Below, piece by piece: positions 1 to 64,000 of a stretch of DNA of 64,000 nt. Location of the stretch: positions 4,558,827-4,622,826 of the forward strand of contig OZ025264.1 of the NCBI GenBank assembly GCA_964019135.1. Reading direction: 5' to 3'. The stretch's first letter is position 1; every line of letters starts with the position of its first letter. The notes under the pieces were generated by a model that saw only the letters and a program-made list of their open reading frames with translations, made no database searches and was not told where the DNA came from. Source of the stretch: Arenicola marina. Lineage: Eukaryota; Annelida; Polychaeta; Arenicolidae. The position numbers were made by a program, and so were the translations under genes.

Positions 1-1012
1 GCTGTCGGCCGGGGGCAAATTACAAGATTCTTGAAAAAAGGTCAAATCAGCTGTAATTTCTTGCAACGATATCAATAAAACATAAAAAAAACGAGCTTTG
101 TGTATTTAATACAGCAAAAAACATTTTGTACCTATTCGAAAAAGTTATAATTGGGACAGAACTCTTTCTTTTCATCACCTGATTTCATTTGTTATTAGGC
201 TTGGGCTGGGTCCAAGCACCAATTTGTAGAAATGCGCGACGCATTTTTCCTAATCGATTTGCGCAGCGCAGCCCTGGCGAATGAGTGAAAATGCATTGAC
301 GACGTAGGCGAGCCCTAGCGGAGTGAGTCGAAGGCAGAGAGTGTGACAAGAGAACGATAAAAACTACCGTCTGCTCTATATTAAGGTAGATGCATAGGTA
401 ACATTTTTTTCAGACAAACTTCTTGACATTTTTTCAACTTATAGTAGAATCTACTGTGTATCCAAAACGATAAAATAACATAAAAAAGATATGTCTTCTA
501 CCTACTTTTCTGTCAAAATGACGTTGAATAGGTAGGGGGTCACGTCTAATTTTATAATGGCCGTCAATGTAGCCATACATGACCATTACAAGCAGAGAGC
601 TGTGCAAGGTCATACCAACAAGCGCACGTTTGCTGTACAAAACGGCACATGACATTGCCACAAGCATAACAAGCATCCCTTCCGCTAACTCGAAATACTT
701 AATATCTTCTTCATTCTTATTTCTAATGTGGGGTAGGTCTTATAAAGGCTACGATTGGATTGCTGGCCCGAAGAGAAATGAAATTTGTTAAATTCATCAT
801 AAATATATGGCAAACATAATTTTGAATAATATTGGGGAAAAACAAAGTGCACGAAGACAGCTGCACCTCAATAATCGCAGTATAAAGCTTATTTCAATCG
901 CTCGTAAAAATTACGATCCGTCGTTAAATTAGCATGGAGAAGATACGGTTACGAGCTCGTAACTCTTAGTGAAACTTAGTGTATTGTGAGAATATTTCTC
1001 CGTGCTGACACA
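1..1012. other. Unannotated upstream DNA
   Basis: I see no gene, repeat array or recognisable transposon here. Open frames are short and lack protein character. The sequence is AT-rich and ends at the target duplication of the next element. Confidence 0.5.
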
Positions 1013-1019
1013 TACTCCA

Positions 1020-1750
1020 TTTGGCGCAAGTGCCCCCAGGCAAGCCCGCTTCTCTAGGGGCACAACGGTAACAATGTTAAAATCCTTCGACGTTAGTAGG
1101 GAATCGACTGTAGCTTTTATTATAATGCGGGCGCGTACAATAATAGTGCTTACGTATTCTATATACCTTGTTCTATCATCTGAGATCAAAAAAGTGTGTC
1201 GACACTAGGTTGTTTCGATTATATTTTCGCGAAGAAATGTTGGAGCACACAACTGTTCCCGACCAGCCATCCGCCATATTTGGTTTTGGCGGATGTCGGT
1301 ACCTGTGAATGCGAGTTGGTTCCTCCTCTCCGTTAGCATATGACTCTCCGCTAGAGGGCCTTGTCAGTCGCTCACTTTGAACTTAACGACAACAGCAGCG
1401 CCCTCTTTCACAGGTCATTGACTGTTACAAAGTTTGGGACCCAGGCTACATATGGTTCAAATGGTGGCGGGATTCGCCAGGTGGCGCTGCATATACATGG
1501 CGGTTGGTAGGGAAAAGTCGCATGCTCCAACATTTGTTCGCGAAAATATGACTGGAACAATCTAGTGTTGACACACTTTCTTGATGTCAGAAGATAGAAC
1601 AAGGTATATAGAATACGTAAGCACTATTATTGTACGCGCCCGCATTATAATAAAAGCTACAGTCGATTCCCTACTAACGTCGAAGGATTTTAACATTGTT
1701 ACCGTTGTGCCCCTAGAGAAGCGGGCTTGCCTGGGGGCACTTGCGCCAAA
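1020..1750. mobile_element. MITE with about 230-bp terminal inverted repeats, MULE-like
   Basis: The first 230 bp or so (from TTTGGCGCAAGTGCCCCCAG) are repeated in inverse orientation at the right end, with only scattered mismatches. The direct repeat TACTCCATT lies immediately outside at 1013-1021 and 1751-1759; depending on where the inverted repeat is taken to start, the target duplication is 7 to 9 bp. Long inverted repeats with a 9-bp duplication are typical of Mutator-like elements, so that assignment is an inference. It codes for nothing; open frames on both arms are mirror images. A short related fragment lies at 33280-33310. Confidence 0.75.
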
Positions 1751-1759
1751 TACTCCATT

Positions 1760-2379
1760 GGCACGAAACACAGTTTCGTAAACATACTAAAGCACACATC
1801 ATAAAATGACGTAGTTGCCATGGCGCCGAACGTGCTCTGAGCTATATTTGCACCAGCCACGCGCGCCATGGCAACAGCCTTTTTTATTGTCTGTAATTTA
1901 GTCTATTTGTCACAAAGTGTCTGCTGCCAATGGAGTGTCAGCATGGAGAAATATTGTTTGTGTCTTAAAAAAGGATAACCTCGCAGTATGCACGTAAGTT
2001 TGGTATCATTAAAATTGCACAGGGTTGCTTTGTCAGGTCAGTGATTTTTAGAGCGATCGCGCCAAATTCGCGGAAAATATGGGCCGAAACGTGAGTCTAC
2101 GGCATTTATGATTTTGACTTTAAGGTGATTCATGCCTAACTTCCTTAACTGACAAGTAGGCAAAATTTTCCGTGCCGACTATACCTGTATCTAAGCTTAC
2201 CAGTCTACGTCTTTTCCCAACCACGGGTGGAAATATATAGTGAAAATATAGGGATGAGGTGAAAACTACACAATTAGGGCCACCAAATTACCCAGTTCTC
2301 AGAAGTAAGGCCTGCCCAAAAGTAACGTGTATACTCACACATGAGTGCAGATCCTCCAAAACCTCCACTCAAAAGATTA
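1760..2379. other. Unannotated spacer between MITEs
   Basis: No coding potential or repeat structure recognised in this stretch. Confidence 0.4.
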
Positions 2380-3161
2380 AAGCTAGCCCGCAAATTGAGC
2401 CCGCAAATTCACTATTGGCCAATTAGTCATTTTGATATAGCTCACAAATGATACCTTCTAGACCACATATTCAGGAGGGGACACTTCGAGCTAATGGCCG
2501 CCAAAATGGCCGACCTGACCATCCATTAGGGGGGGTCGGACCCCAAATAGGGGGGTACTGAGGTCCTTTACTGAATTTTTTCGGCCGGTTTGAAGGTTTA
2601 GGCGTACTCTAGTATCCCCTAGGGTTGATTTAATGAAATAAAACGGAGGGGACACTTCCCAGATTTCGAGCTAATGGCCGCCAAAATGGCCAACCTGACC
2701 ATCAATTATGGGGGGGGGGGGGTCATACCCCAAATAGGGGGGTACTGAGGTCCTTTACTGAATTATTTCGGCCGGTTTGAAGGTTTAGGCGTACTCTAGG
2801 ATCCCCTAGGGTTGATTTAATGAAATGAAACGGAGGGGACACTCCCCAGATATCGAGCTAATGGCCGCCAAAATGGCCGACCTGACCATCCATTAGGGGG
2901 GGGGGGGTCGGACCCCAAATAGGGGGGTACTGTGGGCCTTTACTGAACTATTTCGGCCTGTTTGAAGATTGTATCGTATCAAAGGCTGCCATGTCTTTGA
3001 TTTTATGCAATAAGACGGCGTTGTACTTCTCGCTGTTTCTCAAATTGGGGGCTAAATCTGTGGTCTAGAAGGTATCATTTTTTAGCTACTATCAAAATGA
3101 CTAATTGGCCAATAGTGAATTTGCGGGCTGAAATTGCGGGCTGAATTTGCGGGATAGCTTT
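2380..3161. mobile_element. MITE with inverted repeats and internal tandem copies
   Basis: The ends carry inverted repeats of roughly 70-90 bp built around CCCGCAAATTCACTATTGG; the right arm has one extra GCGGGCTGAAATT-type submotif. Between the arms, a segment of about 175-185 bp with the phrase CTAATGGCCGCCAAAATGG occurs three times in tandem (starting near 2473, 2646 and 2832), each with a G-run of variable length. No open frame of note. The target duplication is not clear, so the superfamily is left open. Confidence 0.7.
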
Positions 3162-3441
3162 GATGCAGCAAATGTTCAATGTTCAGACATTACACCCCAG
3201 TTTGACAGTCTGATGCTTACTGTAGTCACAAGAACAAGTGTCAAGACTGTACCGTCTGAACATTCAGGCTATTGTATAAACTAATACCGGCCCACGGCCT
3301 GACTTTACTATCCAGTTCATAGGTAAGGAATATCAGAATATGCATAGCCATAGATTTCGTCCTCAACTCAACTCAACAAGCAAACAAATAATTCGCAAAT
3401 TTCGATGTTCGGAGAGTTTCTGTTTTGACTATAATAGATCT

Positions 3442-3779
3442 TGGCCTAGGCTAGCTCTGACATCAAAACCACCACCAAGGTGAAGGTTTTGAATAGCACA
3501 ACACATTTCGATGTAGAGTCCCTTTTGAAAGCTCCTGGCGCAAATTGTGTGACCTAATGTTTAAAATATTTACCTTTTTGCAACCTACAAACTGTATTTT
3601 TTCTCCCGGCGTCTTTTCAGAAATTGAATGTTGGCTAAGTATACACTAACATATGAAACATGAAGCTATTTACGTGTCCAGTTTGCTTACACCATGCTTG
3701 TTTCTACATCGAAAAGCATTTTACTATTCAAAACCGTCACCTTGGTGATGGTTTTGATGTCAGAGCTAGGCCTAGGCTA
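3442..3779. mobile_element. Short inverted-repeat element (MITE)
   Basis: About 75 bp at the left (CCTAGGCTAGCTCTGACATC onward) recurs inverted at the right end, leaving about 190 bp of unrelated centre. Non-coding. It directly abuts a hairpin element on its right. Confidence 0.6.
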
Positions 3780-3790
3780 GGCTTTACCAT

Positions 3791-3947
3791 AGCCTGAAAA
3801 CAAGACATTACTGTCATTAGATAGTTGGTAATAGGTGACAAGTTACTTGTCATCCATTACCAACAAGGTACTTGTCATCCATTACCAACAAGGTACTTGT
3901 CATCCATTACCAACTGTCTAATGACAGTGATGTCTTGTTTTCAGGCT
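3791..3947. repeat. Foldback hairpin with tandem core
   Basis: Arms of about 41 bp starting AGCCTGAAAACAAGACATTA pair nearly perfectly. The core holds about three tandem copies of a 27-bp unit (ACTTGTCATCCATTACCAAC). Near-identical TAGGC-TTACCATAGCC sequence flanks both sides and may mark a target duplication of a foldback-type MITE. Confidence 0.6.
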
Positions 3948-4050
3948 AGGCCTTACCATAGCCCTCTAACTAGGTAACATGGCCCACCCGCTGCATGGAC
4001 CGGAATAGCCATACATGACCATTAATGGCCATGTATGGCTAGGACCGGAA

Positions 4051-4478
4051 GGCCATGGAGTATCAATCGACGGAGGGTGGTGATAAAGATTTCAGGATTT
4101 CACAAAAATGTGATGAAGACGCCATATATATGTCACATATTCATGTTTAGTATACATTTATGAAGAGTTGGGCGCAAAGTTTAAAGGCCTCCAGCACTAC
4201 TCGCAAATTCATCAGCCCATAAAACATCCACCAAAACAAACCTTCTGCCAAACCTAGTTTCTATAATGTTTTTGAAATGGCGGTGAGTGGCAGAAGGTTT
4301 GTTTTGGTAAATATCTTGTGGGCTGATAAATTCATGAGTAGCACTTAGGGAATTCATGAGTAGCATTTGGGGGGGAATTCGTGAATAGCACTTTTAGCAC
4401 ATTTAATCTTTGTGCCTAACTCTTTGTCACCACCCCCTGCTCTCGGATGGTGGGCAGTGCGCGGTACCCCATGGCCCT
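4051..4478. mobile_element. MITE family with GGCCATGGAGTA ends, copy A
   Basis: Inverted ends (GGCCATGGAGTATCAATC at left, its diverged complement near 4460-4478) bound a non-coding body with an internal palindromic stretch around CAGAAGGTTTGTTTTGG. A second copy lies at 33332-33721 and one diverged end at 51921-52000, which establishes it as a dispersed family. It sits about 260 bp upstream of the TRAF start codon. Confidence 0.65.
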
Positions 4479-4738
4479 CCAATCCGCCCTGCGGCCAGGG
4501 GCCATGTGACAGGGCTAGGCCTTACTAGAGCTGGCCTATACTTAAAGTGCGAGCCTGTGAGTAATGAAATTAGTCGTAAGGCCTAAAGTCAAAGTCATAA
4601 ATGCTATACAGTGACGTTTTAGCCCATATTTCAGCTATGAAAATGATAGTAGGATTCTTTGCCTGTGTTACCTAAATGAACTGCTGATCGAGTTGCAATT
4701 AACATTGACTTCACTTTAGTGACCTGAGTTGACACAAG
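4479..4738 (+). promoter_or_regulatory. TRAF 5' flank and leader
   Basis: This lies between copy A of the MITE and the TRAF initiator. I see no TATA box at a convincing spacing and no clear upstream exon; the transcription start cannot be placed from sequence alone. Confidence 0.3.
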
Positions 4739-4908
4739 ATGGCGGAAGGTGTAAAGAGAAAGCCAAGGGGATACCGACTAAAAGTTTTCAGCCTACAGAC
4801 TATAGATCCCAAGTACAAATGCACCTGCTGCCAATTTGTGCTTCGCTCTCCTGTCCAGAGTTACTGTGGACATCGCTACTGTCAAGAGTGTATAGCAACC
4901 CTAATCAG
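4739..4908 (+). CDS. TRAF2-like: TRAF exon 1: start and most of RING
   Basis: Starts at ATG in AAGATGG, a good Kozak context, and encodes MAEGVKRKPRGY followed by six of the eight RING ligands. It ends in phase 2 (AG|GTGAGT). The start is chosen because TRAF2/3 proteins have short leaders before the RING and no in-frame RING-like sequence lies upstream. Confidence 0.9.
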
Positions 4909-7900
4909 GTGAGTGGTCACTGTATGTCTTTTGCTTCCTTTTGCACCATTAATGAATATCACCATGTAATCAGTCTACCATAGCATTGGCTTGTTGTGAT
5001 ATTCATATATATCTGGGATAGACTGTCCCTCCAGTGATCCCTTTGTTGACTGAAAGGCAAGGAGAGATAAACAGGCTGGGATAGAATGTCCTTCCAGAAA
5101 TATACAGAAATATTGATTTCGTATATATGGAATGGGTAACAATGATTCCAACATTAACATGAAATATTGGATGGGAACCATGACAAAAACTTAAAATGCA
5201 TATGGTATTGCTTGCTGCTTTATACTTTAAAATGTCAAAATTATGGCTACTTATGACTACAATGTTTGAATTTCAGGGACAACAATAGTGAGCCAGTAAT
5301 GTGTAGAGCTTGCGAGGCAGAGGCCACTGAAAATGAACACAGTCTTATAAAGTTGGATCAGGTAAAGGAGGATGCTAGGGAAAAACGTTTTACAAAGACT
5401 GATTGCAGTAAAAACTGCATGGCCTGATGGATGTGCATATTCTATGGCGTGATGGTAGCGCGTACCATATGGTCTGATGGTAGTGCTAACTATGGTCTGA
5501 TGGTAGTGCTAAATATAGTCTGATTGTAGTGCTAACAATGGTCTGATGGTCTGTATGACCTGATGGTAGTGTTAGCTGTGGCCTGATGGTCATGATAACT
5601 GTATGACCTGATGGATGTGCTGACCCGGTACTCTATGGCAGGATGGTCGCGCATACTATATGGTCTGTTGGTAGTGCTAGTTGTGGCCTGATCGAGTGCT
5701 ATCCATGGTCTGATTATAGTGCTAACTATAGCCTCATGGTAGTGCATACTCTATGGCCTAATGGTGCTGCTAGCTATGACCTCATAGTAGTGATATCCAT
5801 GGTTTCATGGTACTGCTAGCTATAACCTGATGGTACTGCTAGCTATGAGGCCATGAGGGATGGATTATTCGTTGCATGTGAATATACCGTTCACGTTACT
5901 GGTTTCTGGGCTAACGCTCAGGACCGATCTTACCGTAGCCAATTTAGCTAGTCCTATCAATAGGATAAGCCAAACCAAAAAGACTTGGTTAATCAGGTAC
6001 TATTAAACCAACATGAAATCCACTAATGGCAGCATGGCGAACGGCTAGCGTTACCCAAGATGTACCCTAGAAACGTGTATAATATGTCGTCGATATGTAG
6101 TATTTATTACACGTAGGCCTATGTGTCGTGTTTATCGCCCGTGTTTGATATCGCTGGCTTCTACATTGACTCGGCAGACCTACCCGGACAATGCCATTAA
6201 GAGGGAGATGGCGCGACTGGCCAGCAAGTGTCATAACGAGCCCTGCACATGGACTGGACAATTCAAGGACTATGCGGTAGCTATCTTTCCTTTATTTAGT
6301 GCTTTTTTCTGTGTCTTTTTCTCAGTATTTTGGTCTGATAAGGGATGTTTAACCCAAGTTGGCCTATTTAGGCTGAAATGTGCCATGGTGGTGTGGTCTG
6401 AGTGACATTAAAGGAACTATTAACTATTACAACCATGATATACACAGAAACAAGTCAGGCTGCATCCACCGGCCAACGCTTGTCTCGCCGGGAACCAGTC
6501 ACTCCACAGACTGGACTAGCTAGCGCGGCCGGGAACCAGTCACTCTACAAAATATATTTGCTAGCTCGCGGCCGGTGTCACGGTCTGAAATTGTACCGTG
6601 CTGGAATTACCTCGGCGCATGCGCATTAGCTTCGTTTTATGTAGCCAACTTCCGGCGTGTTCGTTTTGTCCGAGAGATTGCGCAATGTCGGTGTGAGCAC
6701 TTGTGACCGGTTGGCAATTCCAGCACGGCTGGTAGCGGTCTGAGATTACCCCAGTCTGAAATTGTCCCCCTGGGCGGCCATACTACGGTTAAAAGTGTAG
6801 CAGTGAGTCAAACCATTCCTACTAGCCTCGGCTAGAGGGATCACCCCTTTAGCCGATGAAGTAGAGTGGTTGACTTGAGATCGGGAGATCGTGAGTTCGA
6901 CTCCCGCTGGGGACCAAACCGGCCCCCGCCGTTACAATGGAGCCCGACACAGGTAGAACCCACGGCGGTTCTGAGACTGAGTAGTCCTGGTCTGAGGACA
7001 GCGGTCTGAGGACAGCGGTCTGAGGACAGCGGTCTGAGGACAGCGGTCTGAGGACAGCCCTCTCGGAAAGAGGGGGGAATGTGTAGCAGTGAGTCAAACC
7101 ATTCCTACTAGCCTCGGCTAGAGAGATCACCCCTTTAGCCGATGAAGTAGAGTGGTTGACTTGAGATCGGGAGATCGTGAGTTCGACTCCCGCTGGGGAC
7201 CAAACCGGCCCCCGCCGTTACAAAAGCATTAAAACAATTTCGGCACGGTACAATTCCAGCACGGCTGGTAGCGGTCTGAGATTACCCCAGTCTGAAATTG
7301 TCCCCCTGGGCGGCCCTACTACGGTTAAAAGCATTAAAACAATTTCGGCACGGTACAATTCCAGCACGGTTGGTAGCGGTCTGAGATTACCCCAGTCTGA
7401 AATTGTCCCCCTGGGCGGCCATACTACGGTTAAAAGCATTAAAACAATTTCGGCACGGTACAATTCCAGCACGGCTGGTAGCGGTCTGAGATTACCCCAG
7501 TCTGAAATTGTCCCCCTGGGCGGCCATACTACGGTTAAAAGCATTAAAACAATTTCGGCACGGTACAATTCCAGCACGGCTGGTAGCGGTCTGAGATTAC
7601 CCTAGTCTGAAATTGTCCCCCTGGGCGGCCATACTACGGTTAAAAGCATTAAAACAATTTCGGCACGGTACAATTCCAGCACGGCTGGTAGCGGTCTGAG
7701 ATTACCCCAGTCTGAAATTGCCCCCCTGGGTGGCCATACTACGGTTAAAAGCATGAAAACAATTTCGGCACGGTTACAATTTCAGACTGTGACCGCAACG
7801 GTCTGAATTTACCAGCCCGAAGTCGTGCATGCGCAGAAGAGGCCTCGGTAATTTCAGCACGGTGACAATTTCAGACCGTGACACCGGCATCCAGCCACTC

Positions 7901-10900
7901 CACAGAATGGACTGGCTAGCTCGGCCGGGAACCAGTCAGTCCAGAAAATAGACTTGCTAGCTCGTGGCCGGGAACCAGCCACTCCACAAAAGGAATTTGC
8001 TAACTCGCGGCCGAGAACCAGTCCTTCTCACAGGGACTATGATGACAGAATATGTGAATGGATTGATGGACAAAATCGATAATACGTCATCTATTTTTTT
8101 TAAAAATAGTAGGTAAACGCAAACATGTAAGGTATGACGCCTGCAATTTACTTCCATGCCTTACATAGTTTTATTTCACGGCGAATTTTATATTTTATGT
8201 TTTCAAAATTTGAATTTAGGTAGCTAGTGCCTAAGTAGATGAAAATGAAACGATTTCGCAATTACGTCGGCTAATGTAAACTTGGACGTCATTTTGACGC
8301 ACACGTTTCACTACCACCGAAAAAGTTACGCACGGCAGCAGTTGTTCCTTGGTATAAGGTATAACGTCAAACAAACCGGAAGTCGCTATGACATCGATTC
8401 TGAGGGTTGTACGCCAAGTTAGGGGATGGGACACACCCGAAGTTGGGTAAGAGGAGACAACGCAACTTAGGGAATGGGAGACACCCCAAATTAGGGAATG
8501 GGATACACCCCAAATTAGTTAAAGGGGAGATAACCCAAGTTAGGGATGGGGAGACAACCCAAGTTAGGGATGGAGAGACAACCCAAGTTAGGGATGGAGA
8601 GACAACCCAAGTTAGGGATGGGGAGACAACCCAAGTTAGGGATGGAGAGGCAACCCAAGTTAGGGATGGAGAGACAACCCAAGTTAGGGATGGAGAGGCA
8701 ACCCAAGTTAGGGATGGGGAGACAACCCAAGTTAGGGATGGGGAGACACCCCAAATTAGGGATGGGGAGACAACCCAAGTTAGGGATGGGGAGACAACCC
8801 AAGTTAGGGATGGAGAGACAACCCAAGTTAGGGATGGAGAGGCAACCCAAGTTAAGGATGGGGAGACAACCCAAGTTAGGGATGGGGAGACACCCCAAAT
8901 TAGGGATGGGGAGACAACCCAAGTTAGGGATGGGGAGACAACCCAAGTTAGGGTTGGGGAGACAACCCAAGTTAGGGTTGGGGAGACAACCCAAGTTGGG
9001 GATGGGGAGACAACCCAAGTTAGGGATGGAGAGGCAACCCAAGTTAGGGATGGGGAGACAACCCAAGTTAGGGATGGGGAGACAACCCAAGTTAGGGATG
9101 GAGAGACAACCCAAGTTAGGGATGGGGAGACAACCCAAGTTAGGGATGGGGAGACACCCCAAATTAGGGATGGGGAGACAACCCAAGTTAGGGATGGGGA
9201 GACAACCCAAGTTAGGGTTGGGGAGACAACCCAAGTTAGGGTTGGGGAGACAACCCAAGTTGGGGATGGGGAGACAACCCAAGTTAGGGATGGGGAGACA
9301 ACCCAAGTTAGGGATGGGGGGACAACCCAAGTTAGGGATGGGGGGACACCCCAAGTTAGGGATGGGGAGACAACCCAAGTTAGGGATGGGGAGACAACCT
9401 AAGTTAGGAATGGGGAGACAACCCAAGTTAGGGATGGGGAGAAAATCCAAATTAGGGATGGGGAGACAACCCAAGTTAGGGATGTCGGGACACCCTAAAT
9501 TAGGGATGGGGAGACAACCCAAGGTAGGGATGGGGAGACAACCCAAGTTAAGGATGGGGAGACAACCCAAGTTAGGGATGGGCAGACAACCCAAGTGAGG
9601 GATGGGCAGACAACCCAAGTTAGGGATGGGGAGACAACCCAAGTTAGGGATGGGCAGACAACCCAAGTTAGGGATGGGCAGACAACCCAAGTTAGGGATG
9701 GGGGGACACCCCAAATTAGGGATGGGGAGACAACCCAAGTTAGGGATGGGGAGACAACCCAAGTTAGGGATGGGGAGACACCCCAAATTAGGGATGGGGA
9801 GACACCCCAAGTCTAGGGGAAGGACACGCCAAAAAGGCGGGGGGACACCCTCCTGCACCATAGGAAATTATAAAAAAGACACAGTGCAACTGCAAAACTG
9901 GTTGCTACAGCTTGAGACTGTAGCATGATGGTTGGTTAGTGGCTTTCTGCATATACAACCAGCTAGTTGGTTGTATATTTAGGACGCTTTAAGCAAATCT
10001 GGTCCTTGGGAGAAGGAATCGAAGATCGGGGCCATGACTCTATGCGAAGAAGTGATCTTTACCCTGCGACCACACAGATATGACCACACAGGGGGTCGAA
10101 CCACTGATCCACGTGCCGTTAGGCTCTCAGGTGGCCAGAGCGCTCAATGCGAGCGCTCTACTGCCACGCTTTTCAGTCAGTTCTGTTAGGAAAATACGTT
10201 GTCCATTCTGGTGTTACGAGGGTAGGGTAAACCACCCCCGTCGACATTGTAGGCAGAAGTACTGACACAGTCAACATCAGCGTGAGTCATATAATGGTAG
10301 TAATCGTGGTCTCGTAGGGCAGGATTGGTAGCGAAGGTTCGCCTGACAGGGACTATGAAGACTGATAATAATGATTGGCCTACAGTCTCTTTGGAACGAC
10401 TCGAGCGGTGCATGAATGACATCAGCCGTTGTAGAAAGCTCAAAGTACAGTATGGCACAAAACCAAGGTGAAGGTCACCCCCGTGTCGTCATAGCATAGA
10501 TATAACCACTCTTTAGGCCGGCGGTAAACCAAGGCAAAGGTCGATAGTTTTGCCTCGTAACGCAGACCGCCGCTGCGTGGCGCTGCCGCGGCTCCGCGCA
10601 TACCACTAACCGAGTTCTTGGAGCAGACAAACCCCTAAGCTGGTACCGCCGCTCAAACTCATACAAGTAAGAGCGGGTGTTAGGTATTGCGCGTAGGTCA
10701 AGGTCACGGCATTTCTATCTTGCCCGATAGGTGACGCACTACTCCCACGTAACTGGTTCCCCTGTGCGGAGATACAGGATACTCACTACTCTACTCAGTG
10801 TTAACATGAACGAGCGAATTCAGAATTTAGCTCTTTTGTACGGCAAGTACGTGAATGTGCGAAAGGCTCTCGTGAAACTGAACATACAATGAGAAAAGGA

Positions 10901-13900
10901 GTACAACCACTTGAGACCAAAGCAGTTGCAGGCCATTTCGGAGGCCTCAAAGGGAGACCACTCACAACTCTCAAACGTTTATATCCTTTTTTGGAGTAGC
11001 TGTCAAATATGAAGTAATTATGATGGATTGAGCAAATATGTATCAGACAATTGAGAAGAGATATGTAATTTAATATATCATATGTATCAAATCTATAATT
11101 AAGAATTTTCAATATTTCTTTACATAGATGAGGCATTGAATATTTGCAAGCCCAAGAATGCTTTGCTATGCTTTGCTATATTATATAAATAAAATTAATA
11201 CACTGTTTTCCTTTCCATACATTACATTTCATTTATATTTATATTTAAATGATTTACCAACAAATATTTTCCATATCAATAAGTACCGGTAGAACTTACA
11301 CATCTTAAATTTTCACATCATCTTTGGTACTAAAGTGCTGCATCAGCGATGAACTGGGCCCTGGGCATAATCTCATGGAACACCAAATATTGTTACTCAA
11401 GCACTATGGATAGATGGATTGGTTTTTTAATTAGACTACTTAATTGTGTGCAAGCATAAAGTGAACTGGTCCAAAATATATCTTAGGATAATAGGATTAT
11501 AAATTTTAGTGTAAGCATAGTTTCTTACAATACAGTGTAAGTATAGTTTGCCACGATGTAGCGTAAGTGTTTATAAATTGATAAATTTAACACATACAGT
11601 TCAGTACATGAACTAAATATTAAAGATGGTACAATTAATTGCAAGGGCTGGGGTATTATTTTCTTGGGGAAGGGAATTGTCAATAGAGTATTGATATTAT
11701 ACAGTGCATAATATCATGTGCTGGTACTTGCAGGTTGTCTAAGTGGCAAGGGTTGGGGTACTATTTTTTTGGGGGAGGGAATTGTCAATAGAGTATTGAT
11801 ATTATACAGTGCATAATATCATGTGCTGGTACTTGCAGGTTGTCTAAATGGCATTTGCATTGCTAAAAATAAAGCTCTGTCAACCAATCTGAGCGTCTAT
11901 CTGAGCATTTGTAAATGGCATTGCGCACCACTTTCATGCACCAGCATTACTGAAATGTGTGAGACAGGAAAGTGTTATAAAAAAAAATTGTGAAGGATCT
12001 TCATATGCGTAAGATATTATGCACCTATATTAAATAATAAAAATTCAGCAGCATCTTAAAATTGTTTTATGCTCACCTAAACGATGTCCAGGATGTCTCT
12101 CTGGGGGAGGGGCAATTCTCAACCCCTGTCATACACTGCCATAAATAAATATGTAAAAGATGAGAGTTGTTTAGTTTCTTGTGCAGCATTTCTAAGTAGC
12201 ATTCCCACCATTGTCATACACTGCCATAGGGAAAATGTGTCAGAGAGGGGAGTGTTACTTATTTTCCTCAAAAGTTCTATCCACTGAATAATTTTTTTGT
12301 GGGGCTGTCAACCTATATTAAATAGTAAGAACTCTGCAGCATTTCCTAGTGGCATTCCCAACCATTTCATGCAACGCCATTAATGAAATATGTCAGAGAG
12401 GGGAGTGCTAATAATTTTCTTGTGGGGCTGTGTCAACCAATTACAGGGGCTGTTGTAGAAACCTAGTGTATTGAACTTCAATCGTGCAAAATATTATGCA
12501 TCTATATTAAATATTAAGAACTCTGCAGCATTTCTAAGTGGCATTCCCAACCATTTCATGCAACGCCATTAATGAAATATGTCAGAGAGGGGAGTGCTAA
12601 TAATTTTCTTGTGGGGCTGTGTCAACCAATTACAGGGGCTGTTGTAGAAACCTAGTGTATTGAACTTCAATTGTGCAAAATATTATGCATCTATATTAAA
12701 TATTAAGAACTCTGCAGCATTTCTAAGTGGCATTCCCAACCATTTCATGCAACGCCATTAATGAAATATGTCAGAGAGGGGAGTGCTAATAATTTTCTTG
12801 TGGGCTGTGTCAACCGATTACAGGGGCTGTTTTCGAAACCTAGTGTATTGAACTTCAATTGTGCAAAATATTATGCATCTATATTAAATATTAAGAACTC
12901 TGCAGCATTTCTAAGTGGCATTCCCACCCATTTCATGCACCGCCATTAATGAAATATGTCAGAGAGGGGAGAGCTAATAATTTTTTTGTGGGGCTGTGTC
13001 AACTGATTACAGGGACTGTTGTTGAAACCTAGTGTATTTAACTTCAATTGTGCAAAATGTTATGCGCCTATATTAAATATTGAGAACTCTGCAGCATTTT
13101 AAAGTTGTGGCATTTCCACCAATACAATGCTTCTGTGGACTGTCACGAACTGATATGACATGGATGCGCAAATGTAATACACAAGTGAGTTTATCCACTC
13201 AATCAATGCATATTTATGGCTAATAATCCATACGTATACGTTGGGGAATACGTTTGCCGCCTGACATGTTTGTCCACCTTCAAAATTAGAGAACAGTCTT
13301 CACTGACAACGCCGCGGCCTGGCACCGCTTCAGCTGCACCCACGAAGGTCAAGGCCGTTAATGGTGGTTAACACCGGGCCCTTGCTGAGCGAGCGAAGTT
13401 GGGACCGCGGAACCAGGCTAACAAACCCCCCGCAGATGCGTAGTAGCAAGCTTCCATTCACCAGATGGCGCTTCGGTCCTCTCACTTTAGGGTGAGTTCG
13501 GGTATGCGAGCGGAGTAGTCGGACTCCGCCTAGTGCATAACCGAACGCGGAGATTGTGGTCCGATAGCGCGGTCACGTGGTACATTGTACTCCCAGATCT
13601 TACTCCCCACCCAGAGGAGGATCACGAGGACTTCCAACATGGTGTCCAGGCTCAACAATGCGTAAAATATATATAATGTTGTATTTCGACCTGCACAAAA
13701 TCTGTAAGTAATATCATAACAACTAGAATAAAATAATGAATAAAAAACGTATCCGTTGATTTATTTTATGGTGATGTTTAACGATCTTCATGATTTGTGC
13801 AGTTCAGCAAGTGCACTCACGCGGACCGCGGATTTTGCGTTTGGTTTATCTTGATCCGCACACGAGCGGAAAGTATGACTGCGCATGCTCCAAATATCTG

Positions 13901-16900
13901 CTCCGATTACTCCGGTCGCATATCCGAACTCCCCTATAGTGTGTGTCACAGCTGTTTGTTTTCTGCCTGGTAATGGCCGCCTCGATACGACGTCATATAT
14001 TTGCATATGTAACACTTGGCCCCGGCAGTGAAGGCTACGCAGCGCTGCCCCGGGCGCTACCGCGGTTCCGCATTTACATCGGCTTCACACACAAGATATA
14101 GTATTGGGAATATTGTGTTTCAGCCCTCTCCAAAACCTTACCCAGGGCTGAAATAATCTTTATTAAATATTCGTCTAAAGGCCCTCTAAAGCTGTGTTCG
14201 TTTAAGCCAGTGAAAAGTTACCCGTGCAATATAAGTTGTTGGCCAAGCAGATCTGAATGGGTATGGTATCTGCTTGCCCGATCACCACTGGCTCTCCCAT
14301 ACACAACAGCGTGCTTCCCCACACTCCTACCCTCTGTACTGCTGGCTAGTCCGCTGCCGGTCAGCTGCTTTCTGCGTGGTTCTCTTATAGTGAACCGAGC
14401 GCCCCCACCCACCCCCACCCCACCCCAAGGCCCTCACCAAAGGTCGAGGTGATAGCAATGACACCAACCAGTCAAACTGCAAAACGCTGTAATTCCCCAA
14501 ATAATCGACACAGAAGGTCCCTGTTTGGATTAAAACGCGCAGTAAGACGACCCGCATGCATCAGTCATGCGTCAACAGACGTCCATTTGAGTCATAAGCT
14601 CTCAGCCGCCAGGGTGATGTAACTTGTAGTTATATAGGGGTGAAGGGGATGAGAAACAACTGACTAATGCAAGCTGAGTAATGCAAGCTGTAACAAGTTA
14701 TGACTATGTATCAGCAGTATGCTTGTACAGGTCATGGTACGCCGTGTCACAAGCCACAGCGAAGTCTTCACCGCCCACGCTGGCTGCTCAAGAACTAACT
14801 TCTGCTCATGTCTAACAGTCACAGCGGTCTGATCTCTGCCAGGCCAGCCAGGCTTCGCGCCCCACAGTGCGACTCACTGTGTTCGTGCAGGATAAAGACG
14901 CCATGTCGCTATTTAAACAGAGTGCGTGCTGCCCTTAGGAACATGGGTCTGTTCTATCCTTGGTCCTCACCATTGACGTGAGATGACATTCAGGTTGAAG
15001 TGTCCCGGCCTCACCAATTAGCCAACCAACCCTCGCTATTGATGGCGTAAATATAATGCATTAACCTTCACTTGGCATTTCCGGGAAAAGCTGCCCCAAT
15101 GTACGATGATGCAGTGATTCTGATAGGTATCCTAGCAGTTAGGTCCCAGTATCCCAGAGCTGCCCAAAATTATAGGACACCCCAAAAATATAATTAAAAT
15201 AGCCTTAAATGATATCTTTTTCATATATATATCCTGTATATACTATTTTATTTAAGGGAAATGCTTTGATGCCGAAAGGGCTACTCACTGGGCAATCACT
15301 GATTTATATTGATATTTACAATGCGTCCCCGTGTCCCCTCGTAGCTCATTGAAATACGTCCCCGTGTTCCCGCGTAGCTCATTGAAATGCATTCCCGTAT
15401 TCCCGCGTAGCTCATTAAAATACGTCTCCGTGTCCCTCGTAGATCCATGGAATACGTAATGTGCGTATTCGGTCCACCGTAGGGATACACCCGGGTTACC
15501 AAAGAAATGCGCCCAGTGTTATGCGTCTTCATGTCGCTTCGTAGCTCATTGAAATGCGTCCTTCTGTCTCGCGTAGCTCAATGAAATGCGTCTCCGTATC
15601 CCCTCGTAGCTCAATGAAATGCGTCCTCATGTTCCGCGTAGCTCAATGAAATGCGTCCTCATGTCCCCTCGTAGCTCATTGAAATGCGTCCCCTTGTCCC
15701 CTCGTAGCTCATTGAAATGCGTCCCCGTGTCCCGCGTAGCTCATTCAAATGTGCCCACGTGTCACTCGCAGCTCAATGAAATGCATCTCCGTGTCCCCTC
15801 GTACCTTAGGGAAATTCGTCCTTACGTCCTCTTTGAATTTTCTTTTCGAAAATTACAAGAAATGTGTATATGTTTGTTCTCATTCGTCCTCTCTCAGAAT
15901 CACGAACCAAGCTGTTCCTTCAAGAAGGAGGAATGTAGCGACTGTGGGGAGAGTGTCCGGGTTATGGCAGTGCACAAAGCCTCTGAATGTCCCGCCAGGA
16001 AGGTCTCGTGTCCACATTGCAAGAAGACCTTTGCCGCTCGAAGCATGATAGTAAGTTATTAAGAGTAACCTTTCTATCTTCTGCACAGATAACTAGGTGT
16101 ACATGCGTGTTGTTGAATACTAGAGTTATGGGATGAAGCCATGAAGATGAAGGTAGATGGAGTGCTTTATGTCGTTTGTGTTGTAAACTAAAGTGTGCTT
16201 GGACAGATGTGGACAGTGATGTAAGATGTTATTTATATATAGCCGTTACAACAGGTGATATAAAAGGTACGGCCTATGATATGTAATGGTCAGTATGGTC
16301 AACTACCTGCTGTGTGATATATAAACGTATCTATGAAATATATTGTGTTGTTTTGTAGAGTATCATGAAGTTGGCGATGTTTGCCATATGAGATATACAC
16401 CAAGCAATTGGTTGTGCAAAAGGTTTGATTTACTTACGTGGTCAGGGGTACATGTACCGGTATATTTATGTTATTTCAACGTATTGCAAATGCACGACAA
16501 GATGTGCCCACAGATGCCTGTGGAATGTTCCTATTGCGAAAAACGTGGCCTTACCCGTGGAAAGGTAATTTCGTGCAATCCCTCAATATAGCGCGAGAAC
16601 GAACAACAAATTATTCTTGGAAGATTTACAGCAGCCGATACAAGCACATACGCCTGATACCGTTGTCCTAAATTATTTGTTGTTTGTATGTAAATAATGT
16701 AGCTTTAATATAGCTAGTAATGAGGCTGAGTTGGCAGACGCGATATTTGGTCGACAGTATAGTGTTGGCTTTCACGCAGATGAGGGAACACACAGATCCA
16801 CAGAAGGGAGACTGCACCGTGCCGAGAAGACCATGTCCTGTAGGCTGCAATGAACTGGTGAGTGGTATGACCTGTACGCCTCCAACAACTGGTGAGTGGT

Positions 16901-19900
16901 GTCACCATGTCTTGTAGACTACCAACAACTGGTGAGTGGTATGACCAGTACGCTGCCAACAACTGGTGAGTGGTGTCACCATGTCTTGTAGACTACCAAC
17001 AACTGGTGAGTGGTATGACATGTACGCTGCCAACAAGTGGTGAGTGGTGTCACCATGTCCTGTAGACTACCAACAACTGGTGAGTGGTGTCACCATGTCC
17101 TGTAGGCTACCAACAAGTGGTGTCATCGTGTCCTGTAGGCTACCAACAAGTGGTGAGTGGTGTCACCATGTCCTGTAGACTACCAACAACTGGTGAGTGG
17201 TGTCACCATGTCCTGTAGACTACCAACAACTGGTGAGTGGTGTCACCATGTCCTGTAGGCTACCAACAAGTGGTGAGTGGTGTCATCGTGTCCTGTAGGC
17301 TACCAACAAGTGGCGAGTGGTGTCACCATGTCCTGTAGACTACCAACAACTGGTGAGTGGTGTCACCATGTCCGGTAGACTACCAACAACTGGTGAGTGG
17401 TGTCACCATGTCCTGTAGACTACCAACAACTGGTGAGTGGTGTCACCATGTCCGGTAGGCTACCAACAAGTGGTGAGTGGTGTCATCATATCCTGTAGAC
17501 TACCAACAACTGGTGAGTGGTGTCACCATGTCCTGTAGGCTACCAACAACTGGTGAGTGGTGTCACCATGTCCGGTAGGCTACCAACAAGTGGTGAGTGG
17601 TGTCACCATGTCCTGTAGACTACCAACAACTGGTGAGTGGTGTCATCATGTCCTGTAGGCTACCAACAAGTGGTGAGTGGTGTCACCATGTCCTGTAGGC
17701 TACCAACAAGTGGTGAGTGGTGTCACCATGTCCTGTAGACTACCAACAACTGGTGAGTGGTGTCATCATGTCCTGTAGGCTACCAACAAGTGATGAGTGG
17801 TGTCACCATGTCCTGTAGGCTACCAACAACTGGTGAGTGGTGTCACCATGTCCTGTAGGCTACCAACAACTGGTGAGTGGTGTCATCGTGTCCTGTAGAC
17901 TACCAACAACTGGTGAGTGGTGTCACCATGTCCTGTAGACTGCCAACAACTGGTGAGTGGTGTCACCATGTCCTGTAGACTACCAACAAGTGGTGAGTGG
18001 TGTCACCATGTCCTGTAGACTACCAACAACTGGTGAGTGGTGTCACCATGTCCTGTAGGCTACCAACAAGTGGTGTGTGGTGTCATCGTGTCCTGTAGAC
18101 TACCAACAACTGGTGAGTGGTGTCACCATGTCCTGTAGGCTACAACAACTGGTGAGTGGTGTCACCATGTCCTGTAGGCTACCAACAACTGGTGAGTGGT
18201 GTCACCATGTCCTGTAGGCTACCAACAAGTGGTGAGTGGTGTCACCATGTCCTGTAGACAACCAACAACTGGTGAGTGGTGTCACCATGTCCTGTAGGCT
18301 ACCAACAACTGGTGAGTGGTGTCATCGTGTCCTGTAGGCTACCAACAAGTGGCGAGTGGTGTCACCATGTCCTGTAGACTACCAACAACTGGTGAGTGGT
18401 GTCACCATGACCTGTAGACTACCAACAAGTGGTGAGTGGTGTCACCATGTCCTGTAGACTACCAACAACTGGTGAGTGGTGTCACCATGTCCTGTAGACT
18501 ACCAACAACTGGTGAGTGGTGTCATCGTGTCCTGTAGACTACCAGCAACTGGTGAGTGGTGTCACCATGTCCTGTAGACTACCAACAACTGGTGAGTGGT
18601 GTCATCATGTCCTGTAGACTACCAACAACTGGTGACTGGTGTCACCATGTCCTGTAGACTACCAACAACTGGTGAGTGGTGTCACCATGTCCTGTAGGCT
18701 ACCAACAACTGGTGAGTGGTGTCATCGTGTCCTGTAGACTACCAACAAGTGGTGAGTGGTGTCACCATGTCCTGTAGACTACCAACAACTGGTGAGTGGT
18801 GTCACCATGTCCTGTAGGCTACCAACAAGTGGTGAGTGGTGTCATCGTGTCCTGTAGGCTACCAACAACTGGTGAGTGGTGTCATCATGTCCTGTAGGCT
18901 ACCAACAACTGGTGAGTGGTGTCACCATGTCCTGTAGGCTACCAACAAGTGGTGAGTGGTGTTACCATGTCCTGTAGACTACCAACAACTGGTGAGTGGT
19001 GTCACCATGTCCTGTAGGCTACCAACAACTGGTGAGTGGTGTCACCATGTCCTGTAGGCTACCAACAAGTGGTGAGTGGTGTCACCATATCCTGTAGACT
19101 ACCAACAACTGGTGAGTGGTGTCACCATGTCCTGTAGGCTACCAACAACTGGTGAGTGGTGTCACCATGTCCTGTAGACTACCAACAACTGGTGAGTGGT
19201 GTCACCATGTCCTGTAGACTACCAACAACTGGTGAGTGGTGTCACCATGTCCTGTAGGCTACCAACAACTGGTGACTGGTGTCACCATGTCCTGTAGACT
19301 ACCAACAACTGGTGAGTGGTGTCACCATGTCCTGTAGGCTACCAACAACTGGTGACTGGTGTCACCATGTCCTGTAGACTACCAACAACTGGTGAGTGGT
19401 GTCACCATGTCCTGTAGGCTACCAACAACTGGTGAGTGGTGTCATCGTGTCCTGTAGACTACCAACAAGTGGTGAGTGGTGTCACCATGTCCTGTAGACT
19501 ACCAACAACTGGTGAGTGGTGTCACCATGTCCTGTAGGCTACCAACAAGTGGTGAGTGGTGTCATCGTGTCCTGTAGGCTACCAACAAGTGGCGAGTGGT
19601 GTCACCATGTCCTGTAGACTACCAACAACTGGTGAGTGGTGTCACCATGTCCTGTAGACTACCAACAACTGGTGAGTGGTGTCACCATGTCATGTAGGCT
19701 ACCAACAACTGGTGAGTGGTGTCACCATGTCCTGTAGACTACCAACAACTGGTGAGTGGTGTCACCATGTCCTGTAGGCTACCAACAAGTGGTGAGTGGT
19801 GTCATCGTGTCCTGTAGGCTACCAACAAGTGGCGAGTGGTGTCACCATGTCCTGTAGACTACCAACAACTGGTGAGTGGTGTCATCGTGTCCTGTAGACT

Positions 19901-22900
19901 ACCAACAACTGGTGAGTGGTGTCACCATGTCCTGTAGACTACCAACAACTGGTGAGTGGTGTCATCATGTCCTGTAGACTACCAACAACTGGTGAGTGGT
20001 GTCACCATGTCCTGTAGGCTACCAACAACTGGTGAGTGGTGTCATCATGTCATGTAGGCTACCAACAAGTGGTGAGTGGTGTCATCATGTCCTGTAGACT
20101 ACCAACAACTGGTGAGTGGTGTCATCATGTCCTGTAGGCTACCAACAAGTGGTCAGTGGTGTCACCATGTCCTGTTGACTACCAACAAGTGGTGAGTGGT
20201 GTCACCATGTCCTGTAGACTACCAACAACTGGTGAGTGGTGTCATCATGTCCTGTAGGCTACCAACAACTGGTGAGTGGCGTCACCATGTCCTGTAGGCT
20301 ACCAACAACTGGTGAGTGGTGTCACCATGTCCTGTAGGCTACCAACAACTGGTGACTGGTGTCACCATGTCCTGTAGGCTACCAACAAGTGGTGAGTGGT
20401 GTCACCATATCCTGTAGACTACCAACAACTAGTGAGTGGTGTCACCATGTCCTGTAGGCTACCAACAACTGGTGAGTGGTGTCACCATGTCCTGTAGACT
20501 ACCAACAACTGGTGAGTGGTGTCACCATGTCCTGTAGACTACCAACAACTGGTGAGTGGTGTCACCATGTCCTGTAGGCTACCAACAAGTGGTGAGTGGT
20601 GTCATCATATCCTGTAGACTACCAACAACTGGTGAGTGGTGTCACCATGTCCTGTAGGCTACCAACAAATGGTGAGTGGTGTCACCATGTCCTGTAGACT
20701 ACCAACAACTGGTGAGTGGTGTCACCATGTCCTGTAGGCTACCAACAAATGGTGAGTGGTGTCACCATGTCCTGTAGACTACCAACAACTGGTGAGTGGT
20801 GTCACCATGTCCTGTAGGCTACCAACAACTGGTGACTGGTGTCACCATGTCCTGTAGACTACCAACAACTGGTGAGTGGTGTCACCATGTCCTGTAGGCT
20901 ACCAACAGCTGGTGACTGGTGTCACCATGTCCTGTAGACTACCAACAACTGGTGAGTGGTGTCACCATGTCCTGTAGGCCACCAACAACTGGTGAGTGGT
21001 GTCACCATGTCTTGTAGACTACCAACAACTGGTGAGTAGTGTCACGATGTCCTGTAGGCTACCAACAAGTGGTGAGTGGTGTCACCATGTCCCGTAGGCT
21101 ACCAACAACTGGTGAGTGGTGTCATCATGTCTTGTAGACTACCAACAACTGGTGAGTGGTGTCACCATGTCCTGTAGACTACCAACAACTGGTGAGTGGT
21201 GTCACCATGTCCTGTAGACTACCAACAACTGGTGAGTGGTGTCACCATGTCCTGTAGGCTACCAACAACTGGTGAGTGGTGTCATCATGTCCTGTAGGCT
21301 ACCAACAAGTGGTGAGTGGTGTTACCATGTCCTGTAGACTACCAACAACTGGTGGGTGGTGTCACCATGTCCTGTAGACTACCAACAACTGGTGAGTGGT
21401 GTCACCATGTCCTGTAGGCTACCAACAAGTGGTGAGTGGTGTCACCATATCCTGTAGACTACCAACAACTGGTGAGTGGTGTCACCATGTCCTGTAGGCT
21501 ACCAACAACTGGTGAGTGGTGTCACCATGTCCTGTAGACTACCAACAACTGGTGAGTGGTGTCACCATGTCCTGTAGACTACCAACAACTGGTGAGTGGT
21601 GTCACCATGTCCTGTAGGCTACCAACAAGTGGTGAGTGGTGTCATCATATCCTGTAGACTACCAACAACTGGTGAGTGGTGTCACCATGTCCTGTAGGCT
21701 ACCAACAAATGGTGAGTGGTGTCACCATGTCCTGTAGACTACCAACAACTGGTGAGTGGTGTCACCATGTCCTGTAGGCTACCAACAACTGGTGACTGGT
21801 GTCACCATGTCCTGTAGACTACCAACAACTGGTGAGTGGTGTCACCATGTCCTGTAGGCTACCAACAACTGGTGACTGGTGTCACCATGTCCTGTAGACT
21901 ACCAACAACTGGTGAGTGGTGTCACCATGTCCTGTAGGCCACCAACAACTGGTGAGTGGTGTCACCATGTCTTGTAGACTACCAACAACTGGTGAGTGGT
22001 GTCACGATGTCCTGTAGGCTACCAACAAGTGGTGAGTGGTGTCACCATGTCCCGTAGGCTACCAACAACTGGTGAGTGGTGTCATCATGTCTTGTAGACT
22101 ACCAACAACTGGTGAGTGGTGTCACCATGTCCTGTAGACTACCAACAACTGGTGAGTGGTGTCACCATGTCCTGTAGACTACCAACAACTGGTGAGTGGT
22201 GTCACCATGTCCTGTAGGCTACCAACAACTTGTGAGTGGTGTCATCATGTCCTGTAGGCTACCAACAAGTGGTGAGTGGTGTTACCATGTCCTGTAGACT
22301 ACCAACAACTGGTGGGTGGTGTCACCATGTCCTGTAGACTACCAACAACTGGTGAGTGGTGTCACCATGTCCTGTAGGCTACCAACAAGTGGTGAGTGGT
22401 GTCACCATATCCTGTAGACTACCAACAACTGGTGAGTGGTGTCACCATGTCCTGTAGGCTACCAACAACTGGTGAGTGGTGTCACCATGTCCTGTAGACT
22501 ACCAACAACTGGTGAGTGGTGTCACCATGTCCTGTAGACTACCAACAACTGGTGAGTAGTGTCACGATGTCCTGTAGACTACCAACAACTGGTGAGTGGT
22601 GTCACCATGTCCTGTAGACTACCAACAACTGGTGAGTGGTGTCACCATGTCCTGTAGACTACCAACAACTGGTGAGTGGTGTCACCATGTCCTGTAGGCT
22701 ACCAACAAGTGGTGAGTGGTGTCATCATATCCTGTAGACTACCAACAACTGGTGAGTGGTGTCACGATGTCCTGTAGGCTACCAACAAGTGGTGAGTGGT
22801 GTCACCATGTCTTGTAGACTACCAACAACTGGTGAGTGGTGTCATCATATCCTGTAGACTACCAACAAGTGGTGTGTGGTGTCATCGTGTCCTGTTGGCT

Positions 22901-25755
22901 ACCAACAACTGGTGAGTGGTGTCTCCATGTCCTGTAGACTGCCAACAACTGGTGAGTGGTGTCACCATGTCCTGTAGACTACCAACAAGTGGTGTGTGGT
23001 GTCATCGTGTCCTGTAGGCTACCAACAACTGGTGAGTGGTGTCACCATGTCCTGTAGACTACCAACAACTGGTGAGTGGTGTCACCATGTCCTGTAGGCT
23101 ACCAACAACTGGTGACTGGTGTCACCATGTCCTGTAGACTACCAACAACTGGTGAGTGGTGTCACCATGTCCTGTAGGCTACCAACAACTGGTGACTGGT
23201 GTCACCATGTCCTGTAGGCTACCAACAACTGGTGACTGGTGTCACCATGTCCTGTAGGCTACCAACAACTGGTGACTGGTGTCACCATGTCCTGTAGACT
23301 ACCAACAACTGGTGAGTGGTGTCACCATGTCCTGTAGGCTACCAACAACTGGTGACTGGTGTCACCATGTCCTGTAGGCTACCAACAACTGGTGACTGGT
23401 GTCACCATGTCCTGTAGGCCACCAACAACTGGTGAGTGGTGTCACCATGTCTTGTAGACTACCAACAACTGGTGAGTGGTGTCACGATGTCCTGTAGGCT
23501 ACCAACAAGTGGTGAGTGGTGTCACTATGTCCTGTAGACTACCAACAACTGGTGAGTGGTGTCACGATGTCCTGTAGGCTACCAACAAGTGGTGAGTGGT
23601 GTCACCATGTCCTGTAGACTACCAACAACTGGTGAGTGGTGTCACCATGTCCTGTAGGCTACCAACAAGTGGTGAGTGGTGTCACCATGTCCTGTAGACT
23701 ACCAACAACTGGTGAGTGGTGTCACCATGTCCTGTAGACTACCAACAACTGGTGAGTGGTGTCACCATGTCATGTAGGCTACCAACAAGTGGTAAATGGT
23801 GTCACTGCAGTTTGCCAACAACTGGAAGGATGTTGCGCTTGATTAATCATGTTGTAATGCACAAAGCTCGACAAAAGGAACTCACTTTGGGATTAAGTAT
23901 CATACAAATATTGATTGAAGTTTAAATGTGTACTTGAATGAGAGCAATCAGCATGAAACTACCCCGCATATCGTCACAGTACTGGTGACCCAGTTGACCC
24001 CTTGAACATTTAGTGTCACGGCGGTACAAACAAAGATATGTTAATGACTGTATCTAATTTGTGTCTTCAAGGTGCCGATGGAAGGAGTGAACGAACACCT
24101 CAATCAAGCGGTCCCTGCACATCTCATGACACTCAGTATTGAGTTCCGGAGGGACATAAAGCATCTATTTAAGAGTGACATCCAGCGGCGAATTGAGGAA
24201 ATAGAAAGCCCTTCAGCTGCAAGTGGAGCCTCTCTAGGTGCCGTCGGTGAAGCCACCGCCAACAATGATGACGTCACCACGCGATTAGGTATCGCCGAGC
24301 AGAAAGTCGCAAAACACGATCAGATGGTGGTGGTATTAAAGCGTGAGTTGGAGCGTTGCGCGCGCCAATTGGAAGGTTATGAACGCGGGCAGCGCTTGGA
24401 CCGGGCGTGTTTCGAGGAGTTGGATAAGAAGGTTCAGACACTCGAGCGGCAGATGGAGCTGAAGGAGGTGGCGCTGAATGACCACGCCTTGAAGCCTAAG
24501 AAGGTGGCGCTGGTGAAGCCCCTCAACTTGGCCAGCTACGACGGCATTCTGCTGTGGAGGATCGACAACTTCAGCAACAGGCGGCATGACGCCATCAGCG
24601 GGAGGGTGACCTGCTTCTCCTCACCCACATTCTATACCGGCAAGACAGGTCAGTGGATAAGTATATGTGCTTAGTCCATAGTTAATTGGTACCGTGAATT
24701 AATTACGTTAGGGATTGAGCTATATATATATATACTAGTTTTCCTGATTTTCATGTAGCTAAATCGGATACCCAGTTAATAATGATCATTGTTTGTTAGC
24801 ACAAAATCTAATTCAGCGTTAACTGATTGTGATTGTGACTCAATATTGTTATTGTGGTGACTCACGTCAACGCTACACTTTTGTGTAAACCTAAATTGGC
24901 GATAAACGTCATTGCTACAGACGGGTGTAAACCTATACTGGCGATTGACGTCAATGCTACAGACGGGTGTAAACCTTAACTGGCGACTCACGTCAATGCT
25001 ACAGACGGGTGTAAATCTAAACTGGCGGCTCGCGTCAATGCTACAGACGTGTGTCTAAATCTAAACTGGCGACTCCCGTCAATGCTACAGACGGGTGTAA
25101 ATCTAAACTGGCGGCTCGCGTCAATGCTACAGACGTGTGTCTAAATCTAAACTGGCGACTCGCGTCAATGCTACAGACGGGTGTAAATCTAAACTGGCGA
25201 CTCCCGTCAATGCTACAGACGGGTGTAAATCTAAACTGGCGGCTCGCGTCAATGCTACAGACGTGTGTCTAAATCTAAACTGACTCCCTTTCTGTAGGTC
25301 CTCACCTATGTAGCACCTGGCAATATATCGCCATATTAGCCAAGACACATGTGCATGCAATCGCCTCCAGCTTACAGGCTGTTCGCCACCATATTGCAGG
25401 GTACAAGATGCGTGCTTGCATCTGGCTAAACGGTGACGGGATTGGGAAAGGGACCCACATCTCCCTCTATCTCGTCTTGATGAGAGGCGAGTACGACGCA
25501 CGACTGCAGTGGCCCTTCCGCCAGGAGGTGACGATGATATTGCTAGACCACACCAACAGGGAGGACATCGTGTACGCCTTCCGCCCGGATCCGACCAGCT
25601 CCTCCTTCAACAAGCCCACCGGGGACATGAACACCGGCATTGGCTGCCCGCTCTTCATGTCCCTCACCGCCCTCAATAACCCTAACCATCGCTACATAGT
25701 CGACAACTCGGTCTCCGTCAAGATCATTATTGACATGACGGGGCTGGATCATTAG
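4739..25755 (+). CDS. TRAF2-like: TRAF2-like adaptor/E3 ligase gene, 8 coding exons
   Basis: Predicted product of about 530 residues (human TRAF2: 501). Visible in order: a C3HC4 RING (C28, C31, C43, H45, C48, C51, C66, C69), TRAF-type zinc fingers (about 100-220), a helical/coiled-coil stretch (about 291-360) and a MATH/TRAF-C domain (about 375-530) with the signatures YDGILLWRI, YKMRACIWLNGDG and GCPLF. TRAFs bind TNF-receptor and IL-1R/TLR-type complexes through the MATH domain as trimers and feed NF-kB and JNK signalling in the cytoplasm; that role is family knowledge. The RING (KYKC...CGHRYC) and the PDNA-KRE segment after it favour TRAF2, while parts of the MATH domain (GEYDA) resemble TRAF3/5. 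Coding exons: 4739-4908, 5277-5361, 6178-6276, 15898-16050, 16490-16564, 16780-16857, 24072-24648, 25400-25755. All joins keep frame. The one oddity is the exon 5 acceptor. Upstream non-coding exons are not excluded. Confidence 0.92.
4909..5276 (+). other. TRAF intron 1
   Basis: GTGAGT donor and TTTCAG acceptor. AT-rich, no repeat array or inserted element recognised. Confidence 0.7.
5277..5361 (+). CDS. TRAF2-like: TRAF exon 2: end of RING
   Basis: Opens after TTTCAG, completing an Arg codon, and supplies the last RING ligand pair (MCRAC, C66 and C69). It ends in phase 0 before GTAAAG. Confidence 0.9.
5362..6177 (+). repeat. TRAF intron 2 with degenerate minisatellite
   Basis: From about 5415 to 5850 the phrase GGTCTGATGGTAGTGCTAAC recurs in imperfect copies of roughly 23-30 bp. 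The remainder to the acceptor (CGGCAG at 6177) is unique sequence. Confidence 0.7.
6178..6276 (+). CDS. TRAF2-like: TRAF exon 3: RING-zinc finger linker
   Basis: 33 codons, phase 0 at both ends. It encodes TYPDNAIKREMARLA and then CHNEPCTWTG, the start of the first TRAF zinc finger. The arrangement PDNA-x2-RE followed by C-x4-CTWxG is the TRAF2 pattern. Confidence 0.88.
6462..6571. repeat. About 50-bp minisatellite, left half
   Basis: Imperfect copies of a unit containing GGGAACCAGTCACTCCACAG and a GGCCGG end. The array resumes at 7888-8030, so the DNA element at 6576-7883 inserted inside it. Confidence 0.65.
6796..7222. mobile_element. Miniature LTR element (TRIM-like), looks whole
   Basis: Two 141-bp direct repeats (6796-6936 and 7082-7222) begin TGTAGCAGTG and end CCGTTACA. 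They flank a 145-bp non-coding core. AAAG target duplications lie at 6792-6795 and 7223-7226, inside a 105-bp repeat unit of the host element. One base after the left repeat comes TGGAGCCCGACACAGG, suitable as a tRNA primer site, and just before the right repeat a purine run (AAAGAGGGGGGAA). Each terminal repeat contains a tRNA-like stretch with a box-B match (GAGTTCGACTCCC) and a weaker box A (AGTAGAGTGGTT). The core also contains five tandem 14-bp copies of CGGTCTGAGGACAG. Confidence 0.75.
7222..7795. repeat. 105-bp tandem repeats inside the CCGG element
   Basis: Five to six near-identical 105-bp units; the marker AAAAGCATTAAAAC occurs at 7222, 7327, 7432, 7537, 7642 and, in a variant form, 7747. 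The same unit fills 28870-29710. Both strands read open over several units because 105 is divisible by three; this is not coding. Confidence 0.85.
8031..8406. other. Intron 3 spacer
   Basis: Unique AT-rich sequence between two minisatellites; nothing recognised. Confidence 0.4.
8407..9822. repeat. 24-bp minisatellite, about 58 copies
   Basis: Unit GGGAGACAACCCAAGTTAGG plus GATG. The edges are more variable than the centre. Since 24 is a multiple of three, long frames stay open on both strands (about 350 residues forward, 448 reverse), but they are pure octapeptide repeats within TRAF intron 3. Confidence 0.95.
9975..10172 (-). mobile_element. tRNA-derived SINE, family 1 (reverse)
   Basis: Read on the minus strand it starts with a tRNA-like head (GCGCTCTACTGCC region with box A; GGTTCGACCCCC box B) and ends near the TTAAAGCGTCC tail shared with the copy at 29938-30189. 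A perfect 11-bp inverted repeat (ATATACAACCA, at 9950-9978) lies just outside the tail. Confidence 0.7.
10173..11640. other. Intron 3 spacer
   Basis: Contains GC-rich patches (10480-10700) and then AT-rich DNA. No gene, array or bounded transposon recognised. Confidence 0.4.
11641..11850. repeat. Tandem duplication of 105 bp
   Basis: Two head-to-tail copies (11641-11745, 11746-11850) differing at only a few bases. Unrelated in sequence to the other 105-bp repeat. Confidence 0.85.
12060..13130. repeat. 189-bp tandem repeat, about 5-6 copies
   Basis: The marker TGTCAGAGAGGGGAGTGCTA recurs at about 12391, 12580, 12769 and 12957, a spacing of 188-189 bp. Outer copies are more diverged. AT-rich and non-coding. 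Confidence 0.85.
13131..13482. other. Intron 3 spacer, GC-rich in its second half
   Basis: No recognised feature. Confidence 0.35.
13483..13941. mobile_element. Short inverted-repeat element (MITE)
   Basis: About 40 bp at the left (CACTTTAGGGTGAGTTCGGG) is inverted at the right end with several mismatches. The centre is non-coding. Target duplication not resolved, so the family is unassigned. Confidence 0.5.
13942..14875. other. Intron 3 spacer
   Basis: Includes a C-rich run near 14401-14430. No gene or element recognised. Confidence 0.35.
14880..15045 (+). mobile_element. SINE family 1, 5'-truncated copy
   Basis: Matches the body and tail of the SINE at 29938-30189 (CAGGATAAAGA-CCATGTC, then CCATTGAC and a GAAGTGTCC-type tail) without the tRNA-like head. 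Diverged. Confidence 0.55.
15310..15830. repeat. 33-bp minisatellite, about 15 copies
   Basis: Unit built on CGTAGCTCATTGAAATGCGT plus CCCCGTGTCCCCT. It is interrupted near 15454-15514 by a 60-bp sequence that recurs inverted at 54738-54797. The array ends about 65 bp before the exon 4 acceptor. Confidence 0.9.
15898..16050 (+). CDS. TRAF2-like: TRAF exon 4: zinc fingers
   Basis: 51 codons after CTCTCAG, ending before GTAAGT, phase 0 at both ends. Encodes CSFKKEECSDCGESV, then H-x4-ECPARKVSCPHC, the regular Cys/His spacing of TRAF-type zinc fingers. The last finger needs its His and Cys from exon 5. Confidence 0.9.
16051..16489 (+). other. TRAF intron 4
   Basis: Good GTAAGT donor. No repeat or element seen. 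The expected AG at its 3' end reads AA (16488-16489). Confidence 0.6.
16490..16564 (+). CDS. TRAF2-like: TRAF exon 5: zinc finger, acceptor not canonical
   Basis: 25 codons, MHDKMCPQMPVECSYCEKRG..., ending before GTAATT. The start at 16490 is set by protein fit: the preceding finger in exon 4 (CPHC-x11) needs the H and C of HDKMC, and phase 0 is required. The two bases before the exon are AA, not AG. The next in-phase AG acceptors (after 16501 or 16513) would drop the His ligand, and an upstream AG near 16445 is out of phase. Either a rare non-AG acceptor, a base change or sequence error, or a weakened exon. Confidence 0.75.
16565..16779 (+). other. TRAF intron 5
   Basis: GTAATT donor, CACGCAG acceptor; no inserted element recognised. 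Confidence 0.7.
16780..16857 (+). CDS. TRAF2-like: TRAF exon 6: last zinc finger; seed of satellite
   Basis: 26 codons encoding MREHTDPQKGDCTVPRRPCP then VGCNEL, ending CTG|GTGAGT. Its last 30 or so bases plus the donor (ACCATGTCCTGTAGGCTGCA onward) match the unit of the following satellite with about four mismatches in 37 positions. Confidence 0.88.
16858..23805 (+). repeat. 40-bp satellite, about 170 copies, in TRAF intron 6
   Basis: Unit GTGAGTGGTGTCACCATGTC followed by CTGTAGRCTACCAACAACTG; near-perfect head-to-tail array of about 6.9 kb. It begins at the real exon 6 donor, and every unit rebuilds that junction, CTG|GTGAGT. The first few units are the most divergent (GTATGACCTGTACGC, GTATGACATGTACGC types), the bulk is homogeneous, and the last fades near 23800. 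Variants (CAAGTGG, TCATCG, GGTGACTGG) are intermixed, and a roughly 1-kb block is duplicated around 20440-22500. Confidence 0.97.
23806..24071 (+). other. Unique end of TRAF intron 6
   Basis: Sequence between the satellite and the exon 7 acceptor (TTCAAG at 24071). Nothing else recognised. Confidence 0.6.
24072..24648 (+). CDS. TRAF2-like: TRAF exon 7: coiled coil and start of MATH
   Basis: Starts VPMEGVNEHL in phase 0 after TTCAAG. It encodes a charged helical segment (EFRRDIKHLFKSDIQRRIEE), an Ala/Ser/Gly-rich linker, a heptad-rich stretch (KVAKHDQMVVVLKREL... to ...VQTLERQMEL) and the first MATH strands (YDGILLWRIDNF, FSSPTFYTGKTG). Ends in phase 1 before GTCAGT. Confidence 0.93.
24649..25399 (+). 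repeat. TRAF intron 7 with 42-bp minisatellite
   Basis: From about 24850 to 25275, some ten copies of a 42-bp unit (GGTGTAAATCTAAACTGGCG, with TCAATGCTACAGACG). Preceded by a short TA run at 24721-24735. The last 120 bp before the ATTGCAG acceptor are unique. Confidence 0.88.
25400..25755 (+). CDS. TRAF2-like: TRAF exon 8: MATH domain and stop
   Basis: Joins in phase (K-T-G|YKM) and encodes the rest of the MATH/TRAF-C domain: ACIWLNGDGIGKGTHISLYL, WPFRQEVTMILLDH, AFRPDPTSSSF, GCPLF and the C-terminal SVKIIIDMTGLDH, then TAG. The end point matches the family (TRAF2 ends ...IVDLTGL). Confidence 0.95.
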
Positions 25756-25837
25756 AGTATATCGTTTAAACCGACAAGTTCATCCTCGACCCCCTCCCTA
25801 AATCGCAAATATTTGTGTTGTGGTTTGCGAATCCATG

Positions 25838-27595
25838 TATGCTGATAGATTGCCATTGACACATGTCTGGTGATGTCATAGCTTGACTGATAGATTGCCA
25901 CTGACACCTGTCTGATGATGTCATAGCTTGACTGATAGATTGCCACTGACACCTGCTGATAGATTGCCACTGACACATTTCTGGTGATGTCATAGCTTGA
26001 CTGATAGATGGCCACTGACACCTGTCTGGTGATGTCATAGCTTGACTGATAGATTGCCACTGACACCTGTCTGGTGATGTCATAGCTTGACTGATAGATC
26101 GCCATTGCCACCTGTCTGGTGATGTCATAGCGTGGCTGATAGATTGCCACTGACACCTGTCTGGTGATGTCATAGCTTGACTGATAGATTGCCATTGCCA
26201 CCTGTCTGGTGATGTCATAGCTTGACTGATAGATTGCCACTGACACCTGTCTGGTGATGTCATAGCTTGACTGATAGATTGCCACTGACACCTGTCTGGT
26301 GATGTCATAGCTTGACTGATAGATTGCCACTGACACCTGTCTGGTGATGTCATAGCTTGACTGATAGATTGCCATTGCCACCTGTCTGGTGATGTCATAG
26401 CGTGGCTGATAGATTGCCATTGCCACCTTTTTGGTGATGTCATAGCTTGACTGATAGATTGCCATTGCCACCTGTCTGGTGATGTCATAGCTTGACTGAT
26501 AGATTGCCACTGACACCTGTCTGGTGATGTCATAGCTTGACTGATAGATTGCCACTGACACCTGTCTGGTGATGTCATAGCTTGACTGATAGATTGCCAT
26601 TGCCACCTGTCTGGTGATGTCATAGCTTGACTGATAGATTGCCACTGACACCTGTCTGGTGATGTCATAGCTTGACTGATAGATTGCCACTGTCACCTGT
26701 CTGGTGATGTCATAGCTTGACTGATAGATTGCCACTGACACCTGTCTGGTGATGTCATATCGTGGCTGATAGATTGCCATTGCCACCTTTTTGGTGATGT
26801 CATAGCTTGACTGATAGATTGCCATTGCCACCTGTCTGGTGATGTCATAGCTTGACTGATAGATTGCCACTGACACCTGTCTGGTGATGTCATAGCTTGA
26901 CTGATAGATTGCCACTGACACCTGTCTGGTGATGTCATAGCTTGACTGATAGATTGCCACTGACACCTGTCTGGTGATGTCATAGCTTGACTGATAGATT
27001 GCCACTGACACCTGTCTGGTGATGTCATAGCTTGACTGATAGATTGCCATTGCCACCTGTCTGGTGATGTCATAGCGTGGCTGATAGATTGCCATTGCCA
27101 CCTTTTTGGTGATGTCATAGCTTGACTGATAGATTGCCATTGCCACCTTTCTGGTGATGTCATAGCTTGACTGATAGATTGCCATTGCCACCTGTCTGGT
27201 GATGTCATAGCGTGGCTGATAGATTGCCACTGACACCTGTCTGGTGATGTCATAACTTGACTGATAGATTGCCATTGCCACCTGTCTGGTGATGTCATAG
27301 CGTGGCTGATAGATTGCCACTGACACCTGTCTGGTGATGTCATAGCTTGACTGATAGATTGCCACTGACACCTGTCTGGTGATGTCATAGCTTGACTGAT
27401 AGATTGCCATTGCCACCTGTCTGGTGATGTCATAGCTTGACTGATAGATTGCCATTGCCACCTGTCTGGTGATGTCATAGCTTGACTGATAGATTGCCAC
27501 TGACACCTGTCTGGTGATGTCATAGCGTGGCTGATAGATTGCCATTGCCACCTGTCTGGTGATGTCATAGCGTGGCTGATAGATTTCCAATGACA
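25838..27595. repeat. 45-bp satellite after TRAF stop, about 39 copies
   Basis: Unit CTGATAGATTGCCACTGACA plus CCTGTCTGGTGATGTCATAG plus CTTGA, starting 82 bp past the stop codon. No AATAAA occurs between the stop and 27595, so the array is probably part of the 3' UTR if the signal at 27958 is used. A 614-residue reverse-strand frame is an artefact of the unit being 15 codons long. Confidence 0.95.
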
Positions 27596-28568
27596 CTAGT
27601 CATATTTTGCAAGTATAACTTGTTCTTTGAATTCAGCGCTTTTAATCACTTGATAGCAAAAGTCAGTTACAGTTTTGCAGAATGTCTTTCAATAATAACA
27701 AAAGAAAAAAAAGCGGACTGGTTCATAGACCCCTGGTTTTGGTACAGTTGTTATTATTGTAGGGGTTTTGTATGTCTGTAACTCGAATTGAATGAAACTT
27801 GTCAGTTGTTCCTTGTTCAGTTACAGTTGTTCAGCGTCTTTCAATAATAACAAGGGAAAAAAACAGACTGGTGCATAGTTCCCTGGTGTTGGTACAGGTG
27901 ATATATTCTTATACTGAATTTTTATGTCCAAGGTGTCTTTTAGTATGCAGTAATCTGAATAAAAACATTTGAACATTAACATTAATTCATACAAAAGCAT
28001 TTTCCTTCATTGAACCCATTCACTGTGTCAATAAACAGGAAGCAATTAGTAATTGAAATTGCAATTAACAGGTCTAAAATTATTACTTGATTGCTGTGAC
28101 CCATTTTGGTGCATTTATTAACATGTGAATTTACCAAATCACTGTTATCAAGCATTTGAATGTTCTAGTAAATCATCGTGTCAGTATACATTTATGTAGC
28201 TTCACAAGAAGTCTTTCAGAACTGTTTAGTAGTAAATACATCAGTACCTTTAACAAGAGCCGAAATCAGCCGGAAGCTGAGCCTTACTGACGGAAGTGAT
28301 TTTGTTACAGACGATCAGGAGAATTCATTTGCTAAATTATAATCCTATTTGGTCTAAATAGGGCCTGCAGCGGTCAATGTAGCATCAAATAGCTCATACA
28401 AACGGGCATGTCAGCCTACAATCGCACCTACAAGGGGCAACAGTGAGGGAATCGAGAGTGCCTCGAGTCCATTTCCCTATTCTCTCATTATTGGCGGCCG
28501 AGCCAGGGGGGTTCCCTTTGTGCGGCGCCATGGTTCCCAGGCTAAGGGCAATACGTCAATTGTGAGCA
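27596..28568. other. TRAF 3' flank
   Basis: Holds a diverged tandem duplication of about 120 bp (27670-27910; marker GTCTTTCAATAATAACAA) and otherwise unique AT-rich DNA up to the provirus target site CAGG. Confidence 0.5.
27958..27963 (+). terminator. Candidate polyadenylation signal for TRAF
   Basis: First AATAAA downstream of the TRAF stop on the same strand. Use of it would put the 45-bp satellite in the 3' UTR. Unproven. Confidence 0.3.
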
Positions 28569-28869
28569 CAGGTGTAGTATTTTGGGAATTTAGACAGTCA
28601 TAACGCCCAGTTCAGAACGCCTCGGTTCCCCCGTAGGGGTGTCGGCAGTTCCTGGAACAGCCGACGGCCCTTATCGGGAGGAACAGCCTGGCGTCCCCTC
28701 GGGCGATGCCCGGGGGGACAAAGGCTTAGGGATCTGGCTGGCCTAGGGCCGGTGTCACGGTCTGAAATTGTTACCGTGCTGAACTTACCGAGGCACCTTC
28801 TGCGCATGCGCAACTTCGGGCTGGTAAATTCAGACCGTTGCGGTCACAGTCTGAAATTGTAACCGTGCC

Positions 28870-29712
28870 GAAATTGTGCTTTTAACCGTAGTATGGCCGC
28901 CCATTGAGACAATTTCAGACTGGGGTAATCTCAGACCGCTACCAGCCGTGCTGGAATTGTACCGTGCCGAAATTGTTTTAATGCTTTTAACTGTAGTATG
29001 GCCGCCCATTGGGACAATTTCAGACTGGGGTAATCTCAGACCGCTACCAGCCGTGCTGGAATTGTACCGTGCCGACATTGTTTTAATGCTTTTAACCGTA
29101 GTATGGCCGCCCATTGGGACAATTTCAGACTGGGGTAATCTCAGACCGCTACCAGCCGTGATGGAATTGTACCGTGCCGAAATTGTTTTAATGCTTTTAA
29201 CCGTAGTATGGCCGCCCATTGGGACAATTTCAGACTGGGGTAATCTCAGACCGCTACCAGCCGTGCTGGAATTGTACCGTGCCGACATTGTTTTAATGCT
29301 TTTAACCGTATTATGGCCGCCCATTGGGACAATTTCAGACCGCTACCAGCCGTGCTGGAATTGTACCGTGCCGAAATTGTTTTAATGCTTTTAACCGTAG
29401 TATGGCCGCCCAGTGGGACAATTTCAGACTGGGGTAATCTCAGACCGCTACCAGCCGTGCTGGAATTGTACCGTGCCGAAATTGTTTTAATGCTTTTAAC
29501 CGTAGTATGGCCGCCCATTGGGACAATTTCAGACTGGGGGAATCTCCGACCGCTACCAGCCGTGCTGGAATTGTACCGTGCCGAAATTGTTTTAATGCTT
29601 TTAACCGTAGTATGGCCGCCCAGTGGGACAATTTCAGACTGGGGTAATCTCAGACCGCTACCAGCCGTGCTGGAATTGTACCGTGCCGAAATTGTTTTAA
29701 TGCTTTTAACAA
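28870..29712. repeat. 105-bp tandem repeats of the CCGG element
   Basis: Eight or so units of the same 105-bp sequence as at 7222-7795, in reverse orientation, with period markers at 28881, 28986 and 29091. One unit is shortened near 29330. Confidence 0.88.
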
Positions 29713-29937
29713 GGCAATTGGGCAAGACGCGCATAAAGAAGAATATCAACAGACTGCATGGTGCACTCTGGGAGTAGGCAGTTTTGTAAATAAACGATAA
29801 ATCAAAGCAGCGTGTCAATCTTCTTCATTTCTTCAACAGCCCCACAATTTGGTTGCTTGCAATGGCCAAGGCATGTGCATGTCCTGTTCTCATCTATAGC
29901 TTCAGCGCTAATTTCACACGTTCTTTCCAAACACAGT

Positions 29938-30189
29938 AGGGGGCGGCGCGACAGCTCAGTGGGCTAGAGCACTCGCAATGAGAGCTCTGTTCACTTGAGA
30001 GCCTAATGGCACGTGGGTTGGTGGTTCGCGCCCTGCTGTGGCCATGTCTATGTGGTCGCAGGATAAAGATCCCATGTCTTTCTTCGTAAAGAGTAGGGGG
30101 TTACCCCTGGGGACATGGCTCCACTCTCCCTTCCTTCTCCCATTGACACTATGTGACCAAAAAAGGGTTAAAGCGTCCTGAATAACCAG
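29938..30189 (+). mobile_element. tRNA-derived SINE, family 1, full copy
   Basis: 252 bp flanked by an exact 11-bp duplication CCAAACACAGT (29927-29937 and 30190-30200). The head has box A (CAGCTCAGTGGGCTAGAGCA) and box B (GGTGGTTCGCGCCC); the body has CAGGATAAAGATCCCATGTC and the tail AAAGCGTCCTGAATAACCAG. Other copies: 9975-10172, 14880-15045, 59468-59635. Confidence 0.85.
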
Positions 30190-30199
30190 CCAAACACAG

Positions 30200-31640
30200 T
30201 GACTTCAGCGGGTTCAATCAGCGCAAAATACGATGCGCGATGCATAATGTTTACTGAGGCTTAACCCCACAACAATTCATTACAAAGGCACTGTTTTTTT
30301 CCATATTGTCCCAACCGTATGGAGCTCACTTAAATCTCAGTACGAACACACATGTGACCACTGTGAATCCACATATCCAAGTATATGCTGTAAGAAAAAA
30401 AATTTGTATGCAGCTATTTTTCAATATCAAACATGCTCAGCATACATAGCTTGTTTCTTTTTGTGTGGGACCACTGGGTAGTTTGTCTCTGTACACATAG
30501 CAATAAAAGTCTTAACCCAAGAAAGATTGTGAGCCTCCAAACACGAAAGAAAAGCATAAACATGGTGTCCTATGAGGCTTACATTTTTGTGAAAGTGTGT
30601 CCTATAGATTTTCCGGTATGAGCATTATATGGAATGCTCAAATGTATCATAATGGCAAGTTGCAAGAATAATGTCACATTCACATCAAGTAATGAGTCTA
30701 CAGGAAACAAATGAAAGAGATATGGAAATGAATCGCAGATAGTAATACTACATCATAGTTATTTTTAAATATAAAACAAGCTCAGCTTGTAGCATGTTTT
30801 TCTTTTGTGTGGGACCACTGGGTAATTTGTCCCACACATTGAAATAAAACTCTTAACCCAGGGAAGGTTGTGAGCCTCCAAACACAAAAGAAAAACATAA
30901 ACATGGTGTCCTATGAGGCTTACTTCATACAGTTCTTTTTCAACATGGCTATTTGTATTGGTCTGTATGAATAAATTGTACCCACCGGCTAGGTGGGCAG
31001 TTTTTTAGGCAGGCGAACACTCAGCTGCATTTCAACCCACAACAAAAAAGGGCAATGTCAATCTAAGAAGTTCATAGTTTTCAACAAGAACTACTGCTGT
31101 GTAGTTACATGCCTTATTTATATATAATGTAAAGGGGGGACTGTGTAAAAAAGGTAGCGCTATTATTCATATTTCATGCACAAATATCTTAACATATCTG
31201 GTGTTTACAACTCTACAACAAGATTTGTGACCTGGCCATCTTTGATACCGCTTTACATCTTCCCTGATATCACTGATTTCTTTTAACTTCATCCCTCTGC
31301 AGTAATATTTTAGGCAGGCACAGGTAACAAATACAATAAAACTTGAACTGGCAAAGACACAGGTATAATTAGACATTGGTAACCTTAAATCTATGTGGAG
31401 TGGGAGGGCGATATGAATTATCTGCTATATTATTTATATATCATTTGTGAGCGAAAAATAGGGATGCGATCAAAAACTATACAATAAGCGGGCTTGCAGT
31501 TTTTTTTTGTTTTTTTTCCATTGGCTCATCTCATACAGAATGGGTGGGTACAAGGTAAATCAGCAAACCTAAGAGTAGAAGCAGTAAAAAACAGGTGTCG
31601 CACATTTTACATATATTATATAGTATGAGCTTGTAAACAC
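30200..31640. repeat. Spacer with a 155-bp direct repeat
   Basis: 30420-30575 and 30770-30925 are direct copies (marker TGTGTGGGACCACTGGGTA) about 350 bp apart. The rest is AT-rich with no gene recognised. Confidence 0.6.
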
Positions 31641-31689
31641 AATCTAACCCAAACTACACAACTGTATGAATTTCTTCAACTTGTAATTG

Positions 31690-33260
31690 GCTATATTGGA
31701 AGTATTGCTGTCCCTTCTTCCAGAGCAACGTGCTTTCTATAGCGAGAAACATATTGGAATATGGAGGGGAAAATACAGTTACATTTACAAAAATATAAAT
31801 ATTCCTTTGCTTTTAGCAGAGCTAAGTCAATAATGCGGTCTTCACCTCTGAACAATACTAATTTTACGTTACAAGTCGGACGTTTTTGAAACATGTTATC
31901 AATCCAGTCTAATACAAGTTCCCAGAAACCTTTAACCGCTTCACATTCAAAATATATATGTAATACTGTGTCGATTTCTTCACAACAAAGGACACATAAA
32001 TCGTTATCTCGTAATCCCCATGCGTATAATTTTTCATTCGTTGCCAAAATACGATGTAAAAGTCTATATTGGAACTCTTGAAGTTTCACATATCTGGTAG
32101 TACGGTACAACCTTGAAAAAGCACAATAAAATTCTTCTTCTGTTTTAAAAAAACCCTTTAAATCAGCTTTCCATCCTTTGAAAGGTGTACTTGGTTTTGT
32201 GGCAATCGTTTCAATCAGACCGTTGTAGACAAATTTACACGTTTTTTGCCTGGGCTCACGTTAGCATTCGCCAATAGCCATTTGGCGAGAAAATTCGGGA
32301 TTTGGCGATAAGAACTTCCTGGACACTCGCCAAAATGGCGAATATAAAATTTTAACTACAAACACATTTTTATTCATGTTTTTTTTCAACAAATGGAAAT
32401 TTGGCTAATTTTGGCTAATGTTTCTCCACGGTTTAAAATATCCTAGCGCGAGCCCAGTTTGCGTTATCTAAATATAGAGCGAATAGTGATGGTTCTTCGT
32501 TTGTTTTCAGAACGGCTTTCCATCTAGGTGGTAAACTTGCTATGATGCCATAATAATGCAGCACATTCAGTTTTAAGTTAAATTTGTTACAGAGAGATTG
32601 ATGAGTCATAAGCTTACCCTCCGTGGTGAACAGATCTTTAACATATACAATTCCTGCTGTAATCCACGATTCGTAACATAATACTTGTTTGCCAGCTTTT
32701 ATATGAGAATTGAACCAAATTATTTCTTCTCCCGGATTTTGAATCTTGGTGTGCTCGCGGAAATGAAATTGACACCACGCTAATATAACTTGTCTCACAA
32801 AAACCAACTTAATTGATCTATAAAATGGTAGGGAAATTAAATCTTTTTCCGATAAATTACACTGCCAAAAAGTAACACCTTATGCACCAAAATAATGGTG
32901 AACAAATACACCACAAGAGTCTATATCAATAAAACGCTTCACCCATGTTGTCTTTAAAGCTTTGTCCTTCGTCTCGATGTTTGGTAAGTTAGCGCCACCG
33001 ACATTCTTACTATTATAAAATACATTTCGCTTTATGTTATCTGGCTTTCCCTCCCATATATACTTAAATAGTTCTAATTGGATCTTAGGGACAATTGATC
33101 ATTCTGGCCTGGGTAATATGGACATGAGGTACACCAGCTGTGACACCGCGAACGTTTTTACAATAATCACTTTTCCAAACAGTGTTAACCTTCGACCTTT
33201 CCACATTTTTAAAATAAATACATTCATAATTTTCTCATATAGTGCAGTTTATATCAGTAT
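31690..33260 (-). mobile_element. LINE remnant (3' part of RT and zf-RVT region)
   Basis: On the minus strand: a C-terminal RT segment (GGANLPNIETKDKALKTTWV near 33000-32890), then a domain with WFNSHIKAGKQVL and LHYYGIIASLP, and last a zf-RVT-type region (KLQEFQYRLLHRILATNEKL, with LCVLCCEEIDTVLHIYFEC). This order is that of L1/Tx1-type non-LTR elements. It is 5'-truncated (no endonuclease or RT catalytic YADD seen), frameshifted in the 32820-32880 and 32110-32240 stretches, and split by a 208-bp insertion. Confidence 0.8.
32250..32457. mobile_element. 208-bp MITE inside the LINE remnant
   Basis: Ends CTGGGCTCACG and CGCGAGCCCAG form an 11-bp inverted repeat with one mismatch; TTTGC flanks both sides. 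The LINE protein alignment resumes directly after it. Confidence 0.65.
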
Positions 33261-33331
33261 ATACCTTGACACCGAGGGCTTGCGGGCTTGCCTGGGGGCA
33301 CTTGCACCAACCCTGTAATATGATAGACCTC

Positions 33332-33721
33332 AGGGCCATAGAGTACCAATCTCGGCCTGCCATCTGAGAGGAGGGATTGTTGATAAAGATTTACGGATTT
33401 CACAAAAATATGATGAAGATGCCACATATTCATGTCCAGGATACATTTATGAAGAGCTAGGCGTAAAGATTGAAGGCCTCAAGTGCTACTCGCGAATTCA
33501 TGAGCCCATAAAACATCTACCGAAACAAACCTTCTAGAATGTTTTTGAAATGGTGGAGAGTGGCAGAAGAGAATCTTTGTGCCTAACTCTTCATAAATGT
33601 AGACATTAATAAGTGACACTGACAGATATGTGGTGTTTTCATCACATTTTTATGAAATTCAGAAATCTGTCACAATCCCCTGCTCTCAGACGGCGGGCCG
33701 TACTCTGGAATCCATGGCCCT
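33332..33721. mobile_element. MITE family with GGCCATGGAGTA ends, copy B
   Basis: Same family as 4051-4478: AGGGCCATAGAGTACCAATC at left and its complement near 33705-33721, with shared body phrases (ATTCATGAGCCCATAAAACA). A shorter, diverged copy. Confidence 0.65.
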
Positions 33722-34280
33722 CTGGTGTGCCCTGCGGCCAGGGGCCATGTGACAGGACTACTGATTGACTATACCTGTAGTTTTAATATACTGATAACAG
33801 TGATATAGACTAGCGGACAGAAACCCACTTAGCTCACTTATCGCGCATATATGATATATTCAGACTCATATATTATCGCCCAACTTCAATAGACAGATAT
33901 ATGATTAACTGTTTATGGGCCCTCATATACGGATATACCCTGCACATACCTTTCAAATAACAAACTAAGATCTGACATTTGTCTCACATAAGGTAATTCA
34001 TTGTTTCATATATGTATTTCACCCCACAAACTTATATGGTCACACTGAGCGAGTATTGAATATTTAGCTTCCGCCATCTTGGAAGATAGCTCTACCACTG
34101 TCCATCGACTCTTTTTCGAGACCCCTTCCACCTACCTGGGCGGAAAAGCTGTAGAGGGCATCTCGAAATAGAAGAGGCAAAACAATCCATATGTACTCTT
34201 CCGGAAGAGCTAGACTTTGAAAAAGACGAATCGGCCTTAAAGATGCCATCTGTGTTAATTTGCGAGAGGCCGCTCACACC
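33722..34280. other. Unassigned interior of the 5.6-kb element
   Basis: AT-rich sequence, no coding potential recognised. Confidence 0.35.
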
Positions 34281-34614
34281 AACAACACCGGTCAAAACAA
34301 GCACGCCGGAAGTTGATTACAAAAAACGAAGCTACTACGCATGCTCCGAGGTAATTCCAGCACGGTACAATCTCAGACCGTGACACCGGCAGATCCAGGG
34401 AGGCAGCGGGACACGCCGGACGCATAGGACGCGTGATCCGTGGATCGGATTATAACGCAGAACAGCCCGAAAGTAAGTGCAGACTTCACCAGTGTTCAAC
34501 AACTGGTGAAGTCGAGCCACGGGGTCCGGGAATACCCAGGCCCTATACTAGCTGGTTTTAACCTGTTCCTGCAGTTAATCAGCTGTATTTTGACTGGTCT
34601 ATATGTATAATCAT

Positions 34615-35390
34615 TGTAGCAGTGCTGTGGGCCAGGTGTTAATAAGGCCGAAGACAGATTGTCTCAAAATAGCGTTTATTCAACACAGCCTCGGGGCTGG
34701 GGCTGGACAGGTGGCGAGCGCTAAATATACACCTGTAACGAATTAATTAGATTATAGTGACGTGACATATAACAATACAATTAATAATAGTAGTCGTTTC
34801 TCGATGGCTGATTACTAATAAAATATGAGAAACATCAGACAGCTTAAATATAACAATTCACACATTCTCACACCTGATTCAAATCATACATCATGCCCTA
34901 TCTTAGTTAGGACATTCAGTATCTAGAAAATATTGCAGATTAAGCAGATTAATTAAAAGCGTGGCTCCGTTAACTTCAGTCAACTTTAATACACAATCCA
35001 CACATTCTAACACTCGATTCGCATTATATATCATGTGATCTCTCAGTTATAATTGGGACATTTAGTACGTAAGACAATATTAATGATTCAAACAGATCAT
35101 ACATAAAAGTATACCTGTGGCTTGATTAAGTTGCCGTCTCAGTAAACCACCAAGATTTGTATAACAGCGTCAGAGCTGTCTACTAATGCTACCTCGTTGG
35201 CAGCAAACAAAGGAATGACGAAATGAGTAATTGCGCGCCAACCGATGGGCATGCGCGATAGTACATACATGGTAAACCTACCGACAGGCGTCGCCACCGT
35301 GAATATAACATTCTCCCGCCACAGGTAACTTGGCATTACAATATAAATATAATACTTAACGTTTATGGTCAAACAGTTAACCCGTCCACA
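34615..35390. mobile_element. 776-bp solo-LTR-like element in the 5' LTR
   Basis: Starts TGTAGCAGTGCTGTGG and ends CCGTCCACA, with TCAT on both sides (34611-34614, 35391-35394); the uninterrupted 3' LTR has one TCAT. TG...CA ends, a 4-bp duplication and no coding content fit a solo LTR of an unrelated LTR element. Its 5' TGTAGCAGTG matches the TRIM-like element at 6796, but the rest does not. Confidence 0.7.
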
Positions 35391-35557
35391 TCATGTATTG
35401 TAACCGGTTAGATACCTCGTGTATAGAATAAACCCAATCGAACTGGTATCCCCGTTGTTGTTGCCTCTGTGTCCCCCACGCCACCGATCGAGTGATTACC
35501 TGGGAAGCAACGAGAAGTACGATAGTATTTTCTCTTGTGTACTAGAGAAATACCACA

Positions 35558-35582
35558 GATTTGGTGTCCGTGACCACGATCG
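35558..35582 (+). other. Primer binding site of Gypsy fossil
   Basis: Three or four bases after the 5' LTR: TGGTGTCCGTGACCACG. It begins with TGG as expected for pairing with a tRNA CCA end; I cannot name the tRNA. Confidence 0.55.
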
Positions 35583-35606
35583 GGTTCACCGCGTGGGTGG
35601 GACTCG

Positions 35607-37376
35607 ATGGAGGCAAGCCGGGGAAGCGGGTTGTTGGGAGCGAGCCCAGATCTGACCCTAGAGCAGCATAGTCTGCTCGGGGAGGATTATGGGTGGTGGA
35701 AGGGGTTGACGGGGGATCTCCTTCGTCAAAATCAGTCGCCAGCCAGGGCTGAATCAGCCCAGACGGCAGTAAAAAATCCGGGGGAAGGGAAAGTTAATGA
35801 AAAAAAAATGGCGTCCTTCTTCCCCAAAAACCAGCCGGAGCTCCCTGATTGGTGGGTGAGCTCACTTGACACCACAGGGCGATATGATTCGTCCACAGCC
35901 GCCGGGCCAAGGGAGTCAGGTGAGGTGGGCCGAGCAGGCGTAAGGTTGGACTCAGCCCAAGGCCTGCAGGCACACCTCGCTGGCGGCTGGGCTGGCAGTG
36001 CACCTGAGTGGGGTGACGCGTCATCCAAGATGGCCGCGCCCATAGGAGGTAAACAAACTGAGAACTCAGTGCGTTTTGCCGATGTTTCTTCAGAGAAGGA
36101 ACAAGTCTTTGGTCGAATTAGACCGGGATTAGATGGGGAGAGTCAGTACGGGCGGGCTAGTGGTCAAGGCAGAGGCCTATACGACCCAGAGCAGCTTGAA
36201 AGGGGAAGCAGGGGGGTGACAGGTGACGCAGGGCTGGCCTCTCCTGACAGATATGTCAGGAGATGGACGCCCAGCGACTTCGTGGTGACTGACCACTCAA
36301 CCCCTAGATACCCATCCACCCCGACAGGTACGACGCATGTCGACAGCAGATACCTGTGCGAGGATAGGCCTTATGCAGAGGCGAGAGATAGTCCCTTAAG
36401 AGGTGATCCCTATGGCATAAGCCAGCCCAGTTGGGCTATGCCGAGGTCAGACTATGGGAGGGATGGAGGGATGTATGTGCCCTCTCCCTACCATCAAGTA
36501 ACCTCAGGGACAGAGCCTACACCCCAGACCCCAATATCGTCAGCCGCATTGAAAAATCGGCTGTGGCGGGCAGGGCTAGAGAAGTGTCCACGGATCCCGA
36601 CCTTTGCAGGCAAGGCTGACGAGGGGGGTGTGCGGGATTTCCTACACAGGTTTGAAACGATTGGTAACCTGTGTGGGTGGACTGGTGAGCAAAGTGCCAT
36701 TAACCTTGAAATGGCCTTGCAAGGTGAGGCGCATCGGTTGGTAGTCATGGGCGCATCTAGCCGGGATTACGCAACCCTGCGGGCCAGAACTCGGAGACAG
36801 GGGGAATCGCTGCGCGCATATGCACGCGCCCTAAGTGACTTGGTCCGGCAGGTATATCCTGGGACCGATGAAACATGTCGAGTTATGAATGTCCGAGAGC
36901 AGTTCATCAATGGCTTGGCGGATGAAAGTACCAAACGAGCGTGTTACTTAGTGGGTGACGTGTCTTTGGGGAAATTAGTAGAGATTGCCGAGCGGAGCGA
37001 GGAGTACTCTAACCCTGACCCCGGTCGGAGTAAGCCACAGGTGCGTCGGGTGGAGACCGCTCCTGCTTGTGCAGTGTCAGCTGAGGACGAGGGGGCTGAC
37101 CGCAGCATGGACGCATTGGTAGCTCGTGTCGTTGAAGCCCTTAAGTGCGATAACACCCAATCGGGTAAAACCGAAAGGGGGGGTCGCTCGAGAGGGAATG
37201 GTAATGGACAGGGCACTCGCAGTGGCAGGCCAGATTGGCTAGCCTCCATACAATGTTACAATTGTGCAGAGTATGGACACATGGCTCGGGAATGCTCGCA
37301 ACCTCGTAGAGCGGGTCAATCGACCCGGGGAGGTAGAGGTAGGGGTGGCAGGGGAAGATATTCCCCAAACGAATAG
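35607..37376 (+). CDS. gag: Gypsy gag, unit 1 (fossil)
   Basis: About 589 residues. The N-terminal half is Gly/Ser/Pro-rich and low in structure; the middle has a capsid-like helical region; the C-terminus has one zinc knuckle (CYNCAEYGHMAREC) and an Arg/Gly tail. It is followed within 20 bp by pol in another frame. Part of a fossil provirus. Confidence 0.85.
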   Translation: MEASRGSGLLGASPDLTLEQHSLLGEDYGWWKGLTGDLLRQNQSPARAESAQTAVKNPGEGKVNEKKMASFFPKNQPELPDWWVSSLDTTGRYDSSTAAGPRESGEVGRAGVRLDSAQGLQAHLAGGWAGSAPEWGDASSKMAAPIGGKQTENSVRFADVSSEKEQVFGRIRPGLDGESQYGRASGQGRGLYDPEQLERGSRGVTGDAGLASPDRYVRRWTPSDFVVTDHSTPRYPSTPTGTTHVDSRYLCEDRPYAEARDSPLRGDPYGISQPSWAMPRSDYGRDGGMYVPSPYHQVTSGTEPTPQTPISSAALKNRLWRAGLEKCPRIPTFAGKADEGGVRDFLHRFETIGNLCGWTGEQSAINLEMALQGEAHRLVVMGASSRDYATLRARTRRQGESLRAYARALSDLVRQVYPGTDETCRVMNVREQFINGLADESTKRACYLVGDVSLGKLVEIAERSEEYSNPDPGRSKPQVRRVETAPACAVSAEDEGADRSMDALVARVVEALKCDNTQSGKTERGGRSRGNGNGQGTRSGRPDWLASIQCYNCAEYGHMARECSQPRRAGQSTRGGRGRGGRGRYSPNE

Positions 37377-37393
37377 GGGCTAGTGAATATCCG

Positions 37394-40300
37394 GTGGTAG
37401 CTAGCCCGCTTCACCACCCTGAGAGAGAAGGGAGACCGGGGGGCGAGGAAACTCAGCCCAAATCTGTCAAATCAGATAACGACGCAGATGGTCAGATCAC
37501 ACCCCGTGTTTATAGGGTGAAACCAGCGAGGGGTTGGATCATACATGCCCAGCTGCATGGTGTAGATTGCCCGTTGTTGGTGGATACTGGCGTATCTGTG
37601 TCTATCATTGACCATCAGACCTACATGTCAATCCCGACCAGCCACCGGCCCCCATTACAAGCAGCGCAGCTGCCGCTGACCACTGCTGATGGGGAGCAGA
37701 TGAAGCTGGAAGGAGAGACGTGTGTGGAGATCATGCTGGATGGCATGTGCCTGTCACAAGAGGTCGTAGTGGCAAAGTTACAGGATCGTGGGGGGATATT
37801 GGGACTGGATTTCCTTCAGGAGCATGGGTGTGAAATGTCACTGCGTGATGGCCTCCCCAGAATAGGTAAATCGACCTTTGCACTGGGGCGTGAAGGCAAG
37901 CAGGACAGAGTAGCCCGTGTTCGCCTGACGGAATCAGTAGCAGTTCTCCCCGGTACTGAGGTGGTGGTTACAGGAAGAGCGGAGAATAAGCTCCCGGATG
38001 CTCATGGGGGCAATGCCCTGTTGACTCCTGTCCGTAGTGTGGGCAATAGCACTGGTGTGGTGGTCGCCTCGGCTCTTGTGGCGCCTGGAACGAAGCACTT
38101 CCCGGTCGTTTTGCTAAACGCATCGGATGAGACTGTGTACTTACGTAAGGGCGGCACTGTTGGGATCCTTGAGGCCCTACCCAATCACACCGTGTTAGAA
38201 GTACCAGACGAGAACACGGAGGTCAGCCAGCAACAACCGGTGACCAAACCATCTCACGTGCCTGGGGCCCTGCCACAAGCTCTCGAGCAGCTGTGTGATA
38301 ATCTTTCACCCGAGCTGACATTGCCACAGCGACAGACGGTGCAGGCAGTAGTCCGTGAATACGCTGACGTACTTGCAGAGAGCACGGAGGAGCTCGGAAG
38401 GACAGGTCTAGTGAAGCACCGAATTGACACTGGGGGCGCGTACCCCATACGTCAACGAGCTCGCCACCTCCCGGTAGCGCAACAGGCCGTGGAGTCTGCC
38501 GAAATAGAGTCCATGTTGGAGCGAGGGGTCATCGAACCTAGCACCAGTTCATGGAGCAGTCCGGTAGTGTTGGTGAAGAAGAAGGATGGGAGTACCCGGT
38601 TCTGTGTAGACTATCGTAAGCTTAACGATGTCACACGCAAGGACGCGTACCCCCTACCCTTAATCTCTGACACGCTGGATGCCTTGACTGGGGCTCAGTG
38701 GTTTTGTACCCTCGACCTGGCCTCTGGCTACTGGCAAGTAGAGATGGACGAGCGTGATAAGGAGAAGACCGCCTTCATCACCCGTCAAGGTCTCTTCCAG
38801 TGGAAGGTGATGAGCTTCGGGCTGTGCAACGCGCCAGCCACTTTTGGGAGGCTGATGGAGCTAGTTCTCCGTGGTCTCTGCTGGCGTAGTTGCCTGGTGT
38901 ATCTCGATGACGTCATCGTCTTCGGGAAGACCTTTGAGGAGACGTTGAGCCGTCTCACCATCGTGTGGGACAGATTCAGAGAGGCAGGCCTGAGGATGAA
39001 AGCCTCGAAATGTCGACTCTTCCAGACCGAGGTGCTGTACCTAGGTCACGTGGTTTCGCGTCACGGCATCTCGACGGACCCTGCGAAGGTGTCTGCGGTG
39101 CGTGATTGGCCAACACCCGCGACCGTCAAAGAGGTGCGGAGTTTTCTGGGACTGGCCTCATACTACCGGCGATTCATACCTGGGTTCGCTCAGGTCGCTG
39201 GCCCTATGGCGGCAATGACCCGGAAGAACGTGCCCTTTGTCTGGGATGACGACAAGGAGAGGGCCTTTAGAGCCCTTCAGACAGCCCTCTGTGAAGGTCC
39301 GATCCTCGGGTATCCCACGAGAGAAGACCGGTTCGTGCTGTACAGCGATGCGAGCGGCGATGCCATGGGCTGTGTGCTGGCTCAGCAGCAGGAGGGTGGT
39401 GAAAAGGTCATCGCGTATGCGTCCAAGACCTTCAGTCGCACTCAGCGGCGCTACTGCACCACTCACCGAGAGCTGCTGGCCGTGGTGACGTTTGTGAAGC
39501 AATTCCGTCACTACCTGTGGGGTCGACCGTTCCCCGTTGTGACAGACCATGCGTCACTCACATGGCTCTTGAACTTCCGGGAGGCGGAAAACATGGTTGC
39601 TCGTTGGTTGGCTACGTTGGGCACTTACGATTTCAAAGTGATCCACAGGCCCGGCTCGAAGATCGGCCATGCCGATGCCCTCTCCCGGAAGGTGACGCGT
39701 CCCTGCAAGCGCATGGAGTGTGAAGACTGCCTGCCGCTCAGGGAGCGCGTGGAGAGGAAGGAAGACGAGGAGGCCCCAGGGCTAGTCCAGGGGTCGCAGG
39801 CTGTCCTCACTGGATCAGTGGAAGGACAGTCTGACGAGGTGAAGGCGATAGCCTTAACAGCCTTAACAGCTCCGGTACTGGTCGGTGACCCTGTTGTCGC
39901 TGGTGATACTGACGGTAAGCAGACGGAAGGGAAGGTGGCTACCGCCATGGTGCGTGAGCTGCGATGGGTCCCGGATGTGGCATTGACGGATATCCGTCGC
40001 TGGCAGAGCGAGGATGAGAGCATAGAGTGTATGCTCAGCCACTTAAAGACTCGGGTCCATAAACCCCCGTTTGCCGAGGTCAGGAGCCAGAGTGAGGTGA
40101 CGAAGTGCCTCTGGCAGCAGTGGGACAACCTGGTCATGGAGGATGACATCCTGTACCGGAAGAAGAAAGCCAGCTGTGACACTGGGGTGGTGCAACAGTT
40201 GGTAGTGCCGCCGCCACTGCGCAAACGATTGTTTGATGCAGTGCATCGTGACCGACTGGGAGGTCACATGGGTCACTCCAAGTCCTTGGCGTCCCTGAAG

Positions 40301-41554
40301 CGGAGCTACTATTGGCCAAGAATGTCTGCTGATGTAAGTCGGTGGCTGACGTTGTGCAGGGATTGCGGGCAGAGGAAGCCTGCGTCCGCTCCACATCGAG
40401 CCCTGCTAACGCAGATGCCAGTGGGAGAACCGTGGGAGCGTATAACCATGGATCTGGTTGGCCCGATGCCGGAGTCTGGGGGTGGCCGGAAGTACGTGCT
40501 GGTGGTGGAGGACTACTTCACCAAGTGGGTGGAGGGCTTCGCGATAGCGAACAAGGAAGCTCAGACTGTGGCGGACAAACTGGTGACCGAAGTGTTCTGC
40601 CGGTTTGGCTGCCCGAGGCAGTTGCACTCGGATAGGGGGAGAGAATTTGACAACCAACTCCTGCAGGAGGTGTGTCGGCTGATGCGGATTGAGAGGACAC
40701 TCACAACCCCGTATCGGCCTCAGTCGGACGGCTTGGTTGAAAATTTCAACAGAGTCCTCCAAGACATGATCTTCACGTATGCACGATTGCATCCGCAGGA
40801 TTGGGAAGATCACCTCCCGTACGCCTTGTGTGCTTATCGGTCGTCCGAGCATCGGAGCACGAAGGTCTCCCCTTACCGACTGCTATTCGGTCGTGAGATA
40901 ACCCTCCCACTCGACCTCCAGATTGAAGGTCCCCCACGCGAGCGCGCTCCCGCATGCGTGACCGCCTACGGAGCGTGGTTGCGTGATGCGATGGAGATTG
41001 GCCACCGCATTGCCCGTCGGGAGAGCTGCAAGGCAGCGGTCCGGCAGAAGACCGGCTACGACATGAGGGCAACCCCAGTGAACTTCCCGGTAGGAAGTTG
41101 GGTGTGGCGCTACTGTACAGCCACAGCCAGAATCAAGGGGGGGATCCGCTGGGCAGGCCCATTCCTAGTGGTGAGGAGACCATCGGCCGTCAATGTGTCC
41201 ATCCAGCGCTCCGCTGTCGACAGGACCATTGTGGAGCACGTGGACCACCTGAAGGAGTATGTGGAGGACCCGGACGATCCTTTGGTTAGTTGGTTGACAC
41301 CACCTGCGATGCAGGAGCCGGCTGCGCAGGAGGGCGAGGCCACTGAGACCCCCGCAGCCGCCGAGGCACCAGGGTTGCCCCCGGACGGTAGTGACGAGGA
41401 GGGGGTAGACGAGAGACCTGACCAAACGTCCCACCAGTCAGATGCTTCCAACGTACCGGAAGTACTGGTGGGGACGCCCAACACGGAAGAGAGCGCCCCA
41501 AGTCCACGCCGTGGCCAGCGAGTAAGGCGGCCACCAGTGAGGCTGGATTGGTAA
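37394..41554 (+). CDS. pol: Gypsy pol, unit 1 (fossil)
   Basis: Long open region of about 1386 residues. In order: aspartic protease (LLVDTG near residue 64), reverse transcriptase (YLDDVIVFG near 500), RNase H (YSDASGDAMG near 650), integrase HHCC zinc finger (HRDRLGGHMGH ... CRDCG near 950), and integrase core (MDLVGP near 1020, HSDRGREFD near 1077, ENFNRV near 1115; D,D-35-E spacing). An acidic/proline-rich tail follows. Integrase lies after RNase H, so this is Gypsy, not Copia or the Gmr1 arrangement. Confidence 0.93.
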   Translation: MVASPLHHPEREGRPGGEETQPKSVKSDNDADGQITPRVYRVKPARGWIIHAQLHGVDCPLLVDTGVSVSIIDHQTYMSIPTSHRPPLQAAQLPLTTADGEQMKLEGETCVEIMLDGMCLSQEVVVAKLQDRGGILGLDFLQEHGCEMSLRDGLPRIGKSTFALGREGKQDRVARVRLTESVAVLPGTEVVVTGRAENKLPDAHGGNALLTPVRSVGNSTGVVVASALVAPGTKHFPVVLLNASDETVYLRKGGTVGILEALPNHTVLEVPDENTEVSQQQPVTKPSHVPGALPQALEQLCDNLSPELTLPQRQTVQAVVREYADVLAESTEELGRTGLVKHRIDTGGAYPIRQRARHLPVAQQAVESAEIESMLERGVIEPSTSSWSSPVVLVKKKDGSTRFCVDYRKLNDVTRKDAYPLPLISDTLDALTGAQWFCTLDLASGYWQVEMDERDKEKTAFITRQGLFQWKVMSFGLCNAPATFGRLMELVLRGLCWRSCLVYLDDVIVFGKTFEETLSRLTIVWDRFREAGLRMKASKCRLFQTEVLYLGHVVSRHGISTDPAKVSAVRDWPTPATVKEVRSFLGLASYYRRFIPGFAQVAGPMAAMTRKNVPFVWDDDKERAFRALQTALCEGPILGYPTREDRFVLYSDASGDAMGCVLAQQQEGGEKVIAYASKTFSRTQRRYCTTHRELLAVVTFVKQFRHYLWGRPFPVVTDHASLTWLLNFREAENMVARWLATLGTYDFKVIHRPGSKIGHADALSRKVTRPCKRMECEDCLPLRERVERKEDEEAPGLVQGSQAVLTGSVEGQSDEVKAIALTALTAPVLVGDPVVAGDTDGKQTEGKVATAMVRELRWVPDVALTDIRRWQSEDESIECMLSHLKTRVHKPPFAEVRSQSEVTKCLWQQWDNLVMEDDILYRKKKASCDTGVVQQLVVPPPLRKRLFDAVHRDRLGGHMGHSKSLASLKRSYYWPRMSADVSRWLTLCRDCGQRKPASAPHRALLTQMPVGEPWERITMDLVGPMPESGGGRKYVLVVEDYFTKWVEGFAIANKEAQTVADKLVTEVFCRFGCPRQLHSDRGREFDNQLLQEVCRLMRIERTLTTPYRPQSDGLVENFNRVLQDMIFTYARLHPQDWEDHLPYALCAYRSSEHRSTKVSPYRLLFGREITLPLDLQIEGPPRERAPACVTAYGAWLRDAMEIGHRIARRESCKAAVRQKTGYDMRATPVNFPVGSWVWRYCTATARIKGGIRWAGPFLVVRRPSAVNVSIQRSAVDRTIVEHVDHLKEYVEDPDDPLVSWLTPPAMQEPAAQEGEATETPAAAEAPGLPPDGSDEEGVDERPDQTSHQSDASNVPEVLVGTPNTEESAPSPRRGQRVRRPPVRLDW

Positions 41555-42617
41555 GTGACCCAGTTGACACAGCGATATGGCAGAAGCCATCGAGCGGCCA
41601 TGGAAGGAGTCAGCGCTGCTGTGGGAAAGGTGTGAGGTTGGTAGGCCCAGCCGGCCGATTGGCCGGAGTCGCCACTCTGGCTGGTCGTGCTGGGGAGACT
41701 GTAGGATGGACCTGATGCCCTACAGTAAGCTGGTCCGAGGTGGCAGTGAACTAGGCAGCGGTGTCTCAGAAGCAACGGGTGATACATCGTCCGTGCAGAT
41801 CCCTGTTCCGCAGCCGGACGCAGGGTGGTGTCACTCCCCGCTTGTGAGGAAGAGAGCTCATCACGCTGTAGCTGGACGGCCTCAGCTCTCCTGGCGAGGA
41901 GGGTTGTTGCCCCCAGCACGGTAGTATGATGAGTAGTAGCCGTCTGCTGATGTTCATTGCCACGCCAGCCCGTTAATCACACAAGTACCAGCAGTCAGCT
42001 CAGAGGAGGGCTCTGGGCCGTAGGCTCGATCGGGGCCGTAGCGTGTGTCCTGGGTGCAATGGCGTAAAAAGTGTTGTGGACAATATCAGGGTGGTCTAAG
42101 TAGTGAAGGTGTCTCTATTTGCTGTCCGATGGACAACGCAAACAGGCCAATATGATGGTATCTGAAGTCCCGCAGCCCCGTCGCGAATGCTCGCGGCGGC
42201 GGTATCGGGCGTCTCTCTTTCCTCGTTGCAGGTCAAGCCGCCGGGCCGCCGGAAGACGTCGCGGTAGCGTGGGCCGCGGCGGGAGGTGCAGGCGACCTAC
42301 CCGGAGCCTTCTCGCGATAGCAGGGAGTCAGAGACGGGGCGGTCGTCCCGGAGCCTCCTGCTACCCCACTCGCTGCCGCCAGACTTCGAGCGGCCGAGAA
42401 GCGAGCGGCGCCGATGGCGTCAGAGAGCTCCTGGACATCGTCAGAGAGACACCTTCCCGGTGCCGCGTTGGACCATAGACGGCGGATTGCTGAACAATGA
42501 CGCGTTCGACCGGCTGGAGACGGAATACTCGATGATGCGCCGCCTCTGGGACTGTGTCGTCGGCATGCGGCGTACCGACTCATAGTCGGGACGCCGGCCC
42601 GGGAGGTGCCACCCCTG
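41555..42617 (+). other. 3' untranslated interior, unit 1
   Basis: No env or other recognised protein. The unit ends abruptly in the same sequence that in unit 2 continues for another 350 bp to the polypurine tract. Confidence 0.6.
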
Positions 42618-43568
42618 TATAATCATTGTAGCAGTGCTGTGGGCCAGGTGTTAATAAGCCCGAAACAGATTGTCTCAAAATAGCGTTTATTCAACACAGC
42701 CTCGGGGCTGGGGCTGGACAGGTGGCGAGCCCTAAATATACACCTGTAACGAATTAATTAGATTATAGTGACGTGACATATAACAATACAATTAATAATA
42801 GTAGTCGTTTCTCGATGGCTGATTACTAATAAAATATGAGAAACATCAGACAGCTTAAATATAACAATTCACACATTCTCACACCTGATTCAAATCATAC
42901 ATCATGCCCTATCTTAGTTAGGACATTCTGTATCTAGAAAATATTGCAGATTTGGCAGAATAATTAAAAGCGTGGCTCCGTTAACTTAAGTCAACTTTAA
43001 TACACAATCCGCACATTCTAACACTCGATTCGCATTATATATCCTATGATCTCTCAGTTATAATTGGGACATTTAGTACGTAAGACAATATTAATGATTC
43101 AAACAGATCATAAATAAAAGTATACCTGTGGCTTGATTAAGTTGCCGTCTCAGTAAACCACCAAGATTTGTATAACAGCGTCAGAGCTGTCTACTAATGC
43201 TACCTCGTTGGCAGCAAACAAAGGAATGACGAAATGAGTAATTGCGCGCCAACCGATGGGCATGCGCGATAGTATATACATGGTAAACCTACCGACAGGC
43301 GTCGCCACCGTGAATATAACATTCTCCCGCCACAGGTAACTTGGCATTACAATATAAATATAATACTTAACGTTTATGGTCAAACAGTTAACGCGTCCAC
43401 ATCATGTATTTTAACCGGTTAGATACCTCGTGTATAGAATAAACCCAATCGAACTGGTATCCCCGTTGTTGTTGCCTCTGTGTCCCCCACGCCACCGATC
43501 GAGTGATTACCTGGGAAGCAACGAGAAGTACGATAGTATTTTCTCTTGTGTACTAGAGAAATACCACA
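42618..43568 (+). repeat. Second copy of the 3' part of the 5' LTR with its insertion
   Basis: Starts in mid-LTR (TATAATCAT), carries the same 775-bp LTR-like element (42627-43401) at the same site with the same TCAT flanks, and ends with the LTR end at 43568. Its 5' boundary joins directly to interior sequence, which marks the duplication breakpoint. Confidence 0.88.
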
Positions 43569-43617
43569 GATTTGGTGTCCGTGACCACGATCGGGTTCAC
43601 CGCGTGGGTGGGACTCG

Positions 43618-45450
43618 ATGGAGGCAAGCCGGGGAAGCGGGTTGTTGGGAGCGAGCCCAGATCTGACCCTAGAGCAGCATAGTCTGCTCAGGGAGGATTA
43701 TGGGTGGTGGAAGGGGTTGGCGGGGGATCTCCTTCGTCAAAATCAGTCGCCAGCCAGGGCTGAATCAGCCCAGACGGCAGTAAAAAATCCGGGGGAAGGG
43801 AAAGTTAATGAAAAAAAAATGGCGTCCTTCTTCCCCAAAAACCAGCCGGAGCTCCCTGGTTGGTGGGTGAGCTCACTTGACACCACAGGGCGATATGATT
43901 CGTCCACAGCCGCCGGGCCAAGGGAGTCAGGTGAGGTGGGCCGAGCAGGCGTAAGGTTGGACTCAGCCCAAGGCCTGCAGGCACACCTCGCTGGCGGCTG
44001 GGCTGGCAGTGCACCTGAGTGGGGTGACGCGTCATCCAAGATGGCCGCGCCCATAGGAGGTAAACAAACTGAGAACTCAGTGCGTTTTGCCGATGTTTCT
44101 TCAGAGAAGGAACAAGTCTTTGGTCGAATTAGACCGGGATTAGATGGGGAGAGTCAGTACGGGCGGGCTAGTGGTCAAGGCAGAGGCCTATACGACCCAG
44201 AGCAGCTTGAAAGGGGAAGCAGGGGGGTGACAGGTGACGCAGGGCTGGCCTCTCCTGACAGATATGTCAGGAGATGGACGCCCAGCGACTTCGTGGTGAC
44301 TGACCACTCAACCCCTAGATACCCATCCACCCCGACAGGTACGACGCATGTCGACAGCAGATACCTGTGCGAGGATAGGCCTTATGCAGAGGCGAGAGAT
44401 AGTCCCTGAAGAGGTGATCCCTAAGGCATAAGCCAGCCCAGTTGGGCTATGCCGAGGTCAGACTATGGGAGGGATGGAGGGATGTATGTGCCCTCTCCCT
44501 ACCATCAAGTAACCTCAGGGACAGAGCCTACACCCCAGACCCCAATATCGTCAGCCGCATTGAAAAATCGGCTGTGGCGGGCAGGGCTAGAGAAGTGTCC
44601 ACGGGTCCCGACCTTTACAGGCAAGGCTGACGAGGGGGGTGTGCGGGATTTCCTACACAGGTTTGAAACGATTGGTAACCTGTGTGGGTGGACTGGTGAG
44701 CAAAGTGCCATTAACCTTGAAATGGCCTTGCAAGGTGAGGCGCATCGGTTGGTACTCATGGGCGCATCTAGCCGGGATTACGCAACCCTGCGGGCGAGTT
44801 TGCTCGACCAATATGGCCAGCCAGAGGGCACAGGTGGTGCTCTGAGGCAATTTCGAGCCAGAACTCGGAGACAGGGGGAATCGCTGCGCGCATATGCACG
44901 CGCCCTAAGTGACTTGGTCCGGCAGGTATATCCTGGGACCGATGAAACATGTCGAGTTATGAATGTCCGAGAGCAGTTCATCAATGGCTTGGCGGATGAA
45001 AGTACCAAACGAGCGTGTTACTTAGTGGGTGACGTGTCTCTGGGAAAATTAGTAGAGATTGCCGAGCGGAGCGAGGAGTACTCAAACCCTGACCCCGGTC
45101 GGAGTAAGCCACAGGTGCGTCGGGTGGAGACCGCTCCTGCTTGTGCAGTGTCAGCTGAGGACGAGGGGGCTGACCGCAGCATGGACGCATTGGTAGCTCG
45201 TGTCGTTGAAGCCCTTAAGTGCGATAACACCCAATCGGGTAAAACCGAAAGGGGGGGTCGCTCGAGAGGGAATGGTAATGGACAGGGCACTCGCAGTGGC
45301 AGGCCAGATTGGCTAGCCTCCATACAAGGTTACAATTGTGCAGAGTATGGACACATGGCTCGGGAATGCTCGCAACCTCGTAGAGCGGGTCAATCGACCC
45401 GGGGAGGTAGAGGTAGGGGTGGCAGGGGAAGATATTCCCCAAACGAATAG
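43618..45450 (+). pseudogene. gag: Gypsy gag, unit 2 (fossil)
   Basis: Second copy of the gag region, nearly identical to that in unit 1 and ending with the same zinc-knuckle and Arg/Gly tail. Broken. Confidence 0.85.
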
Positions 45451-45467
45451 GGGCTAGTGAATATCCG

Positions 45468-48400
45468 GTGGTAGCTAGCCCGCTTCACCACCCTGAGAGA
45501 GAAGGGAGACCGGGGGGCGAGGAAACTCAGCCCAAATCTGTCAAATCAGATAACGACGCAGATGGTCAGATCACACCCCGTGTTTATAGGGTGAAACCAG
45601 CGAGGGGTTGGATCATACATGCCCAGCTGCATGGTGTAGATTGCCCGTTGTTGGTGGATACTGGCGCATCTGTGTCTATCATTGACCATCAGACCTACAT
45701 GTCAATCCCGACCAGCCACCGGCCCCCATTACAAGCAGCGCAGCTGCCGCTGACCACTGCTGATGGGGAGCAGATGAAGCTGGAAGGAGAGACGTGTGTG
45801 GAGATCATGCTGGATGGCATGTGCCTGTCACAAGAGGTCGTAGTGGCAAAGTTACAGGATCGTGGGGGGATATTGGGACTGGATTTCCTTCAGGAGCATG
45901 GGTGTGAAATGTCACTGCGTGATGGCCTCCTCAGAATAGGTAAATCGACCTTTGCACTGGGGCGTGAAGGCAAGCAGGACAGAGTAGCCCGTGTTCGCCT
46001 GACGGAATCAGTAGCAGTTCTCCCCGGTACTGAGGTGGTGGTTACAGGAAGAGCGGAGAATAAGCTCCAGTATGCTCATGGGGGCAATGCCCTGTTGACT
46101 CCTGTCCGTAGTGTGGGCAATAGCACTGGTGTGGTGGTCGCCTCGGCTCTTGTGGCGCCTGGAACGAAGCACATCCCGGTCGTTTTGCTAAACGCATCGG
46201 ATGAGACTGTGTACTTACGTAAGGGCGGCACTGTTGGGATCCTTGAGGCCCTACCCAATCACACCGTGTTAGAAGTACCAGACGAGGACACGGAGGTCAG
46301 CCAGCAACAACGAAGTCACACGCAAGGACGCGTACCCCCTACCCTTAATCTCTGACACGCTGGATGCCTTGACTGGGGCTCAGTGATTTTGTACCCTCGA
46401 CCTGGCCTCTGGCTACTGGCAAGTAGAGATGGACGAGCGTGATAAGGAGAAGACCGCCTTCATCACCCGTCAAGGTCTCTTCCAGTGGAAGGTGATGAGC
46501 TTCGGGCTGTGCAACGCGCCGGCCACTTTTGAGAGGCTGATGGAGCTAGTTCTCCGTGGTCTCTGCTGGCGTAGTTGCCTGGTGTATCTCGATGACGTCA
46601 TCGTCTTCGGGAAGACCTTTGAGGAGACGTTGAGCCGTCTCACCATCGTGTGGGACAGATTCAGAGAGGCAGGCCTGAGGATGAAAGCCTCGAAATGTCG
46701 ACTCTTCCAGACCGAGGTGCTGTACCTAGGTCACGTGGTTTCGCGTCACGGCATCTCGACGGACCCTGCGAAGGTGTCGGCGGTGCGTGATTGGCCAACA
46801 CCCGCGACCGTCAAAGAGGTGCGGAGTTTTCTGGGACTGGCCTCATACTACCGGCGATTCATACCTGGGTTTGCTCAGGTCGCTGGCCCTATGACGGCAA
46901 TGACCCGGAAGAACGTGCCCTTTGTCTGGGATGACGACAAAGAGAGGGCCTTTAGAGCCCTTCAGACAGCCCTCTGTGAAGCTCCGATCCTCGGGTATCC
47001 CACGAGAGAAGACCGGTTCGTGCTGTACAGCGATGCGAGCGGCGATGCCATGGGCTGTGTGCTGGCTCAGCAGCAGGAGGGTGGTGAAAAGGTCATCGCG
47101 TATGCGTCCAAGACCTTCAGTCGCACTCAGCGGCGCTACTGCACCACTCACCGAGAGCTGCTGGCCGTGGTGACGTTTGTGAAGCAATTCCGTCACTACC
47201 TGTGGGGTCGACCGTTCCCCGTTGTGACAGACCATGCGTCACTCACATGGCTCTTGAACTTCCGGGAGGCGGAAAACATGGTTGCTCGTTGGTTGGCTAC
47301 GTTGGGCACTTACGATTTCAAAGTGATCCACAGGCCCGGCTCGAAGATCGGCCATGCCGATGCCCTCTCCCGGAAGGTGACGCGTCCCTGCAAGCGCATG
47401 GAGTGTGAAGACTGCCTGCCGCTCAGGGAGCGCGTGGAGAGGAAGGAAGACGAGAAGGCCCCAGGGCTAGTCCAGGGGTCGCAGGCTGTCCTCACTGGAT
47501 CAGTGGAAGGACAGTCTGACGAGGTGAAGGCGATAGCCTTAACAGCCTTAACAGCTCCGGTACTGGTCGGTGACCCTGTTGTCGCTGGTGATACTGACGG
47601 TAAGCAGACGGAAGGGAAGGTGGCTACCGCCATGGTGCGTGAGCTGCGATGGGTCCCGGATGTGGCATTGACGGATATCCGTCGCTGGCAGAGCGAGGAT
47701 GAGAGCATAGAGTGTATGCTCAGCCACTTAAAGACTCGGGTCCATAAACCCCCGTTTGCCAAGGTCAGGAGCCAGAGTGGGGTGACGAAGTGCCTCTGGC
47801 AGCAGTGGGACAACCTGGTCATGGAGGATGACATCCTGTACCGGAAGAAGAAAGCCAGCTGTGACACTGGGGTGGTGCAACAGTTGGTAGTGCCGCCGCC
47901 ACTGCGCAAACGATTGTTTGATGCAGTGCATCGTGACCGACTGGGAGGTCACATGGGTCACTCCAAGTCCTTGGCGTCCCTGAAGCGGAGCTACTATTGG
48001 CCAAGAATGTCTGCTGATGTAAGTCGGTGGCTGACGTTGTGCAGGGATTGCGGGCAGAGGAAGCCTGCGTCCGCTCCACATCGAGCCCCGCTAACGCAGA
48101 TGCCAGTGGGAGAACCGTGGGAGCGTATAGCCATGGATCTGGTTGGCCCGATGCCGGAGTCTGGGGGTGGCCGGAAGTACGTGCTGGTGGTGGAGGACTA
48201 CTTCACCAAGTAGGTGGAGGGCTTCGCGATAGAGAACAAGGAAGCTCAGACTGTGGCGGACAAACTGGTGACCGAAGTGTTCTGCCGGTTTGGCTGCCCG
48301 AGGCAGTTGCACTCGGATAGGGGGAGAAAGTTTGACAACCAACTCCTGCAGGAGGTGTGTCGGCTGATGCGGATTGAGATAACACTCACAACCCCGTATC

Positions 48401-49239
48401 GGCCTCAGTCGGACGGCTTGGTTGAAAATTTCAACAGAGTCCTCCAAGACATGATCTTCACGTATGCACGATTGCATCCGCAGGATTGGGAAGATCACCT
48501 CCCGTACGCCTTGTGTGCCTATCGGTCGTCCGAGCATCGGAGCACGAAGGTCTCCCCTTACCGACTGCTATTCGGTCGTGAGATAACCCTCCCACTCGAC
48601 CTCCAGGTTGAAGGTCCCCCACGCGAGCGCGCTCCCGCATGCGTGACCGCCTACGGAGAGTGGTTGCGTGATGCGATGGAGATTGGCCACCGCATTGCCC
48701 GTCGGGAGAGCTGCAAGGCAGCGGTCCGGCAGAAGACCGGCTACGACATGAGGGCAACCCCAGTGAACTTCCCGGTAGGAAGTTGGGTGTGGCGCTACTG
48801 TACAGCCACAGCCAGAATCAAGGGGGGGATCCGCTGGGCAGGCCCATTCCTAGTGGTGAGGAGACCATCGGCCGTCAATGTGTCCATCCAGCGCTCCGCT
48901 GTCGACAGGACCATTGTGGAGCACGTGGACCACCTGAAGGAGTATGTGGAGGACCCGGACGATCCTTTGGTTAGTTGGTTGACACCACCTGCGATGCAGG
49001 AGCCGGCTGCGCAGGAGGGCGAGGCCACTGAGACCCCCGCAGCCGCCGAGGCACCAGGGTTGCCCCCGGACGGTAGTGACGAGGAGGGGGTAGACGAGAG
49101 ACCTGACCAAACGTCCCACCAGTCAGATGCTTCCAACGTACCGGAAGTACTGGTGGGGACGCCCAACACGGAAGAGAGCGCCCCAAGTCCACGCCGTGGC
49201 CAGCGAGTAAGGCGGCCACCAGTGAGGCTGGATTGGTAA
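45468..49239 (+). pseudogene. pol: Gypsy pol, unit 2 (fossil)
   Basis: Second copy of the pol region with protease, part of reverse transcriptase, RNase H, integrase and the same C-terminal tail. Broken in a few places; otherwise almost identical to unit 1. Confidence 0.88.
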
Positions 49240-50704
49240 GTGACCCAGTTGACACAGCGACATGGCAGAAGCCATCGAGCGGCCATGGAAGGAGTCAGCG
49301 CTGCTGTGGGAAAGGTGTGAGGTTGGTAGGCCCAGCCGGCCGATTGGCCGGAGTCGCCACTCTGGCTGGTCGTGCTGGGGAGACTGTAGGATGGACCTGA
49401 TGCCCTACAGTAAGCTGGTCCGAGGTGGCAGTGAACTAGGCAGAGGTGTCTCAGAAGCAACGGGTGATACATCGTCCGTGCAGATCCCTGTTCCGCAGCC
49501 GGACGCAGGGTGGTGTCACTCCCCGCTTGTGAGGAAGAGAGCTCATCACGCTGTAGCTGGACGGCCTCAGCTCTCCTGGCGAGGAGGGTTGTTGCCCCCA
49601 GCACGGTAGTATGATGAGTAGTAGCCGTCTGCTGATGTTCATTGCCACGCCAGCCCGTTAATCACACAAGTACCAGCAGTCAGCTCAGAGGAGGGCTCTG
49701 GGCCGTAGGCTCGATCGGGGCCGTAGCGTGTGTCCTGGGTGCAATGGCGTAAAAAGTTTTGTGGACAATATCAGGGTGGTCTAAGTAGTGAAGGTGTCTC
49801 TATTTGCTGTCCGATGGACAACGCAAACAGGCCAATATGATGGTATCTGAAGTCCCGCAGCCCCGTCGCGAATGCTCGCGGCGGCGGTATCGGGCGTCTC
49901 TCTTTCCTCGTTGCAGGTCAAGCCGCCGGGCCGCCGAAAGACGTCGCGGTAGCGTGGGCCGCGGCGGGAGGTGCAGGCGACCTACCCGGAGCCTTCTCGC
50001 GATAGCAGGGAGTCAGAGACGGGGCGGTCGTCCCGGAGCCTCCTGCTACCCCACTCGCTGCCGCCAGACTTCGAGCGGCCGAGAAGCGAGCGGCGCCGAT
50101 GGCGTCAGAGAGCTCCTGGACATCGTCAGAGAGACAGGGCCGCTGGAACCCATCCAGTTGGCGTACCGGGCGATGGGGGTCCACCGCGATGGTGTACCCC
50201 CCTTCCCGGTGCCGCGTTGGACCATAGACGGCGGATTGCTGAACAATGACGCGTTCGACCGGCTGAAGACGGACTACTCGATGATGCGCCGCCTCTGGGA
50301 CTGTGTCGTCGGCATGCGGCGTACCCACTCATAGTCGGGACGCCGGCCCGGGAGGTGCCACCCCTGGACTGGCCGCCCGGGTGCTCGCGATGTCGCTCAG
50401 GACAATACGACGTCGCGGGCCGCCCTCACATCACTGCCGGTCGATCTGCAGCCGACAACCCAAGATCGTCGGCCGGCACAGCGTCCTGGCAGCCTGTCAG
50501 GATGCTGGGCTGGGTTTGGCCGCCACACCCCGTGGTGGCTGCCCAGTCGCCGGCCGGCGCGAGCCGCCGGCAACATCCGCCCCGAGGGCCGTCCATGACA
50601 GTGACATTTGTAGATACGTTTTAGAACATTCCTTTAGTCCCATTCCACTAATTTAAGGGTAAATTAGTCTGTAGTAGAGTAGCGGCGTTCGGGGACGAAC
50701 GTCT
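49240..50704 (+). other. 3' untranslated interior, unit 2
   Basis: As in unit 1 but complete. No env recognised; short open frames in GC-rich sequence do not resemble a known protein. Confidence 0.55.
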
Positions 50705-50719
50705 TGAAGGGAGGGAGAA
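50705..50719 (+). other. Polypurine tract of Gypsy fossil
   Basis: GAAGGGAGGGAGAA directly before the 3' LTR, the expected plus-strand primer position. Confidence 0.8.
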
Positions 50720-51288
50720 TGTAGTATTTTGGGAATTTAGACAGTCATAACGCCCAGTTCAGAACGCCTCGGTTCCCCCGTTGGGGTGTCGGCAGTTCCT
50801 GGAACAGCCGACGGCCCTTATCGGGAGGAACAGCCTGGCGTCCCCTCGGGCGATGCCCGGGGGGACAAAGGCTTCGGGATCTGGCTGGCCTAAGGCCGGC
50901 AGATCCAGGGAGGCAGCCGGACACGCCGGACGCATAGGACGCGTGATCCGTGGATCGGATTAGGACTCAGAACAGCCAGAAAGTAAGTGTAGACTTCACC
51001 AGTGTTCAACAACTGGTGAAGTCGAGCCACGGGGTCTGGGAATACCCAGGCCCTATACTATCTGGTTTTAACCTGTTCCTGCAGTTAATCAGCTGTATTT
51101 TGACTGGTCTATATGTATAATCATGTATTGTAACCGGTTAGAGACCTCGTGTATAGAATAAACCCAATCGAACCGGTATCCCCGTTGTTGTTGCCTCTGT
51201 GTTGCCACACGCCACCGATCGAGTGATTACCTGGGAAGCAACGAGAAGTACGATAGTATTTTCTCTTGTGTACTAGAGAAATACCACA
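50720..51288 (+). repeat. 3' LTR of Gypsy fossil, uninterrupted
   Basis: 569 bp, TGTAGTATTTTGGG to AATACCACA, followed by the CAGG target duplication. Contains a poly(A) signal in GTATAGAATAAACCC. Used here as the reference for the split 5' LTR. Confidence 0.92.
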
Positions 51289-51292
51289 CAGG

Positions 51293-52502
51293 TATGTTCA
51301 TATAGTTCAGCCCTACTAAGTACCGTAACAATCGCAGCTCTAACTTGCTCTAACTCGTCATCGTGACGTCCAATGATGTCACTGACGCTTACCAAAATAA
51401 ACAATTTGGCTTCTTATTTTCTCAATTTACCTGCGTATTTAACTCTAGTAATCGTAGCTAGTGCCTATGTAGTTGAGAATTAATAGATTCCGCAATTATG
51501 TCGGTTGTAACCTCCTCTGATGCTCATTTTTACTTCTGCATTGTTGCAATGCGCTGCCGTGTTTCTTACCCCTGCACATGTATATCTAAAGTGTGCCCAT
51601 TATAACAAGTGTGTCCAAGAAACAATGTTACTTTTGAATCCCTAGTGTGATTGTCTCAGTATGCCCAAAACTGCGAAGAAATGCATGTCACATGTTACTT
51701 TTGAATCCCTAGTGTGATTGTCTCAGTATGCCCAAAACTGCGAAGAAATGCATGTCACATGTATAAGTGTTCTCGCATATAGATATTCTAGATAGTTCTG
51801 TTCATAACTACATATATTTTAATGGGGTATGTGTATCACTGAATAAATATATAAATAGACCACGATGACATAATTTTGTATGGCCTTCTTTAGGCGCCAT
51901 CTAAATCTTTCCCTGTAACATGGCGGAACGGAGGGCCATGAGTTGTCGATCTCGGACTACCGCGTGAAAGCAGGGGGTGGTACCAAAAATTTCTGGATTC
52001 CACAAACAGTTAGTGTTATTATTGCTAGGATTATGGGATTATCACTGGCGCCAACAATAGGGGGCGAGATGCATTGAAGGGAGGGGGGGGGGGATGGGCC
52101 GGGTTGGTCTTAAGGTGGGGTTCCACTGTAGTTTAATTAGCTTCAGCGAATTTGCAGTTGCCTCTGGATGAGTGATCCGGGTTTATAATAATTGTTCTTC
52201 TATTAGATGTGAAATAATGTAATATTGCATTGATAAGTCCGACTGATTATTGTGGATGAATATGATGATGATTATTGTATCCACCAAGCTTCACTTTCTC
52301 CTTTCGACGCTATAATAAACAAAACAAAGCATTAATTCAAATGTGTTCTGACGCCTTTTCTGCCAATGCCCAGTCATGCGATGGCATATATTATGCTGGA
52401 ATGCAGTGACAATTTCTGGCTGGGGAATGGGTATGTGAAGTAGACGGATCTGCGCCCTCAACCTCCAGCTGAGGTACGAAATGATTTGGAACAACAGGAG
52501 CT
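51293..52502. repeat. Unique DNA with 67-bp tandem duplication and MITE end
   Basis: 51625-51758 is a 67-bp unit in two near-identical copies (marker GTTACTTTTGAATCCCTAG). The surrounding 51530-51770 is related to 55125-55290. 51921-52000 matches one end of the GGCCATGGAGTA MITE family. No gene recognised. Confidence 0.6.
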
Positions 52503-52786
52503 AGGGGTCTCGAAGGGGTAAATCTTTAAGATGGCGACACGCGACACAGGTATATTTGAAAAATCGACATTGGACATTCACCCCCAAATTCCGACGCTGA
52601 GGATGTGAACAAGCGTCATCGGCGACACGGATATTGGCATTTTTGAAAAAAAGCGACCCGGAACGTCGCGAAAAATCAAGATACGACACTGATAATTTTG
52701 AGAAGTGGGGTCGAGTGACAATTTTTCAAATATGCTTGTGTCGCGTGCTGCCATTTTAAAGATTTACCCCTTCGAGGCCCTCTCTC
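52503..52786. mobile_element. Inverted-repeat element (MITE), about 284 bp
   Basis: Arms of about 60 bp (CTCGAAGGGGTAAATCTTTA at left) pair with the right end with a few mismatches; the centre contains further CGACAC words. Non-coding. Confidence 0.65.
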
Positions 52787-54012
52787 GTGCCTCAGAAATA
52801 CAGTTTCAACCACCCCGATTATTGCTCAGAAAAACCCTGCGTGGCGTTGGTTAATGAGACAGACCAATCAGGAGGCGATACTCAAATTATTATGCGCGGA
52901 TGGAAACTCTTCACAGTGGAGGTACTCTTATTTAAGGGAAACGTGTGAAACGAGAAATCAGGGCCGCGAGTCAGTAGACCATGATCTTAGTGTTTCATGG
53001 AAAAATAGCATCCAAACATGTTGATATACCTCTTGCAACGATTGTCTCCGCAAAAAGACCATGATTGGTCAATCGCGGACAAACCTCCAAAAAGGGCTGC
53101 CGCCTGGTTAAGCGGCGAAATCGTGGCTGACCGGGTCGCTTTTAAATTTTTATTGTTCACTACAGATGTAGTGATTGAAGGCTAGACGTCCGTTAGGTTG
53201 AAGTTTTATTCCGCAATGCCAATGCCGGCACAAACAAATCAATTCTACCGCGCGGCATGACTAAATAATGCCTTGAGACTGACGAAAGGGAGGCCAGGTC
53301 GGTTGGTCACGGAGTCTTGCACGTTTACATTATGACATCTGTGGCCACTGATAAGACGGAAAATTCTGTAATTTAGACGATAGACACTTGGGTATTATAT
53401 GAATCGGTAAAGCAGGGTTAATGGCCAGGCTGGCGGTTTCCTTTAATTCAAAGAAACCCTCGAACCCGAAAGGTATCTCTTCAACCAAAATGTTAGCAAA
53501 TGCAGAAGAGCGTTGGTCACCTTTAGATGTTCCGCCCATGTCCTAGCAATCAAAAATGGAAGCATATATAAGGCCGGTACACATTTAACATTAAGAATCT
53601 GCCATAGGCCTCAGCAGTGTATGCGAACAAGACCAGATCGATAGATGTTATTATGCATCCTCATCCAAGGGATCGTTTCACAAAGAGTTACGGACTCTTT
53701 TTCATGCTAATTTAACAACAGATCGTACCTTTACGTAATTTTACGAACGGAAATAACAGTTATACTGCGATTATTGGGATGCAGTCAGCTTCGTGCAATT
53801 TATTTTCTGCCAATATGATTGAAAATCAAGGTTGTCATCAGTATGATAAATTCAGCATTTTTCATTTCTCTTCGGACCGGCAATTCATTTGTCTAATTTT
53901 ACGAGCAAAATTTACGAAATGACCCTTTAGGTATAGCTAGCTAGTCTTGAAATTTTATTAATTGTCAGATCTAAGCTTTGATACCAGAATTAAGCTGGCA
54001 GTTTTCATGCAG
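52787..54012. other. Unannotated DNA
   Basis: No gene or array recognised. 53667-53928 may be a small transposon with weak AGGGATCGTTTC-type ends. Confidence 0.35.

Positions 54013-54060
<48 letters not shown>
54013..54060. repeat. (TA)n microsatellite
   Basis: About 22 uninterrupted TA dinucleotides with a short second run to 54074. Confidence 0.95.
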
Positions 54061-54061
<1 letters not shown>

Positions 54062-54094
54062 CATATATATATATAGCCTATAGTGCAGTCAATT

Positions 54095-54140
54095 ATTCAG
54101 GAAAACCTAGCTGCTTATGAGCAGCTAGGTTTTCCTGAAT
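54095..54140. repeat. Perfect 21-bp hairpin
   Basis: ATTCAGGAAAACCTAGCTGC plus T pairs without mismatch with its downstream complement across the 4-base loop TATG. AGTCA/TGACT extends the stem after a 3-base bulge. It begins about 20 bp after a TA-rich tract. Confidence 0.8.
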
Positions 54141-56380
54141 GACTCCACGAGCTAGGTCGTATATCGAGATGGCAAAACAAAGAATGATATAGCTGAGTAT
54201 TAAATTTTTATTTTCGCTTAGAAATTTCAGGTGAATGTTCTTCAAGTTGTCTGTTAGAAGTAGACTTCCAGAATCAGAGTGCGCACGTCAAGTGTCGCGA
54301 TTTGTCTAATACCCGAAAAGAGCCAGATTAGACCGTTAGCGACTATTCTCGCCAGCCTGTCCACTTTGCTTGATGGCTTGGGGACGAGGCCGGACAACGC
54401 ACAACTAAATTCATTTGCGCACAGTGACATAGTTCATTTCCTTTAGTTAACCAAACAAATAAATGTCGTTATATAAATATTTATGTCTATACCTATTTTA
54501 TTATTTCCTTTTAGTTATCAACGTTATGTCTTGTGACTGGTCGATTTCTTGTGTTCTTAGAAGTTTGAGTTACATGGGGAGTGGCGAGTGAAGTGAGAGT
54601 CGCGGCTGGGATCCTATAAAGGTGGCGTTCTCTCAATGGTATCGGAAGAGGGCACGATAGCCGTGGTATCAACTACTTTGGTGGTCTGGCTTGTAGGCTT
54701 AATGCTCGTTGTGTCAGTGTCGTGTTGGCGATACATAGGGCGCATTTCTTTGGTAACCCGGATGTATCCCTGCGGTAGGCCGAATATGCACATTACGCGA
54801 CACTTCTTTCACCCGGGTATGAGTGCGCGCGCATCCATTCGGTATGCCGATGTGCCCCGTTCAAAACAGCTCATGAACGCTGAGTGCCGCTGCCAAGGTT
54901 TCCATGAAGGCTGATTGCCGCTGCCAAGGTTTCCATGAAGGCTGAGTGCCTGCAAGAGGGCTGTGTGTCCAGAGACTTATGATGTGTGTAATTAAAGAGC
55001 TCTCCTGTTAAGGTGCAGTAACATCAGGAATAAAGGAATAAAGCTTATGTAGACATCATAGAAAACTTGTGTTAAGTGTTTCCCAAGAAAACGTGAGTCT
55101 TGTCCAGAATTAAGCACACTGCCATGCGCATGTTGTGTTGCAATGCGCTGTCGTATCTCGTATCCCTGTACATCAGAAGTATGTCCAAGATAATTATCAA
55201 TAAACGATGTTAATTTGAAATCCCTTCTCTTAGTGTCTGAGGTATGTCCAAAAGTCATAGCGGAGAAAAAAATACATGCCACATGACCATGCCTGAAGAT
55301 GCACGCACATGGACATTCGACATAGTTTGGTGTACAACGTAAAACTAGACGTAGATGATGCAGTATGGGTATCTCTCAAAGACGGGAGGGAATACCGTTT
55401 CCGATCTTCGAGATTGGCATCCAAGAATTCTTGGAGATTGCATCATTCTACCGTTTTCTGGGAAGTATTCGATAGTTTTTATGTTAACCAACATAATTAA
55501 GTAACACTGATAACCATATTTAAAGAATTGCATGCCTAAATTGCCACGTCTGCATGGCCGTTTAGGAGATGATATATATTGTAGTGGAATTAGAAGGTTA
55601 GGGCATTTATTATCAAGCGTTATGAGGCTATAGAGTAGGCCTCTGCTAGATTCTGGAAGATAAACTTAAGCTTTTAGAAGTCTTCGCGAAGCAGTTGATA
55701 GGCAAATCAACTTGTTCAACGGTGAGGTCTGTACGACCACCGCCGAATCTCCGGTGACGCCAGCGGCCCCAATTCCTTCTTTCCAGGGATACGAACTATG
55801 AAATCTCGAGGCTACTCTTGGCAAAGTGTGGCAGTATATCGACTCTCCAAATGCGTACCTACACGGCGAGACAAGCAGAAGGCCGAAAAACCACTGAAGA
55901 AATTGTTTAAAGCAATATATTCTGTAATTTTTTGTATTGCCAACCTCTCCCCATGTCAAATAAGTACATTCTGTCTTTAAATCCTGAAAGCCTGTGGGCT
56001 ATCAGAAGAGAAGCAATTTGATCATTGGAGCAGAAGTTGGTGGCCGGCTTTATATCCCTGCGCGCCTGTTCGCTAGGCCTACTTTGTGTGTGATGTCGAC
56101 CGCGGCTCGCTATCACGTCAGCGCGCGATATAAATGAACCGCCCATTTTTTATGTTGAAATTGTTGTTTTACAGACTCTCAGAGATATAAAACACATATG
56201 CATCATAATTTTGAGATACTTTTAGTTGTGATTCTACAATGTAAAAAATCTAAGATGGCGCATGTAAGTATATTGCTTTACCATGTTGGAATGACTACAC
56301 TAGCAAGATATGGACTCTTGTAAACTGGTAAAGCATTGTGATGGTGCTGAGGTCAGACGTCTACTACTTCCGGCATCCAT
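54141..56380. other. Unannotated DNA
   Basis: Contains the 60-bp sequence shared with 15454-15514 (inverted, 54738-54797), a short tandem repeat of about 33 bp near 54885-54950, and 55125-55290 related to 51530-51770. A 92-residue frame at 54636 overlaps the shared repeat and is not convincing as a gene. Confidence 0.4.
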
Positions 56381-56389
56381 GAAGAGAAT

Positions 56390-57400
56390 TCTGTTTGAAG
56401 GAGTTCATGATCCAAGTAGGTCACCAGCGATCTGAGAATACACTTGCTTTGGCAATACGGCGCGCTCACTGGGCAGGGAGGCAATCTGACGTGGACGCTT
56501 AAATAAGAGTGCGAGCGATGTAGTTTGGCCAAAGCTGGAAAGCAGCTTAGACCGACCATGGGTCATCTTCTTGCAAGGAAGCATTTGCAAGGTTCTAGCA
56601 ATGGACTTCACGGTGTTAGACAATGCCAGCAATGGTATGGAAAACGTCTTGGTGTTGTTGATTGAGGTCTTCGCCAAAAACACACAGACGATCCCCACAC
56701 CCGATCAGAAGGCGCCAACGGCGGCAAAGGTCTTGGTTCGTGACTGGTTTATGCATTTCGGCCTGCCACAGAGGCTCCACAGCAACCAAGGCTGCAACTT
56801 CGTCGCAGACGTCATCAAAGAAGATTTTACAGCGGATACATGGCATAGCCAAGAGCCAGCCCACACCACCCGCACGGTAACGGCCAGTGCGAAGGCTTCA
56901 ATCGCACCATGCACGACCTCCTGAGAACATTGCCTCCAGATAACTCCCGCACCTAGTTTATGCATACAATGTCACCCCACACTCTTCAAGCGGTTACTCG
57001 CCCTACTATCTGTAGTAGTTGCCAGTTGACTACACGCTAGGGACACATGAAGACTTGAACTCGGTCGACGAGTGGCTCACTGCACACCACCAGCAATTAC
57101 GATATGCCTTTGAAGACGCATCCCGACAGACTGAGAGAGAGGCGCTGAGAAGAAAGACACATCATGAGGAGCGTCATGGCCCATTGGTGCACGAGTATTC
57201 TTGGGAGACCGTTTTATCCGTGAACCGTGAACGCAACAAGATTCAAGATGTATGGTCTGATGCGCCGCATAAAGTTGTGCGCAGGCCGGACGCGACGAGA
57301 CACGTGTACATTTTGGAACCCTTGAGTGCGGATGGTCCAGGCAAGACACTGAACCGAAGAGACCTTGTTGGGCTCAGGTGTCCCTGTAGAGGTTCCCAAG
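56390..57400 (+). mobile_element. Old Ty3/Gypsy integrase fossil
   Basis: Recognisable pieces in order: zinc finger (VGHQRSENTLALAIRRAHW), integrase core start (VLAMDFTVLDNASNG) and middle (WFMHFGLPQRLHSNQG), and the integrase C-terminal region (WETVLSVNRERNK ... YILEPL). No LTRs seen. Many breaks; clearly much older than, and a different family from, the 28573-51288 provirus. Confidence 0.75.
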
Positions 57401-57568
57401 GATGCCGACGAAACGCTTATCCATGGGGATGTGTCGGCCGGGCACAGACGGCGAAGACGAAGACGAGGGGAGCGCAGTTGGTTGAAAATGTCCGCAGAAA
57501 AAATATGCAGTCTTTCTACGCACTCATGGCTGCTCTCTACGTGACATCTACCTTGTAGAGATATGATC

Positions 57569-57815
57569 ATCTGTGAGCCTTGATTAAACTTGATTTCACG
57601 ACGGTCTCGATTAAACGCGATTTCATGGTAGTCTAGATTCAATGTGATTTAATACCAGTCTCGAGTCAACGTCATTTCGTGGTTTTCTAGATTCAATGTG
57701 ATTTAATGGCAGTCTTGATTCAAAGTCATTTCGTGGCTGTCTACATTCAATGTGATTTAATGGCAGTCTCAATTCAAAGTCATTTCATGCAGTCTAGCTT
57801 CAATGTGACTTTATA
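57569..57815. repeat. About 31-bp minisatellite, 8 imperfect copies
   Basis: Alternating units around GTCTAGATTCAATGTGATTT and GTCTCGATTCAAAGTCATTT, so the true period may be a 62-bp dimer. Confidence 0.7.
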
Positions 57816-58135
57816 GAAATATGGCTTATTGAAGGCTATGCCATGACGATGGAGAAATAACGAAAAAATAATTACAAGCTTTGTTTATTCATAGAAACGA
57901 CACTTATACACTTATTGCAACTATATGTTAGCTAAACACTTGCTATAGCTTACAGTGAAGCAACGGCAAAGCAATATATATATAGCGTATACTTTCTAAC
58001 TATGGCAAAAAGTGATAATAAATTGCCGGTAGAAATACAAGAACCATTTAGACACTCTTGTTACTTAGCTATTCCGAATACGAAATATGACGCAAAGCAC
58101 GAACCAGAAATCTAGCGGAGAGTCAATACCAGACC
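57816..58135. other. AT-rich spacer
   Basis: No recognised feature. Confidence 0.4.
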
Positions 58136-58139
58136 CCTT

Positions 58140-58572
58140 GAACAAAATGCGAAGAATTTGACCAATAGCATACCCCAATAACAGGAAGGGTGGATGGTCA
58201 ATTTGACCAATATCATACCCCATGAACAGAAAGAGTGGAATGTCAATTTGACCAATATTATACCCCTTGGACAGGAAGGGTGGATGGTCAATTTGACCAA
58301 TATTATACTCCAAGAACAGGAAGGATGAATGACCGATAGCATACCCCTTGGACAAGAAGGGTGGATGGTCAATTTGACCAATATAATACCCCATGAACAG
58401 AAAGAGTGGAATGTCAATTTGACCAATATTATACCCCTTGGACAGGAAGGGTGGATGGTCAATTTGACCAATATTATACTCCATGAACAGGAAGGATGAA
58501 TGACCGATAGCATACCCCTTGGACAAGAAGGGTGGATGGTCAATTTGACCAATATTATACTCCATGAACAGG
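58140..58572. repeat. 45-bp minisatellite, block 1
   Basis: Unit with GGTCAATTTGACCAATATTA and CCCCATGAACAGGAA. Here units alternate with a shorter form (GATGAATGACCGATAGCATA), giving a higher-order repeat of about 165-170 bp. Confidence 0.88.
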
Positions 58573-58758
58573 GAATGGAATGTTGGTGTTTTAGGCCACT
58601 TTTGTGCACATACAGGCTAAATTGGGCCAAGGAACCTCCCGAGACGATGAAGGATGAAGGAATGAAACATGCCCCAGATTAGGTGCCCGAGCCCGGATTC
58701 GTCCCAGGACCTATTGATCTGCGGTCTAGTGCGCTAACCACTACACCAGGGAGGCCCC
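58573..58758 (-). mobile_element. tRNA-derived SINE, family 2
   Basis: 186 bp on the minus strand, flanked by a 13-bp duplication CTCCATGAACAGG (58560-58572, 58759-58771) from the minisatellite it landed in. Head: CCTGGTGTAGTGGTTAGCGC (box A) and a GGACGAATCCGGGC box-B region; body: GGGAGGTTCCTTGGCC. A second copy lies at 59905-60120. Confidence 0.85.
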
Positions 58759-59420
58759 CTCCATGAACAGGAAGGATGAATGACCGATAGCATACCCCTT
58801 GGACAGGAAGGGTGGACGGTCAATTTGACCCATATTATATCCCATGAACAGGAAGGGTGGATGGTCAATTTGACCAATATTATACCCCATGAACAGGAAG
58901 GGTGGATGATCAATTTGACCGATACCATACCCCACGAACCAGAAGGGTAGATGGTCAATTTGACCAATATTATACCCCATGAACAGGAAGGATGGAATGT
59001 CAATTTGACCAATATTATACCCCATGAACAGGAAGGGTGGAAGGTCAATTTGACCAATATTATACCCCATGAACAGGAAGGGTGGAATGTCAATTTGACC
59101 AATATTATACCCCATGAACAGAACGGGTGGATGGTCAATTTGACCAATATTATACCCCATGAACAGGAAGGGTGGAAGGTCAATTTGACCAATATTATAC
59201 CCCATGAACAGAAAGGGTGGAATGTCAATTTGACCAATATTATACCCCATGAACAGGAAGGGTGGATGATCAATTTGACCAATATTATACCCCATGAACA
59301 GGAAGGGTGGATGGTCAATTTGACCAATATTATACCCCATGAACAGGAAGGATGGATGGTCAATTTGACCAATATTATACCCAATGAACAAGAAGGGTGG
59401 ATGGCCAATTTAAGCAATAG
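58759..59420. repeat. 45-bp minisatellite, block 2, about 15 copies
   Basis: Same unit as block 1, more homogeneous, with one residual unit at 59640-59670 beyond a SINE. Reads open on both strands (15 codons per unit); not coding. Confidence 0.93.
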
Positions 59421-59467
59421 TATGCAGCTTGCAGACGCTTTAACCACATTTGGTCACATCGCGTGTA

Positions 59468-59635
59468 TGGAAGAAAGAAGAAAGACATGGGATCTTTGTC
59501 TTGTTATGGGCTCTTTATCCTGTTATGGGATCTTTATACTGTTACCACAGGCATGGCCACAGCGGGGCACAAACCACCGATCCACATGCCGTTAGGCTCT
59601 CATGTAACCAGATCACTCACGGCGAGCGCCCTAAC
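59468..59635 (-). mobile_element. SINE family 1 (reverse), tail replaced by short repeat
   Basis: The minus-strand head matches the copy at 29938 (GTGGTTTGTGCCCCGCTGTG region). The body ends in three tandem copies of about 19 bp (ATGGGATCTTTATCCTGTT on the plus strand). Confidence 0.65.
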
Positions 59636-59679
59636 CCTTGGAGACGGGAAGGGTGGATGGTCAATTTGACAAACATTCA

Positions 59680-59904
59680 GTCATATTGAAAGGAGTTGGA
59701 TGGACATAGGACCATATCATACCTATGATGAAAGGGGGTGGACCATTTGATTAAAATTCGAGTCTAGTGTGTTGACGGATAATTAGACAAATTATCAATG
59801 GGATTATTTTGCCTTTATGAGTTTACACATAGTATAACCGCGCCAACGAGATATAGATGGATCTAGTGGACACCTTATGGGCAACTTGCCTTTAAAGTGG
59901 GAAA
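59680..59904. other. Spacer
   Basis: A degenerate trace of the 45-bp repeat near 59690-59750 and otherwise unique sequence. Confidence 0.35.
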
Positions 59905-60120
59905 TGAATTGCAGTTTTGTTTATCCCTTGTGTGCACAAAAGCGACCAACGGGGCCCCAAGGAACCTCCCGGGACGACGAATGATGCAAGGCTGAAACAT
60001 GCTCCAGATTAGCTACCCAGTCGAAGTCGAAGTCGATCCAGGAACTATTGATCTGCGATCTAGTGCGCTAACCAATGAATGCAGCTTTTATTGTGCTAAC
60101 CATTACACCAGGGAGTCCCC
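59905..60120 (-). mobile_element. SINE family 2 with duplicated head
   Basis: Same family as 58573-58758. The box-A segment (GGTTAGCGCAC / GGTTAGCACAA) is present twice about 30 bp apart. Imperfect flanking repeats TTTAAAGTGGGA/TTTAAAGTAGGA. A tail fragment of the same family lies at 60410-60485. Confidence 0.7.
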
Positions 60121-60860
60121 CATTTAAAGTAGGAGACTGCACAATGTGTCCCAGATTATGCCTCATGGAGATCTGAGAAAAATTAAGAGAAAAACTCTTA
60201 GAATTCTACGGACAATTTGCCCAATATTAGGCCCCTGTAAGAGTATAAACGATGATTATACCATACTCGGTATCATGTCTAACCAATATCAGTCTTTATG
60301 GAAATTTTGATTAGGGCGATAAAACGATATCGGGGATAAACAAAGGAGTTACATGGGGCAACATGGCTCCATACGGCAAAACTATAAACAGTCTAGGAAA
60401 GGAAAGGTTGGTTTCTAAAGCGACTTTTGTGCACATAAAGGCTAAAACAATGGCCAAGAAACCTCCCGAAACAATAAATGGGGTCTGATCAGGCGAACAG
60501 GAAGTGGTGCCATTATAACAAATCCATCTGTTGGAATACACTGTATGGGATATTAGCCTCCCCGCGTCACCCACCCGGGACCCTTCGCAACGAAAGGGTC
60601 TGATACTGACTCGGAACTACCATCCAGTTGCATGCATATAGGGTTACAGCCATACTCACTGTATTTAATACAAGAAGATGACGATTAAACAGCAACAGAT
60701 AATACAATAAAATAGGACAAGGTTGAAAGAAAAAGTGTCGTCGTGCAGAAATATCCTGCATCACGTGTGCTTTCCTACAAGGTCAGACACGTTTTAAACA
60801 CTGCCACCGGTTCGTCGGCAGTGTCGTAGATAATGACGCGGTCCTTAAACAAACCGCGCC
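60121..60860. other. Unannotated DNA
   Basis: Apart from the SINE fragment at 60410-60485, nothing recognised. Confidence 0.4.
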
Positions 60861-60871
60861 GGGAGTCCTGT

Positions 60872-61335
60872 GGCGTTCCGAGAACACGTGGCGTTCCGAG
60901 AACACGTGGCGTTCCGAGAACACGTGGCGTTCCGAGAACACGTGGCGTTCCGAGAACACGCGGCGTTCCGAGAACACGCGGCCTTCCGAGAACACGCGGC
61001 CTTCCGAGAACACGCGGCATTCCGAGAACGTGGCGTTCCGAGAACACGTGGTGTTCCGAGAACACGTGGCGTTCCGAGAACACGTGGCGTTCCGAGAACG
61101 CGCGGCGTTCCGAGAACACGCGGCGTTCCGAGAACACGCGGCCTTCCGAGAACACGCGGCATTCCGAGAACGTGGCGTTCCGAGAACACGCGGCGTTCGG
61201 AGAACACGTGGCGTTCGGAGAACACGTGGCGTTCCAAGAACACATGGCGTTCAGAGAACACGCGGCGTTCCGAGAACACGCGGCGTTCCGAGAACACGCG
61301 GCGTTCCGTGAACACGCGGCGTTCCGTGAACTCAC
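60872..61335. repeat. 18-bp minisatellite, about 26 copies
   Basis: Unit GGCGTTCCGAGAACACGT with GCG/GTG variants; two units lack three bases (GAACGTGGCG). Open frames on both strands are by-products of the 6-codon period. Confidence 0.95.
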
Positions 61336-62325
61336 CACGATACCTGTAATAAAGGCGTCGCTACAGGTTCGTAGCCAGCCTTAAAATACCATGGAGACAT
61401 ATACAATATGCCCCCGGTCCATTGGCCATTTTATCTGCCTTCATTACACCGGTCCTGAAATCCGCCCTAAGCAAGATCTTCAATAAGATGATTTCAGTTG
61501 TTGGTCACCCCTTAACCTACAAAAACGAGGTCGATCAAAGCAGGGGAACTTTAGTCGCATAATAACAATAGGCCTGTCACTTCAAAATACTCATACGGCC
61601 TAGCTAACCCCGCATATCGAGGAATTCAGTCCGCACGAGACAAGGTCTAGACATTCGGCGGTCACTTGGTCCGCATGGTATTTCGTCTAGTGACAAGACC
61701 TATTCCACAAGACTGTTCCAGACGAAGTTTCCACCATTTTGTTTATAGACAGGTGCCAAAAAAATGTGGTTTCTCAATCTTGGGTCTAACATGATCCTGT
61801 CAAAACACTCAATTCGGCCTCAAACACTGCTGGAGTCGCAACTCACATTTCGCATTTCCCTTACTCCCAGAGCAAGCAGTTTCAGTTGTGTATTATGTAC
61901 TCATGTTTCATTAGAACTTTACAAAGGTTTTTCACCAATCAATGCTCGCATTTCCACCACGACGAACTTAAGGAGAAACCATATTGTGTTGTAAACGCGT
62001 AAATGCGAACATCCACGGGCCACGAGAGATTAGAAAACATATATGCACGGGCCACGAGATATCTAACATCTAAGCAATGGCCAACATTTACATTTAGGTT
62101 ACGGCCATCTTAGGGAGAGAAGCAGACATTTTTTTTTTCCCCTTTTGACCTTTTTTTCATCAACAAGCATGTTACCTCAGCCTGCCAAGAATAATGACGT
62201 CAAGCTCTAGAGACATCCAGGACATTAGTGACATAGGGGCACTGGGTTCGCAGCATATGTAACAACTATTCGGGGAATCTCATCAATAGTCGTAGGCTGG
62301 CAGTCAAGGTTGTAGACTGTAGGCA
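61336..62325. other. Unannotated DNA
   Basis: Unique sequence; no gene, repeat or element recognised. Confidence 0.4.
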
Positions 62326-62329
62326 AAGA

Positions 62330-62690
62330 CCGCGGGATGTCAGAAGGTACCCGCACAGATCGCGGGATGTCAGAGGGTACCCGCACAGATCGTGGGATGT
62401 CAGAGGGTACCCGCACAGATCGCGGGATGTCAGAGGGTACCCGCACAGATCGTGGGATGTCAGAGGGTACCCGCACAGATCGAGGGATGTGCGAGGGTAC
62501 CCGCACAGACCGCGGAATGTCAGAGGGTACCCGCACAGACCGCGGAATGTCAGAGGGTACCCGCACAGACCGTGGGATGTGCGAGGGTACCCGCACAGAT
62601 CGTGGGATGTGCGAGGGTACCCGCACAGACCGCGGGATGTGAGGATATCCGCACAGATCGTGGGATGTCGGCAAAGATCAGGGGCTAGTC
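62330..62690. repeat. 30-bp minisatellite, about 12 copies
   Basis: Unit GATGTCAGAGGGTACCCGCA plus CAGATCGCGG, fading into degenerate related sequence (GGCTGTCAGC words) up to about 62950. Confidence 0.93.
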
Positions 62691-62950
62691 GTGGGTTGTA
62701 GTCACACATGACATCCCAAGAACCGTGTGGTCAGAAGCTGTCCGCAAGGCTCGGATGTTGTCAGCCATGATCATGGGCAGTCAGCAACTTTTCTTGAGCT
62801 GTCGACTGTCAATGATGTTGGGTTGTCAGCAAAGACCGTTGGCTCTCGGCCAAAGACCGCGGGCTGTCAGAGGATGTCCGCAGAGCTTTCCTCAAGAGAT
62901 CGTGGGCCGGTCGTGAGCTACCAGCAGAGCCATGGGTGAGCGGCAAAGGG

Positions 62951-63298
62951 TCGTGGATGGTCGGCAACGATGTTGGCAGATGTTGTAGGTTCCGCTGCCT
63001 GCCTCAATTGTCCGCCTCCACTTTCCTCAAGTTCCATTCTCTTCCGATGGCTCAGCTTCTGGAAACAAGGAAAATACTGCCCAACTTTGTCCTCACATCG
63101 CGCCTCAACACACAGGTGTTTAAGTGTGGTTCCGATTCATACACATCATTCATTTATACCAGGCGGCAGTGGGGACAGATACCGGTATCTATAGCGTGGT
63201 ACGTTATCAAATGAGGAAAAGAAGTAAGATTGAAGATTCTCAAGTGGTAAGACCTTCCTGGCATGCGAGTAACACCGACTGGGAGACAATCGACATAC
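62951..63298 (-). other. Probable intron downstream of the minus-strand exon
   Basis: Unique sequence with no recognised exon; lies 3' of the exon at 63299-63443 on the minus strand. Confidence 0.35.
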
Positions 63299-63443
63299 CA
63301 ATCATCTCTACACCTTTCTCAGCCTCCTCCAGCGCCATCTGTTTCGCCATGCGCAGGTCGCAGGCCTCTTGCTTCTGCTTCTGCCGTTCACGACTCAGCT
63401 CCAGGCGCTGCTGCTGTCGCGCCAGCAGGAAGTCCTGCATCTC
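63299..63443 (-). CDS. Internal exon of an unidentified coiled-coil gene
   Basis: On the minus strand, ACTCCAG acceptor, then EMQDFLLARQQQRLELSRER, QKQKQEACDLRMAKQMALEE and AEKGVEMIG, then donor G|GTATGT. The residue pattern (Gln/Arg/Glu/Leu with heptad spacing) predicts a long charged helix or coiled coil. GC-rich codon use and clear bounds contrast with the AT-rich surroundings, which supports a real exon. An alternative donor after GAGAAAG would shorten it by about 15 bases. I do not recognise the family; neighbouring exons lie outside the window or are not visible. Confidence 0.65.
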
Positions 63444-63605
63444 CTGGAGTCCGCACAATAAACACAATATATATATGCAGCAGGCAACACGCAGTTATCT
63501 CTACTACACTAGATTCACACATTTTAAGCAAAATCGTTCCCACACGTCTAATTACTACGTCTGTGCTGAAAATTCTACTCAGCTGTGGGAGCCTGTAATT
63601 ACAGT
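63444..63605 (-). other. Probable intron upstream of the minus-strand exon
   Basis: Unique AT-rich sequence between the exon acceptor and the right-edge minisatellite. Confidence 0.4.
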
Positions 63606-63607
63606 AA

Positions 63608-64000
63608 TAGCCTCTATTCACCATGCTAATGTGGTGAGAGTCTCTACTCACCGTGCCCATGTGGCGAGAGCCTCTACTCACCGTGCCCTTGTGGCGAGAT
63701 CCTCTACTCACCGTGCCCATGCGGCGTGATCCTCTACTCACCGTGCCCATGTGGCGAGAGCCTCTACTCACCATGCTAATGTGGTGAGAGTCTCTCCTCA
63801 CCGTGCCCATGTGGCGAGAGCCTCTACTCACCGTGCCCATGCGGCGAGATCCTCTACTCACCGTGCCCATGTGGCGAGAGCCTCTATTCACCATGCTAAT
63901 GTGGTGAGAGTCTCTACTCACCGTGTCCATGCGGCGAGATCCTCTACTCACCGTGCCCATGTGGCGAGAGCCTCTACTCACCGTGCCCATGTGGCGAGAG
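63608..64000 (-). repeat. 30-bp minisatellite at right edge, at least 13 copies
   Basis: Minus-strand unit CTCGCCACATGGGCACGGTG plus AGTAGAGGCT, running off the window. Each unit contains a consensus splice donor on the minus strand, ACG|GTGAGT. A variant (TTAGCATGGTGAATAG) recurs every four or five units. It lies upstream of the coiled-coil exon, in the position of an intron. Confidence 0.92.

Follow-up and report, generated by a model that had tools for sequence, protein, structure and literature searches.

The founding paper on "mirages" is reportedly Canestro 2002 (doi 10.1093/nar/gkf386). In lancelets such tandem duplications of exon-intron boundaries have been described for Adh3, globins and TnC, and similar repeats for PGBD5 (PMC3087553 and PMC3902484, available passages); the globin genes concerned are BflGb6 and BflGb9 (PMC3902484). 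According to the same passages of both reports, the copy number of mirages varies between alleles and even somatically, and regular splicing is undisturbed. Internal tandem repeats at exon-intron boundaries are also known from human segmental duplications, where they comprise on average four units of 30 bp and have been reported to change splicing and to form introns (PMC2812944, available passages). In earthworms the metallothionein genes contain intronic minisatellites, the monomers of which have an average length of about 180 bp (PMC12783039, available passages).

Here, a 40-bp minisatellite is described that was found at an exon-intron junction of a TRAF gene of a polychaete annelid, in a window of 64,000 nucleotides (the whole stretch of DNA that was analyzed). 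It belongs to the mirage-type minisatellites and extends a known kind. The mirages had been reported from lancelets, whereas the host of the TRAF array is an annelid. The copy numbers are also very different, i.e., 6 and 3 in two haplotypes of the lancelet globin gene BflGb6 versus 174 in the TRAF array. In the available passages on lancelets, splicing was followed by RT-PCR and the mirages include 3′ intron ends, while the annelid array is known from genomic sequence alone and its examination covered donors. With the human boundary repeats, as far as they are described in the available text, the annelid arrays have in common that they are minisatellites at boundaries, that they reside in recently duplicated genes, and that their copy number differs between paralogues; however, the human repeats are short and are reported to alter splicing, whereas the TRAF array is long. 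The earthworm metallothionein introns resemble the TRAF intron in that both are annelid introns with long tandem arrays, but the available passages of PMC12783039 contain no mention of an exon-junction origin. Among the literature matches listed for minisatellites, junctions and intron gain, no exon-junction minisatellite of an annelid was present.

The Mitochondrial Genome of the Host

Contig C762 (15,942 bp) was found to be the mitochondrial genome. All genes that were seen are located on one strand, in the order COX1-COX2-COX3-ND6-CYTB-ATP6-ND5-ND4L-ND4-12S-tRNA-Val-16S-ND1-ND3-ND2, which we take to be the annelid ground plan. COX1, COX2, ND1, ND3, ND4 and ND4L were named with Pfam and ND2 by its family; COX3, ND6, CYTB, ATP6 and ND5 were read by eye, 12S was placed from its position and 16S in part, and ATP8 and most tRNAs are unmapped. 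COX1 was 91% identical to that of Pilargis wolfi (Annelida, Phyllodocida). Among the best 120 of 7999 COX1 matches, the named ones through rank 49 were annelids as far as the names were recognized, and gastropods appeared from rank 50. A lancelet host, which had first been suspected from the literature on mirages, is rejected on the basis of this mitochondrial genome.

A TRAF Gene with a Minisatellite at an Exon-Intron Junction

The exon limits of the TRAF gene were predicted from the genomic sequence. On the forward strand, an open stretch at 4733–4909, the exon ends of which are unmapped, contains the start of the RING finger (motif scan; Pfam TRAF3_RING, 1.3e-07). It is followed by a zinc-finger exon at 15898–16050 with the donor GTAAGT (translation HEPSCSFKKEECSDCGESV...; Pfam zf-TRAF, 0.0036, which is below its cut-off), by a second zinc-finger exon, MPVECSYCEKRGLTRGK, at 16514–16564 with the donor GTAATT, and by the exon MREHTDPQKGDCTVPRRPCPVGCNEL at 16780–16857, which is called exon 6 throughout. 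Exon 7 at 24072–24648 encodes the coiled coil and the start of the MATH domain (PDB TRAF2, 2.2e-11; Pfam TRAF_BIRC3_bd, 5.3e-11), and the MATH exon at 25298–25755 ends in TAG (Pfam TRAF-mep_MATH, 6.8e-34). Exon 6 is classified as TRAF2-like. Two further kinds of repeats were noticed in the window. The same 105-bp tandem unit is present in opposite orientations at 7222–7785 and 28877–29710, flanking part of the TRAF gene, and might belong to a mobile element that contains repeats. In addition, two highly similar retroelement-like gag-pol reading stretches lie in succession at 35574–41554 and 43585–49239.

The intron downstream of exon 6 contains the 40-bp minisatellite on the forward strand. 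The program TRF placed it at 16867–23805, with a period of 40, 174.0 copies and 93% matches, in good agreement with the about 170 copies of the exon 6/intron 6 junction that had been proposed in a sequence-only reading of the window. The exon ends with ...CTG at 16857, and the array sets in at 16858 with the donor GTGAGTGGT, so that the array spans 16858–23805, its first units being a diverged variant. Phased at the donor, the consensus unit reads GTGAGTGGTGTCACCATGTCCTGTAGACTACCAACAACTG. It was verified that the authentic 5′ splice site GTGAGT (16858–16863; identified by sequence and junction match) is at the same time the donor of the first repeat unit, exactly as had been proposed, and the array is thus continuous with the gene junction of the predicted exon.

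A repeat unit consists of roughly the last 26–28 bases of the exon plus the donor. A 36-base stretch of the consensus unit that spans the junction matched the real one at 31 positions, and the 33 of 37 positions counted earlier by hand had therefore been a fair estimate; the best match of this stretch elsewhere was 20 positions in the window outside the array on the plus strand and 21 on the minus strand. The sequence-only reading had also named a check against chance similarity. It was performed with the exon side alone, which agreed with the consensus at 23 of 28 positions, while none of 20,000 shuffles was as good. The same was true when only the first six, diverged units were used (19/25; 0/20,000 shuffles). 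By these values the observation is genuine and cannot be ascribed to chance. The origin of the array from the junction at which it stands is regarded as shown. One addition to the earlier picture of a junction repeat starting at the donor was necessary: the array opens with 34- and 40-bp units in alternation, which differ from the main consensus. The 34-bp variant (TATGACCTGTACGC...) alternates with the 40-bp unit among the first units at 16858–17080.

Paralogous Copies of the TRAF Array

At the corresponding junction, the array is also present in five paralogous copies of TRAF. Four of them are found on C19 at 4.53 Mb (35 copies of the unit), 4.66 Mb (22.5 copies), 4.70 Mb (22.5 copies) and 4.76 Mb (25.5 copies), and a diverged TRAF gene at 9.44 Mb of C19 has an array of 24 copies. 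Together with the 174 copies in the window, the copy number is thus highly variable among the paralogues. The first 34-bp unit is common to the window array and the copies at 4.53–4.76 Mb, and the edge of the array therefore looks older than its homogenized middle. The copies at 4.66, 4.70 and 4.76 Mb match exon 7 at its two ends only and lack the middle of this coiled-coil exon; in the 20 kb analyzed for each of the three, a clear MATH exon was not found.

The 9.44-Mb paralogue was most informative. Of the 40 positions of its first repeat, 38 are identical to the exon tail and donor of the same gene, and this repeat includes the stretch TGCGATGAA, which is present in no later unit. This self-copy shows that the junction was the template, and the first repeat is a snapshot of the copying process. 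The comparison with the window revealed an uneven divergence: in exon 6 the head was identical at 27 of 51 and the tail at 25 of 27 positions, the remainder of the intron at 130 of 172 positions (76%), and on the DNA level exon 7 was 73% identical over 495 bases and exon 8 85% over 367 bases. The arrays were about 90% identical over 958 bases, and the unit consensus was identical at all 40 positions. Instead of neutral drift, an identical unit consensus despite diverged flanks could reflect a constraint acting on the unit, or sequence exchange between the two loci. For the exon tail, gene conversion among the paralogues is not claimed: the window and the 9.44-Mb copy agree in the seven conserved codons of the tail, but they also agree in 81 of the 104 conserved codons of exon 7, and a run of seven is therefore unsurprising.

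Decoy Donors and Their Reading Frames

Downstream of exon 6 there are 175 repeat cores, in 173 of which a donor was recognized, the donor being part of the search motif; the two cores without a recognized donor lie near 17111 and 23816. The dinucleotide GT has been kept in 168 of the 173 recognized downstream donors, and in 109 of the 173 all nine bases are identical to the authentic donor. The consequences of using these decoys were predicted from the reading frame. Read-through from exon 6 meets a TAG in the second unit, as had been noted from the sequence before, and the truncation of TRAF expected from it extends to the whole array: the use of 172 of the 173 decoys is predicted to lead to a stop codon within the exon extension, and the use of the remaining one, the first decoy, to a frame shift with a stop that follows in exon 7. 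TRAF would be left intact by none of the 173. Premature stops that lie ahead of later junctions would be expected to elicit nonsense-mediated decay rather than to yield the RING/zinc-finger protein that had been envisaged in the sequence-only reading.

The divergence among the 168 full-length units was 0.025 per site for the donor hexamer and 0.038 per site for the other positions, the latter dropping to 0.0125 per site without three polymorphic sites. Among the 40 circular hexamers of the unit the donor hexamer ranks 16th in divergence, and it is thus neither specially conserved nor specially mutated. By this measure, no selection for or against decoy donors was seen within the array. A further observation was that an A/G variant is common to adjoining units less often than expected (0.383 versus 0.503 at lag 1).

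Junction Arrays in Other Genes of the Genome

The genome (867 Mb, 762 contigs) was searched with patterns of three donors in tandem, and the reversed patterns served as controls. The pattern with CTGGTGAGTG was found at 829 places versus 590 for the control, which is weak by itself. The excess was much larger for CAGGTRAGT (6768 versus 1426 places) and AAGGTRAGT (2693 versus 613 places). The sums are 10,290 and 2,629 places, a 3.9-fold excess in which copies rather than loci are counted and the TRAF array is included; it could lie above the level of neutral seeding or within it. The first about 100 listed places of the CAGGTRAGT pattern represent four arrays, and on this basis a few hundred such arrays would be present genome-wide, a number that is extrapolated from the start of one chromosome and not counted. 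The donor motif was present in 3 of 52 array families of a DNA sample chosen for its arrays; as this number was reached by 18 of 420 permutations (the motif among them), no enrichment is claimed from these families.

Fourteen arrays were analyzed, i.e., all 12 distinct ones among the first matches listed for each pattern, an array on contig C672 that was a weak match in the DNA search with the TRAF unit, and the second donor array of the window via its paralogous copy. Two blocks at 606–612 kb of C1 were counted as one array. The arrays had been chosen by the donor motif and therefore cannot stand for arrays at large. The array start was reached in 13 of the 14 cases. Ten of these 13 arrays begin at an exon donor, whereas no exon was found at the array start in the other three. 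Eight of the 13 arrays repeat the tail of their own exon over 10–43 exon bases, and for each of them 0 of 20,000 shuffles was as good.

Four of these eight exons could be named by similarity. The exon tail was repeated at 43 of 45 positions in a TTLL gene (tubulin-tyrosine ligase; Pfam 6.2e-15, PDB 6.2e-09 at best), at 36 of 39 in AASS (exon support 3.4e-18), at 24 of 25 in an ABCA gene (ABCA1, 2.5e-18), and at 19 of 19 in ALDH1L1 (exon support 2.2e-25). Three further exons are predicted from a reading frame alone or together with a likely acceptor, namely an unnamed exon (36/37), a signal-peptide-like exon (37/40), and a coiled-coil-like exon (13/13 when twenty repeats from the adjoining locus were used; with one repeat 11/13, and 4 of 20,000 shuffles were as good). 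The eighth is the exon on C672 (10/10), which may encode an integrin; searches of PDB and Pfam did not yield a match for this identity. Two additional arrays start at a donor, but their agreement with the exon is not beyond chance: that of a collagen exon, recognized by a Gly-X-Y pattern in 54 bases (3/4 exon bases, three repeats used), and that of a cysteine-rich exon with a Pfam score below the cut-off (3/3, one repeat used).

The coiled-coil-like exon links this set to the window. At 63609–64000 the window contains a second donor-bearing minisatellite with a 30-bp unit and the donor GTGAGTAGAGG on the minus strand, which runs off the window, so that its start lies outside. Its paralogous copy starts at the donor of the coding-like exon with the 13 of 13 repeated exon bases; this exon ends with EVEHHMGT and belongs to a gene other than TRAF. 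The TRAF array is thus one of several junction arrays confirmed in this genome, and in this respect it is not unique, as the earlier picture might have implied.

Origin of the Arrays

Several explanations for the array were weighed. That the satellite resembles the exon end by chance might be suggested by the donor consensus, which is short and common, but neither the shuffles of the exon side nor the best match elsewhere in the window (21/36 compared with 31/36) equalled the real junction, and this explanation is rejected as having next to no probability. A pre-existing satellite might instead have landed in the intron and part of it been captured as exon tail, which would fit the divergent head and nearly identical tail of exon 6 in the 9.44-Mb paralogue. 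However, the tail encodes CPVGC, which presumably is the TRAF zinc-finger-like motif expected in this position. Moreover, the ABCA, ALDH1L1, AASS and TTLL arrays were made from their own, unrelated exon tails, and a genome-wide DNA search with eight scored candidates found the TRAF unit only at the TRAF copies, apart from the weak match on C672, which has a different unit. Capture of a satellite is therefore considered very improbable.

A more serious alternative is a functional role of the array, as a decoy or as a regulatory tract. Its donors would bind U1 and either reduce TRAF output, the splicing being unproductive, or protect the long intron against premature polyadenylation. The retention of GT and of the authentic nine bases in most decoys, the prediction that all 173 decoys are unproductive, and the unchanged unit consensus between diverged paralogues would be in accordance with such a role. 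Nevertheless, it is unlikely, because the rank of the donor hexamer gives no sign of selection for donors, the copy number spans 22.5 to 174 among the paralogues, and the same arrangement exists in unrelated genes, as would be expected of a mutational habit.

The best fit is an amplification of exon-donor junctions that is neutral and is tolerated as long as the first donor is chosen in splicing; this explanation is regarded as probable. The origin by junction amplification had been proposed from the sequence before, and the self-copy at 9.44 Mb as well as the eight arrays that repeat their own exon tails are in line with it; the choice between a neutral, a tolerated and a regulatory array had been left open, and the hexamer rank of 16 of 40 now favors the neutral or tolerated state. 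Against this explanation stand the three arrays without an exon at their start, the two that begin at a donor but repeat no exon bases beyond chance, and the unchanged unit consensus of diverged paralogues. At the outset, a tandem duplication would have covered the 3′ end of the TRAF exon together with the donor. Its first copy would have retained the working exon and splice site, and the extra copies would have fallen within the intron, where slippage or unequal exchange could have expanded them to 174 copies in the window and 22–35 in the paralogues. Selection on the exon would hold the array at the junction by its 5′ edge. The spliceosome would mostly take the first donor, and transcripts using later donors, which carry a premature stop, would probably decay. 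For these two reasons the array would be tolerated, and it would be without function.

Whether this habit is widespread is less certain, but we lean slightly toward a pervasive and recurrent amplification of exon-donor junctions, in hundreds of genes by extrapolation and independent of the lancelets, in which splicing must choose its donor by position and not by sequence. A curiosity known from lancelets is now found in an annelid, at several unrelated exons. It points to a general route of intron growth and of the origin of new splice sites. With 109 donors of identical nine bases downstream of the real TRAF donor, the locus is also a natural experiment on how the spliceosome chooses one donor when more than 100 donors of the same sequence follow downstream.
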